From positions 1,741,501 through 1,805,500 of the forward strand of contig VICG01000006.1 in the NCBI GenBank assembly GCA_008692225.1: a DNA stretch of 64,000 nucleotides. Reading direction: 5' to 3'. Positions 1 through 64,000 of this stretch are shown in pieces. This DNA comes from Monilinia fructicola (Eukaryota > Ascomycota > Leotiomycetes > Helotiales > Sclerotiniaceae). How positions within the stretch are numbered: the stretch's first letter is position 1; the number at the start of each line of letters is the position of its first letter. The notes beneath the pieces are model-generated. The model did not search any database, had not been told where the DNA came from, and saw only the letters and a program-made list of their open reading frames with translations. The position numbers were made by a program, and so were the translations under genes.

Positions 1-1226
1 ATAATCTTTCTTTAAAGAAAAAATATTCGAATTCTATTTCCTTTTCTACAATATTCGAAACTAATGTCATTATCTTTTTGTTTACATTTTATATTATTAT
101 AAAATAATATATATTAATATTTTTATAATTGATTTATTTAATTATTTCTGATTTGATAAAATTTACAATAGTTTTTAAATCTACTATTATTTAAAATATT
201 ATTTTATTTCTATTTTTCCTTATAAAAATAATTTCTATAATTAGGAATGCTTGATAAATATCTATAATTTAAAGGTAGTTATATATATTTTCGATTATTA
301 ACAGATTGTAATATAATATTTTATTTTTATATAATTCTAATAATAATAATTTTTATAATATATTTTTTGATAATATTAATATAATAATTTATTGTATCTT
401 TATTGGTTTTAATATATTTATTATATAGTATATTTCTTCTTTTTCCGATATTGATTTAATTATAAATAATTTATTTGAATTTATTATCTAAAAACTATTA
501 TAATCCCTTTTTCCGTTTTAATTTAATTAATTGAGAATTCGTCCCTTTATATCCTATAGCTTTTAAATCTAAAAAAGCTTTTCGTTTTTTGGTTTTTTAA
601 GGTAATCTTTAATATAATAGTTTTTTCTTTTTATAATAAAAATATATGTTTTTGTTATAGACTTTTTTACAGTGTTCTATTAATATATTTGGAAAAAAAG
701 AATTTTTTTCTTTTTTCTAATAATATTATATTCTATAATATATTTAATTTCAAAATATCTACCATAAATATATTGCAGATTTTAAATCTAATTGATTTTA
801 GAAAGAGTTTCTTTTTTATATACAAATGAAATTTTTAGTATTTTATACTACTATCTTTAATCCTTTAAATATTGTTAATAATAGTCTGTTATAATTAATA
901 TATATTCTAATTAAAATGTTTTGTAATAATTTCAGTTTATAATTTATTATAATTAATTGGTTTTTATACAATCAAGATATATCTTACAATATTAATTTAA
1001 AATAATTAGTGAAATCTTGGATTAATTGCTTATCCCTTATTTTCATATTTTATATCTTAAAATCTGCTTTTATGCTAGTATTCACTGATCTGTATTATTC
1101 AAAAAGTTATTGTTTCAATAACTGCCAATCTTAGAACTTTAAATTATCAACGCTATTTATACTTAATTTAACTAGTTAAATTCTGCGTTTTACTAATCCT
1201 ATAATGTAGTTCTATACTAAAGTAAC

Positions 1227-1421
1227 TTATTCTGCTCTATTATATATGTTTTCCAAAACTATATAATCTTTCAATTTTATAATCCAAAAGCGTATATCTG
1301 ATTTTCCTTTATTAAAGGTTAATAATGCTTTAAATTTAAATTTTTTTTTTATATTAATAATACCATTAATTATATAAATAAGGTTTACGTTTAGATCTAC
1401 TATCAATTTGCGAATTTCCAT
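1227..1421 (-). pseudogene. Gag fragment of LTR element
   Basis: A 64-codon open stretch with a motif of the form F-K-A-L-L-T-F-N-K-G-K-S-D...W-I-I-K-L-K-D-Y-I. It resembles the Gag segment of fungal Ty3/gypsy elements in which a PxFxGxRxKLxxFLxQLxxYI-like block opens the capsid region. Further downstream on the same strand an L-L-T-I-F-K-G-L-K string resembles the capsid LIxQFRRGLK block. The homologous part of copy 2 is even more decayed. Not functional. Confidence 0.4.
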
Positions 1422-2400
1422 TGGTAGTTGTTATATTGATCTGATATTTATTGATCTAGTATAGTATTGTAAGGTAATTTTTTAATCTTCTGGAAGATTA
1501 GCTACAATCTTATACGGATTTAGCTAAAAGTTTTTTAATTATAAAAAATCTTTTTTCTTTTTCATAGTTTTTTTCTTTAAATGCTTTTATTTTGCGTTTT
1601 TATTGGATTATAATAATTTGGGATTTTAATAATATGTTTATATTCAATAATAGATATTGAATTTAATGTTAATTATACTTAGAATTATATTTACTAAATT
1701 CGGCTTTTATTTCTTTATTAACCTTATTTTGCTTTTTAATAAGGTTATATATATTTAAAATAGGGTTAATTAAATATCTATCCTTTTTGTTGAAGGCTTT
1801 TGAATATGGAAAAGTTTCGAAAAATAACCTAAATAGTATTATAATGTAATCTTAATCTTAACAAAATAAAAAAAAGGATCGAAACAATAAAAAGTTTAAC
1901 AATAATAATGGTTATACTTTTGTTTTAAATAAATACTTTCTTCTAGATTTTGAAAAGTTTAAAATAAAAGATTTTAAATTATTATTATTAGGTATTATTT
2001 TTTTGCCTTTGCTTTTTTGTTTGTTTTTATTATTAAATATAATTTTTTTTTTATTATTATTCAATTATAATTCTTTGAATTGGTTTTGGTTTATATTTGG
2101 GTTTATATTTGGGTTTATAATAACGATTTGGTTATTGTATTGGGTTTAGCTTTGTAAATTTAGCATATTATTTTCTGGGATATATTATTTGCATTGGAAT
2201 AGAGTGAATTATTTAATTCGATTATAGTTCTATAATTGATATTATGATTTCATAAATTTAAAGTGTCTTTAAAGTATCTTTAAATTAATCTAAAAGTTTT
2301 CGGGGTTTTATTTGAATAAAAGAATTCTTTTAATAGAATTAGTTTAATAATGTTTAGGTTTAGTTAACGAAACTCTTCAATTTTAAAAAATAAATAACTT

Positions 2401-2544
2401 TGTAACGAAGTATAAAAAAAACAAAGAGATTAACTAAAATAATGTAATTATTTATAAAGAAAAAAAGAAAGGATTGAAGATCCTTTTTATTTAAGTATTA
2501 GCTTGAATGGTTATATGACCCTTGTCTAGGGTTGCTTCCTGACA
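2401..2544 (-). repeat. LTR-like terminal repeat, shared by copies 1 and 2
   Basis: On the minus strand this 144-bp segment begins TGTCAGGAAGC and ends CTTCGTTACA. The 5' edge is supported because homology with 5404 stops exactly there. The 3' edge is a guess from the TG...CA rule. Confidence 0.45.
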
Positions 2545-5260
2545 CTAAATATTTTAATAAACTTTTTGTATTTACTTGGGATTCGTTATAGTACTACTAT
2601 AATCAAACCTAAGTTCAATTTCTTTATCAATATTAAAAATATTATTATTAATAACAAAAACTTTTTTACTCCCTTTTTCATTCTTGTTTCTACATTATAA
2701 TATAATACTAATGATTCGAAAAAGTCCCATACTTCTTTGGATATTCTTATTTCATTTTGTTCTAGTTTTTCTATTCTCTAATCTATTTTTAGATTAAATT
2801 GTTTTAAGAATAATAATTTAAAAATAATATTAATTATTTATAAAAGTATTTTACAGAAGATTACTAATAATCTTTCTTTAAAAAAAAGATATTCGAATTT
2901 TATTTCTCTTCCCACAATATTTAAAGTTAATACTATTATCTTCTTATTTATATTTTATATTATAAAACAATATATATTGATATTTTTGTAATTAATTTGT
3001 TTAATTATTTTTAGTTTAATAAAGTTTATAATAGTTTCTAAATCTATTATTATTTAAAACATTGTTTTATTTCTATTTTTCCCTATAAAAATAATTTTTA
3101 TAATTAAGAATACTTAGTAAATATCTATAATTTAAAGATAATTATATATATCTTTAATTATTAGCAAATTATAATATAGTATTTTATTCTTGTATAATCC
3201 TAATAATAATAGTTTTTATAATATATTTTTTAATAATGTTAATATAATAACTTATTATATTTTTATTAATTCTAATATATTCGTTATATAGTATATTTCT
3301 TCTTTTTTCAATGTTAACCTAATCATAAATAATTTATTCAAGCTTATTACTTAAAAACTATTATAATCCCTTTTCTATTTTAATTTAGTTAATCAAAAGT
3401 CTACTCTTTTATATTCTATAACTTTTAGATTTGAAAAAGCTTTTCGTTTTTTGGTTTTTCAAGGTAATCTTTAACATAATAGTTTTTTTTTTTTATAATA
3501 GAAACATATACCTTCGCTATAAGCTTTTTTGCAATATTCCATTAACACATTTAGAAAAAAGGATTTTTTTTCTTTTTTCTAATAATATTGTATTTTATAA
3601 TACATCTAATTTCAAGGTGTTTACTATGGATATATTGCGGGTTTCAAATCTAATTGATTTTGAAAAGAGTTTCTTTTACATACAAATAAAATTTTTAATA
3701 TTCTATATTATTATTTTCAATCCTTTAAATGTTATTAGTAATAATCTATTATAATTAATATATATTCTAACTAGAATATTTTATAATAATTTTAGCTTGT
3801 AATTTGCTACAATTGATTGGTTTTTATACAATTAGGATACATTTTACAATATCGATTTAAAATAGTTAATAAAATTTTAAATTAATTATTTATTCTTTAT
3901 TTTTATATTTTATATTTTAAAATCTATTTTTATACTAATATTTACTAATTCATATTATTTAAAAAGCTATTATTTTAATAATTATTAATCTTAAAACTTT
4001 AAATTATTAATACCATTTATGCTTAATCTAGCTAATTAAATTCTATACTTTGTTGATTCTATAATATAATTCTATACTAAAACAGTTTATTTTACTCTGT
4101 TATATATGTTTTTTAAGATTATATAGTTTTTTAATTCTATAATCTAAAAGTGTATATTCAATTTTCCTTTATTAAAGGTTAATAATATTTTAAGCTTAAA
4201 TCTTTTTTTTATATTAATATTATTAGTTATATAAATAAGATCTATATTTAGGTTTACTATTAATCTGCGAATTCCCGTTGGTAATTATTGTATTAACCTA
4301 ATATTTATTGATCCGATATAGTATTATAAGATAATTTTTAATCTTTTAGAAGATTAACTATAATCTTATATAAATTTAATTAAAAATCTTTCAATTATAG
4401 AAAATCTTTTTTTTCTTTTACAATCCTTTTCTTTAAATGCTTTTATTTTGCATTTTTGTTAGATTATAATAACTTAAGATTTTAATAATATATTTATATC
4501 CAATAATAAATGTTAAACTTAATATTGATTATAATTAAAATTGTATCTATTAAATTCAATTTTTATTCCTTCATTAATCTTATTTTGCTTTTTTAATAAA
4601 ATTATATACATTTAAAATAAAATTAATTAGATATTTATTTATCCTTTTTATTGAAAGTTTTTGAGTATAAGAAAATTCCGAAAAATAATTTAAATAGTAT
4701 TGTAATATAACCTTAATCTTAACAAAATAAAAAGAAAAATTGAGATAATAAGAAATTTAACAATAATAATAATTATACTTTTATTTTAAATAAATATTTT
4801 CCTTTAGATTTTAAAAGGTTTAAAGTAAAAGATTTTAAATTATTATTATTAAACATTACTTTTTTGCCTTTATTCTTTTATTTATTTTCGTTATTGGGTA
4901 TAGTTCCTTTTTCGCTATTATTTGATTATAATTCTTTAAATTAGTTTTGGTTTATATTCGGGTTTATATTCAGATTTATAATAACAATTTGATTATTATA
5001 TTAGGTTTAGCTTTATAAATTTAATATATTGTTTTTTGAGGTATATTGTTTATATTAAAATAAAGTAGATTATTTGATTTAATTGTAATTCTATAGTTAA
5101 CGTTATAATTTCACAATTTGAAGTATTTCTGGAGTATCTTTAAATTAATTTGAAAGTCTTCAAGGTTTTATTTAAATAAAGAAGTTTTTTTGATAAAATC
5201 AACTTGATAATGTTCGGGTTCAATTAACAAAACTCTTTAATTTTGAAAAATAAATAACTT

Positions 5261-5404
5261 TATAATAAAATATAAAAAAACAAAAAGGTTAATTAAAATA
5301 ATGTAATTATTTATAAAAAGAAAAGGAAAGAATTAAAGATCCTTTTCATTTAAATACTAGCTCAAATGGTCATATAATCCTTGTTTAGGGTAGCTTCCTG
5401 ATAT
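5261..5404 (-). repeat. LTR-like terminal repeat, outer copy
   Basis: This 144-bp segment aligns end to end with 2401-2544 and has more C-to-T/G-to-A changes (TGACA has become TGATA, and the TGTAAC core has become TATAAT on the plus strand). Confidence 0.45.
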
Positions 5405-6418
5405 ATTATAAAATAATAAAACTTTTAATAATATATATATAAATTATAGAAAATAAACTCTTTTTTAAAAGGAAATATTTTTATAACGTTTTTATAAAAA
5501 TGATTTTAAAAACTATTTTAAAAACTATATTATTTATTATATTTTTAAAATTATAAATATCTCTTATTTTATAATATTTTATTAATAATATATTGAAAAA
5601 TATTTATAATTTTTTAAAAAAAATCTATCTTTTAAATTTATTCTTTAAATTAAATTATTTATTATTAATAAATAATTTTAGTCTTAAAAAAATAAAACGT
5701 TTTATATATAATAATAAACTTTACAACTAATAGAAATATAAGAAGATTTAATATTCTATTTTCTCAATAGTTTAATAAATATAAATCAATTAATAAAATA
5801 TATTTATAAAAAGTTTACTATTATAAATTTTATTAAAAAATATAAATTATTTTTAATAATACTTTTTAATAATTATATTAATAAAAAGAAAGTTTATTAT
5901 ATAATTATTATTATTATAAAAGTATATATTAAGAGTTATAGTTATAGCTTATTATACACCTTACGTTTTTTATATTAAAAACCTCTATTTTCTTAATCTT
6001 TAATATCTTTAATAAATTATTTAATAATATAAATTCTTTTATAATTTTTAAATAAATATATAAAAAATTATTAGAAATTTTATAAAAATAAGCTTATTTT
6101 TTTATAATTTTTTTTAAGAAATATTAATTCTATAAAATTAAATAATATAAAATTCTTAAAAAAATCGCTTATTTTATATAGGAAAAGCGTTATATAGAAG
6201 ATTTTTTAAAAAAGTATAACTTTTTAAATAAAATAAATAAAAATAAACGGTTTTATATTTTATATTTTACTAATCTTAAAATATAATTAATAAAAATTTT
6301 AAAAAAATATATAAATAATTATAGAAGTTATTAAAGATTTTTAGCATTTATTAATAATTATATATAAAAGTTCTGATTAAAATTTAAAAAATATATATTC
6401 ATTTTTTATAGAGTGATT
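5405..6418. other. AT-rich decayed DNA, no gene recognised
   Basis: Very AT-rich sequence between the tandem LTR copies and the boundary motif. Plus-strand frames around 6190-6400 give lysine/asparagine/tyrosine-rich strings that could be a RIP-destroyed transposase, but I cannot identify a family. No RNA gene or intact frame seen. Confidence 0.5.
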
Positions 6419-6501
6419 AACATATTAAAATGGCTGTTTTTTAGTGTGAAATGCTGGCTAAATAAGGGGGGGGGTTGGCGAGAAGTAGGGTAGGCGACTT
6501 A
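6419..6501 (+). repeat. AT-block boundary motif, copy A
   Basis: About 85 bp aligning with 26181-26264 in the same orientation and with the reverse complement of 15803-15880. The shared core reads ATGGC-GTTTT, AAATGCT, a run of G, GAGAAGTAG, then GGCGACTTA. It sits at the switch from AT-rich to balanced DNA, with the GGCGACTTA end facing the balanced side. It could be the terminal inverted repeat of a decayed DNA transposon. Confidence 0.6.
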
Positions 6502-6854
6502 TCTATCTACCTATCTATGCTAACACGGAGGAAAGCCGATGAGAGGTTTGGGGATGGGGGATTATGGGCGCTTGCTTGTTTGGTGTTGGGACGTTTGATG
6601 TTGATGATTTTCTTTTTCACGTCTCTTGCATGATGGCTCACGTGCATGGGGGCAGGTGAGAGGCCTCACTGGAAAATGATGTGGAGGTGATGATTGGTGG
6701 TGGTGGTATTTTTACCTGGCCATTTGGATGAAGGGAGGGGTTTGGCGTGCCGTTGCCGTTGCCGTTTCCGTTTCCGTTTCCCTTCCCCCGGGTATCGAGA
6801 ACGAAAAGTGAGTCAGAGCAGAGTGTTGTTGGAGTATGGACCTGGTAGTAGGTA

Positions 6855-6938
6855 GCCAGTCGGAGGGAGCCAGTCGGAGGGAGCCAGTCGGAGGGAGCCA
6901 GTCGGAGGGAGCCAGTTGGAGGGAGCCAGTTGGAGGGA
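6855..6938. repeat. 14-bp minisatellite, about six copies
   Basis: Tandem unit AGCCAGTCGGAGGG, repeated about six times; the last copies carry a C-to-T change (CAGTTGGAGGG). Confidence 0.85.
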
Positions 6939-8527
6939 GTAAGTGATCAATGATCCTGATCGTGATCTTGATGGTGATGTAAGAGACGGGAGGATCACTG
7001 GGCGGAATATGACGTGGATGTTGTTGATATTGGGAATGTTGCATCTTGTAGGGTGCATGTTGTAGTTTGCATGTTGGATGTTGCATGTGTCATTTACTAG
7101 GTAGGTAGGTAGGTACACCAGTGGTATGGCTGACCGAGATTCGATATAATACCGCGAGTACGAGTAGTCCAATAACAACATCAATGTCGCCTGTCGTATC
7201 CTCATCATTCCCAACTGCAATGTTTTTCTACCTGCCTGTACCTACTTGCTATAGGAGATCTCCGAAATACCGTACCGTATTTCATTCGGTTGGTCGGTCG
7301 ATGGGAAAGGCTTCGTACGCTTCGTACTAGCTGAGTGAGGTGAGGTTGACCGACCCAGCAAGTTAGTACTTTGTACCTCTGAGAGTACAGTATAATTATT
7401 GATGATATACATAAAGGGCCGAGAAAAGAAGGCTGATGAGGGGACTGGGCGTTATTTTGATGTCTCTTCCCCTTGGTACGCTGGGAACGCCGGTAAGACG
7501 GTAAGACGGTAAGTAAGTACGATTATAAAATGGTAAGATGGTAATAAGTTTGGCGGCTGGAACATGCAACTTCGCAGCTTCAACCCTTTTAATCCTCTGT
7601 TCGTACTGTAATTATGACCGACCACCTGGGTATATTCATGTATTCTCGATTTCTCAATTTTTCAATTTCTCAATTTCTCAATTTCTCATGTATCTTATGT
7701 ATCCAATGTGTCATCCTGTAACCCATCTCGGAACCATTGTATAATGTAATGCATCTGACTGGTCGTCCTCCATCGGCCACTGACCATTTGGGGAAAGCAC
7801 GCTCCATCGCAGCCGAAAGTATTAGTAAAGAATTCGATTTTTCACGTTGATGCTGATGTTCTTCTTCGGGGAAACTCTCCACATCATCCAGGACCGACCA
7901 ATTTTCTTCCCACCATCACTTTCTGCCGTTTCAATCAACAGTAAAAGTACTGTAGCACAGTAAGGTTACGGTCCCCCGTACTCCATATATCTCAACCTTA
8001 GGTCGGCCCGTCGTTAACTCCGAAGACGACCTTTCTCTTTTCTGACTGGACCCTTCAGGAACGAGATGAGGAGGAGAAAAGGGAAGGGCGGACGGACGGA
8101 TGAACGAACGAAACGAACGAACTTACTTGTGCCATACGTACGGAGAACAGCGAACGGTACAAGTATCTTCCTCGTCCTCTATTCACTTCACCCAAGTCAG
8201 CATTTCTGGACGCCGTCTTTTCTTCTCCGGCCTTCCCTGCTCTTCGTCATGGACTTGTTAGCAACGAGCAAAAGCTATTGGACTTGTGTTATTCCTTAGG
8301 GGAAAACGCGAGTAATCTCCTGGACGTCTGATGGATGGATGGGTGATGTGGAAGGACTGGAGAGGAGTGAAGTATGGGAGTGGAGCATTCCATGTGTACA
8401 GGACAGTGTGCACTACTGTACAGTACAGTACTTAGTCTGCATGAAATATTTCTTTGTATTGCCAGGAGAGTAGCCTGCCTGTAGTTTGGATTGAAAACTA
8501 CCCATATCGATCCAGAGAGGATTGGTG

Positions 8528-8558
8528 GATTGATTGATTGATTGATTGATTGATTGAC
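8528..8558. repeat. TGAT tetranucleotide repeat
   Basis: About seven tandem units of GATT/TGAT, ending in GACTGG. Confidence 0.85.
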
Positions 8559-8833
8559 TGGTGGAGAGGAAAGTCTAAGAGATCATGAGATATCACTTGC
8601 ATCAAAGCTTATTAGTTACAGTACAGTACTGTACCAAATAGAATGCAAGATTGCGTACTAAGAATACCTGTCTAGTGTATTGATTGTACTTGGACGGTGC
8701 AGGCAGGACCTAGCAGGAGTAGTATAGTACAGTACAAGGCGATGAACTAGATGAAGATGAGAAAGTTTAAAGAGAATCGTTAATTCTTGTTTTAGAGTAA
8801 TGATATAATAAAAGGATATTTCCTCTATAAGGA

Positions 8834-8881
8834 TAAATAGAATAAATAGAATAAATAGAATAAATAGAATAAATAGAATAG
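8834..8881. repeat. 10-bp AT-rich minisatellite
   Basis: Tandem AAATAGAATA units, about five copies, at the edge of a short AT-rich patch (about 8.77-9.6 kb) that also holds TA dinucleotide runs near 9136-9157 and 9410-9435. Confidence 0.8.
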
Positions 8882-9406
8882 AGTAAATAAAATAAAGATA
8901 AAAAGAATTATTATAAAAATACTAGAGCTATTCTTCTTAATAGAAAGAAAGATTAAGAAGATAATGAATTAATTAAGAATAATTATTTATTAAACTTATA
9001 ATTAAGTTTTATTTATTTTTACTATTTAATAAAATAAGAAAAAATATATAAATTATTAAAAGTAAGATATTATATTATTATATTTAGAAGGAGAAGAGTT
9101 TTTATTATTTTAATCTTATTATATATATTTATTATATATATATATATATATATATATCCAAATATATTCAAAGTATTCGTAGATAACCTTTAATTATTTA
9201 GAGTATTAAAGTTAGACTATTTAAACTACCCGAGCTTGACCGCTCCTTTCAAAGGAAAGTATATCTATCTATTCATGAATGACTACTTGATACTACAAGT
9301 AGAATAGATAGAAATAATAAACACTACCTAGTACTTGTTTCTTAATATCAGCTTCAAATAATTATCAATGGCTATATAGGAATAGGAATAGAAGTAGAAG
9401 TAGATA

Positions 9407-9444
<38 letters not shown>

Positions 9445-9760
9445 ATATGTATTTATATTTATATTTATATTGATTTAAAACTCAATTAACCAACTTACTT
9501 TGCTACTCAAGTACAAGTAGTTACCTAGGTATATACATACTATTTATCTACTAGAGAATGAAGTGAGTTTTAGCTCGATCTAAACTACCACCTACTTTCT
9601 ATAATTACTAAAAAGAGTTGTCTCCCCGGAATTCAAAGGCCGAGAATCACCCCATACAAGTCAAAAACGTCTTTCAAAAGGAACTTGGAAAGTCCAGCTT
9701 TACCTACAGGAGTCGTAGTTTATCTTCTAGTCTCTTTGGGCAGTTCTAATCAACTTCAAG

Positions 9761-9830
9761 TCTTGACTCTTGACTCTCGACTCTTGATTCTCGACTCTTG
9801 ACTCTTAACTCTTGACTCTTGACTCTCAAC
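9761..9830. repeat. TCTTGACTC-type short tandem repeat
   Basis: About seven imperfect 9-10-nt units (TCTTGACTC, CTCGACTC, TTGATTC variants) in a row. Confidence 0.8.
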
Positions 9831-10647
9831 TTATACGGACAGACAGACATCCATCCCATACACATACATGGATGCATGGAGACATACGAGGTACATACGG
9901 AGTACATACATATTTACATATCTTCTCCAGTTCTATATCTTCATCTTTCAAAAAGAACTTGGAAACCTTAACAACCCGACATCACCACAAGAATTCAAAA
10001 TAAGATACCATAAAATAAAATAAGAATATCCAATTGTCTATTTATTATACCTATCTATATACTACCTACCTAGTACCAACATACTCAATTATACTCCAAA
10101 TTCATCTTCATCTTCATCTTTGTCTTCATCATCATCATCTTCTTCTTCTTCTCCCTCCAAATCCTTCCTCCTCTTCTTCTTCTTCTTCATGTTGAAGAGT
10201 AATCACAAAATTATTGATTAATTTTAAAAGCTTCTTTCGGTGAATTTCAACATTAATCATCAAGAATCAAATACAGTCAATCCATTGGATCAATTCCATC
10301 CATCCATCCATCCATCCATTCATTCATTCCATTAAAGTTACATCATCATCAATATCTCTCTTCCTCCTTGTACTTCAACCACCACCACCCAAATCTCTTC
10401 TCCTCTCCTCGCCCGATCTTTCCTTCACTGACTCGGCTTAACATTTCAATTTTATCCCGTCAACCAATTCGCGTCACCTTGACAAAATCATACAAAGTCA
10501 TCCTTTTTCCGTCGCGACAATGGCCATTCCGAAGCAACAGTATCGTCATGCCTTCTTCTGCTAAAGTTCTCTTTCAACTTAAAAGTCGACAGTTCCCCCA
10601 AACATACACACTTTTAATCATTTACAATTCCCTTTCCTTTCGACAAC

Positions 10648-13600
10648 ATGTCTTTACTAGGGAAATTATTCTCTGCCACCTCATCCGCTGCACAGTCAAA
10701 TTCACGCTCTTCCAACCCTCTGGATTCAAACTTGGAGGATCATTTCACCTACAATCTACTCTTCCCAGATGCTGAAGCTTTGTGTCACAGGGATCAACTC
10801 TTTCCCTTCTCATCGGGAACCGTCCTTTCTCCTGCAAACGCGAATACCTTTGATCTCAATGGAGAAATCGATTTGGAAATGCGCGATGTTCGAGTAATTA
10901 TCATGCAAGAAGCGACGTCAGCTTCGGGAACTCCTTACGTATTATACGATAGTCATACACCTCCGCCGACTTCTCCCTTTCCCGACAGACAAAATTCAAG
11001 TAGTTCTGCATTCCCTACACGCTCCGAAAACCGGAGGTCGATCTCGACGCCACGAAAGACATCAGTAGGACAAAATTCAAGACCTGTGGTGATACAACAG
11101 GAGAGCACAACCCCTCGAGCTTTGGGGGGCGCATTTGATCGAAGGTCAACCCATAAACCACAATTAAGTTATACAGAAACCGAAGGTCAACGTTCCGCGA
11201 GGGAGTACAAGGAGGAGGTGACCACTATCTCGAATTGCATATTTGGAAACTCGGAGGTTTTGGCATACAAAGGGACGGGTACCAAGGTACATATACTGCC
11301 CTCAGAGTCGAGATCCTTTGTAGGACCTAGCTCTTATGCGGCGGATGGATCTTTGGGGAGATCAAGTATGCGAAGTAGTAAGCTGGTACAATCTTTCACC
11401 TTGGAAAATGTCGCAGGTCCTACTCCAGCTGGTCTTACCGTGGCCCCCCTTCAACACGAGGGCAAGATAGGAAGAAGGTTATGATTACGCGCATGTTTCC
11501 AGTACCCCTCCCCAACGACGAAGCCGATGTGCAAACGCCCATGGCAGGAGGAGACAAGGATGGATATCCGTTTCCGAAAGTTAGTGATCATGGCACTCCA
11601 GAGAAGAAGCCCCAGCCGCAACAAAAGCGAACTCCCATGTATGCAGTCGGATTGATCATCAGTTTACCCGCATCGCCACCACGCGCGCCTTCAGCGTCTA
11701 CATCTCGATCAAGCTTCCGGGCATCAAGTTCATACAATGAACAAGACTCCTTTCCCTCATCTTTCAGTTCTACGAAACGTGCGGGCTGGACTATGCTTGG
11801 CTCTGGTTTTGGCATCGAGTCCTTGGAATCCTCGATTTACAGTGACGTGGATGACCGAATTGACATGATCACTCAACATTGGGACATCATAACGCGAACG
11901 CTTACTCATTTGCAAGCAGTCGCGACTGACTCCTTGGTATGCCTTCTTCGACAAGCGGATATTAGCTCGCCGGGACCTCGGCGCGAATCACACACACCGG
12001 GCCCCTTCAGCAAGTATCTCGATCGCCGGAAGAAGAGTAATGGAAGACTCGAAGCCATTCAAAGTACCCAAGACGAATGCCAAGTTTGTGCAGCTGGGTC
12101 AAAATTGTCTGGTGCAGATTCAAAAAATACACAAAGAAGTGGATGCTTCACGTCAAAGGATTGTTAGCGGTATCAAAGGTCTCCAGGTGATTACTGGTCA
12201 AGGCCGATGGGGCATTTGGCGTGAAGAGGCAAGATTGGCCGAAAGATGGGCGGGGGGAAAGGATAAGGGTTTCTTCTTCTTCAACCTTTTAACCGGATTT
12301 TTGGGTAACCACACTGAATGGTTGCAAGCCTTGGGACCTGACTGGTATCGTCGGAGGCATTACCAACATCAGAGATCTCACAAAGATGATGAGATATCGG
12401 TCCCAGCACGGACGATCATTGTTTCGAACGACAAGATGGCAGCTAGACGACTGATCTTTCTGCTTTCGGCTTTCCTACCTGCCAGTCATCAAATCACATC
12501 TCGGGCTCATCGACCCAGTACATCGGTGTCTTTGGGTGCATTATCGCAATCTCCCCCAACATACATCATACCCTTGAGGGAAGAATCTCTACGTCGCAAA
12601 ATCAACAAACGTTCTAGTGCCTCACGGGCCCCTCACTCACGAGCCATGAGCTTTCCTGCTCAATCCGCACAATCCGCACAACCTCCTAAACCCCAGTCAG
12701 AAACCCCTAGTGGCCTTGGAATTACCGGCCATGATGTCCAACGTGATCGTGCGTCATCTGATGTTTCTCAAATCAAGACCGCCAATTTGCCAATCCCTGG
12801 AAGTGATGGAGGGACTAGGAAAAGCAGCACTGCCACCACTCGGACAGCTACACCCATTACGACAGTTCCCCATTTTTCCACTCGAGCTCCAGGCCGGGGC
12901 ACTGGTCCCATACCTAGACCAGGAAGCAGTGGGAGCCTCGCTGCTGATGATTTACTCCGATCTTTGAAGAGAGGCGATAGCTCAGGTCAATATAGCAACG
13001 TGAGCACTGATTCTCAAGGTCAGACTTCACGATGGGGCAGCATGATTAGTGGCTTTTGGAGTTCGAAAAGAAGACCATCTACATCTACGACCAACACGTC
13101 AGCGACGTCTATGGAAGGCGTTGAAATCAACGATCCTTATTACAGAGATATCACTTCACAGCCTCGTGGTAAATTATCAAATATGGATGAGGAGGCACCC
13201 CAGCAGGTTTCCTTGACCAAGCCAATAGCTCAACAGGAACGCGCATTACGGAAATCGGAATCCGGCAGTACTGAGACCGCTAGAGCAATCAAGCAAACTT
13301 TAGAACAAGAGGTCGATGAAATCACGGAGCAAATGATTCAAATATCAGAGCGCATACCAGATCCATCGGGAGCGTACGAGTCACCAGTCAAGACCACAAT
13401 CGCTGACGATGGCGCCATTGAGATTGACGTTCCCCTTCCTGATTATTTGGCTTTCGAGACGGCTGTGAGTTCGCCATCCAGCAGTGGTTTTCTGTCCACC
13501 CAGGCTTAGGTAATGGACTTGAAGGGTTTGAACATTACTCTCGCGCTGGTCCTGATTCAGATACTACGATTAATGTTGGTGGTTACCTATCACGTTATCA

Positions 13601-14314
13601 CCCAGATTTTGCTCTACAGGCAGTACCTTCACAACCGGATCTCATCGCTGAGATCAAGGAATCAATGAGAGCAGAACCAACTCCTACCATCACATCAACC
13701 CCCTCATGCAGAGCATGGTCGTGGTGCCGATCGATGGGTCGATGTTTCGAGTGCATTGGTAGCCGACACTACCAACTTCACAATCACCCATATCCGCTAC
13801 AGACGTCTTGTGAAGCTGAGGGAGAACGTGGATCCCACGACACCAGCCGTGTCCACTTCACTGGAATCAAAATACAACAATGTATATTCTGCCATACTGC
13901 TCACCACCATCTGTTGAAGTGTATGATGATCATGAAGATCAATTCATCGAAGAGCAATTGGTTAGCATGGATGAAACTTTGATTGAAGCTGTCGAAAGAA
14001 TCATTGCTCAATCAGGAAAAGCATCCAGGCAATCATCAGCATGCTCATCTAGATCTACAAGTAGAAGACCTGTTGTTGGACGCGAGAGGTCCAATTCTGA
14101 TGCCAAGGTTGTAATTGGAAATGGGGCCCATTTGGAGGTTCCCAGGAATGAGTGCAAGAAGATGGTTCTGAGTGCACTCGAGGAGATCGTGAAGGAAGTA
14201 GCAGAAAGTCGAGAGGGAGAACTCGACGGTGAAGGCGGAGTACGAAGAGAGAAAGAAAGCTTTTTGAGGGAAGGGGTAAGAACTTGGTTAGGAACTGTTG
14301 AGAGTGTCGAATGA
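10648..14314 (+). CDS. Folliculin-interacting protein / Lst4-like gene (reading frame interrupted)
   Basis: Protein family: FNIP/Lst4 proteins partner folliculin/Lst7 in the DENN-type GAP complex that signals amino-acid status to TORC1 at the lysosome/vacuole. The N-terminal part holds the strand with DVRVIIMQE and the block FGNSEVLAYKGTGTKVHILP, equivalent to the FNIP N-terminal GxxPMSYKGxxxKVH motif. The middle has FNLLTGFLGNHTEWL and IIVSNDKMAARRLIFLLSAF (FNIP middle domain). The C-terminal part has WVDVSSALVADTTNFTITH and ends at 14314. The start at 10648 precedes the conserved block without an intron. Five changes of frame have no convincing splice sites: near 11444-11449 (C run), 11998-12005 (G/C run), 13499-13501 (C run), 13699-13703 (C run) and about 13905-13918. 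Four fall in homopolymers, so either consensus errors or a decaying gene. The conserved motifs survive on both sides of each break, which favours the first. No gene symbol is given because orthology with Lst4 is inferred from motifs only. Confidence 0.75.
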
Positions 14315-15802
14315 GTTCACCAAGAGGACGAGGGATCTATCACACGACTACTTTTCTTTTTACGTTTGTATTAACACAACTAAACTAACGGCCAATATCA
14401 TATGGTTCTCAACGATACCCAACAATGTACCACCATCAACAATACCACACCTTATACACGGAGTCCTTTTAGAATTTTAGCGTTGGCGTTTGGAGGAAGA
14501 AATCTTGCTATCGACAGCGAAAGCTCGACATTGCAACACACACTTCTTTGGCTCACAAACCTGTCATGAGGGCGAATACTCTCGGGATTTACTGCGACTA
14601 TACCACTTGCATTTTAGGGAGAATGGTTGGGTGGGTTTCTTATACATGGGGGTACGGGGCTGGGATGGGATTGGGACTTTCTTTACACGGATGGGATGGG
14701 CATACATGATGGGTGGAAATGGAATGGAATGGGTATCGACGGAAAGCTTTTAATGATCGTAGGAGAATAGGATGAGAGATGAGATGTGTTTCTGCGCGAA
14801 TTCGAAATCATCCATGACGGACCGTGGCGAGGTTGTGGCGATTGCGATGCGGAGAATAGGAGAAGAGGGAATTGTGGAACGAATAGGATGACTCTGAGGT
14901 TGTTCTGGATACTTCGATGCTCATCCTTTGGCTTTTCCCCTTGTGGGGTGGAAAAAATTTGTTCGAAATCTTGTGATTTGTATTTGCTACTTGCAATGGC
15001 GCGGTGGGCTGTGCACGAATGCATCTGCTTTTGCACTTGACTGTGGACCAAAGTTTTCCTCCGAGAAATAACCATAGGAGGCGAGTGGAGTAGGATTGGA
15101 ACAGGGGTTTTTGGCCGGTGCGTTGATTGGAGAGCGGGGTGGGTTGTGTGGGCAACTAAGGGCGCGTGTTGTGTGTGGAGTAGACGGGAGTGGAGAATCA
15201 TGGCATGGGTTGATGAATGAGATTTACCTAGGTATGTATTTACGCTAGAGTAGAAAGCACAAGATGATGGACAATATCTTCGATTTTTAATTTCATTTGA
15301 TATAATTCCATTGGAGCGTGTCCATGTGATGAACTGTTGAAAATGAGCCGTAAGCGCGTAGTTTGAGGCTGATGGGTTCAATGCATGCAGCATTGAAGCA
15401 CAGCATGCAGCAGGATACGTACAATAGCTGCGTGTCTGGGTGGATGCGTGCATGCGTGCGTCAATGGCCTCTCCTCACGTCAAGGCAAACAAACTCCTCA
15501 CCAGTTCCACATCGGTTCTCTCGAACCCTTCGTCCATCTCCATCTCCATCGTCCATCCGTCCGTCCGTTCGTCCGTCCTTGCTATCCTTGAGGCTTTATG
15601 TATTGAAGTTTCTCCCTCTCGTGAGATTTTCAGGTTGGATGTATGGGGTGGGGCTTGCTTGGTTGGTTGGTTGGTTGGTTGTGGGCTTGCGGGTTTGTGG
15701 GCTTGCTTGGTGCGGGTTTAGTTTTGGGTGCTTGAGGTGGAGGAGGATGGTGAGGATGAGGATGAGGATGAGGATGTGGATGAGGATGGGAAGATCTTAC
15801 AG
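14315..15802. other. Downstream and intergenic DNA, no supported gene
   Basis: 3' flank of the FNIP-like gene, then low-complexity DNA. A 256-codon minus-strand open frame (15453-14683) is compositionally odd (Ser/His/Pro-rich), has no intron pattern and no domain, and is not called. GGTT/GTTG and GGATGA short repeats occupy about 15655-15780. Confidence 0.5.
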
Positions 15803-15880
15803 TAAATCGCCCCCTCCCCCCCCTTCTTCATCTGGCCAGTATTCCATAGCAAAAACGGCTATTTCATCGTATGGATTAAT
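15803..15880 (-). repeat. AT-block boundary motif, copy C (inverted)
   Basis: The reverse complement aligns with copies A (6419-6501) and B (26181-26264): ATAGCCGTTTTTG, GGAATACTGGCCAG, a G run, then GGCGATTTA. It is the least C-to-T/G-to-A-altered copy. It faces copy B across the 10.4-kb AT-rich block like a pair of terminal inverted repeats. Confidence 0.55.
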
Positions 15881-16551
15881 AAATACCTTGTTGAAAAAAT
15901 TAATATATATAATATTTTATAAAGTTTTTATTAGAGCTTCTTGATATATATATATATATATATAATCTTGATTAGATTTTCAAGATGTTCAAATCTCTGC
16001 GATTTTTTAACCTCTTTTTTTATAAGAAGTAGTGTAGTGTAGGGTAGTGTAGTGTACTATAGTATAGTATAGAGCTGGAAAAAATTAGAATTTTCGGTTC
16101 GCGATTACGGGCTATCGGGATTGAATGCGAAATCAAGGGTTTGGAAATGAATTGGTTTTGAGTTTTGCGAAGAAATTGTTGATGATGATTTATTGAAATT
16201 TTTAGAGAATGGTAAAGTTGATCTTGATTGAGTTTAATTAGTGATTATTATTATAATATGTTATTATTTATAAGTGATATTTGATATAGATTATTAGATT
16301 TTAACGGGAAATTTTTTATAGAAAAGATTTATTTATTTCTTATAGGTTGTTATATATAATTTAAATAGCTTATTGATAATATCTTTATAAATAGGTTTTA
16401 TAAAAAATTTATATAAATTGTTGATTATTATTCTTGTTTAAGGATTATAATTCTTTTTTTAAAAAAGTTCTAATTTTATACGTCATTTCTATATCAATCT
16501 AAAACTAATAATTTTAATTTTAATTTTTTATACTCGGGCGGTATAAGAAGG
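15881..16551. other. AT-rich DNA with short repeats, no gene
   Basis: Contains a TA run near 15944-15963 and a GTAGTGTAGTGTAG-type repeat near 16027-16070. No coding frame. Confidence 0.5.
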
Positions 16552-16704
16552 TGCCATGGGGGGAATGGGAGCCTAAGGCATCCATCGAGTTAAAGGCTAT
16601 ATATATAGCTCCTCCCTTATAGTTAGCTCTTTTTTTCTCTTTATAGTTTATAATTTTAATAAAGTTATTCGATACCCTATAGTTTTTCGTTCTATTTTGT
16701 AATA
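16552..16704 (+). repeat. 153-bp LTR-like sequence, left copy
   Basis: Starts TGCCATGGGG and ends TTTTGTAATA (ancestral CGTAACA by comparison with the other copy). It aligns with the reverse complement of 25982-26134 over its whole length, including the shared block GCTCCTCCCTTA-AGTTAGCTC and CTCTTTATAGTTTATAAT. Differences are mostly transitions. Confidence 0.6.
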
Positions 16705-16779
16705 AAGTAAACTATTTATTAATGAGTGTGGCCTATCGAATAGATTATAAGCTTTAATATATATATATATATAAATATA

Positions 16780-17521
16780 TTAAAAACATTATTATCGGCT
16801 TTTAATAAGTATTCTAGCTTTTAACGAGTACTCTAGCTTTTAACGAGCGTGATATTAAAAGTATAGCTTTAACGATTACACGGATATTAATACTATATAT
16901 AAATATATAGCTGGTTCGACTTTTAATAAGTATTAAAATAATATTAAGGTATAGTTATAAATAGCTTCTAACGAGTATTTAGATTTTAATGCTATGTTAT
17001 ATTATAATTGATTTTGACTTTAAACGAGCATTTAAGAGCATTGTATTTACAGCCGGTTTTGCTCTTTCCCTAGCTCCTTTTATGGTTTTTTTTTAATTCT
17101 AGTTTCTTTTTTAACTCTTTTCTATTATTAGTTTTCGAAGGGTATTCTGCTTTTTCTATTAATGGTTTTTAAAAAGTATTTTTATTTTTTAATATTAATA
17201 ATTCTTTAAGAGTATTCTATTAATAGCTTTTTAAAAATACTCTATTAAATAGTTTTTTAAGAGCATTTTTATTTTCAATATTAATAGCTCTTTAAGAGTA
17301 CTTTTATTAATAGCTCTTAAAGAGCATTCTTATTTTCGAAATTTTCAATTTTTTAAAAAGTATTCTTAAATTCGAAGTTTTTAACTTTTAAAGAATATTT
17401 ATATTTTTAATATTAACGGTTTTTTAAGAATATCTCTATTAATAACTCTTAAAGAGCATTCTTATTTTCGATATTAATAGCTCTTTAAAAGTATCTCTAT
17501 TAATAACTTTTAAAGAGTATT
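16780..17521. repeat. Degenerate palindromic minisatellite, left part
   Basis: First AGCTTTTAACGAGTACTCT-like units, then (from about 17.15 kb) 40-45-nt units built round the palindrome GCTCTTTAAGAGC, alternating with ATTCTTATTTTCG and TATTAATA. The same array resumes at 24249, so the retrotransposon at 17522-24243 inserted into it. Confidence 0.7.
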
Positions 17522-17686
17522 TGTGAGAGATTGATTGTAATAAATTAAGATAAGGATTTGTAAAAGTAAGCGGAGCCCTTTTTATGGGCCTTGCTTACTT
17601 AAATTAAGCTAAGCTAATCTAAGATAAACTAGACGAATTAGGCTAATATGGTTATATAACCATAAGATTGATAATACATTGTAATA
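17522..17686 (-). repeat. LTR of the Ty3/gypsy element (3' LTR)
   Basis: On the plus strand it starts TGTGAGAGATTG and ends TTGTAATA. It matches 24079-24243 base for base apart from transitions, and has the same 165-bp length. Confidence 0.85.
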
Positions 17687-20159
17687 AATGTTATTAACAG
17701 AAAATACTTTATTCCAAAGTATAAAAATAAAAAAAGAATAAAGAAAATATATTGTATAATCTTTTGCTATTTTCTATTATTTTATTTCTTAAAAATCTTA
17801 ATAACTTTTATTAGAATATATTTTATTATTTATTATTTATTCTATTTTATAGTTTTTCTTTAATATTATAACTAAATACTTTATTATAACTTTTTTATTT
17901 CTTTTATATTGTTTTTGTTTATATAAAATTTAATTAATAATCAATTTTAAATTCTACAAAATTTCTTATACAAAAGGTTGTTAATAGAGGTTTTTAATAA
18001 AGTTTAATAAAAATTTAAAATATACAATATTGATAATTGGATATACTTTTATTAATTTAAATAATTTGATTTAATACACTAAATAATTTATCTTTTCCAA
18101 TATTTTAAAAAATTCTATAAATTGCTATTCAATTTTAATATTTTGCTTTACAAAATTAAACATATTATAATTATGATAAAGTTTCAATGAAACCTAATTA
18201 TTAATTTTGAAGAATATTAGCTTATAATAACATTTATTATATTAACGTTTTATATATATTACTACAAATTTTATTACATTAATAGTTTTAATTAAAATAG
18301 ATTTGTATTTTCTATTAATTAATGATTTAATAAAATAAATTTAAATTAAAAGTTTTATAAGTTTAAATTTAGCTTATAAAAAAACTATCTCTAAAAATTC
18401 TATAATAACTTTAATTACAATATTAAAAAACTTTTTAATTTGTAAATTATACATTACTATAATAATAGATATATTAATTTTATATAAAATAAAGTTTGAT
18501 AATGTAATAATTAAGTAAAACAAAATTTTAGATTAACAAAAAATATTTTTTATAATAATTAAATAATAATATAAAATAATCTTAATTGTTTAATTAGTAT
18601 GTTTATTAGCATTATCAATTTAAAAGTATTAAACAATAATAAAAAGTAATTTAATGTTTAATAAATTTATAATATTCTTTTATATTTTAAAAATAAACTT
18701 TTTATTTTGATTTAATATTATTATTTAAGGAACTTTCTATAAAACTTGTAATAAATATACAATTAAAATATTTTCTTATTAAATTATTATTCAAATTGAT
18801 TTATTTGAAATTAATATAATAATTTTTAAAAATTTATTAATGATTAATAAACTGTAATTAAACAAATCTAAAGTAGATTAAAATAAAGCAAATATAAAAT
18901 TAATAAAGATTATATAAAAAATATATAAAGAATTAAAATTAATTATAAATTACTATAAGGTTAATAACATAGAATTAATAATACCCTATATTAATAATAA
19001 TAATATAAATAAATTTAAATCTTTTTTAAAAATGTTAAAAACATAAAAATTAATTAAAACCTTTTTATAAATTCTATTATAATTAAAATGTTTAAACTAA
19101 TTATATACATAATTAAAAACTTTAGTCTTTAGCAACTTAAATATTATTATATAAGCCTATAAATAAATCTAATTAATTTTTATATAAAATATTTTATTTT
19201 TGAACTTAAAGAATAATTCTATAGTATTAATTCTTAATTTAAAATTTTCTTTAATTTATTTAATAAAATTAAAAATTCTAATATTTATATATATAAGCCT
19301 ACTTTAACTTTTATAACTAAATTTTACTAATCTATAAGATAATTATAGGATACTCTTAAGATTCTATTAAATCAATATTGTAAATTAGTTTAATTATAGA
19401 ATTTTACTACTTATTAATTATAATATTAATAATATAAAGTTTTAATAAAGTATTTAATATAATATTTAATTATCCTAATTTATATTATACTTTAAATTAA
19501 AATTTAACTAGATATTCGAAATTTTGGAGATATTATAAATTTAATTTAACCAATAATAAAAAATGTTTATTAAAGTTTGGGTTATTATTTGAATAATAGC
19601 AAAATAATTAATGTAAATAATAATTAATAATTTTAAAAGATTTGATAAAATACCAGATTCTGCTAATAATCCAATACAAACCTATAATCTTTAATTTGAT
19701 AAGCTAATAATTAGATTTAACAATTATAATTAATTTAAATAAAAATATAATAGGTATTATCAACTTTTAAATTAAAGATTTAATATTAAAGTAATAAATT
19801 ATACTTTTAATATTATTCTTCAAAATATTAATATTAATATATAATCTTTTCTCTGAATTTATATAATATAAAAATAATAGATTTTTTAAAGGTATATTGC
19901 AATATATTAAATAAATCTTTTTTTTTCTTTGTGATATTTTTGAATCTTATTAAAGTTACTTTTCTTTGTTGTTTTATTTTAATAATTTTATTTCTGTTAT
20001 ATTCTTAAAGTATTTGATTTAGTTTAACTTTTTGTTTTTATAATATAACAGAAAGTTTTGTATAATAAAAAATGTATTATTATTGTAAATATCTAATAAA
20101 GCCCAAATAATATTTTAATTACTTTAAGATTCACAAGAAAATTAAAGTTTTAATAATTG

Positions 20160-20700
20160 CTAGCTTATCTGTAGTAAAAGCTAAACCAAGAATATTGATT
20201 TTCTAATTAAAAAGCATAATCGAAAAATAAGCGAAAAAGCATTTTTTCGGATTTAAAATAATATAATATTGTTTTAATTGATAAAACATTTGCTAAAGAT
20301 AATTAAAGTATTCTTTAAAGCTATAACTAAAAATAATAATATTATTAATATAGGCTTTTACAAATTCACGTTTTATATAAAAAATGAAATCAATCCGATA
20401 TTAAACATATACTAAAGAATTCCGAAATCTTATTATAATGCATATAAATGTTTTCTAATCATAATACAATAATATAATAAGAAATTTTTGGTATTCCTCC
20501 TTAATACATTATTAATAAAAAAAACTAATATAATTAATTATAGAAATAAATGAGCAATTAATAACTATTATAATAATATTTATTTGAATAAAGATTAAAT
20601 ATATATCAAAAATAGTAATTTAGTTTAAAGCTTTAATATCTATAATAATATAACCTTTTTTACTAATGATTTCTTTTTCGTTCATAACATTTTTATAAAT
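20160..20700 (-). pseudogene. Reverse transcriptase remnant (Ty3/gypsy)
   Basis: Minus-strand translation gives KKGYIIIDIKALN-stop-ITIFD near 20670-20600, equivalent to the RT block with VVVDIRGLNxITxxD. Farther along come FVKAYINNIIIFS (20341-20352 encodes YINN in place of the catalytic YIDD) and ILNPKKCFFAY, equivalent to the thumb-side LNPxKCxFGY block. In-frame TAA/TAG codons interrupt it. The sequence pattern is that of fungal gypsy elements; it is not functional. Confidence 0.75.
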
Positions 20701-23700
20701 ACAAAAAATAGAAAAATTAAAAGGGATCAATATTATAATCCATTTAAACTAACCTTACTTATATAATTAATTAAATATTTTATTAATAAACTTTTAATTC
20801 ACTTTATTAATTAAATAAATCTTAACTTTTCCTAACTTAAATTTTTTCTACCAATTTTCGCAAAAATCGATATATATTTCTTTAACCTTTAAAAACCTTA
20901 CCTTAAAAACCTAATAAATCCTTTGCAATCTTTTTACATTATAAAATTAATTACAATTATTTTTTAAAATCCTTATTATTAATACAAATCCCTAAAAATA
21001 ATTATACTATTTAAAAATATTATTTCCTATCTTGAAATCTCTCTAAATTGTTTCCAAAAGTTTTATTAATTTATAAAACTATAATTATAATAATCGTTAA
21101 TAATCTCTTAATTAAAAGATATTTAATAAAACCCTATATAATAACTAATATTTAAGTAAGGTAGTATACACAAAAATTATCTATAATTATTATTGTTTAA
21201 GTATTAGAATTAATTATATCCCTAAGTTTAATACATTTGTGAATAATAATTTTTTTATTACCAAAATTCTTAATTATAACTAATTTGTATATACTAGATA
21301 TCAAAAATGCAAAAAAACTAAAATTATTTTAATATATAAACTTATAAATTATATTATACTTTAACAAAACAAGTTTATCGTTTTTTTTATTTGAAATAAC
21401 AATAAAAGTGCAAGAATAAAATGGAATTATTAGTTTTTTTTTAGCAAAAATGGGAATTTTATATTTAACAAACTTTACTAGTGTAAAAACGTTAACTTGT
21501 AAACCTATATACTAAAATAATGTTATTAATTGATTATCCAAATCGATAATCTAACCTTTTACAATAGTGATATTAAGGCTTAATAAGATTTGTGTATCCA
21601 ACTCGTTAATAATATAAATTTTATAATAGAAATGTATAAAGAGACTATTAATAGTAAATAAAAAAAAATCCAAATTTATAAAATTATTAATATTATAAAA
21701 TTAAGACCCCAAACCACGAATTTTTAAAAACTTTTCTATAATATGAATTTTAATAATAGAATATATTTCAAATAGAAATTTTCTATTAATCAAACTTATA
21801 CTATAGCTAATATTAAAACAAACAAAATAAATATTATTTTAAAAACTATCCAATATTAATATAATCTTAGTATATTTCCAACCTCTAAAAGCGTAACCTA
21901 ATAATAATTTGCTTTTTAAAGCGGTAAATTAAATAATTTATAGCAAAAATATAACGTAAAAAATTATTTTAGTAAATTCTATTAAAATAATTCGATTAGA
22001 ATTATTGATAATATAAAAAATTAAAGGCTTAATAACTTGTAACTAATTAATAATTTTAAATCTAAAGTATCGTATAATAAATTTAAAACTTTGAATATTT
22101 ATTATAAAAATATAAATATAATTTATTATTAAATAAAAAAAATTCTTTATATATAAAATACTTATAATGGTTTTTATTTATATGAATATTGAAAATAATA
22201 GAAAATAAAATAAAATTATGCTTAGAAATATAAATTAAAAAAATACCCCTTAACTTTTGATTTTCTTTATAAAATTTTGAAGTATTAATATTTAAGCAAT
22301 AAATGATTTTGGACCCTGTATTTCTAGCAATTTTCAATATTAATAGCTTATATAGCCCAATACTAGTATAATAAATTAAATGAACATCTTAAATATTTAA
22401 ATCTCTATCACCACCTTTAAATTCTTAATTTAATTTATTTTTATTATTCTTTAAGCTTTAATAATAAATTTAATTATATAAATTATTCTTATTATACTTT
22501 ATAATGATAACTTTATTATCAGTTTTTTCAATTATTTTACTAATCTTAAAGATTACTTAAACTTCAAATTTTCGGTTACAACAAAAATTTTTTCTTTAAT
22601 ATAACTTTTTTTTTAATAATATAATATTTTTTCTAATATTATTTTTTAATTTATTAATATCCAATTTTTTATTATTATAGAATTTTTTGTTAAATAATAA
22701 AAGAAAAAAGAAAAGAAAAAGGTTCTATAATCGTTTTAGTAATATAAAATATAAAAAAACTATTTATTATTATACTAATTGTATAATATATTATTTAAAC
22801 ATTAAATATTAAACCAATCATCTTTTTTCTATTTAATCTATTTTATGAAAATTAACAAACTTATTTCAGAAGTAAAGACAAAAATATAAATTTATAACTT
22901 AATAAATAAATAATAATAAGTAATAAGTATTTGAATATACTCGAATTCAATTGTATTAATGTTATATCTAAAAACCATTAATTTTTAAATAAACTTTTTA
23001 GAATTTTTATATTTTTATATATTACTAATAGTAATACTTCAATCTTTTAAGCTTTTCCAGTATAATTCCAAATAACATCCTAAAATAAATCTTTAACTTA
23101 ACACTCCAATTCTTAATACTAACTTTAAATCCTATATATATAATATTTAAGATTTTATTTATATACTACAGCTTAGCTTTACCCTTAAAATATTAATTAA
23201 ATTAAAAAGCAATAATATATAAAGCAAATAATTCATTAATAATGTTAGCAAATTTTGCTTTAATTTAAGTAGTAAAGGAAAAAACATTATAATAAATGGT
23301 TTTATTATTAATAGTTTTTATAAATAATTTTGATTTATTATCAAAATTAAAGTAATTTAAATTTTATAAATAAAACCAAATAAATTCATTAATTGCAACT
23401 TGCAAAAATAATTTTTAAAATAATAATAAAAAACTATTAAAATTGATTTATTATAAAAAAATAATAGCATTAAATATATTTATATTCTTAGTATCTAATA
23501 TAAATATAAATAAAAGTATAAATAATAAAAAAGATCGATTTAATATTTAAAAAAATTAAGGTTTATACAATAATGATAGATTATTTAAAGAATCCATAAG
23601 CTCTTATACAAATTCTATAAACTTAATATAATTATTTTATTAATTAATAAAGATTTATAATACAAAAATAATATTGATTAATATAACAAATATATATTCA

Positions 23701-24058
23701 AATATTAAAAAAAGTGCAGATAGTTTATTTACTCCACCGTAATTTTCAAGAATTCAAATAATAACTTTAATTTGATTTATTAATAATCTATCTCTAACTT
23801 TAAATCTTTAAATAAAGAAAAGATTAACAAATTATACTTTTTTAAAGATTTAAAGCTGAATTTGATTATAAAATAATACTTTGAATGTAATAATACCACT
23901 TATATTATATTAAAATATAATAAAATCGTATAAATAATATAACAAAAGAGACTTAAAAAGAATAATTAATGTATGAAACAAAGGCTAAAAAAAAGGTTCA
24001 ATCAAATAAATTGTATCTATCCCTAATGTTAATATATATAGTTGATAATAATAAACAA

Positions 24059-24076
24059 CAAAAAAGCTTACTACCA
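24059..24076 (-). promoter_or_regulatory. Putative tRNA primer-binding site
   Basis: Two bases inside the 5' LTR the minus strand reads TGGTAGTAAGC. Primer-binding sites begin TGG because tRNAs end in CCA. The priming tRNA cannot be assigned after RIP. Confidence 0.5.
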
Positions 24077-24078
24077 TT

Positions 24079-24243
24079 TATAAAAGATTGATTGTAATAA
24101 ATTAAGATAAGGATTTGTAAAAATAAGCAGAGCCTTTTTTATAGGCCCCGCTTACTTAAGCTAAGCTAAGCTAATCTAAGATAAGCTAAGCGAATTAGGC
24201 TAGTATGGTCATGTGACCATGAGATTGATAATACACTGTAACA
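24079..24243 (-). repeat. LTR of the Ty3/gypsy element (5' LTR)
   Basis: The plus strand starts TATAAAAGATTG (from TGTGAGAGATTG by G-to-A) and ends CTGTAACA. It is followed by the target duplication GTATT at 24244-24248. Confidence 0.85.
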
Positions 24244-24248
24244 GTATT

Positions 24249-24520
24249 CTTATAATTCGAAGTTTTCGACTCTTTAAGAGCACCTTATATTTAACGGTTT
24301 TTAGCTTTTTAAGAGTATTCTTATATTTAATAGTTTTTAACTTTTTAAAAATACTTCTATTAATAGCTTTTAAAAAGCATTCTTATATTCGAAGTTTTTA
24401 ACTCTTTAAGAGCACCTTATATTTAGAGTTTTCGGCTCTTTAAGAGCATTCGTATTTTCAATATTAACGGCTCTTTAAGAGCACCCCTAGTAATAGCTCT
24501 TAAAGAGCATTCTTATGAAT
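24249..24520. repeat. Degenerate palindromic minisatellite, right part
   Basis: Continuation of the array before 17522: repeated CTCTTTAAGAGCACC, ATTCTTATATTCGAAG and TAATAGCTCTTAAAGAGC units. Confidence 0.7.
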
Positions 24521-25385
<865 letters not shown>

Positions 25386-25390
25386 TTATA

Positions 25391-25547
25391 CTAGCACTCG
25401 CGGAAAATAAATTTTTAGATTATGGATTCGTAGAATTTTATTAGCCTCGAACGAAGTGAGGATTGGGGGGGTTTGGGGGCTAGCCCCCATTAAGTAATAA
25501 AATTCGAAGAATCCATAGTCTAAAAATTTATTTTCCGCGAGTGCTAG
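25391..25547. mobile_element. 157-bp foldback / MITE-like element
   Basis: Two 53-bp arms (25391-25443 and 25495-25547) are inverted repeats with about three mismatches, starting CTAGCACTCGCGG. TA dinucleotides flank both ends, as in Tc1/mariner-type insertions. The loop holds two G runs (GGGGGGG, GGGGG) and the palindrome GGGGGCTAGCCCCC. Unlike its neighbourhood it shows little RIP, so it may be younger. It carries no coding capacity. Confidence 0.7.
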
Positions 25548-25981
25548 TATTAATATAAATCTTTAATTTTTTCATTAAATTTTCAATACTCATATATTCT
25601 ATTATATTATTATTCATTTAATATTAGGTTTTATAATACGAAACTTTTATAGTAAGTATAGAAATACTAAATCTATACTATGTTTAAATTTTTTAAAAAT
25701 TATATAAAGATTTCGTTGAATAATTATAAGTTATATTTTTGCGTATGCCTTTTTTAAAACCCGCCCGAGTATTTAACGAAAATCAACTTTAGAATTCTAT
25801 ATAGAACTTTATAAATTATATATAGTTTTTTTAAAAAAAAAGTTTTTATTTAATATAGGATTTATAAATAAATAAAAAAATAATAAATAAAATTTTTATA
25901 ACCTTTAATTATTCTTTATAAAAAGACGTAAAAACATAAAATATTTATAATCTTTTAATTTATAGATATTAAATTCCTTTC

Positions 25982-26134
25982 TGTTACGAAGTGGAACTAG
26001 AGGCTATAGGGCATTGAATAGTTTTATTCATATTATAAACTATAAAGAGAAAAGAAGAGCTAACTCTAAGGGAGGAGCCATATATATATACCCCTTAGCT
26101 CTATGAGCATTAGGCCTCCACTCCCTCTATAGCA
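25982..26134 (-). repeat. 153-bp LTR-like sequence, right copy
   Basis: Minus-strand counterpart of 16552-16704 with the same length. Read on the minus strand it begins TGCTATAGAGGG and ends CTTCGTAACA. No internal element lies directly beside it, so it looks like a solo LTR. Confidence 0.6.
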
Positions 26135-26180
26135 CCTTATACTTTCTAATTTTTAATTCCTTAGATTAATTATTCATTAA

Positions 26181-26264
26181 GTTATTAATACTTTAAGATG
26201 GCGGTTTTAGTATAAAATGCTAGTTATATATAAGGGGGTGGAGAGAAGTAGAGTAGGCGACTTA
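26181..26264 (+). repeat. AT-block boundary motif, copy B
   Basis: Aligns with copy A (6419-6501) nearly throughout (ATGGCGGTTTTAG, AAATGCTAG, AAGGGGGTGG, GAGAAGTAGAGTAGGCGACTTA). It marks the right end of the 15.8-26.3 kb AT-rich block. Confidence 0.6.
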
Positions 26265-26310
26265 ATAATCGTTATAATAATAATAGTAGTAGTAGTATTA
26301 GTACTGCTTA

Positions 26311-26421
<111 letters not shown>

Positions 26422-29400
26422 TAAATAAAATAATAAATAATAATAGCAAAAAAACCCGATGATTATACAAAGATATTTTTCTAGGCTTGCAAATAATTTG
26501 TAAATGAAACTGTAAATGAATGGACGAATGAATGCTTGGGGTGTTTTTTGGGGGCTTGGATGGATGGATGGATATCGTGCTGTGCTGTGCTGGAGTAAGG
26601 AGCAAATAGAAAGTTTGGATGGATTGGGTTTTATAGTTGGGAGGTAGGTACTGTAGGAGTAGATGCGTCTGGGTCGGGGATATATTTTGAGGATTGATGC
26701 GGTGTTTGAGGGGGTGAGATTGTTGTTTATTGGGTATTTTGTACTGTATTTGCAATTGTAAAGGGAGGGGGGATCGGGAGGTTGGAACGATAGAAAGTGC
26801 TGTTATTCGGGGGTGTACGGATGGATGGATGGATGGATGGATGGATGGATGTTCTTTCTTTTGGGGGAGGGGGGGGATTGTATGGGGGTGAGATTGGTGT
26901 TTTTTATTATGAGGATATCTTATACTGAGGATTCTCATATCGATGCTTTATTACTGTTTGTAATTATCTCAGGGTTTCGAGTAGCATCGCCAGTGTATAT
27001 GCATAGAGTTCTATGTGAGCGTCGTGGCTCTCATCTGAGGTGGCTCGGGTGAGGTCGAATCGAGACGGATTTGGCGTGGTGGAAAATTGGTGACGTAGGG
27101 GCCATGGGGGTAGATTTTCGACTTTGGAGTTTCGAGTTGGTTTAGGGGTTCTTGAGACGGGCTTTTGGGTGGAGAGGGGCGGCACGGAGCGGGCAGGGGG
27201 TTAAGCGAGAAATTTCTTGGGTGTTCACGGGATGGGTTGGTGGGGGATGCACGGTACAGTAGCCTACAGTACTGTGCAGATTCTGCAGAAGGTTCTGAGA
27301 TTTTTGCTGTGTTGGAGATTTGGAAGGGAGGAGTCACTGACTCACTTTGGTGTTAAGGTTTGGGGATTCGAGGGAGGTGTGATGTTTGGTTGGTCAATGT
27401 TGATGGCCGGCTTTCGAATTGGGGTTCTGCTTTGGGTTTGGTTTGATGGGGAGAGGTGGGGAGAGGGGTCGGCGGCTGAAGTGGGTCGGAAGTGTGGTTT
27501 AGTTTTCGGGATTTTTGTACAGTATTTTGGCGGTTCCAGTACGCTAGTGAGCTAGCTACTATAACATCCATACATCCGTACATAGGTAAGCGTATGAAGT
27601 AGCAGTTGCATTACTACCTCTTTGGGAGGGGATTGAAAATTAGTATGTTTAGTGTTATAATCTTTATTCAAACAATTGTGGATATGGATCAGACGGGTAG
27701 ATCGACGGAGGATTTTATTGGGGTTGGAGATCAGGGTTCATATAGTACAGTCCACTGCTGCCCTTCGGATTCATAATTCTTCTCGAGGAGGAACGGCTCC
27801 TGCCGCATAAAATTACATACGTATTTCGGGAATTCGGAAATCGGAGATTGTTTTGTGATACCCAGGTAATGTTGGGTGGCAATGTGGATAGCTTGGGTCT
27901 GCGGCGTTCATGTACGTACATGCAGTGTAAATGTAAGGGCATCTGAGAAAGTTCACGGAGCTTGTAAGGTCTTGCTGGGGCGAACTGTAGGGGGTGGTAT
28001 GGTTTTAAGCGGCTTTCTGGACATATATCCAGTGGTTCTTGAGATGCTGATTGCTTTGAGCTGCTGAATTTAGGATCATCGTAATATCGAACGCGCATCA
28101 TCTCAAACCTTGAACATGGCATCCCTGATGCAAAGCAAGTTTTACAATAAAAGGGCGAAGTGGATAAGCTGTAAGTTCGCAGTAGACTGTACGGAGTAGG
28201 ACACTACAGTAGAGTAGAAGTGGGATGGATGGATTATTTGCATCGCATATGTGGTTCATTTCGCAAGTTATATTCATGGGTCAGCTTGGGTTCTTATTAA
28301 CTCATTCGTAATGTAAACTTTATTTCCTGGGATTTATCATTTATACTTGTAGTATCTGAGGGGTGGAAAGGAATGTGTTTTGACGAATAAATATGGTGTA
28401 TTAGTGTGAATATGGGTATGTTAGCTCTTGATGTGGATAAGATGAGATGTGCAGATAAAAAAGTATGCTCAATGCTGATACTGTAGTGTAAAGAAACCTC
28501 GTTCTGAACTCTCCGGGCCTGAGGTTAGCTTTTTTGCCAGTAGTTTATGAAGGCGGGGTAACTTTGAATACGGAGTAGATCGTGAATAACTTACGTATAT
28601 GGTTACTGAAGCGAAGAAAAGGGGGCGGGGAGAAACTGGAGAAGGGGAAGATTCAAATAGCTATGTAGATGTTAGTGAGCAAATCCATCCAACTAACAGA
28701 TTTAACATCATATCGTTATCATTTGATTTTGATATACCGAGTTTTTTGGATGATTCATTGACAATGCATGTTATCATGGTGAACTACTCAAGAGCAGAGA
28801 AAATGTGCAAGTGCTTCTTAGGAGCTTTTCCGAAATTTCGTGGTATCCTTCTCCATGACTATTAAATACAGCAGAATGTACTGTATGTTCGGTTTTTGGA
28901 TCATAACTAAAAATTAAACGATAAATATCAGATGAGATATCAAATAAGAAATATCATCATAGTATGCAAGACGAAAATTTCTTCAAAGAAAAATTTTGTC
29001 CATCATAGTCCTTAGTGATGACCGGGTGCTAATAAAATCAGCCTGAAACAGCCGACAAAAGCTTGAGATTCGAGTAGGAGTGCACTTGGAACTAAGAGAG
29101 GCCAAAGATACATAAAACTGAAAGCTACCAGCACAATGCGATTCCATGTCAAGAGCTCTTCCATCTGCGGTTCTCCTCCAAGAACTGCAGTAACTGTACA
29201 CCGATGAAGATATGCTTACCCAATACCAGATCTTGAAATCATATTTGTCACACTTGATATCAGTTGCAATAAGTTTAGCAAGAATTTAGAAGGACTAAAA
29301 GTCATGGATCTCAGAGACCTTTACCTGTAACTTGAGTTATTCTGGATTTCAACAAATAGATAAAGCCTATCTTGTGTGTATCCATTCATCCGAGGATTTG

Positions 29401-30270
29401 ACTTGTTAATATGTTCGCTCCAAAGTTGAATACTAACTCCAATCATGCAGATGATGCGTGTCTAAAAATAAAGTTACTTCCTTGCATGAAAAGCCTAACG
29501 GTAAAAAATAGGATCCGCTTGAAAATTGAATCTTCAACTTGAAAGCAGTAAAATATTGGGGTAAAGCGAAACAGGCCGTCTGGGAAAATAAGATGAATTC
29601 AAATTTATGGGAAGCATTACAGCAAAAGGACCCGAATGAAATAAGTACAATCAGGAAAGAAGAAAGTAATTAATTCATGCGCTTGGAAAGGCCTGTTATA
29701 CTCATAAACGAATGAGTAGTTGATATTTACACGTGCACTGATCACTCATCTCGACCGAGATATCTTTCTTGGTTGCCGAAATGGGCACGCATCGTTGATG
29801 GTACCAAATTTTTGGAACAAAACTTCAAGTAGACTTATCATGATACGAATTAGATTACATATTGTTTTTTCTTATTTTTGTCATTTGATACCTGGCTATT
29901 GTAGGAGTGTAGGATAGCAGTGTAGAGCTCTTATGGCCATACCCCTATTTCAACCGAGAGAATACCGGTGACTTGGCTTGGCGAGACTCTAAAAGCTCTC
30001 CTAGAGGTGCTGTTCTTGCGAACAAACAGTAGATCAAAGTCTATTTGAGAGAGAATAGTAGACCTCATTAATTCCGATGCTTCAGGCATAGAATACACCA
30101 GTACTCTAGATCTATTGCAGGGATTTAAAATACTTGTATACCTGCAAGTGATCAAAATTCAGTCCACGGCAATTATAGGTCAGTATCTGGGTCTAGATCT
30201 ATCTGCACCTATCAACTGGGTCACCATAGATCTACTCTTTAGTTCGAAATCCTTAGCTTCAAATCCCACC
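26422..30270. other. Gene-poor region, no supported gene
   Basis: Balanced composition. Many short overlapping frames on both strands (to about 135 codons) show no domain, no intron pattern and no conserved motif. GGAT tetranucleotide repeats sit at 26559-26574 and 26819-26850. An 88-codon frame at 28599-28865 is possible but nothing supports it. Confidence 0.5.
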
Positions 30271-30420
30271 CTTCTTGTGTTTCCCTTTGATGTATTGAGG
30301 ATAATTTTCCAGTTCATATCTCTCAAAGACTTCCGTGGCTTGTATCTTGTCTGCTGGGCTTTGCATGAACTTGTCGGGCCGTGCATATGCTTTGAGTGTA
30401 AATGCGCTTGGGGGCCCGGG
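30271..30420 (+). pseudogene. F-box protein relic
   Basis: A frame reading through 30271-30400 holds a readable F-box: FPFDVLRIIFQFISLKDF followed by RGLYLVCWALHELVGP. This matches the F-box pattern (LPxExLxxIFxxLxxxDLxxLxLVCKxxxxLV). Upstream sequence in frame is not F-box-protein-like, and a stop follows at 30475. Downstream to about 31.35 kb there are short leucine-rich strings in shifting frames, as expected of a decayed F-box/LRR gene. F-box proteins recruit substrates to SCF ubiquitin ligases; this one is not expected to make product. Confidence 0.45.
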
Positions 30421-30475
30421 TGGTTTTTTTTTTCGCAAAAATTGATAGTGGACTCTCTTGCTTTCAAAAGCATTT

Positions 30476-32093
30476 AGGATGCTTGTTTTCGTCCGGGTAT
30501 AGTGAATCACAAACGTGGTAGATAACGAGAAAACACTTCATACTTTCTAAGTTTTCTTCATCTTCCAAAGATTAAATGTCCTTCAGATACAGTAGATAGC
30601 ACTCACATCTTCAAGTGGCCTAGAGAAGCGAGGCCCGCTCTATCTACCACTGCATCAATGACCGAAGTTTGATCCGGCACGTTATCTTGGTAAGATTCTC
30701 TTGTACAAAGGTCTACTCAAAACTCTTTGCGCAGGCAATGGCTCTGCTTTTCGAATCTTTGCAAAGATTTTTGAGATAATATCATCCATTACAACCTCAT
30801 TGTTTGAGATGCTGTCTCACGTTCAGAAACCTTGACGGAACTCTCTGTATCGGCAGAAACCAGTCTACGCTATACATCCATCTTTTCATCAAATTCAAAG
30901 GGACATTGGATGAAAAGGTAAATTTCTACTCACTAATGAAGTCTGAAGTGAACACAGAACTTTGATGAGACTTTTTCCCAACTTGGTATTCAGTTTTGAG
31001 CCAGCCATATATCGAGATATCTCGAGGATCTGGTGCCTAAAGATAGCGTAGGGATAAAATACGATGGCTTAGTTGCTTGCCAAATCATTTTAGATGCAAT
31101 CTGATCATGGTTGGGGGACTGTAAGGCATCCACATGTGACCTTTGAAAGCTTATTTCATCATTAGAGTTCGATTGTAGGGATTTGGACTCTGTTCAAGAA
31201 CGCGATTAATTCCTATATGATCTCAATAGGCAGAATGAGTTACAAAGTCTAAGTATTGAAGCTGATATTGGAATCAAAATAGCCAATTGCAAAGAGAGAA
31301 CGGGAGCAGCTGTCCCGAATAATCAAAAGTTTGGAAACTAGGCCCAAATACTTTTCACGATGTTGGTTAGAGTAGATCCAATTGCTTGACATCGTCTAAT
31401 CCAATCAATCTATGTACTACAAGCGATGATCAAGTCATGAGCTCAAAGTATTTATGGTTTTCGTATTATGCTCATCGAGTCAAAAGACAAATCTTTTAGA
31501 ACTGTCTCTTGGTGTCTACCACGGGAATACAATTCCTATACTACAATGAGATCTACCACATAATACACAAACCAGTGCATGAATCTTTCCTTGAAGTAGC
31601 TTATGAGTGATAAGAGCTGTCTTATCCAGGAGCTCTTATCATGCACCTAGTTAGAACTTGCGGGGCCATGTCCTATTTGCGGGACGTTTTCGTGTTTCAA
31701 TTGGTCAAGGAATATGTACAACATAATTATACAACATATGCACCACATTATAATCGGGCTACGGCATTTGTTTACCTTTTTCATTGAAAGGTGCTTAGAT
31801 CTATAAAGACCTGCCTATCGTGGGCATATATCGCGAGCCTGTTACTTTTCCGTTTGAGATATGGAATTCGGAACAAATAAGAATCATATTTTGATTGTTC
31901 TCGTTATTCTGTTATCACTTGTTATCTTATACCTTGAAAGATAAGATGTTGGTTCGAATTTAGTTCATCAGGAGGTTACAGAAAGTAGAGATGCCTATCT
32001 GATATGCCCTCCTATATAGAGGTCGATTCTTTTCCCGCCCTTCGTTTCCTATCTATATTTCTCTCTTGATCTGAATTCCTCGATAATACCATA
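30476..32093. other. Decayed gene flank and promoter of the transporter gene
   Basis: To about 31.4 kb it probably contains the wreck of the F-box gene (for example an in-frame stretch NELQSLSIEADIGIKIAN near 31235-31290). The last few hundred bases are the 5' flank of the OPT gene, with a pyrimidine-rich leader (TCTCTCTTGATC) just before the start. No other gene seen. Confidence 0.4.
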
Positions 32094-34859
32094 ATGTCAC
32101 GAGTGTTTGAGAGATACCGCTCTGGAAATCCTACCGTGGTTTCAATAGGCACTCTCTCTCCCGAACAATCAGTTATAGGGTCACACATTCCATTGGCTAC
32201 TAGTGAAAAGCTAGAAGAAAAGGATGGAGCAATATCAAACGCTCGAGATGAACAAGAGGCAGAGGCAAATCGTAAATTAACAGCATTTGAGCAACTTCAT
32301 CGATGGGATCCGAATTTAGGTCAAGATCAATTGGAGGAAATAGATGATGCTATCAATAGACGGGATGCAAATGTCGAGGGAAGGATCTATGATGAAGTTT
32401 TCGAGAACTCACCCTACCCCGAAGTAAGCGACCAAAGTCCATGGTTTTCACGATATTTCTAAATTAGAAACAGGTTCGTGCAGCTGTGAGAAATTATGAT
32501 GAAGATCTTCCATGTAACACTATTCGAGCATGGGTGATAGGACTCATCCTCACCACCATAGCATCTGGTTTGAACTCCCTCTTCTCACTTCGGGCCCCTT
32601 CTTTAACGATAACGTCCATCGTCGTGCAGATGGTCGCATACCCGCTTGGAGTAAGCTGGACTATGATATTCCCCGATCGAACCTACAACACATTTGGAGT
32701 AAAATGGAATCTCAACCCTGGAAAATTCAACCTCAAGGAACACGGTCTTATAGTCATCATGGCCAATGCAGCTTTTGGTCAGGGCGTGGCATATTTTACT
32801 GACACTCTGACTGCTCAGCGAGGTTTCTACGGACAAAACTTTGGTTGGGGTTTCAATATCTTGCTTGCGTTAACAACTCAATGTATTGGATTCGGAATGG
32901 CAGGAATGATGCGGAAATTTCTTGTCGAGCCTGCATCAATGATATGGCCACAGAATCTGGTCAGCACCTCATTCATTTATGCCTTGCATGATCACAGCAA
33001 AACAGACCCTTCTAAGTCCAACGGTTGGTCTATAGCTAGATATAGATATTTCTTCTATGTTTTCACAGGGTCATTTGTCTGGTATTGGTTTCCGGGCTAT
33101 ATTGCGAACTTTCTGAGCGTTTTTGCCTTTGTTACGTGGATTCGTCCTAAAAATGTAATTATTAACCAGGTCTTTGGTGGATGGACGGGCATCTCTCTTA
33201 TTCCGATTACTTTTGATTGGACTCAGATTACTGGTAGGCCCTTGGCTCAAAGACTTGCAGCTTCATTAATACTGGCTAACCTTTCTCTAGGATATAACTT
33301 ACAGTCTCCACTCATCCCACCCTGGTTTGCAATTGCCAATACCGCAATTGGTACAATCTTTTGGTTCATGATTGTAACAGCTGGTATTCATTTCTCTGGT
33401 CAATGGTATGGGGAATGGCTACCTATCTCCGACTCGAACAGTTACGATAATACAGGGAAACATTACGATGTATCCAAAATTTTGACCCCGGAATATACCC
33501 TAGATATTGAAAAGTATAAAGTATGTATATTCTCGCTTAATGTGTAACCTCAGGGGTATGCTGACACTGATGCGATTAGGCATACAGTCCTCTGTTTTTA
33601 TCAACCACTTTTGGCCTTACGTATGGTCTTTCTTTCGCTGCGATTTCTGCAGTGATATTCCATACTATTCTATTTCATGGTCAAGAGATTGTAAGTATTT
33701 TTAACTCTGATTCGAAATTCATGAACCTGACGCCATAACCCACAGTGGATACTGGCTCGAGCCATCCGTGGAAGTTTAGACGACAACCACACTAAGATGA
33801 TGCGCAAATACAAACCTGTGCCCGGTTGGTGGTACATAGCCTTCTTCCTCGTGATGACGGCTATGTCTCTCGCAGCGGTATGCGCTTACCCTACTCACTT
33901 GACATGGTGGGCGTTAATTATCGCTCTCCTAATGTCTCTTGTGTGGACCATTCCGGTCGGAATCATCTACGCAACCACCAATATTCATTTAGGCCTCAAT
34001 GTCTTCGCCGAGTATGTAGTCGGGTATATGCTTCCAGGTCGTCCTGTAGCACTAATGTTGTTTAAAACATACGGTTACATTACCATGAATCAGGCACACG
34101 CCTTTCTATCCGATTTGAAGCTCGCTCATTACCTCAAGATTCCGCAGAGACCAGTTTTCTGGGGTCAATTAGTAGCGACAATTTGGAGCTGCCTTGTTCA
34201 ATTAGCTGTTTTAGAGTGGGCATTGGGCCATATCGAAGGAATCTGTACCAGTGACCAGAAAAACAATTTCACTTGCCCCGGTCCTCGGGTCTTCTTCAAT
34301 GCCAGCGTGATCTTTGGGTTAATTGGCCCTCAACGTATCTTCAGCACCGGAGCCATCTACGGCTCTCTACAATACTTCTGGCTAGCTGGCGCACTTCTTC
34401 CATTCCTCATATATTTCCTTTCACGGGCATTCCCCAAATCAAAGATACGATATTTCAACGCTCCGATATTCTTCGGTGGCACGTCTGAGCTTCCTCCCGC
34501 TACACCATTGAGTTATCTGAGCTGGTGTCTTTATGGATATATCTTCCAGAAATATATCAAGAATCGATGGAGAGGGTGGTGGATGCGATTTAACTTTATC
34601 ACGAGCGCGGGACTTGATGCAGGGTTGGCTATTTGCACCATTGTCATTATTGCGGCGTTGAATTTGACGGGGACTGGGTTTCCGGATGTGAGTCACTTTC
34701 TCTTCTTTTGGTTTAGATGGAACATAAAATGCTGATTAGATTCGTCAGTGGTGGGGTAATAGGACACCGGAAAATACGATGGATTATCTAGACACGGCGG
34801 TGCAGAGGAAGGTGGCTCCTGGGGAGATTTTTGGACCCCCCAAAGGAACTTGGGGGTAG
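32094..34859 (+). CDS. Oligopeptide transporter, OPT family (isp4/Opt1-like)
   Basis: Proton-coupled importer of small peptides (OPT superfamily, PT clade), expected in the plasma membrane. Five exons: 32094-32423, 32474-33520, 33580-33690, 33746-34687, 34749-34859. All introns are 50-61 nt GT-AG and give a continuous frame of about 846 residues, the normal length. Family signatures are present: SPYPEVR across the first splice junction (residues about 105-112), NPGKFNLKEH (about 191-200; consensus NPGxFxxKEH) and KIPQR (about 627-631; consensus KIPPR). A hydrophilic N-terminal arm of about 120 residues, with a WDPNL block, is followed by some 12-15 hydrophobic segments. The GPP-KGTWG C terminus precedes the stop. 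No operon-like partner. No sign of damage. Substrate specificity (peptide, glutathione or siderophore-peptide) cannot be read from the sequence. Confidence 0.93.
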
Positions 34860-36056
34860 AAGAGATTGGTTTCAGAGCGTGAGGGCTTTGTGGCTCCTTT
34901 ATGGGATAGGCTAAATGCTATAATGAGTAGACATGATATCTGGACGGAAGTGCGGATATCTATGTACCAATCATGCTAGAAAATTATGGAAATGTTGGGA
35001 TTCATTGACTCTATATTCAGCGTTCATCAAGGGCCATTTAGTGTTATGAAGCTAAGCTACGCTAAGTCGGCGAGGCACAGCAGCCATGTGATAACACTCC
35101 AGGCTATAAGATTATCAAAGTAAGATTCAGAACACGCATAGACTATGATCTGGGGCTTCATTTATCTTTAGATGTACTGAATGATTAGTACATCATTGAT
35201 ATCAACCTTTAAGTGAACTGGGCTGGGTGTTCTCTCTTGCTGTTTACATGTGGATAAAGATAAATACTGCAATCTAAATGCATAACCCTTGATTTAATCA
35301 TTCAAAAAAACTTCTCATATCACAAGAGGTGAGTTTGAGGGTAATTTATGAAGCGAGAAGCGAAGATTTCAAAATAAGACGTGTAGGAAGATTTGAGGAC
35401 AATAAAGAAACAAAAATAACCCTTTTCCCCGTAATATAACATAACTCTGAGCCAAGTATGACTTGTTATCCCGAAGAATCAGACAGTTCGACCAACTTAT
35501 TAGATCACAGTTCGCTAATTAGCCGACACAACATTTGCCAAAGTCAAACAATAATTCCAATCAAACTATATGGAAGAATGGATTTCTAGGAGAGTAGGTA
35601 ATACTAGGAGAATCTGGCTTGAAACGAGCTCCTGACTACCTGCATAAAAGTCCAGAAAGAAAGTATGAAAATCCCCAAGAAACTAGCATCACTGACTTTA
35701 GCCGCATCCCCACCCCAGCACCTTCAAAGTTCATAGTAAAATCAAAATAGGATTCAAAGATAGTAGAAGCTTAGAAAAAAGTGCTTGACTCTTCTTGGTT
35801 GATGAAATTCTGAATGAAATATGCGGCTACTGCAATAAAAATATCAGATACCATTCGACGATACAATTGCGAAGACAAGATCCCCTCATCACCCATGAAA
35901 GATAAATCCATGGCAGTAGTCTCCGGGGGAAAGTTGAGGGTCTAATAGAACCTTTGAGGAAGCTTTGATAAGATTAGAGCTATTTCCAGGTCATCAAAAT
36001 GGGCAGAAGCGACAAATAGTAAACAGCCACTGGAGAGAAGCGATCTTGGCGGATCT
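34860..36056. other. Intergenic between convergent OPT and NLR genes, no gene seen
   Basis: Moderately AT-rich, no open frame with coding character, no tRNA. It holds the 3' flanks of both genes. Confidence 0.55.
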
Positions 36057-38609
36057 TTAACTTTTGGGAGTTAATAACACGTATAGTCCCCTTAAGTCCG
36101 TTAGCAGATTTATGGGAAATTCATCTTCTGATACATCTTCTTCTTCTTCTTCAAGCTCTTTAATCCTCATTTCAATCATCTGGCGAGGCGTTGTGGAGTC
36201 ATCAAAGCGCCAGGCTGTTGAGGATGTTCGGATTTGATAGGAATCTTTCATAAAGCAATAATGCTTTAGGTGCACCAGAGGACTCTCTCTGCAACCATCG
36301 TGTATATCGACTAAATCCGTGTCGAGATTTTGCTCCGATCCAAAACAACAATTGGATCTGCTCCATGTTTCACGAAGAGCTCATAGATATCGTAGGTAGC
36401 CTCGCCTTCTACTACAAACAGAAAGCCACGTAACACTAAATACTGCCAGCAAGATACCCCTGATAGGTTTCATTAACTGAATGGCCTGATTGGATAAGCT
36501 TTGAGATGAGGTCGAGCCATGACTTGTACATTTGAGATGATTTAAGAGTGGTTGGTGAACAAGCAAGTGTGCATAGAAGTAATGGTGGCCTATCTTGTTC
36601 TGTCGATGGTGGAAGAAAGTTTTTGCTGACGTAATAGACGAGACCATATGAAGCAGCAAGACAAATTAGGTCAAGTCGCGGTTCAAGAACACATAGTCCC
36701 TCCGAACCCTCCCTGTCTTCTACCATATAGTTGTATTTATCATGCCAATCTGGATCGCACTTGGAGAGAACTTGATCCAAAATTCTGACTGAACTAATAT
36801 ACGCTTGGGCGTACTGTTTCTCATTGGGACGATTCCATTGTCTTATGTTCTGATCAATAGACTCCGCAATCAGGAAGAAAGACATAATTCTTGAACACGC
36901 CTGTTCAAAACATGACGTGTGGAAAGTCCAAGGTGGCCGGAATTGAGTGTTTAGGACTAAACTCCCCAGATGATACCGAAGCTGTATAGTTCGTACTCGA
37001 ATCCAGTTGCTTTCTTCAGCCAGCTTGTATGAAGGGGAAAAATTTATGTCCTCTCTTATGAATTCGCGAAGAGATCGATGAACTAGCCGTACAGGATACG
37101 CGATGATATTTGATTCTGATGAATTTGCAAGACTAGGACCGATAACTTCTAGGATGTTTCCACAAATCTTCTGCAAATCAGCTCCTGCTTTTATGCACCG
37201 AGCCTTGTTGTTGGATCCCCCTCTTGATTCCACATAAGATAATCTCTTAATGCCATCGAGAGACTCACTTACAAATGAAAGATCAAACAATGTTAATTCG
37301 GAATGAATTTGGGAATTAGAGTATTGACTGTGCTTATGTGGGAAACAAAACAAAGCTAAATAATCCCAGACATCGTCAGCCTTGATACCTGATGTGCGAA
37401 AAATCCTCTCGATAATCGAAGAATAGAGATCCCGTACGTCTCCAGACTGATCATTGATACATTGTTGAAGTGCATTATCATGTTCGCCGTCATCGATTTT
37501 GTCTTTTATCTCTCTCAATGTCAATGCTGCCCAGAGAAATATCCCATCGGCCTTGCCAGCAATATCATTAATCAGTGAATCTTGAACTGAACCAAACTGA
37601 AAGTGCTCTCGAGTTTCCATAATCGAAGGGGTTTTCAATTCCGCTTTGACATAATTCAATATGTCGTTCTTCGTGTAATCTTGTATCTTGAACCCGTGGG
37701 CTTCTTGAAGAAGGTGATCTGTCCCATTTTGTGGCCTGCTAGAAACACAGAGTCTTACGTTGAGAGATGAATTCGCGGCTTCTTTAACCAGAAGCTTCAA
37801 GAATAAAAGGTAATCTCTTCTGGTTGTACGATCCTCGCATTCGTCTATGCCATCAATGAATATGCATATTGTCGTGTCAGAGTCCAATTTTCTTATAACA
37901 TCTATCAAGGCTTTTTCCAATGTCTCCAACTCCCACATAAAATCTTGCATTCCACATTGTCTTCTAGTATTCTCGAAGATTGTAAAAATGGTCTGAGCCA
38001 AGCCAGGAAAATTTTATAAGAACTGGCGAAGGAGCGAGGAGAGACATCCTCGGGAAGACGTTTCATTTGGTGTGCCAAGTTCATGGAAGAAATAGCTGAT
38101 GATAGTTATAGGTGTGCTACCTGTAGTCCTAGATACTAATTCATCACATATGAACTTCATCAGAGTAGATTTTCCGGCCCCAGGCTTTCCTCGAATGTAA
38201 TAGAAGTTACTTGGAAGTCCGTGTTTCGCCCACCTGAGAAAACCGGGGCTTCGGGAGCTCTCATCCCAGATCCAATTGAATGTCTCTCCATAGGCCGATT
38301 TAATTTTCTGTGCTCGTGGATTGGCACTGGTGAGCCCTAAACTTTTGATACAATCATCTCTTTCCTTGTCATTCTGAGTAGCATGTGTATTATTTGAACC
38401 TTCACGCCCCATATATGTTAGCACTTCAATGGCAAAACTACTCGTGAGGCACTCTTACCAGTAGCATTATGACTGTAATTTGTAATGTTGTAGTAACTGC
38501 TTTGAAACGTGTTTCCGTTGTGTTGTCTAGAGTTCCCAGCCGAGATATTGCCACGGTAATTGGATGAGCTTCCTAGATCTAAGTCATTAATATAGATGCG
38601 TGATCCCAT
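36057..38609 (-). CDS. NACHT-domain NLR with N-terminal amyloid-like motif (reading frame interrupted)
   Basis: STAND/NLR receptor of the fungal HET type, probably cytosolic. Start at 38609. A 59-nt GT-AG intron (38458-38400, CTAAC branch site) separates a 50-codon first exon from the NTPase. Residues 15-36 carry the amyloid-like motif Y-x-G-N-x3-G-x5-N-G-N, matching two copies in the divergent neighbour. Next come an NPHP3-like N-terminal block (A-Y-G-E-T-F-N-W-I-W), Walker A GKPGAGKST (about 121-129), Walker B IFIDGIDECE (about 230-238) and a winged-helix-like region. The C-terminal part has ankyrin-like pieces (HGADP; LIQSGHSVNETY). Breaks: an in-frame TAA at 38016-38014 (codon 179), and from 36436 to 36057 the ankyrin-like end runs through other frames, with a possible very short intron near 36423-36454 and a single-base loss near the HGADP codons. 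It may be a null allele, a pseudogene, or consensus error. Confidence 0.75.
38502..38567 (-). other. Amyloid-like signalling motif in the NLR N terminus
   Basis: Encodes NLR residues 15-36 with the pattern N-Y-R-G-N-x3-G-x5-N-G-N. The fixed positions Y4, G6, N7, G11, N17, G18 and N19 coincide with both C-terminal repeats of the HeLo protein at 39704-39769 and 39800-39865. Confidence 0.75.
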
Positions 38610-39034
38610 TTTTTCAATTTTGCTAGCAAAGTAAGTAAAAAAGTAATCGGTTGATAAATTCTCTATTTTTGCATTTGGGGCAGGGCACTACTCGGACTAA
38701 ATCATCGAAAGGTGGGTTGGAATTCAGACTCGAACTGCTGCTTTTGTGTAATGATTTGCCTTAAATTCCGGGTAACACATGCACCTCTCTCTACTAGGTA
38801 GACATAGCCTCACCTACCGTGTACAGAGTATGACCAAACTACTAGACACACGGCATGATGCTATGATCACTCCATATCTGTTGTATCGATCATTTTGGAA
38901 AATCTAATTTCTATTATATAATGTGCCGAGGATCCACAATCTCACTGTAGTTCTTTCCACTGATCTCACAGCCTCATTTGTCTTTGCAATACATTTCTAC
39001 ACAATAGAACAATCAAGTATTTCATCTCAGAAAT
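38610..39034. promoter_or_regulatory. Shared divergent promoter of the NLR / HeLo pair
   Basis: 425 bp separate the two start codons. Near 38885-38925 there is AATTTCTATTATATAATG (TATA-like, for the plus-strand gene), and a pyrimidine-rich leader precedes the plus-strand ATG. A weak tRNA-like B-box near 38725-38745 is not convincing. Co-regulation is inferred from geometry only. Confidence 0.45.
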
Positions 39035-39889
39035 ATGGAAGTCACAACCGGTGTTGTTGGACTTGTCAGCGTCGTCACTAGCTGCATTGAGCTTACCAAA
39101 ACGATTCAACTGGGCCGCAACTTCGCAAATGATCTTGATACATATGAATTGAGATTAGACCTCATGAAATGTCGATTCAGCGTATGCTGCGAATCCATTG
39201 TGCAATATTGTAACACAAATGGAGAATCTACAATCATCGAAAGCGCAACATGTGTTTTTGACAAGGTTCAGAGCCTTTTCAAACAAGCACAAGAAAAGTC
39301 GGATGCGTTCAGAAAAGGGGCCCAAAGCAAAGACTCCTTGAAGCTTGCTACCAGCTCTGATGAGATCTCACTGTCTCAAAAGGCTCGTCATTGCTGGAAC
39401 ACAATACAGAACAAGAATCAAGAAGAAACCAAGAAGATACAGAAAATGTTAAAGACAAAAGACAAAATTCGTTGGGCTGTTTACGAGAAAGAAACATTCA
39501 ACAAACTGGTAGAGGATATCACGATATTGGTTGATGGCATGGAAAGAATGTTTCCTACAGCTGTCGACATTTTCCATCGTCAAATAATGCAACGAGCAAT
39601 CGACGATGTCCTTGACCAAGAATATGTAAAGGAAATCACCGAAGCTGCAAGAAAGGATGATCGCGTGTTGCATGATATTGGGAAGAAAAAGCTTCGAGCT
39701 TGTAACAACAAGTACATTGGAAACCGACAGACGGGTGCTAGCAAGGTTGTGAATGGCAATATAACTGTCGCTGGTTGGGCAGGAGGCAGGCAAGAAAGCA
39801 GCAACTATTACGAAGGTAACGTAGCGGAAGGTCACGGTAGGACGGTCAACGGAAATCAATATGGAGGTAAAGGTATCTTTGATGATTAG
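39035..39889 (+). CDS. HeLo-domain protein with C-terminal amyloid-like repeats (HET-S-type cell-death effector)
   Basis: Single exon, 284 residues, close to HET-s/HET-S size. Residues about 1-215 fit the HeLo domain: a glycine-containing hydrophobic N-terminal helix (VVGLVSVVTSCIELT), then QLGRNFANDLDTYELRLDL, equivalent to the conserved LGRxFxxDxxxxxLxLD block, then an all-helical region. Residues 224-245 and 256-277 are two copies of a ~22-residue motif Y-x-G-N-x3-G-x5-N-G-N, 32 residues apart, as in prion-forming domains that stack into a beta-solenoid. In the known family (Podospora HET-S with its NLR NWD2), the receptor motif seeds the effector's repeats. The folded amyloid then exposes the N-terminal helix, which inserts into and permeabilises membranes. 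The frame is intact, unlike the NLR partner. Function here is by analogy; no activity can be read from sequence. Confidence 0.85.
   Translation: MEVTTGVVGLVSVVTSCIELTKTIQLGRNFANDLDTYELRLDLMKCRFSVCCESIVQYCNTNGESTIIESATCVFDKVQSLFKQAQEKSDAFRKGAQSKDSLKLATSSDEISLSQKARHCWNTIQNKNQEETKKIQKMLKTKDKIRWAVYEKETFNKLVEDITILVDGMERMFPTAVDIFHRQIMQRAIDDVLDQEYVKEITEAARKDDRVLHDIGKKKLRACNNKYIGNRQTGASKVVNGNITVAGWAGGRQESSNYYEGNVAEGHGRTVNGNQYGGKGIFDD
39704..39769 (+). other. Amyloid-like repeat 1 of the HeLo protein
   Basis: Residues 224-245: K-Y-I-G-N-x3-G-x5-N-G-N. Lies directly after the lysine-rich end of the HeLo domain (GKKKLRACN). Confidence 0.75.
39800..39865 (+). other. Amyloid-like repeat 2 of the HeLo protein
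   Basis: Residues 256-277: Y-Y-E-G-N-x3-G-x5-N-G-N. It ends six or seven residues before the stop, as expected for a C-terminal prion-forming domain. Confidence 0.75.
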
Positions 39890-42800
39890 AAGAAATCATC
39901 TGTCTTGTCTGGAATAGGCGCAAGGAACCAGCACCCTTAGCTAAAATTGGATGGTTTTTACCTGTTACTTCTTATCATCGTGACACCCCAGGTGCTTCTC
40001 ATGTGCTGGCTATCTGATCCAAAATTGAAACTTCTCGACGTAGCAAGCATGAACCAACTCGGTTCCAACCCCCACAAAAGCTCTCGGCATTGAATAGGGG
40101 CACAAAGGCAACAGGAACCGGAGTCTTTGCCTAAATTTTTGTTCCAATAGCTGGAGGGCTTAGAAATTGAATGAAACTTAGGATGTCGATCCTCGAACGC
40201 AAGCCCCGCACCTTTCAAGGTCCAAAATTCAGAAGATTCTTCTAGTATCAATGCTTCAATACGAGTTATGCCTATATGTGTGACACACTATATGCAATTC
40301 TCCGAGTTTCGTGTCACTTTAATTGATGCATATGCGACGTTACACCACCTCTACTATCATGATACGTTTGCTGAGGGGTGTATTCCGGCGTATACGCGAA
40401 CTTGTGGATAAGCGAATTGACATATCAATCAATGTAGTGTACTTGTTAATAAACTAGTTCATACAAAAATGCAGAATATTGATTAATCTATCAGGGTACT
40501 CGCGCATGTCTTATAATATATTTAAAAGACATACTACGCTGATTCGCGAACGCCATATGCCCCGAAGCATGTGCATTTGGGGACAAGTGTTTAGATTGGT
40601 TTTCTTGAAAAGCTCTTATCATTTGGGAATTTTCAGACGCCGTAACCAGTCAAGCCACTTGAGGATGGGTGGGTAAGATCGTCCTGGATCTCTACTCGGT
40701 GTAGGAATGAAGGGTAGTTACCTCAGGTGCATGTATGAGTCTCATGAACTTGGATTAGTCGAGTAGATAAAAATATTTTTTCACGGGCCCGTTGCATATC
40801 CAGTGGTGGCAATTCAAATTCCAGGGCCAGTGAATTCAAAGCAGATTGGAGCATCTCATGAAGCTTTTTAAGGCTTCTACAAAACTATTTGTCAATCGAA
40901 ACCAGCCCAAACCATCAATCTTTTACAGACAATTTAACAAATGACCGCAGTTTGGAGGCTTTTCTGTGTCCCTTGAACTGCAAATATCACTAAATATCAC
41001 AGAATCATTCCCCTGACCCTAGCTCCTGCTCTCTGCTGCCCAGATTCAGTAGAAGTGCGTCTGTTTTCAGCACTCCCGTATGATTTGCCAAAGTCTTTGA
41101 CAGAGCCGCCGTTTCCTTCCTGTTGCTTGGGGACTTTTATACGAGTCCTAATATTCCTTGTTTGTACATTCCCTCTTTTTTATATAGCCTCGTTAACGGC
41201 TATCTGTTCGGTTCAACTTTCGTGCGACTTCTAAATACCATTGAGCATTTCATTCTCTTCAATGCGAGGATGACTGAGGGCAAGCCAATGTGATGTGAAT
41301 TGATAGAGTAAAAACAAGCGGAAAGAGTTACATATAGAATTGGAGCTTCAGCACATATCCGGGAAGATTGTTTCTTTTGGTCAGGAATAGAAAAAGTGGA
41401 AGACTATTCAGTCGCAGCAATATCCGCACGCATATTGCCGAATCCTCTTCCATATGTGCTGATCAACACTCAACAAATGAGAAATATGATATGAAGGTGC
41501 AGAAGAACTTCGTTCGCATTGTGTGACGAACCATTTACTTTTTCCAAAATGATAGGGGCTTGAAATACATCTATACCTGCTGCATGACAGAGCCGAACAA
41601 TTTCATTTTGCCGACTAAGACCAAGATCTAATGCGTGGTTCGGGAGTTCAAGAACGATAAGGCAGATGATTGAAATATTCCTGATATGAGAGTTTGGAGT
41701 AAAATGATCGTGCGTCGAGAGCATTTTAAGCGAGGCGAGGATCATCGTCTTCATTATATTGATGATTTATTTGAGACCATCATCACCATCTTGCACTAAT
41801 CAACCAGTTAGCTTTTTTGATAAGTGCTATGTAAAAAGTTAACTACTCGTCCGTTTCATGAAGTCGCCAGCTTTGAAGAAGGTTGCTAGGGTTACGAGCC
41901 TAGATTACAGAATATATTTTATACTACAATACATGTGGTCTTCACACATGGCCCAAGCAAGGGCTAGCCTTATTAGGCGATCACCATACGGGGCAACGTA
42001 CAGCAACCCCACGACAACCCATTGACGTTAAACATGACGTCAATATTAATATGATATATAGATTAGCGCTCTTGATCGCAGGAATAGAGAATTGATCACG
42101 GGAAAAGTCATGGGGATTATACTATACCTAGGTACCATAATTAGATCCTCATTTAGCCACGTCTTATGGCGCGTCATTTCGAGCATGACAAAATTTATAC
42201 TTGTGTGGATTAGGAAATATGCGCAAGATTCCACGAAATTTCACGTACAAACTTTCAAGCCGAAGATCACCCAGAATGGCATAAAATTTAAAAAGGGTAT
42301 CAAAAATGTAATTGGATAACCTTCTGAACTTCCTTTGTTTCTTTCAGATCATCTAACCTAGATGCTACTGTAGCTGGAGAGACCTGTGCGAGTGATAGGC
42401 GATTACATAAGGCAACTGGGCACACCGGGTGGCAGTAAATGTATGGTCTAGAATGAAAGTTTAACGAAAAGGCTACTCCGTATAGTATAATCTACCGAAT
42501 GTTTAATATAGAAATATTATTCTTTAATATCAAATTATATTATATGAAGAAAAATGTTATTTTGATATTGCAAAGCATTATATAGTTATAATTACAATAA
42601 TTTGCTACAATAATTACGATTATATAATTATGTGATATAATTATAATCACATAATTATATTTAACATTATCATACGCACAGACCACTAATAGCAGGTTGC
42701 TCTTAGAGTCGCATTAATTGTCGAAAATACGTGATGATGAATCTGAGGGACGTCCATCCGATCTACTTGTACATACCGATGAATCTTAGAACGATCGGAC

Positions 42801-43207
42801 ATGGAAATGTGATAAACAGGATAACCTGCAAGTGAAATATTACACGTGATTTCGCGTAAACATAAGGTTAGATTTCTGCTCATCACGCACGCGTTTATTT
42901 ATAGTCTAAAGTTCCCCCCATTCATACATATCATTGCGTCGCGTTTCATTTACCTACTTATAAAAAACTACTTACGTTCTATACACAACAAAGAAGGGAA
43001 ACATCGCATATTCCACTTTACATATCTAGGTTCTTTGAGCTAGGTATCTTTGAATTTTATTGTTTACCTACCTAGGTACGTGGTGTCATCCACGTTGATA
43101 TCTTGAGATTAATCACCTATTCCTTCCCGACCAACCTTAACCATTACATTACTCCGCAATAAGTTTCTGACTATATTAGACTGCCCTACAATCAAAACTA
43201 ACTTGTC
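39890..43207. other. Long intergenic region, no supported gene
   Basis: No convincing coding frame. The short frames (at most about 97 codons) lack domains and intron patterns. Contains an AT-rich patch about 42490-42665 with a perfect hairpin. At its 3' end CCTACCTAGGTACGTGG and a pyrimidine-rich stretch form the upstream region of the GTPase gene. A small inverted repeat ATTGACGT...ACGTCAAT occurs near 42022-42046. Confidence 0.5.
42621..42660. repeat. AT-rich perfect hairpin
   Basis: 15-bp arms ATATAATTATGTGAT / ATCACATAATTATAT separated by about 9 nt, inside a short AT-rich patch. Possible remnant of a small inverted-repeat element. Confidence 0.8.
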
Positions 43208-46200
43208 ATGGAGGAGCTTCATGGAGATGAGCTCGCGTCCCATCGATCTCTGCACAAAAAGGCTTTGACAGTTGCGCCTAAGTATGGAAGAGAAACAGGC
43301 GAATTTTGGGCAGCTGGTGAGTGAATATTAATATTCTTATTTCTCAAGTATTTAGGTCGCTGATTGTTTATGCCCACCCAGTACTCAAGCATGATAAGAA
43401 TGTCTTGAATTGGGGCTCGGAAGACTTACACTGGTTTAAGGTGAAAGGCAAACACACTGTTGCGAAAGTACAAAAAGCATACCACAAGAAGTGTGGTGTC
43501 ATGACCGTGCTTCATCAAGGAGATCATGTAGTAGCATTGACATCTCAGATGCATCAGATTAATCACTTCAAGGATGATATCATTTTTTTTTGGAGCACAG
43601 AGAGTATGTCTGGAGGCGGCATCTCTACCACTAGCAGACCACCTCTACAATCTGTTGACACTGCGATACAAAATCGCATGCATCCTAGACCTCACACTCC
43701 TCCCCAAATCAAGCCTGATCCTGAATACACGTCGATCGGCAAAAAGACAGAGGCATATCTTCCGACTGTCTCTTTGAGTCCTTTCAATACCCCTTCTATC
43801 CCTCGCTCGTCACCTCAAGCTGTACAGTTTGAAAGGGTTTCTTCATTAGACTCAAGATCACTTGAAACAAGCTCTCCTACATCAAAACCTATTAACGGCT
43901 ATAATATGTTCGCTGACGCTCATCGAGAGAATCATTTGAAAACCATGTCTTCACCTAGTAAGCCACAATATTGTTAATGTTGTTGGTCTCTAGGCTAACC
44001 AAAACAGCCGCGGTTGAAATGACCTTGAAGGAATCGTGGGATACCTTGACTCCTACATCTCGTGAATATTGGGAATTAAAGGTTCCCAAGAGATCAAGCA
44101 ATACCCCTACGCCAATCAATCTTTCTGCGCCCAATTTGATTTTGGGGTTCAAGTCTTTCGCTGAAATATATCGTGAAAATTATGCAAGTTCAAGCGCTAC
44201 ACCTGGTAAGATTTTTGACTTATAGCCTTTCCTGCACTTCAACTAATCTCAAAATAGGCGAATTTGAGTCTTCCCTGCGGCGAAGCTGGGACCAAATGAC
44301 GGCTGAAACTCGTGAATACTATTCAAAGAAGGCTTTATCAAAATTTGATGCCCCTACACCAAACACTGATTATTTCTCGTCTCAATCTGTCGTTGATACC
44401 GAAACACCCCAAGGAAGTTCGAGTCCGTTACCTAATGACTATTCTGTATCCATGTCCGAAGATAATATTATAATGGAACGTGAAGATCATAGCTCGCCAA
44501 TAGCCACAGATGAAGACGAAATCGCTGAAGCAGATCTATCTATTGCAGAACTTACAAAAACTAGGATTCAAAAGATCATTGATGATAGCTCACCGGAGGT
44601 TCTAGAGGAGGAGGCAAAGAAAACATACGATTTCCTTGCCGTATTGAAAGCTCGTCTCAATGTACCGGAAGCTCAATCACATCCAGATACAAAGCATTGG
44701 CTTCATAAAATCGGCAAGTCTTATATATCCATACCCAAACTTGTTGTTGCTGATTTCTATAGAAACCTTGCAAGCTCAAGTTGTAGATACTCCAACTATT
44801 ATCGGTGTCGTTGGTAATACTGGTGCAGGCAAAAGTAGTGTGATAAATGCTATTCTCGATGAAGAACGCTTAGTTTCTACTAATTGGTAAGTGGCTTCAA
44901 GCACCTGAAAAGTGAATGTACTTAAATTTTCGTAGTATGCGTGCTTGTACAGCAGTTGTGACAGAGATATCATGGAATTCAAGCGACGATCCAAACAAGA
45001 AGTATAGAGCAGAGATCGAGTTCATTAAGGAAAGTGACTGGAAGAAAGACCTTCATGTTTCCCTAGCCGAGCTCATCAATGATTCCGGAGAGGTAATAAG
45101 TAAAGAATCATTCTGCGTGTAGGAATGCTAACATCGAGACAGGTTTCAAGTGAGCATATCAATCCGAAAGCTGATGCTGGCGTTGCATATGCCAAGGTCA
45201 AGGCAGGCAAGTATGCCCCTCTCTTCCAACAAGAAAACTGTCTAAAAGAACTTAGTCTATCCAAACATGACGAGAAAAATGATTGAAGCATCTAGTGTCG
45301 AGAAGATGTTAGCCTACAAAGATGTCCAAGAAGTACTCGGAACTACCAAGACTGTCGAAATGTCTAATCCAGAATTCTTCTATAAAGAACTTCAGCAGTA
45401 TGTTGACAGCAAAGAGAAGTCTACTGGTGAGAAGGGAAAGAAAGCCCGCAAAAAGAAGGGAAAGAAAGCCGATAAAGAGAAACGAATCATGGAGTTTTGG
45501 CCTTTGATCAAAGTCGTGAGAATATTTGTTAAAGCTGATGTCTTATCTACGTGAGCATCAAACAGAACATCCTCAATACTCATTTCAAGCTTACGTATTC
45601 TCAGTGGCGCGGTTATCGTCGATTTACCCGGTGTTCATGACTCAAACGCCGCTCGTGCAGCTGTTGCGGCTGGATACACGAAACAATGCACTGGTAATAC
45701 CACAGCTTTCTATACATCTTCTTGGAACTATGGCTAATCATGTTTTTAGGCTTATGGGTCTGTGCGCCAATCAATAGAGCAGTCGATGACAAGGCAGCAA
45801 GGTCACTTCTTGGTGAATCTTTCAAGCGGCAATTGAAGTATGACGGAGTAAGTAATTTGGTGATAGATTTCCACTCGGATTTACTGACTATTTGCAGCAA
45901 TTTTCAACGATCACTTTCATCTGCTCCAAAACTGATGATATCTCCGTTCTTGAAGCTTCAGACTCCTTGGGCTTAGAAGAGGTCATGGCTGAAGATAGTG
46001 CGAGAATTGATGAGATCGACAGGAAAAGAGAGGAATTAAACGCCAAGATTACGGAAATGAATGAAAGCATAGAGGTCTACGGTATAATCTTTAGTGAAGC
46101 GGACGAGACTTTTGATATCTGGGATGATCTTAAAAGAGATGCTGAAGGCGGAAAGACAGTTTATGCGCCCAAGGTTGAAGCAAAGTCTCTCAAGCGAAAG

Positions 46201-48540
46201 CGCTCTCATTCACCCAAGGAATCGCTCAAGAAGGCCAAGAGATTGGGATATGAAGATGATAGTGATAGTGATGACTTTATCGATGATGGTGATGAGAACG
46301 ATGATGAGGACCAGGAAGATGAAGAAACTTTTTCCGATGACGAGGCAAAAGTGGAAGAAGAAGATATCGATAGGGGCGAGCCGCTAACAATTGAAGTCAT
46401 CGAGCAAAGGCTTGATGAGCTCAAAGACACTAAGAAAAAAGCTCGGAAGGAGAAGGCCGCTATACAATTAGCGATCAAAGATGTTCGAAAGGAATTGAGA
46501 GAATCAGATGAGGCAAGAAGAGAGATTGACACGAGAATGCATGCCGAGTGTATCGATGGTCGCAACAGATACTCCAAGGGTGCAATTCAACAGGATTTCG
46601 CTGCCGGTATCAAGGAGCTTGACAACATTAATGCTGAAGAGGAAGATGAAGAAAATTTCGATCCTGAAGATGAAATCAGAGATTACGAAGCTGTAGCTCG
46701 GAGCCTCCCCGTATTCTGCGTAAGCAGCAGAGCATATCAGCAGCTGAATGGAAGATTGCAGAAGGATGCTAAGATTCCAGGCTTTCGCCACGTTGAAGAA
46801 ACTGAGGTATATTGCCGTTCAATCATCTTGAGATATAATATTGCTGATAAAAATGATATTTTAGATTCCACAACTCAAAGCTCATTGCAAAAAGCTTACC
46901 GAAGCTAGTCGAAGTACTAATTGCCGCCGATTTCTAAATTCTCTTGTTCAGATTGTAATGTCCATATCTTTATGGGCAAACGATGATGGAACAGGCATTA
47001 ATCGTTCAGATTCACAAAAGGTTGCTGAAGATCAGTTATGGCTTGAAAGGGAGCTGGAGGATTTAGGAGACAAGCTCTACAACGCGGTAGATGATTGCAT
47101 CTATGACATGGAAGATGCTTTGAATGAAAATATTTTCAAAAAGTTTAGGAAGATCATTCCGTTGGCTGTGGACCAAGCACCCCAAATGGTATCTAAGTGG
47201 GGTGCTCCTTTAAATAACATGGATCCTGATGCAAGAGGCTTGCGCTGGAGTACATATAAAGGTAAGTGTTGGATCACAAGTGTTCAATTTGGTTAAGCTA
47301 TACTAACAGCTTTAGCTATTTGCCGCAGAGACGGTGGACCCTTTTCTAACAATGATGGTAAAAGTCAAACAAAATCCCTTTAATTACTCGGTACTAATGA
47401 AAGAAGGTACTCACGATTGGAACTCCCAATTGACTGAACCAATTATGAAACACTTGGCGGGTAGTTGGGAGAAAATCTTTTTTCAGGAGACTTCCATCTG
47501 TACTCAAAGAATTCACTAAAAAGTCAAATAGAATTCTGAAAACCTTTCATAGAGACGTTGAGTCTCAGAGTCGCGAGAATGGTACAGGAATTGCTTGCTT
47601 GGACATGTTAGCCCAGCAACTCGGAACCTACGAGGCAACTTTCTCAATACTCACAACGAAAATGATGGAGGTTATCAATATCCTTCAACGTGAGGCAAAT
47701 AGAGAATTTGTTCCAGTTGTGGCAAGAAAGCTCGCTTCTGCTTATACATGGTGTGCAAACGAACGTGGTACGTCTAATATGTTCTCAATCACTTCCTTTA
47801 TTTATTTCTAACGCTGTTGATTAGGTGGTGGCTTATTCAAGCGTATGAAAGACCATATGCACAAGAACATCAACCGATCACGACACGCAATGTTTACTGA
47901 GAGTTGCGATGGAGTCAAAACCAAACTCAATAAGATGTGCCAAATAATTGAAGAAAGTATGAATGAAGGTACTGATGAAGTTTTCATGCTCATGCGCCGA
48001 GATTATCTCCAAGTACTCAACGGTGCTCAAGTCACTGGGGAGGTCATGCCTAAATGGGAGCGCCACATGAGATCCGATATTGCTCACATTTTGGAGACAC
48101 ATGAGAGAGATGAAATGGAGAAGCTTGCAACTAAGCTGAAGTCTGAAGAAGCGAAAGAAGATGACGTGATGAATATTATTGAATTTGACGGAGTTGATGG
48201 CGACAATGACGAATCTGCTGAGGGAACGGCAGTTCAAGAAAATGAATCTAACGCCGTAGCCGAAAACGTTACCGTGGTGGAGACTGATGTAAATAGAGAA
48301 CAATCTGTGGACGATGAAACCGACAATAGCAAGAAATCTGAGCCGATTCGAGCAGCCACCAAAATTGAGCCCTTTCAAATGGACCTCGATGGCCCGATAA
48401 ACGAACCCTTCTCTACCGAATTTCCTTCAGCTGAAGACTTCCCAACTGACGCTCCCTTCACAAAAGACGCTTCTGCCGATGCTCTTTGTTCAAATACCAC
48501 GTCAATTGAAGCCTTCGCATATTCTTCTCACGCCAATTAG
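43208..48540 (+). CDS. Large SLIP-GC/dynamin-like GTPase with N-terminal HMG-box-like modules
   Basis: Fifteen exons; introns 43317-43381, 43958-44007, 44206-44257, 44714-44762 (GC-AG), 44887-44935, 45093-45142, 45207-45255 (GC-AG), 45551-45604, 45694-45749, 45848-45897, 46807-46864, 47262-47315, 47358-47403, 47768-47824. Splicing gives about 1,530 residues. The GTPase core has the P-loop GNTGAGKSS (about 464-472), DLPG (about 666-669, G3) and SKTD (about 732-735, G4-like). Between P-loop and G3 is a lysine-rich insert (KGKKARKKKGKKADKEKR). After G4 come an NLS-like KRKRSHSPK and a long acidic tract, then helical regions. The family resembles nuclear SLIP-GC-type large GTPases. Upstream of the GTPase are two HMG-box-like modules (FADAHREN...ESWD...REYW and FAEIYREN...RSWD...REYY), each split by an intron at the same place. 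One apparent extra base lies in the T run 47478-47483. Cellular role unknown. Confidence 0.8.
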
Positions 48541-49534
48541 GCATATTTGGTTTCGGTCTTGTTGTCAACCAAAGATTTGTCAACAGATTATTCCGATAAA
48601 CATTTCCTTCGTTACCCTAATCCTGGGACCCTGGTTACGGATATTGACTACAGATTCAGGATACCGATATTCTAGAATCTATCTTAGCCTATTTGAGTGT
48701 GTTCGGGTGGATAAGAAGGCTAACGAGGAGATTTGGTAATTGTGATGTATTCAACAAGATTCAAGGGAAGGAACACTCAAGGTCACTTCAAGGGAATGAT
48801 GCTGTTCTTGATATTTCAAGAACATCTTGCTACAAGTACTGGTTAGGATCTAGCAGGTGACTTTGGAAATCTAAATATGTGCAAGTATTTGAGGCTGAAC
48901 TGTGTGATGCATTCTGGACTACAGGTTTGTGGTATGCAACGTTGAGATGTTTTGTTCAATGGTGAGTATATATGCATCCCTCAACCTCCTACATCACAAT
49001 TATCCTTCAATTTGGCAGCAAATTGTAACATAGATGCAACTGCCGTTTCAAAATCTTGAATAGCAAGCGAATGGAGGACTAACACTAGGAGAGGGGACCG
49101 TCTTGTACTTTTTCCGAATACCATTATATATCGCAGTTGATAACAATTTTGGAACCCCATGATGTTGTATTTCTGGAAGAGATTTAATCGTCTTTTGACT
49201 AGTGTCGCATGACGAATGGCCTTCTTTTCATGATTCCTAGGTTGGGAAGGGGCGAAGTCATTCTTTTCATAATTACCACACCCAGAACTACCCCAAACAA
49301 TAAGGTGAGAACGAATGATGCCCAGCAGAGGTAGGCGCTAGGTAGCTTTTCTTCTGCCGTGATCTTTTGAGGAAAACAAACGACTTTCATCGCCATCGAT
49401 AAACATCCATCATTCATATAATCCTCACTCTCGTTCAAACACCACAAATATTTGCACATCCTATAAACCTAATCCCATTCTTACAGTCTTTTCTACAAAA
49501 TTTATAATAGCAACAATAGATATATCCAGCCAAT
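48541..49534. other. Intergenic; possible small membrane ORF on the minus strand
   Basis: Mostly the 3' flank of the GTPase gene and the 5' flank of the next gene. A minus-strand 86-codon frame (49459-49199) contains one good transmembrane helix (LCWASFVLTLLFGVVLGVVI) followed by basic residues. It could be a real small membrane protein divergent from the gene at 49535, but has no other support. Confidence 0.35.
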
Positions 49535-52500
49535 ATGGCTGTTCTGCTCAGCCCAGCCCAACAATCCATTATTGAACTTGATCGGTTATCGAAGCCGAAA
49601 TTATCAGAGATCATCGTTCATCAGACATTTATACCTACCAGCCCCTTAAGGAAAAATCATATACAACATTTTATCAACATGCTGCATGTCAGAACAAATG
49701 AAGCTAGGAATGTCAATGCGAGGGTTGAAGAATCAATATCCGACTCCTTTATAATAGTGCGAAAAATCCACCAGCTTCCTCCTTGGAAATTTATCAACCT
49801 AGAGCTCAAATTTGGAGCCTCGAACGATGTACCAGCCGTTGACAAAGACCTCATGCGTATCTTAAAGGAGTTTGCCCGTGACCTGGAAATTTCTGAACGT
49901 TGCTCTGTCTCTGTCAGCACTGCTCGATTCATACCGGCTGGCTCTTCTCATATTCGTGGAGCGGTTGACGTAAGTTTTGCCCTTGATCCAGATTTCAATT
50001 CAATGAATTTAGTCTAGTATATCTTGCCTGCTCGTATTCATACTGAAATCGTGTCGGTAGCAGCACGAAATACTCCATTACATCCCTCACCCTTACGTCC
50101 TCAATTGGCCTCTGGCTCGACAATCACAAGCAATAGAAATACCACATACGAATGCCATTCCATGCAATAACCTTGAGACAAAGACTCTACAGCTAATTTC
50201 AATTGGTCTTGGATCGAGGGCTGTTAAGCTACACCTTCACCAATCACCGACATCTGCGGAACCATACACTTTTCCACATGGCCTTGAGGGAAAAATTCAA
50301 AGCTCTACTTCATTCGATGTTCAACCAAGTCTTATGGATCCAAATAAAGACTTCTGCAAAAAAACTACAAGTTCATCCTATTCCAATAAAACCGCGTCTG
50401 CGCTAACGACCAATCCGAATGATATTCCACAAGAATCGACTGAGGAAGGTGGCGTACCCTTTTATCCACAATCAAGTCCCCCAAAGGAGGTTGAAAAATG
50501 GATTGAACAAGTTCAAGTGGATCGACGAGATAATGAACTTGCCGAGAAGTTGTATCGATATTTCTTACATAGTGACAATTCCGGCTCAATCTTTGAGTGG
50601 CCATGGGTTCAAACTGAATTGCATAAAGTGCAAAGTTTTAGACAAAAGCCGTGTCTAGAAGCTTGTCCCGACTCAGACAAGGAAGAATCAACTTCACCGA
50701 TTTCAGAATCAGCTCCTACTCGTCTGCGCGGAGGATGCGCAGGCTGGAAGTTTATGCATAAGTCAGGGGAAAGGAGTAGTATCAAGAATAGCCAATGTCG
50801 TGATTGTCGAAATGATATAGATCTTGGTTACGGCGGTTCTCATTTATTTGCGAAACCGTTTCCTGAGTATGACCCTACTGTGGACCTCATGTACCTCTAT
50901 GACACCGACCAAGAGAAAATACAGGAAAGATTACATGGGATCTTGTCCATGGACATGAGATTGATCAAAGAGGCAAAGTCAGCTTTGCGTAATGAAATCC
51001 GCAGAGCTCGAAGCAACAGCTCCAATCCTGAATTCGATCTCCAACCCGGCTCCGATTCAACTTATACGTACTTGAGAGGAGGCATGATTCGGCCAACTGA
51101 GTATAGCTCCATTGATTCACCGTCATCGGGGTGTATGCGCCGACGCGATAAGTTACTCCATATGGTAGAGAAGTTTATGAAATATACGAAATTCACGAGA
51201 GGAAAGTTACAAGACAAGGTAAAAACTCCAAATAAAGGAAATGGGGAGAGTATCGAGAACTTCGAGAATACCGAGGATGACATGACAGAGGACGGCGAAT
51301 GGCCTGGCAAACTGCCACTTCGAAATGACGAGACATTGACCGACCTGAACAGGGCAATTGATTATTATAACCAAAATGGCAGGAAAGCATACGCGTTACA
51401 GGAAAAGCTAGACCGTATCAAAACAAGGCTCGCCAATGCAGGCATCATAAATGAGGAATATGATGATTACTTCCAAGACACGCAAGAGCTAGACATATAC
51501 GAGCAGATGGTATATGATGTGTTGAGTCGAAATCAAGTTGGTGAGCTATATGACACTTTGGTTTTTCGCTGCGGTGCAGCGGCAATAGGAGCAGCACAGA
51601 TCTTAAAGAGAAGAATCCAGCAGGCACAACTTGACGAGTCCAAATCCCCTGCTGTACGTCAACGTGGACGGCATCGTGAAAGCAAATCTGAAAAACTTAT
51701 TGGTGCTGAGAATAACGAGCTCGAAGGTGACAATGTTGATGAGATAGAGAGTATGAAAGAAGAGGACGAGTGGGTAGATAATGACGATGACGAGTTGGAT
51801 GGAGAGCAACTATGGCGTCATAAACTCGGCATGTGGAGGGAACCCGATATTTATTATTCAGCATTGAGCATATATAATCATCTCAGGAAGCAAGTCTATG
51901 ACTTAAAAGCGAAGTTATGTAAGATCGAAGAGACTATTCCAAAAAATAGCACCGTAATCCAGGAATATCGTGGTATCTGCCAAGACACGAAAAAGCTACT
52001 TAGTTTTGAGCTGACAGAGGTCGATTTGCAAAGAGAGTCACAGAAAGGCACACTTACTGAGAGGGAACGCCTCAGGAGGATGTATATCGTCTCTAAATAC
52101 GCAACGCATGCAAGGACAGTCCTCAGCAAAAGAATCAATCTCGCAGAAGCTGCGTGCCGGTACGGGGTGAAGAAGAATGAACGCAAACGCAATATATTTC
52201 ATCTATTGAAAGGCAGTTTCGGCAAATGTAGGCGAGAAAAGGGAGTTGTTAAAGAACAATCTCATCCTCTCCGCTCTGGGGAGTCCAGTGAAGTAAAAGA
52301 TTTAAGCTCCGTTGTCACAGTTGAGAAATTATTAGAGGAATATGACCGACTGAAAAACCAAGTACGGCACTTACGTCTAGTAGCAGGGATTCGTATACAT
52401 GATGATGGTGATCTGGAGAAAAATTCGAATTTCTGGACAATACTTGAAGAGCAAAACAAGGTTGAGATGCTTATGCGGGATATAAAATATCTGCGTGACA

Positions 52501-55500
52501 ACGGCCGTATACCTAGTATTCTTTTAGCAAGCTATGGTGTTTTAAAGGCAAAGGAAGTCAAAGCACTTATCGAGAATAATTTCAATATAGCACAAACTGC
52601 TTATAGTAGATTGGAGTCGCTTTCTATCCATCAGCGCGGTGGAGCGGGGTCCGACTCTAGACGCAACAGACTACGTTGGAAACTTGGTAAATTAACCTTA
52701 TTCGTGCGCAAGATTGGCAGACGGCGACGTCTGAGTGAAAGGCTGCAAGGCAGGGAATCACACGAAGAGACTGGGGATCGTGGCAGGTCAGCGGCGCGGA
52801 GGGTAGGAAGCAGCTTCAGCTGTTTATTGACGAATTATGATCGGCTCTCACGGGAAGTAGAAGAGTTACGCAGAGATGAAAGCTCTCTTCGGGGCAAAGG
52901 CGCTAAAATAGATGAATACACTGGGTACTGGACAGAAATGGGGAAGATACAGGCACATCTTGAACTCCGAGCAGATGTTCAGGCTCGGCGTGATCAAAAC
53001 GCCGTGCTCTTGGTTCCACAGATTGAACGTGGAGTTTCGAAAGCACAGTGTGCCAAGGAAATTCTCGAGTTGAGGAACCAGATTCTACGAGATGATCTAT
53101 CAGCTTCTAATGAGGAAAGCCGGTGGTCTTCTGGAAGCTCCCGTGCAGGGGGGTTGGAACGCAAACACGACTTGTTGCTTTCGAATTTTATGCAGGCTAC
53201 CCAATTCTTGGGCGATGCGTTTGCTCTCAAGTTCCCTATTGCGGAAGAAATCTATGCATCGACAAAAGATATCAGTGATTCATTGGTAGAAATATCTGAT
53301 GTGATACTCACACCGCAGTCCGAATCAAGGAATACTCAATTGCGAGGAGGGGTAGGACGTGATTGGAAGGAATTCTGTCTAAATCAACTAGCCAAAATCC
53401 GCAAGCAATATTCTAGGAGTGAGAGATTTTCTGGTGGTTTACAGCGTGGAGAACATGACGAGCCATTATTGGCACCTAGCTCAAATCCTAGGCCAACTGA
53501 GCCACTTCAAACTCAACGTCAAGCTCATCAGCAGCACAGTCGAGGAGATAGTGGCGTCTCAGGGGTAGGTGTCACACCGAGCCAACCAAAAGACGAATCT
53601 GTGCAGAAAGACCCTCCTCAGCAAGCCAATATTTTTTCACAATTTTCTCATCGACTTCAACCCTCTCGAGGTGGTGCAGATCCAGGTGTACATGCAGCGC
53701 CTGTAGAAAATCCAAGCGCTATAGCACCTGCAGATCCCGATGACCCTGGAGAGATTGAAGAGCGTCGTCAAAAAGAACGTAATATGATCGCCATGCGACA
53801 AATTGAGAGAAAACAGGAATTGAGTAGCATTTCTAACGACTTTGTGCTTATCATGGGCGAATTCATTAATCTCACAGAAATGATACGAAATAACCGCCGT
53901 CGCCTTTTTTATAAACGAATAGTAACGGTAGGCGGACGATGTTTGAAACTGAAGACTGATCGTGTGCGGATTCACCCTCAAACGGCTATAACCCTAAGCG
54001 ATCTTCGGCATTTAAACGAATTTAAAGAGGGCATGCGTGGGATGAGGGGCCTGTATGAATATCGTACCAAAATATAGGCTTGATTCTAATCTTACGCTAC
54101 TCGCGAAGAATTATCTCATAGCGGCGAGACGCACAAATGAAATTATGGAAAATTGGTTACGTGACATTAAGCAACAAGATTTTCCAAGGGAGAAAAGGCT
54201 TTATCTCCGTGAGATAGGGTACGCAACGAGAATCTTAGACGAGTGGCCCGGCTACATGAATGGCATGGTTCATTATAGTTTCACTACTCAGCGTGGAAAA
54301 GATTCGAGAGCGAGTGCTCTGGGTCCAGTGCAACATCGTCGGGGTGAAGAACGTGGTGAATCTTCGAGAAGCAGCGTTCCTAATTCGGTTCAAAATCTTC
54401 ATGGAGAAAAGAATGGTGCATCTTCAAAGAGCAGCATTCTTGATCGGGGTCGACGTTACTGGGGCAAAGAACGCAGGGAACTTTCGAGGAGTAGCGTATT
54501 TAATAAAGCTCGATATCATCAAAATGAAGAAAGCGATTCATCTTCAGAAAGCAGCACTCCTAATCCGGTTCGACCTGACCAAGACAAAAGAAGCGGGGAA
54601 TCTTTGAGGATCAGTATACCTGATACCGCTCGATATCATCAAACCGAAGAAAGCGATGCATCTTCAGAAAGCAGCATTCCTAATCCGGTTCAAAGTCTTC
54701 AGGCAGAAAGAAATGCTCCATCTTCAAAGAGCAGCATTCCCCATCCGGTTCGACAATACCAGGGCGAAGAACGCGGTGAATCTTCGACGAGCAGCGTACA
54801 TAATCCGGTTGACGAAATACTCAAGCAGACAACACAACTGCGTATCAAAAATGACTTGCCATTAACAGTGCCAACAAGAAAAGAGTCACAAAGAAAAGTC
54901 ACAAGAAAAGAGAGGCTATCTTCCTCTACATCTGGACCTCTGTTTATGTGCTATGAGGAAGATGCCATTCCAGAAGAGGTAATGAATCGTTTCCTAAAGA
55001 TGGGTCATATGCGTGAAGAGATTGTTTTCGCGTTCTCAGCTTCTGCAGGTGATGCCCAGGAAGCGGCTCGCATTTTATCGCCAGAAGCATTTGACGAGTC
55101 ACAAATTCCAACAGAGGTAATAGATCAACTTCAAGGACTGGGAACTTCGCGCGATGAAGTCTTCAACGCGTTGAGGTCTTCAAATGGTAATGTTAATCTT
55201 GCTGCCGAGATATTATTTGCCGAAGAAATAGATTTGTTCGATCAGCCATTTACTTTAGCGGATGTGCATTATCTTGCAAATTCATTGCAAGCCCCGGCTG
55301 CGCAAGCCTTTGAAGCTTTGGTGGCCACTGGAGGTGATCAAACAGAAGCGGCTTCGCGTATATTTTCGGGGGAAATACCGGCGGCAAGGTTGGTTTCGTT
55401 GGAGAGTATGCATCGTCTTGTGAGATTGGGAGCCACGGGCAGGCAAGCTTATGATTTCTTGCAAACTGCAAGGGGTGATATTCAACGTGCAACTGGTCTT

Positions 55501-56010
55501 TTCTTGGAAGTAGAACGGAGTGGTCAGCCATCGTTTCCAACAGAGCAAATTGATTATTTTGTAGCATTTGGAGTCTCGAGAGTCGCAGCTGGCAATGCGT
55601 TGGCGATTGCTGGAGGTGATACTCAACATGCGACTGAGATTTTGTTACCTCTTATCACGCAGGAAAGTTCCCAGGATTGTAATAATAGTGATGACGATGA
55701 GGGAGGTGATGATGACGGGGAAACAGTAGTTACGGAATCCGAAGCCGCAGAAGAGGATATTGATCGACTTGTAGAATTGGGCATCTCGAGTTCTGAAGCT
55801 TTTGACGTGTTGCTGGACTTCGAGAATGATGTTGGAGCTGCGACTGAGTATTTAATTTCTCGTTCATTACGGGAAGAGGCTACTGAGGATGGTGAAGCGA
55901 AGAATGACAAAGCGGAGAACGATGAAATGACAAACGAACGGAATATCCCTGGTAACCATAATATTGATAGGAAAGGAAAGGGGAAAGCATCAGAAATCGA
56001 CACTATGTGA
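49535..56010 (+). CDS. Giant coiled-coil protein with LRGG motifs and six UBA-like domains
   Basis: I do not recognise a named family. Exon 1 is 49535-49969; a 91-nt GT-AG intron (49970-50060) joins in phase 0 to one exon running to 56010. A single extra base in the A run near 54068-54071 explains the change of frame where two long frames overlap (54055-54077). The model gives about 2,127 residues. The middle (about 380-1,450) is a series of similar helical, coiled-coil modules of about 120-150 residues. Ubiquitin-tail-like motifs recur: RLRGG (about 366-370), LRGG (about 483-486), RGG (about 1004), LRGG (about 1239-1242), RGG (about 1348). Next come nine 20-residue Ser-rich repeats. The C terminus (about 1782-2080) has six UBA-like three-helix units (pattern: I-x-x-L-x-x-L-G followed by A-L and A-x-x-I-L). 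UBA domains bind ubiquitin; RLRGG strings are recognised by deubiquitinase-type proteases. A role in ubiquitin biology is inference. Confidence 0.75.
54295..54813 (+). repeat. 60-bp (20-residue) tandem repeat inside the coding sequence
   Basis: About nine imperfect units of 60 bp encoding [GDRA]-x-S-S-x-S-S-[IV]-[PF]-x-x-[VA]-x(8), with the E-E-x or E-R-x step. The most alike units share AGCAGCATTCCTAATCCGGT-type DNA. Confidence 0.85.
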
Positions 56011-56252
56011 TTGATAATGGGCTGGGTTGATGATTAGCAGTATTTTCTTGCATCTTTAACAAAGGTCAGCGGAATGTATGTAAATAACGGATTTAGATAT
56101 AAATGAGATATCATCAGCGTACAAGATGTTTGTTTCCCAAAACTTGATGGTGAAGATCACTGTTGAACGAGGAATTACCGACTCTCGTATGGGACTAGTG
56201 TGACGAAAAAACCTTCCATTCTCAAGATTATCGGAGCCTTTCTTCTCTCCCC

Positions 56253-57732
56253 TCATTCGCATTCAACTTTCCGTCTCCCTTCTGCAAAGTCACTCAATAC
56301 CTTGTTCAGACCCTCTCTCCTAACACAATTCTCAAACTTCCAACTGCCCGCCAATGCATCCAGCTCTTCCTCTCCCAATCCCCTAAACAGCTCTGCAAAT
56401 TCATCTGCAAAACTACTCGCTACATACGTCTGCACCACTCCTCTTAAAAGTTGTCGCTGAACCCCCCAAGGTGTTGGATACTGCTCTTTTGCCTTGGGCG
56501 CATTTTCTTCTATCCACTGGACCAACGGATCCAAGGCTCTTCCCAACGATTCTGAAGTTGGAGAACCCCAGGCGTCAAGTTGGAGCGCGCGCTTCTTTTG
56601 GAGGAAAGGTGCTATGAGAGTGTGGTACGGAGAGCTGCGAGACGTGGTCACCATTCCTTGGAGACCGAGATCTTTGTAGAGCCAGATACTCCAGGGGATC
56701 TGGTATCTATCGTAGATCTTTAGTTGGGCGCCGAGGAGATTGTAGCGCTGGGTGTTGGTTTCGTCGGCGGTTTTGTCGATGGTGGGATCGGCGTAGACGG
56801 GGCCGAACTCCCCGTTCCAACTTGGGACGCGGTGAGTTTTCATAAAAGTGCATTTGCGGAGGAAACTGGATTCGAGTTTTTCGATTTGTGAGGGACTGTT
56901 GGTGAAGGGGGTTCCGGTGGGGAAGCCCATGGAAGAATAATCATGGAGGGCGTAAGCGCAGTTAGGGAGAACGGTGGCGAAGGATTTCCATTCCATGGCA
57001 AAGGTGTTTCCATCGAGCCAGAGGATATGGTAGGGGTCGATCTTGCGGATAATAGCTTCGAAGCGGGTATAGAATTCGGGGAGGCGGTGGTGTAGTGGAT
57101 CGCAAGGTTCGTTGATGGGGTTGTAGCCAGCTATCCAAGGGTTATCGCGGTAGCGGGTGGCGATCTGTGACCACAGCCATATCGTGCGGTCTTGATGATC
57201 TTTGTGGTCCCAAAATGAGGCATGGTTGGATGGATTGTCCGAATGCCAGTCGGGGTTTTGGGCTCCAGGGACGGTGTGCATGTCGAGGATTGTATAAATT
57301 TTATGTTTGGCACACTGCTTGTTTTAATATGTGTAAACAGAAAGATTTTAAATATACTCGAGTACCTACAATGTCAATAACACGATCCAAGTGTTTGAAT
57401 CCACTTTCCTTTAAAACTCTAGGGTTCATATCATCCTCGAAATGTCGATAATTAAAAGGCAGTCTCAGACAATTCAATCCCAAGCTAGCAAAGAACTTTG
57501 CATCATCTTCCATGAAGAAATACTCTAAGAATTTATCAAAGAAGAATTCATATTTCTCCTTGCCTAGCACTTTCAGCATGGCAGCTCGATGTTGATGTTC
57601 GTGGGCAGGGTAGCCGGTTATGAAATTCTCCATATTCATCCATCCTCCTAACCCAGCACCACGAAGAATGACAGGCTTCTCGGATGCATCGATGATTTGT
57701 TCCCCTTTTACTCGTAGGATACCGTTGGACAT
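56253..57732 (-). CDS. Glycoside hydrolase family 5, exo-beta-1,3-glucanase-like (intracellular)
   Basis: Hydrolyses beta-glucan, probably 1,3-linked; no signal peptide is visible, so the enzyme is likely cytosolic. Exon 1 is 57732-57370, intron 57369-57315 (55 nt, GT-AG, phase 0), exon 2 is 57314-56253; 474 residues. The TIM-barrel signatures are clear: RGAGLGGWMNMENFITGYP near the N terminus, the LGLNCLRLPFNYRHFE strand, LDMHTVPGAQN, the acid/base glutamate in NPINEP (about E190) and the nucleophile in WNGEFGPVY (about E290). This matches the retaining GH5 pair. The C-terminal part is helical. The start is chosen because MSNGILRVKGEQII begins the canonical first strand directly. Frame intact. 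It is convergent with the LRGG/UBA gene, 242 bp apart. Confidence 0.9.
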
Positions 57733-58879
57733 ATTGTGAAAGGGAGGGAGAAGGACGAAGAGATTTTGTGATCGAAAGTAGGAAAAGGATGTTGTTCTTC
57801 ACTTCAAGAACTCTGAAGTGAAAGGAAGATAAATCTCAGCCATCTTCAAGTTCAAATGCACATAGTTATACATTTGATATTGGTGAATTCATGACCTTTG
57901 TATTCAGGCTGATATCAGAAGTTGTAAATATTGCTATTTCTGTACAACCCCACCTCGATCCCTCACGCTGTTAATTTACCCGAACCGCGAACAGCATTGG
58001 ATCGACGACAAAGACCATTCAAGCGTACGAATGGGATCACTGAAATTTTAGATCTAGGGCACTTGCTTGACTTGACCATTGCTCATTGTAGAGGCATAGA
58101 CGAAACATTTTACTAACTTGAGTACGATATTGGATAATGGATTGATAGCAGTGGGATGAGCGGTTTGAGTGTTTGGGTAAACTTCGATCATTAAATGACT
58201 CTGGAACTGTCGATATAGAGGTTCTAACAAAATGCTACCTTATATGTATGTAGTGAACGATATAAATGATGAATGCCTTCAAGCTCCGGAAGTTTGTCTT
58301 AGTATAGAGAAGACAAATCTGCTCTCAACTATGAGAAGCAATGCAATTTGAGAAGAAGGATGGGGTGAGTTCTCAGAGTTAGGGATAGAGTATAGCCTTT
58401 CCACAGATAGAACATAACAAACGAGAGATAATATCAACACCCTCATATACAATACCCGTTGCCCTCAACTCGATTCGAGACCTTCATATACAATACCCGT
58501 TGCCTTCATATACAACACCTTCATATACAATACTTATCACCCTCAACTTGATTCAACGTTTGCATATACAACACCTGTCGTCCTCAATGCGATTCCAATA
58601 ATGTCACCTCATACCTCTTCATACTACGTTATCCCCTCTCAAATGCCGACCTCGGTCCATCTTCCCCACGTGATACGTCAACATTTCTCAGCCTTTCCTC
58701 TTTGAGTTTAGTCTCAACAATCGGGAAAACAACCCGGGAACTTCGATCAGCACTCAACACAGCTTGTGGTACGAAAGATTCCTCTCCACCGAAAGTCTTT
58801 TCTGTCCCTCATCAAATAATCAATTCACAACATTCTTTCTCCCTTCCACCCACCATCACATAATATATCCTTTCACATA
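57733..58879. other. Divergent promoter region between glucanase and malate dehydrogenase genes
   Basis: About 1.15 kb between start codons. It includes an imperfect repeat block at 58440-58596 and a pyrimidine-rich leader (CTTTCTCCCTTCCACCCACC) just upstream of the malate dehydrogenase start. No gene seen in it. Confidence 0.5.
58440..58596. repeat. Imperfect tandem repeat upstream of malate dehydrogenase
   Basis: Units of TTCATATACAATACCCGTTG followed by CCCTCAACTCGATTC occur four or five times with gaps and substitutions, about 300-440 bp upstream of the start codon. Confidence 0.8.
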
Positions 58880-60139
58880 ATGTTCGCCGCACGCAGAGCA
58901 TTGACTGGCGCAGTCCAAAGCAGAGCTTTCTCTGCTTCTGCTAGAGATGTAAGATGATCTCTACTTGGCTCCGGCATCTTGAATGTCAACTAATTTTATT
59001 GAATGTAGTTGTCGAAAGTCACAGTCCTTGGTGCCGCCGGTGGAATTGGACAGCCATTGTCTCTTCTCCTCAAGCTGAACCCCCGCGTTACTGATTTGGC
59101 ATTGTACGATATCCGTGGAGGCCCAGGTTCGTTTGCATCATTTTCTACCCGAATATCATTGGGAAGATATATATAGTAAAGGGAATTGGATGTACAGTAA
59201 TGCTAATGAGTACGTCAATTGGATGAATAGGTGTCGCAGCAGATATCTCCCACATCAACACAAAGTCCAAGGTTACCGGATACGAGCCAACACCATCTGG
59301 TCTCGCCGCCGCTCTCAAAGATGCTGAAATTGTCTTGATCCCAGCCGGTGTTCCACGTAAACCCGGTATGACCCGTGATGACCTCTTCAACACCAACGCA
59401 TCCATCGTTCGTGATCTCGCCAAGGCTGCTGCGGAATCCGCACCAAACGCAAACATTCTCGTTATTTCCAACCCAGTTAACTCCACTGTCCCAATTGTTG
59501 CCGAGATCTTCAAGGCCAAGGGAGTTTACAACCCAAAGAGACTTTTCGGTGTTACTACTTTGGATGTCGTCAGAGCTAGCAGATTCGTCAGTGAGATCAA
59601 GAAAACTGACCCAGCTGATGAGAACATTGTTGTTGTTGGTGGACACTCTGGTGTTACCATTGTTCCTCTTTTCTCCCAATCTTCTCACCCAGATCTTGTC
59701 GGTAACGAGAACCTTCTCAAGCGTGTTCAATTCGGTGGTGATGAAGTTGTTCAAGCCAAGGATGGTGCTGGCTCCGCTACCCTCTCCATGGCCATGGCTG
59801 GTGCCCGTATGGCCGAATCTTTATTGAAGGCTTCTCAAGGACAAGCTGGTATCGTTGAGCCAACTTTTGTTGACTCCCCATTATACAAGGATCAAGGTGT
59901 TGATTTCTTCGCCAGCAAGGTTGAATTGGGACCAGATGGTGTTCAAAAGATTTTGGAAGTTGGAAAGGTTGATGCTGCTGAGGAGAAGTTGTTGGAAGCA
60001 GCCTTGGCTGATTTGAAGAAGGTTTGTTCATTCCAATACTGACCTTTTTAATCCATGTTTTACACAAAAAACTAACCTCGATACTTTACAGAACATCCAA
60101 AAGGGTGTCGAATTCGTCGCCAAGAACCCAGGAAACTAA
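58880..60139 (+). CDS. mdh1: Malate dehydrogenase, mitochondrial
   Basis: NAD-dependent oxidation of malate to oxaloacetate in the TCA cycle, mitochondrial matrix. Four exons: 58880-58948, 59009-59126, 59231-60021, 60092-60139; introns of 60, 104 and 70 nt, all GT-AG, with a continuous frame of 341 residues, the usual length. The N-terminal 23 residues ([19 protein letters not shown]...) are basic and Ser/Ala-rich with no acidic residue before position 23, a mitochondrial presequence. The NAD-binding motif GAAGGIGQ is at about 31-38, the active-site loop arginines are in [22 protein letters not shown] follows, and the catalytic histidine is in GGHSGVT (about H201). No frame damage. The gene name follows the standard yeast/fungal mitochondrial isozyme; the presequence supports that choice. 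Confidence 0.97.
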
Positions 60140-62210
60140 ATGCAAAAAAACAGGTCCCAAACCTTTATGATCAAATAGTCCCTCTTACAAACCTCAATAT
60201 CCACAATGATTCTGGAATGAATTCATGACTTTCTAAATTCCGATTCAATACTCGCGTTTTCATTCGCATGTGTGTATACGTAAGATGAAAGGAAGGAATT
60301 ATAGATAAGATTTCGATTTTGAATGAATTTAAAGAGATGTCTTTGGCAACTCTTTGGCTATTTGATTTATAGCATGTATTATGCAAGCGATATAAGATTA
60401 TAATGAAATGACTCTCCTCTATCATCTTTGATATATGAACCCAGTTATATTTTGTCTTGAAGTTGAAGATCTATAAAGTATTATTAGTAGTTAACCCCGG
60501 AGACACGAGAGTGAAATTTACTTGGTATTTACTTTGTACCATATACTTCTACTCGTAATCTGGATCGCCCTCCCTACCCCAATAGCTACATAACAAAACC
60601 ACCTCTCATTACCAAACATCCATCACGCATCATCATAACCACAACCACCATCAAACTCAATGGACATGGATGGGAATACCACACAATCAGCCCCAGGCAC
60701 TCACTCACTAATTCATCAGGAACACACGTCACGATCATTTGATCTGTTGATCCTGACTTGTCTGTGGCTTGCAGTTCAAAGTGCTTGCTTGCTTGTTTGC
60801 TTGCTTGCTTGTTTGCTTGCTTCCCTGCTTGTAAAATATAGAGCAAGCTCCCATCACATCCACCAGTGATCCCATCCCACCCCATCCCACCCCATCCATC
60901 ACACTTTCCGCACGCCCGGGGACTCACTCTCTCCATCCATCCTGCCTTCCTGCCTTCCTTGAACTTCCTCCCTCCCTTCTGCCCCACCCGCTCGCTCGCT
61001 CTTTGTCAAATTACAGAGTACAGTCTGTACATGCACGCATCATTGCTCTTGCTTGGTTGTTTGCGAGGAGTGTGGGTCTGGAAGATTCCACTGTGCTGTA
61101 CTTACTGCACTGTTCTTACTGCACTGTTCTTACTGCACTGTACAACTTCACTTTCGTCATCATCCATCGGATGGATGTACAGTATCTACGGGATCTGTAT
61201 CCGCCATCCCCGATTTACCCGATTTGTTTATCGTACGTACCGTGTTTGCCGTGCCGTGCTGTGCCGCAGTGCTGTTGCTGATGTTATTGTTGATGGAGGA
61301 TTTCTTTTGGTTGATTTACAGTATATGTGTACGGAGATAGAGTGAGTATGTACGGGGTATGGATGGATAGATAGATAGATAGATACATAGCGTCTCAGCG
61401 CATAATTTCATTCATTCCAATCATCCTCCACTTTCTATTCTTTTATTACCTCTCCCCTCCCCTCCCCTCCCCTCCCACTAGAAACACGGCGTTAACGTTG
61501 AAAGAAAGGTCTGTGAGAATCGCGGTTGTGTGTGTTGCGTGTGTTATTTTTGATGATACTTGCTTCCCATCCCATCCTAAGTAACCCGACCCAACCCAAC
61601 CGAACCCATCCCTTTATCCAGCTGGATGGAGGTTCTTGGAAGAGCTATAAGTCGGTTGGCTTGACTTTGGGCTTTTTATTTGTATACTGTGTACTGTATG
61701 TATACTGTGTGTACTGCATACTGTATATACAACAATACGATATTCTCATTCCTTCACATTACCCCCACCGCACGCGAGGGTCGGTGGATCTATGCTGCAC
61801 TCTGTACTCTCTCTGTATGTAGATAAATAGAGAGTATATAATTGCGATGAGTGCAGTTTATACAATACAGTAAGTAAGCTTATAGGACGATTGATATCCC
61901 CATGCTCAAGTTCCAACTCCCTCGCTCCCTCCCTCCCTTCGCAAGCTCTTCCTCCTCCTCCTCCTCCTCGTCCAAGAGTTCAGAGTTCCCACCTTTGCTT
62001 CTCCCCTCCCCCTCTCCCCCCCACCAACCCACCATCCCACCAACCCACCACCCCCACCAAAACCAAACCCAAACCCAAAATCTTCACTTCGAAAATTCAC
62101 AAAAAGCTGAAGGAGCTCTTTTCTCCTCTGACACTCTGACTGAGTCCTCCCTCCCTTCCTCCCTCCCTCTCCACTCCCACCCCAACCTCCCCTCCCAAAA
62201 AAAAAACCAC
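60140..62210. other. Gene-poor intergenic DNA with simple repeats
   Basis: 3' flank of malate dehydrogenase, then low-complexity DNA: CTTG/TTTG tetranucleotides at about 60782-60826, a 15-nt repeat with TTACTGCACTGTTC at about 61099-61143, GATA at 61366-61386 and CCCCT at 61450-61478. Open frames here are Ser/Pro- or Leu/Cys-rich and unconvincing. Confidence 0.5.
62197..62206 (-). terminator. RNA polymerase III terminator of the tRNA gene
   Basis: A run of ten T on the minus strand begins four bases after the tRNA 3' end. Confidence 0.8.
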
Positions 62211-62336
62211 TGGAGACTCCCGGGATCGAACCGGGGACCTTTCACACACACACACACAGCCCCCTCAACCCGGCACCCCACCGGCCACGAGCAGAAGAAA
62301 TGCGAAGCGAATATTATACCACTAAACTAAATCCCC
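62211..62336 (-). tRNA. tRNA-Ala (anticodon CGC) with a 54-nt intron
   Basis: On the minus strand the gene starts at 62336 with GGGGATT, which pairs with AGTCTCC at the 3' end (acceptor stem) and includes the G3:U70 wobble that identifies alanine tRNA; the discriminator base is A. The D arm has A14 and GG in the loop. The anticodon stem TTCGC pairs with GTGAA, and the loop reads T-T-C-G-C-A, giving anticodon CGC (codon GCG). The T arm is CCCGG-TTCGATC-CCGGG. A 54-nt intron (62300-62247), rich in GT repeats, sits just after the position-37 A, the normal site. The CCA end is not encoded. Confidence 0.88.
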
Positions 62337-63178
62337 TATAACGTTGCGATTTGATTTGGTTTGGTTTGGGGGGGTGATGATTCTGATTTATGAATTGAAT
62401 TGAATATTGGAGTTGGTTTGGGTTGGGTTGGTGTTGGAGTTTTTGCTTTTTGGTTCGGGGTTTATGGGGAGGGGGGGTGTTACATACGGTAGATACCTAG
62501 GTCGGTGGAGGGATCTGGAATAAAATCGTAACCACCTGGGCAATTCCCAATTCGATTTCGAAATCACAAGCCACCAAAAGAACAAAGATATAAAAATCCA
62601 ATGCAATAATGCATCGCTACTTTGGTATGCATAAAAAGCCAGCGAGTATAAGTACTCGAGTAGATAGGTAGATACGCTGCGCAAAGCATTTCGCTCACTA
62701 TAAGATTACCATTTATCCCATTTCGACTTGATATCACCATCCCTCCCCTTCCCGTCCTTGCCTTGCCTTCCCCAAAGTACCTCGATTTCCTTCATTATGC
62801 CCAATCCCATCATGCCATATGTATCGCTTGCTCATCCATCCAACCTTGTACACCCCATTCCACCAAACTCAACCTATCGAACCCACCAAAGAAAAATCAA
62901 AAGATACAATAACATCAGGCTTTACCAATACCAATGATTATCATTTCCCGCCCCTAGTCCTCAATCCCCCTTTCCATTTTTCCCACAGTATTTGAAAAGA
63001 CTGCCCCATGATCACTTGGATTTCATTTTATGTAAACCAAAGCCAAAGCCAATCAATGACCATCCAAGAATATTTTCGAAAAAAAGATAAGACCCGGCCA
63101 TTTTCCCTTTAAAACCCCATAATTGAATTGACTAATCGAGTCACCAAAGAAAATAACACCAATTGGTGAGAGAGATAA
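62337..63178. other. Intergenic DNA, no gene seen
   Basis: Contains the upstream side of the tRNA gene and the 3' flank of the ATPase gene. No coding frame with support. Confidence 0.5.
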
Positions 63179-64000
63179 TTAAAAATAACCTCTCATGGCA
63201 TCCTCAAACCCAGTACCCCCCTTCAAATCCCTATCAAAAGCATTTGAAACATCCAAAACGCGTTTGATATGTTCCATGGAGAGAGGCTCTTGCTTATTAA
63301 CGGCAAGGGCTTGAGCTGTTCGGATTGTGTTTTTGATCTAGAGTGTCGTGTTAGTTATTGCAACGAAAAGATCAGGGGAACGTTGATATGATAATGAGAT
63401 GAAAAAACATACCTGTCTACCATTCAAATTATTCCTCGCCAATGCATTATAATCTTCTTCGGTGAAAGGCATAGTATCAATACCTTCCAAAACCCTTACT
63501 CTCTCAATGAACATCTTAAACACACTCTTCTTTGCTTTTGTACTCAAATCACCATATCTCAATGCGATATGAATACGTGATTGGAAAGCATCGTCAAAAG
63601 TCTCAACCCGATTTGTGGTCAAGAAGAGAATCCCTTGGAAATATTCCAAAAGTCTCAAAAAGATAGAAACCAAAGCATTACGATGAATATCCTGAATGGT
63701 ACGTTTTTCCAAGAAAACATCTGCTTCATCAAGAAGGAGGACGGCACCCCATGCGTGTGCAATATCGAGGATTTTTTGAAGTTCTGATTCAAGAGTACGA
63801 GGGTCGGTACCGAGTTCCCCAGCTGAAACCATGTATAGGGGACATTTGAGAAGTTCCGAAATACCCTCTGCGGTAAGAGTTTTACCTGTACCAGGAGGAC
63901 CATGAAGAACTGCCACAAGTCCTTTACCTTTACCTTGAATAACATCGTCAATGCTTTCGGCTGGATGATATTTGTGAGATTCGACAAGGGCTTTGACAAT
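63179..64000 (-). CDS. AAA+ ATPase, C-terminal part (5' end outside window)
   Basis: The last exons of a fungal AAA-type ATPase. In this strand's order the sequence shows Walker A GPPGTGKT, an ISELLKCPLYMV strand, Walker B LLLDEADVFLEKR, sensor-1 LTTNRVETFD and an arginine-finger-like FQSRIHI, then a lid with TEEDYNALARNNLNGRQ. A 75-nt GT-AG intron (63412-63338) joins to a last exon (63337-63179) encoding IKNTIRTAQALAVNKQEPLS and ending GYF-stop. The fold and order fit the large family of fungal AAA ATPases carrying a fungal lid. The substrate and cell role are not given by this fragment. The 5' part, including any N-terminal domain, lies beyond 64000. No frame break in the visible part. Confidence 0.85.

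What the first reader, a model, noticed from the sequence alone, without database searches (positions are those of the whole stretch)
36057..39889. Divergent NLR / HeLo-effector pair: candidate amyloid signalosome controlling cell death
A NACHT NLR (minus) and a HET-S-like HeLo protein (plus) are head to head, 425 bp apart. The NLR N terminus carries one amyloid-like motif and the effector C terminus two, all in register. This is the gene order and motif layout of known fungal NLR-to-HeLo prion-seeded cell-death systems. The motif sequence itself (Y-x-G-N-x3-G-x5-N-G-N) may be a variant not yet described; I could not search for it.
Basis: partly seen in the sequence, partly recalled or inferred. 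Interest (0 to 1): 0.9.

Follow-up and report, generated by a model that had tools for sequence, protein, structure and literature searches.

The report
Fungal death-switch pair with broken receptor
Two neighbouring fungal genes look like a relative of the known Podospora system in which an immune receptor sets off a cell-killing protein by passing on an amyloid shape; here the killer gene is intact, the shared amyloid motif is an unusual variant, and the receptor gene carries a stop that breaks it.

Summary
A 284-residue HeLo protein (39035-39889 +; PF14479, E 5.4e-26) lies 425 bp head-to-head from an NPHP3_N/NACHT NLR (start 38609, minus). The NLR carries one copy and the effector two copies of a 21-residue motif; shuffles never reach this similarity (0 of 1000). 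120 homologues align across it in one frame, a 98%-identical copy elsewhere has no stop there, and a frame change near 36460 is likely. The motif departs from the published HRAM rule: Asn replaces hydrophobic core residues at positions 8 and 18 in all three copies. Best reading: a HET-S/NWD2-type amyloid signalling pair with a variant motif and an inactivated receptor in this strain. The parallel with Podospora het-s strains, where nwd2 is also a pseudogene, leaves open a het-s-like prion haplotype. Two of three diagnostic HeLo sites fit that; membrane-segment hydropathy and residue 33 do not.

The parts
39035..39889 (+). HeLo effector gene, 284 aa, intact, no intron in the reading (coordinates include the stop)
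   Evidence: translation; one open frame; P0001 cluster holds 4 member sequences
39044..39625 (+). HeLo domain (PF14479), residues 4-197
   Evidence: E 5.4e-26, 92.1 bits; PDB 2wvo/2wvn/2wvq E 6.6e-16 to 1.4e-13
39701..39763 (+). amyloid-like repeat r1, residues 223-243 (HRAM positions 1-21; Y227 = position 5)
39764..39796 (+). 11-residue linker between r1 and r2 (3 of 11 Gly)
   Evidence: published linker range 6-18 in 154 of 155 sequences, Gly-rich (PMC4518210)
39797..39859 (+). amyloid-like repeat r2, residues 255-275
   Evidence: in register with HET-s r2 in phmmer to 2kj3, E 5.9e-4
39860..39886 (+). C-terminal YGGKGIFDD tail, counterpart of the HET-s semi-flexible aromatic loop
   Evidence: alignment; role of this loop in HET-s: PMC4055769 passages
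38610..39034 (.). 425-bp divergent intergenic region
38459..38609 (-). NLR exon 1 (from M1), carries r0
38508..38570 (-). amyloid-like motif r0, NLR residues 14-34
   Evidence: exact pattern match; 0 of 1000 shuffles
38400..38458 (-). putative 59-nt intron, GTAAGA...TGCTAAC...AG
   Evidence: sequence signals only; no transcript seen
38014..38399 (-). NLR exon 2 as far as the TAA; includes the P-loop GKPGAGKS
   Evidence: PF24883 profile positions 2-79; 132 of 132 residues identical to P0002
38014..38016 (-). in-frame TAA (nonsense codon) inside NPHP3_N
   Evidence: 120 homologues align across it in one frame
37735..38283 (-). whole NPHP3_N (NACHT-type) match, interrupted by one TAA
   Evidence: 102.7 bits, E 5.7e-28, (G000:C6:1779235-1779783)
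36436..38013 (-). 525-aa open frame after the TAA: rest of the NBD and downstream STAND region
   Evidence: PF24883 positions 103-164; 291 of 298 residues identical to P0002
36350..36460 (-). likely frame change: homologues P0004 and P0079 go on in another frame
   Evidence: same frame down to 36460 and 36472; other frame from 36457 and 36463; E 0.014 and 0.021, weak
36057..36380 (-). 107-aa open frame with an acidic stretch, possibly the 3' end of the same NLR gene
   Evidence: only short weak homologue matches; not scanned against Pfam

Best explanation
This is a HET-S/NWD2-type amyloid signalling gene pair of a filamentous fungus with a variant motif, and its receptor gene is broken in the sequenced strain. 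As built, the NLR would sense a ligand with its C-terminal part and oligomerise through the NPHP3_N/NACHT domain. Clustered N-terminal r0 motifs would then fold into one rung of a beta-solenoid amyloid. That rung would template r1 and r2 of the HeLo protein, whose HeLo domain would unfold, expose its N-terminal hydrophobic helix, go to the membrane and kill the cell. Shown here: the two genes, their domains, the three similar motifs, the homology of the effector tail to the HET-s fibril, and the nonsense codon in the receptor. Inferred: amyloid folding, templating, pore formation and the trigger. Because of the TAA in the nucleotide-binding domain, this strain should make no full-length receptor, so the effector is an orphan: latent, but perhaps still convertible by amyloid seeds from another receptor or a fused partner strain.
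For: HeLo PF14479 E 5.4e-26 and 2wvo E 6.6e-16. Effector tail to HET-s fibril 2kj3 E 5.9e-4, ungapped over r2 and the YGGKG tail. r0/r1/r2 similarity 0 of 1000 shuffles; pattern 3 hits, 0 of 100 shuffles with three; synonymous codons differ at 6 of 7 invariant residues. Two repeats on the effector, one on the adjacent NLR, linker of 11, positive charge at 15 and G19 in 3 of 3 copies, as PMC4518210 describes. Receptor lesion: NPHP3_N with 1 TAA; 120 of 121 tblastn alignments, from 120 homologues, run across it in one frame, 115 with a residue and 5 with a gap at that column; copy P0002 (423 of 430 aligned residues identical) has no stop there. The frame stays open for 525 codons after the TAA, which fits a recent lesion.
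Against: No relative of the effector or of its tail was found outside this genome (468 candidates, 13 candidates; each lists only the query itself; the search is word-based), so conservation of the pair is untested. PF11558, the Pfam HET-s prion domain, does not match (E up to 10). Hydrophobic core positions 8 and 18 are Asn in all three copies, and 10 and 16 are mostly polar. By eye no in-register r1/r2 salt bridge stands at positions 6, 11 or 13. r0 alone has no HET-s match. Single-sequence AlphaFold models are low-confidence (pLDDT 46.5 and 44.9) and show no beta-solenoid. An assembly error could explain the TAA. The 120 homologues were fetched with the read-through reading as query, so they are not an unbiased sample.
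Confidence: 0.64

Rival explanations
1. The receptor is intact in life: the TAA is an assembly error, or is bypassed by read-through, editing or an unrecognised mini-intron, and the pair is a fully working signalosome.
For: The frame after the TAA is open for 525 codons, and P0002, 98% identical, has no stop there. One nonsense codon is the only lesion that is clear.
Against: 120 homologues are collinear across the TAA in one frame, 115 of them with a residue at that column, so an intron there is unlikely. The 3' end also seems to change frame near 36460 in line with P0004 and P0079 (weak), so there are probably two lesions. Three of the other 17 NPHP3_N matches in this genome also hold an in-frame TGA, though that search ignores introns and these may be introns.
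Confidence: 0.15
2. Het-s-like haplotype: the receptor is lost and the HeLo domain can no longer make a pore, so the effector can live as a self-propagating prion that kills on fusion with a strain carrying the toxic allele, as [Het-s] does in Podospora.
For: In Podospora het-s strains nwd2 is a pseudogene (PMC4344463; PMC3321046). At sites that PMC3531502 ties to the HET-S/HET-s difference or to HET-s-like mutants, the effector has E19 where HET-s has D23 and HET-S has A23, and K77 where HET-S has E86; E86K is a HET-s-like mutant of HET-S (alignments; numbering checked).
Against: Residue 33 is Asn and not Pro. Best 19-residue hydropathy over equal aligned columns is 1.48, as in HET-S (1.38) and unlike HET-s (0.94). 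Glu also stands after the same C-I in the probable HeLo relic L004, so it is not diagnostic. The alignment is distant (23% identity), and a compensating charge change (D76 beside K77) was not tested.
Confidence: 0.12
3. The truncated NLR product (178 residues: r0 plus P-loop half) is itself functional, for example as a constitutive r0 source or a dominant decoy.
For: The reading from 38609 to the TAA with one intron is open and keeps r0 and the P-loop.
Against: The part after the TAA, with the FIDGIDE stretch and everything downstream, is missing from it; nonsense-mediated decay would probably remove such a message (general knowledge, no call). The near-identical copy P0002 reads on.
Confidence: 0.04
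4. The three motif copies are only similar Gly/Asn-rich disordered tails with no amyloid role.
For: No amyloid prediction with good confidence; core positions are polar.
Against: Tail homology to the HET-s fibril at E 5.9e-4, similarity beyond composition in 0 of 1000 shuffles, synonymous divergence at invariant sites; in 30 own-genome loci the best scores after the true copies (61-70) are 24 for an overlapping register of r0 and then 15.3.
Confidence: 0.05

Closest known systems
NWD2/HET-S of Podospora anserina (nwd2/het-S gene pair)
   Same: Divergent adjacent genes (425 bp here, 0.6 kb there), NLR with one N-terminal motif, HeLo protein with two C-terminal repeats, sequence-detectable HeLo and PFD homology.
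   Different: No WD40 repeats were matched in the NLR pieces scanned. Asn at motif positions 8 and 18. The receptor holds a nonsense codon; in Podospora the nwd2 lesion of het-s strains is a transposon scar.
HET-s-related amyloid motif (HRAM) subfamilies 1-5 (Daskalov, Dyrka and Saupe 2015, PMC4518210)
   Same: Paired repeats on a HeLo protein under 310 aa, 11-residue Gly-containing linker, G19, basic 15, glycine/aromatic tail, charge-poor r0 on the adjacent NLR.
   Different: Of the hydrophobic positions 5, 8, 10, 16, 18 only 5 (Tyr) is kept in all copies; positions 8 and 18 are Asn in 3 of 3.
[Het-s] prion haplotype of P. anserina
   Same: Receptor gene broken next to an intact HeLo-PFD gene; acidic residue at the site of D23 and Lys at the site of E86.
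   Different: Residue 33 is Asn and not Pro; membrane-segment hydropathy is HET-S-like; prion behaviour unknown.
NLR12/HRAM3-type motifs of NLR N-termini (PMC9815663)
   Same: Own comparison, not the paper's: several NLR homologues carry Y-x-N-[SN]-x3-D-x2-R-x-H-[FY]-G motifs (P0037, P0053, P0058, P0074, P0076). That these are NLR12-type is my guess; the logo was not seen.
   Different: Those have Asp at 12 and an aromatic at 18. The paper ties NLR12 to PNP_UDP effectors with a single motif, not to paired HeLo repeats.

Membership tests
HET-S/NWD2-type NLR-HeLo amyloid pair | HeLo domain protein under 310 aa | tested here: met
   284 aa, PF14479 E 5.4e-26
HET-S/NWD2-type NLR-HeLo amyloid pair | two C-terminal motif repeats, linker 6-18 residues | tested here: met
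   r1 223-243, r2 255-275, linker 11
HET-S/NWD2-type NLR-HeLo amyloid pair | adjacent NLR gene with one copy at its N terminus | tested here: met
   r0 at NLR residues 14-34; NPHP3_N
HET-S/NWD2-type NLR-HeLo amyloid pair | intact receptor able to oligomerise | tested here: not met
   TAA inside NPHP3_N; this fails for this strain's allele and does not bear on ancestry
HET-S/NWD2-type NLR-HeLo amyloid pair | homology of the effector tail to the HET-s fibril | tested here: met
   2kj3 E 5.9e-4, 2mus E 0.002
HET-S/NWD2-type NLR-HeLo amyloid pair | amyloid templating and cell death | not testable with these tools
   needs fibril and in vivo assays
HRAM1-5 | conserved G at position 19 | tested here: met
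   3 of 3 copies
HRAM1-5 | R or K preferred at position 15 | tested here: met
   R, K, R
HRAM1-5 | hydrophobic residues, in general, at 5, 8, 10, 16 and 18 | tested here: not met
   5: Y/Y/Y; 8: N/N/N; 10: S/Q/A; 16: Q/V/T; 18: N/N/N (r0/r1/r2). The text allows T at 10, and Q at 18 in HRAM4 and at 16 in HRAM5
HRAM1-5 | cluster within PAM110/130 of a named subgroup | not tested
   the 310 reference motifs (supplement file S1) and the logos could not be read
Pfam PF11558 HET-s(218-289) | profile match | tested here: not met
   no family at E up to 10 for the 69-aa tail; only 38 of 155 published double-repeat proteins match it either
[Het-s] prion haplotype | NLR neighbour inactivated | tested here: met
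[Het-s] prion haplotype | pore-dead HeLo (sites 23, 33, 86; weak membrane helix) | tested here: inconclusive
   site 23 E and site 86 K fit, site 33 N does not; hydropathy 1.48 is HET-S-like
[Het-s] prion haplotype | infectious self-propagating state | not testable with these tools
   needs transformation and barrage tests

The most novel reading that the evidence does not exclude
A [Het-s]-like prion haplotype outside Podospora. The receptor has been lost by mutation and the HeLo domain carries pore-weakening residues at two of the sites known from HET-S, so the effector can persist as a harmless self-propagating prion and act as an allorecognition trigger against strains with the intact pair. 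Its beta-solenoid would have an Asn-Asn pair in place of the hydrophobic 8/18 contact, giving a core that does not cross-seed with HET-s.
Probability: 0.1. Interest if true: 0.85.

Novelty: new variant of a known kind. Interest (0 to 1): 0.5.

Why it matters
[quoted passage not shown] anserina and as derived from the nwd2/het-S pair, with nwd2 now a pseudogene in het-s strains (PMC4344463, section 19). Another fungus with a broken receptor beside an intact HeLo-PFD gene offers a natural test of which part fails first and what then happens to the orphan executioner. Asn at both partners of the first-listed covarying core contact (8;18) of PMC4518210 would test how far a signalling beta-solenoid can move from a hydrophobic core and still template. 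It also shows that motif-and-synteny reading alone can overcall working signalosomes.

Tried and rejected
Rejected: chance similarity of Gly/Asn-rich tails; an intron covering the TAA (homologues are collinear); HeLo misassignment. Led nowhere: the effector as a whole (468 candidates) and its tail alone (13 candidates) each listed only the query itself in the protein database; PF11558 has no match; r0 against solved structures gave only a weak unrelated hit at E 1.6; both AlphaFold jobs, without alignment, were low-confidence, so no fold search was run. PHROGs, NCBIfam and PADLOC were not searched. Motif logos of PMC4518210 and PMC9815663 could not be seen (figures not held), and supplements were not available. 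My first idea that positions 8 and 18 are hydrophobic in other relatives was softened: among nine motif-like NLR N-termini that I picked by eye from the listing (120 of 208 homologues were listed; others, such as P0009, were left out, and several of the nine are close kin), Asn occurs once at 8 (P0037) and once at 18 (P0075), never at both. A first hydropathy comparison used segments of unequal length (window 1.64, HET-S 1.81, HET-s 0.94 for 19 residues); it was redone on equal aligned columns (1.48, 1.38, 0.94), with the same conclusion.
Full report
What is there. On the plus strand, 39035-39889 encodes 284 residues in one open frame. Residues 4-197 match Pfam HeLo PF14479 with 92.1 bits (cut-off 23.2), E 5.4e-26, and phmmer matches the solved HET-S/HET-s HeLo chains 2wvo, 2wvn and 2wvq at E 6.6e-16 to 1.4e-13. 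On the minus strand an NLR reading starts at 38609, 425 bp away, with a putative 59-nt GT-AG intron at 38458-38400 containing TGCTAAC (sequence signals only). The nucleotide-binding domain is NPHP3_N (PF24883).

The three motifs. Y-x-G-N-x3-G-x5-N-G-N, written as a DNA pattern, occurs exactly three times in the window, once in the NLR N terminus and twice in the effector tail, with no further match at up to two mismatches; 0 of 100 dinucleotide shuffles reach three. In 1000 composition-preserving shuffles of the 51-residue NLR N terminus and of the 80-residue effector tail, neither the NLR-effector score (54) nor the within-effector score (42) was reached (maxima 47 and 34). Pairwise identities over 21 residues are 8, 9 and 9 (r0-r1, r0-r2, r1-r2). 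Six of seven invariant residues differ in synonymous codon among the copies, which points to old copies held by protein-level constraint.

Homology to HET-s. The 69-residue tail alone matches the HET-s fibril chain 2kj3 at E 5.9e-4 and 2mus at 0.002, and nothing else up to E 10. The alignment over r2 is ungapped and runs into the YGGKG-[IF]-[FW]-D end. By it, r2 residue N257 stands at HET-s N262, R269 at R274, G273 at G278, N274 at N279 and Y276 at Y281; but N262 of the effector stands at V267 and N272 at I277. In HET-s, alanine at G242/G278, Y281, F286 or W287 lowers prion activity; core changes matter little except I231A and I277A, and V267A had no effect (PMC4055769, passages only). So of the two Asn sites in r2, the one at I277 is the more telling; in r1 it is the one at I231. 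The r0 motif alone finds no HET-s match, and PF11558 does not match the tail.

How it fits the published motif family. I read the main text of PMC4518210, without its figures or supplements. The rule there is G at 19, a preferred basic residue at 15, hydrophobic residues in general at 5, 8, 10, 16 and 18 (with T sometimes at 10, and Q at 18 in HRAM4 and at 16 in HRAM5), two repeats with a linker of 6-18 in 154 of 155 sequences, and a single charge-poor copy on an adjacent NLR (found for 98 of 155 HeLo-related proteins). Here G19 and a basic 15 hold in 3 of 3 copies; the linker is 11; r0 has two Arg and one His as its only charged or chargeable residues. The hydrophobic pattern fails: position 8 is Asn in 3 of 3 copies, 18 is Asn in 3 of 3, 10 is S/Q/A and 16 is Q/V/T. 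Positions 8 and 18 are the first-listed covarying contact in that paper. Among nine motif-like N termini that I picked from the 120 listed NLR homologues (not exhaustive), Asn is at 8 in one, at 18 in another, at both in none. An alternative in which position 9 (I, R, V) faces the core cannot be excluded. I therefore place the motif with HET-s-related motifs by homology, but do not file it in HRAM1-5.

The receptor is broken. The frame after the intron meets TAA at 38014-38016; the open frame continues for 525 codons. The genome search reports the NPHP3_N match with 1 TAA inside. I aligned the 120 listed NLR homologues (of 208 at E up to 0.001; fetched with the read-through reading as query) to the DNA by tblastn: of 121 alignments, 120 (120 homologues) span the TAA in one frame, 115 with a residue and 5 with a gap at that column. 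An intron there is thus unlikely. Protein P0002 (cluster of 3 sequences, source lgn, longest contig 15.7 kb) is identical over 132 of 132 residues before the stop and 291 of 298 after it, and has no stop there, so copies free of this stop exist. P0002 itself ends at a residue after which the window frame reads on; whether by a lesion of its own or a contig end I could not see. Near 36460, homologues P0004 and P0079 stop matching in this frame and continue almost at once in another (E 0.014 and 0.021), a probable second lesion. The 36057-36380 stretch has only short weak matches. In the genome, 4 of 18 NPHP3_N matches, this one included, hold in-frame stops (that search ignores introns, so some may be introns, and its counts are lower bounds).

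Is the motif elsewhere in this genome? As protein queries, the effector finds itself and one weak HeLo paralogue (E 0.047), and the NLR N terminus finds only itself, both at E up to 10. In the 30 loci fetched (HeLo, NPHP3_N and query hits, several of them the same place), a scan finds the three copies and otherwise an overlapping register of r0 (24) and scores of 15.3 or less; a 12-sequence profile that includes the three copies also finds only this locus at E up to 1. Its other HeLo matches (5 of 6) include two long open frames of 608 and 616 residues, L001 and L002, and a match with five stops, L004, probably a relic.

Mechanism. From the HET-S/NWD2 work (PMC4344463 passages and section 19; PMC3531502 passages and sections 13 and 22) the natural reading is ligand, NLR oligomer, r0 fold, templated r1-r2, exposed HeLo helix, membrane damage. 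The effector keeps an N-terminal hydrophobic stretch: over equal aligned columns the best 19-residue Kyte-Doolittle mean is 1.48, against 1.38 for HET-S and 0.94 for HET-s (scale values recalled; no TM predictor was at hand). An earlier run on unequal segments gave 1.64, 1.81 and 0.94. In this strain the receptor step should be missing.

The het-s parallel. In wild het-s strains nwd2 is a pseudogene with premature stops, and the authors argue that loss of one partner frees the other to decay. I asked whether the HeLo domain here also looks inactivated. By the alignments (numbering checked), the site of residue 23 (A in HET-S, D in HET-s) is E19; the site of 33 (H in HET-S, P in HET-s) is N29; the site of E86, whose change to Lys makes HET-S HET-s-like, is K77, against E in L001 and Q in L002. 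Two of three sites lean to HET-s; the hydropathy and site 33 lean to HET-S; and Glu follows the same C-I in the probable relic L004. PMC3321046 judges HET-s homologues in other fungi to be of the HET-S type by site 33, and by that site this one is too. The idea is suggestive only.

Limits. Effector relatives outside this genome: none found, although its cluster holds 4 member sequences, so conservation of the pair is untested. Structure models were poor. I found no description of this motif in the texts seen, but that rests on the searches in an open-access library and on texts without figures or supplements.

Papers and what was seen: PMC4518210 whole main text; PMC9815663 abstract, outline and sections 19 and 24; PMC5485727 abstract, outline and section 6; PMC12261475, PMC4055769 and PMC12881547 passages; PMC3531502 passages and sections 13 and 22; PMC4344463 passages and section 19; PMC3321046 passages and section 14. 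All others only in search listings.

Noticed in passing
window about 1-8000 and 16001-24000: AT-rich blocks (GC 15-17% at 1-4000 and 16001-24000, 27% at 4001-8000) between gene-bearing stretches of about 39-47% GC, as in fungal genomes with mutated repeat blocks.
   Followed up: no
window 32468-34732 (+): OPT oligopeptide transporter exons beside the NLR tail (PF03169, E 3.2e-79 and 5.9e-88).
   Followed up: partly
L004 (G000:C12:1437413-1437901): A HeLo match with five in-frame stops, probably a relic unless the stops lie in introns, with a strongly hydrophobic N-terminal segment.
   Followed up: partly
L001, L002: HeLo open frames of 608 and 616 aa; parts after the HeLo domain look kinase-like by eye only, with no family scan done.
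   Followed up: no
window 62211-62336 (-): Rfam tRNA match of 126 bp, longer than a plain tRNA, perhaps with an intron; ARAGORN reported none in the window.
   Followed up: no
P0037, P0053, P0058, P0074, P0076: NLR homologues with related N-terminal motifs of the form Y-x-N-[SN]-x3-D-x2-R-x-H-[FY]-G, of a different type from the motif here.
   Followed up: partly
P0002 (431 aa): The 98%-identical NLR copy ends early at a place where the window frame stays open, a possible independent lesion or a contig end.
   Followed up: partly
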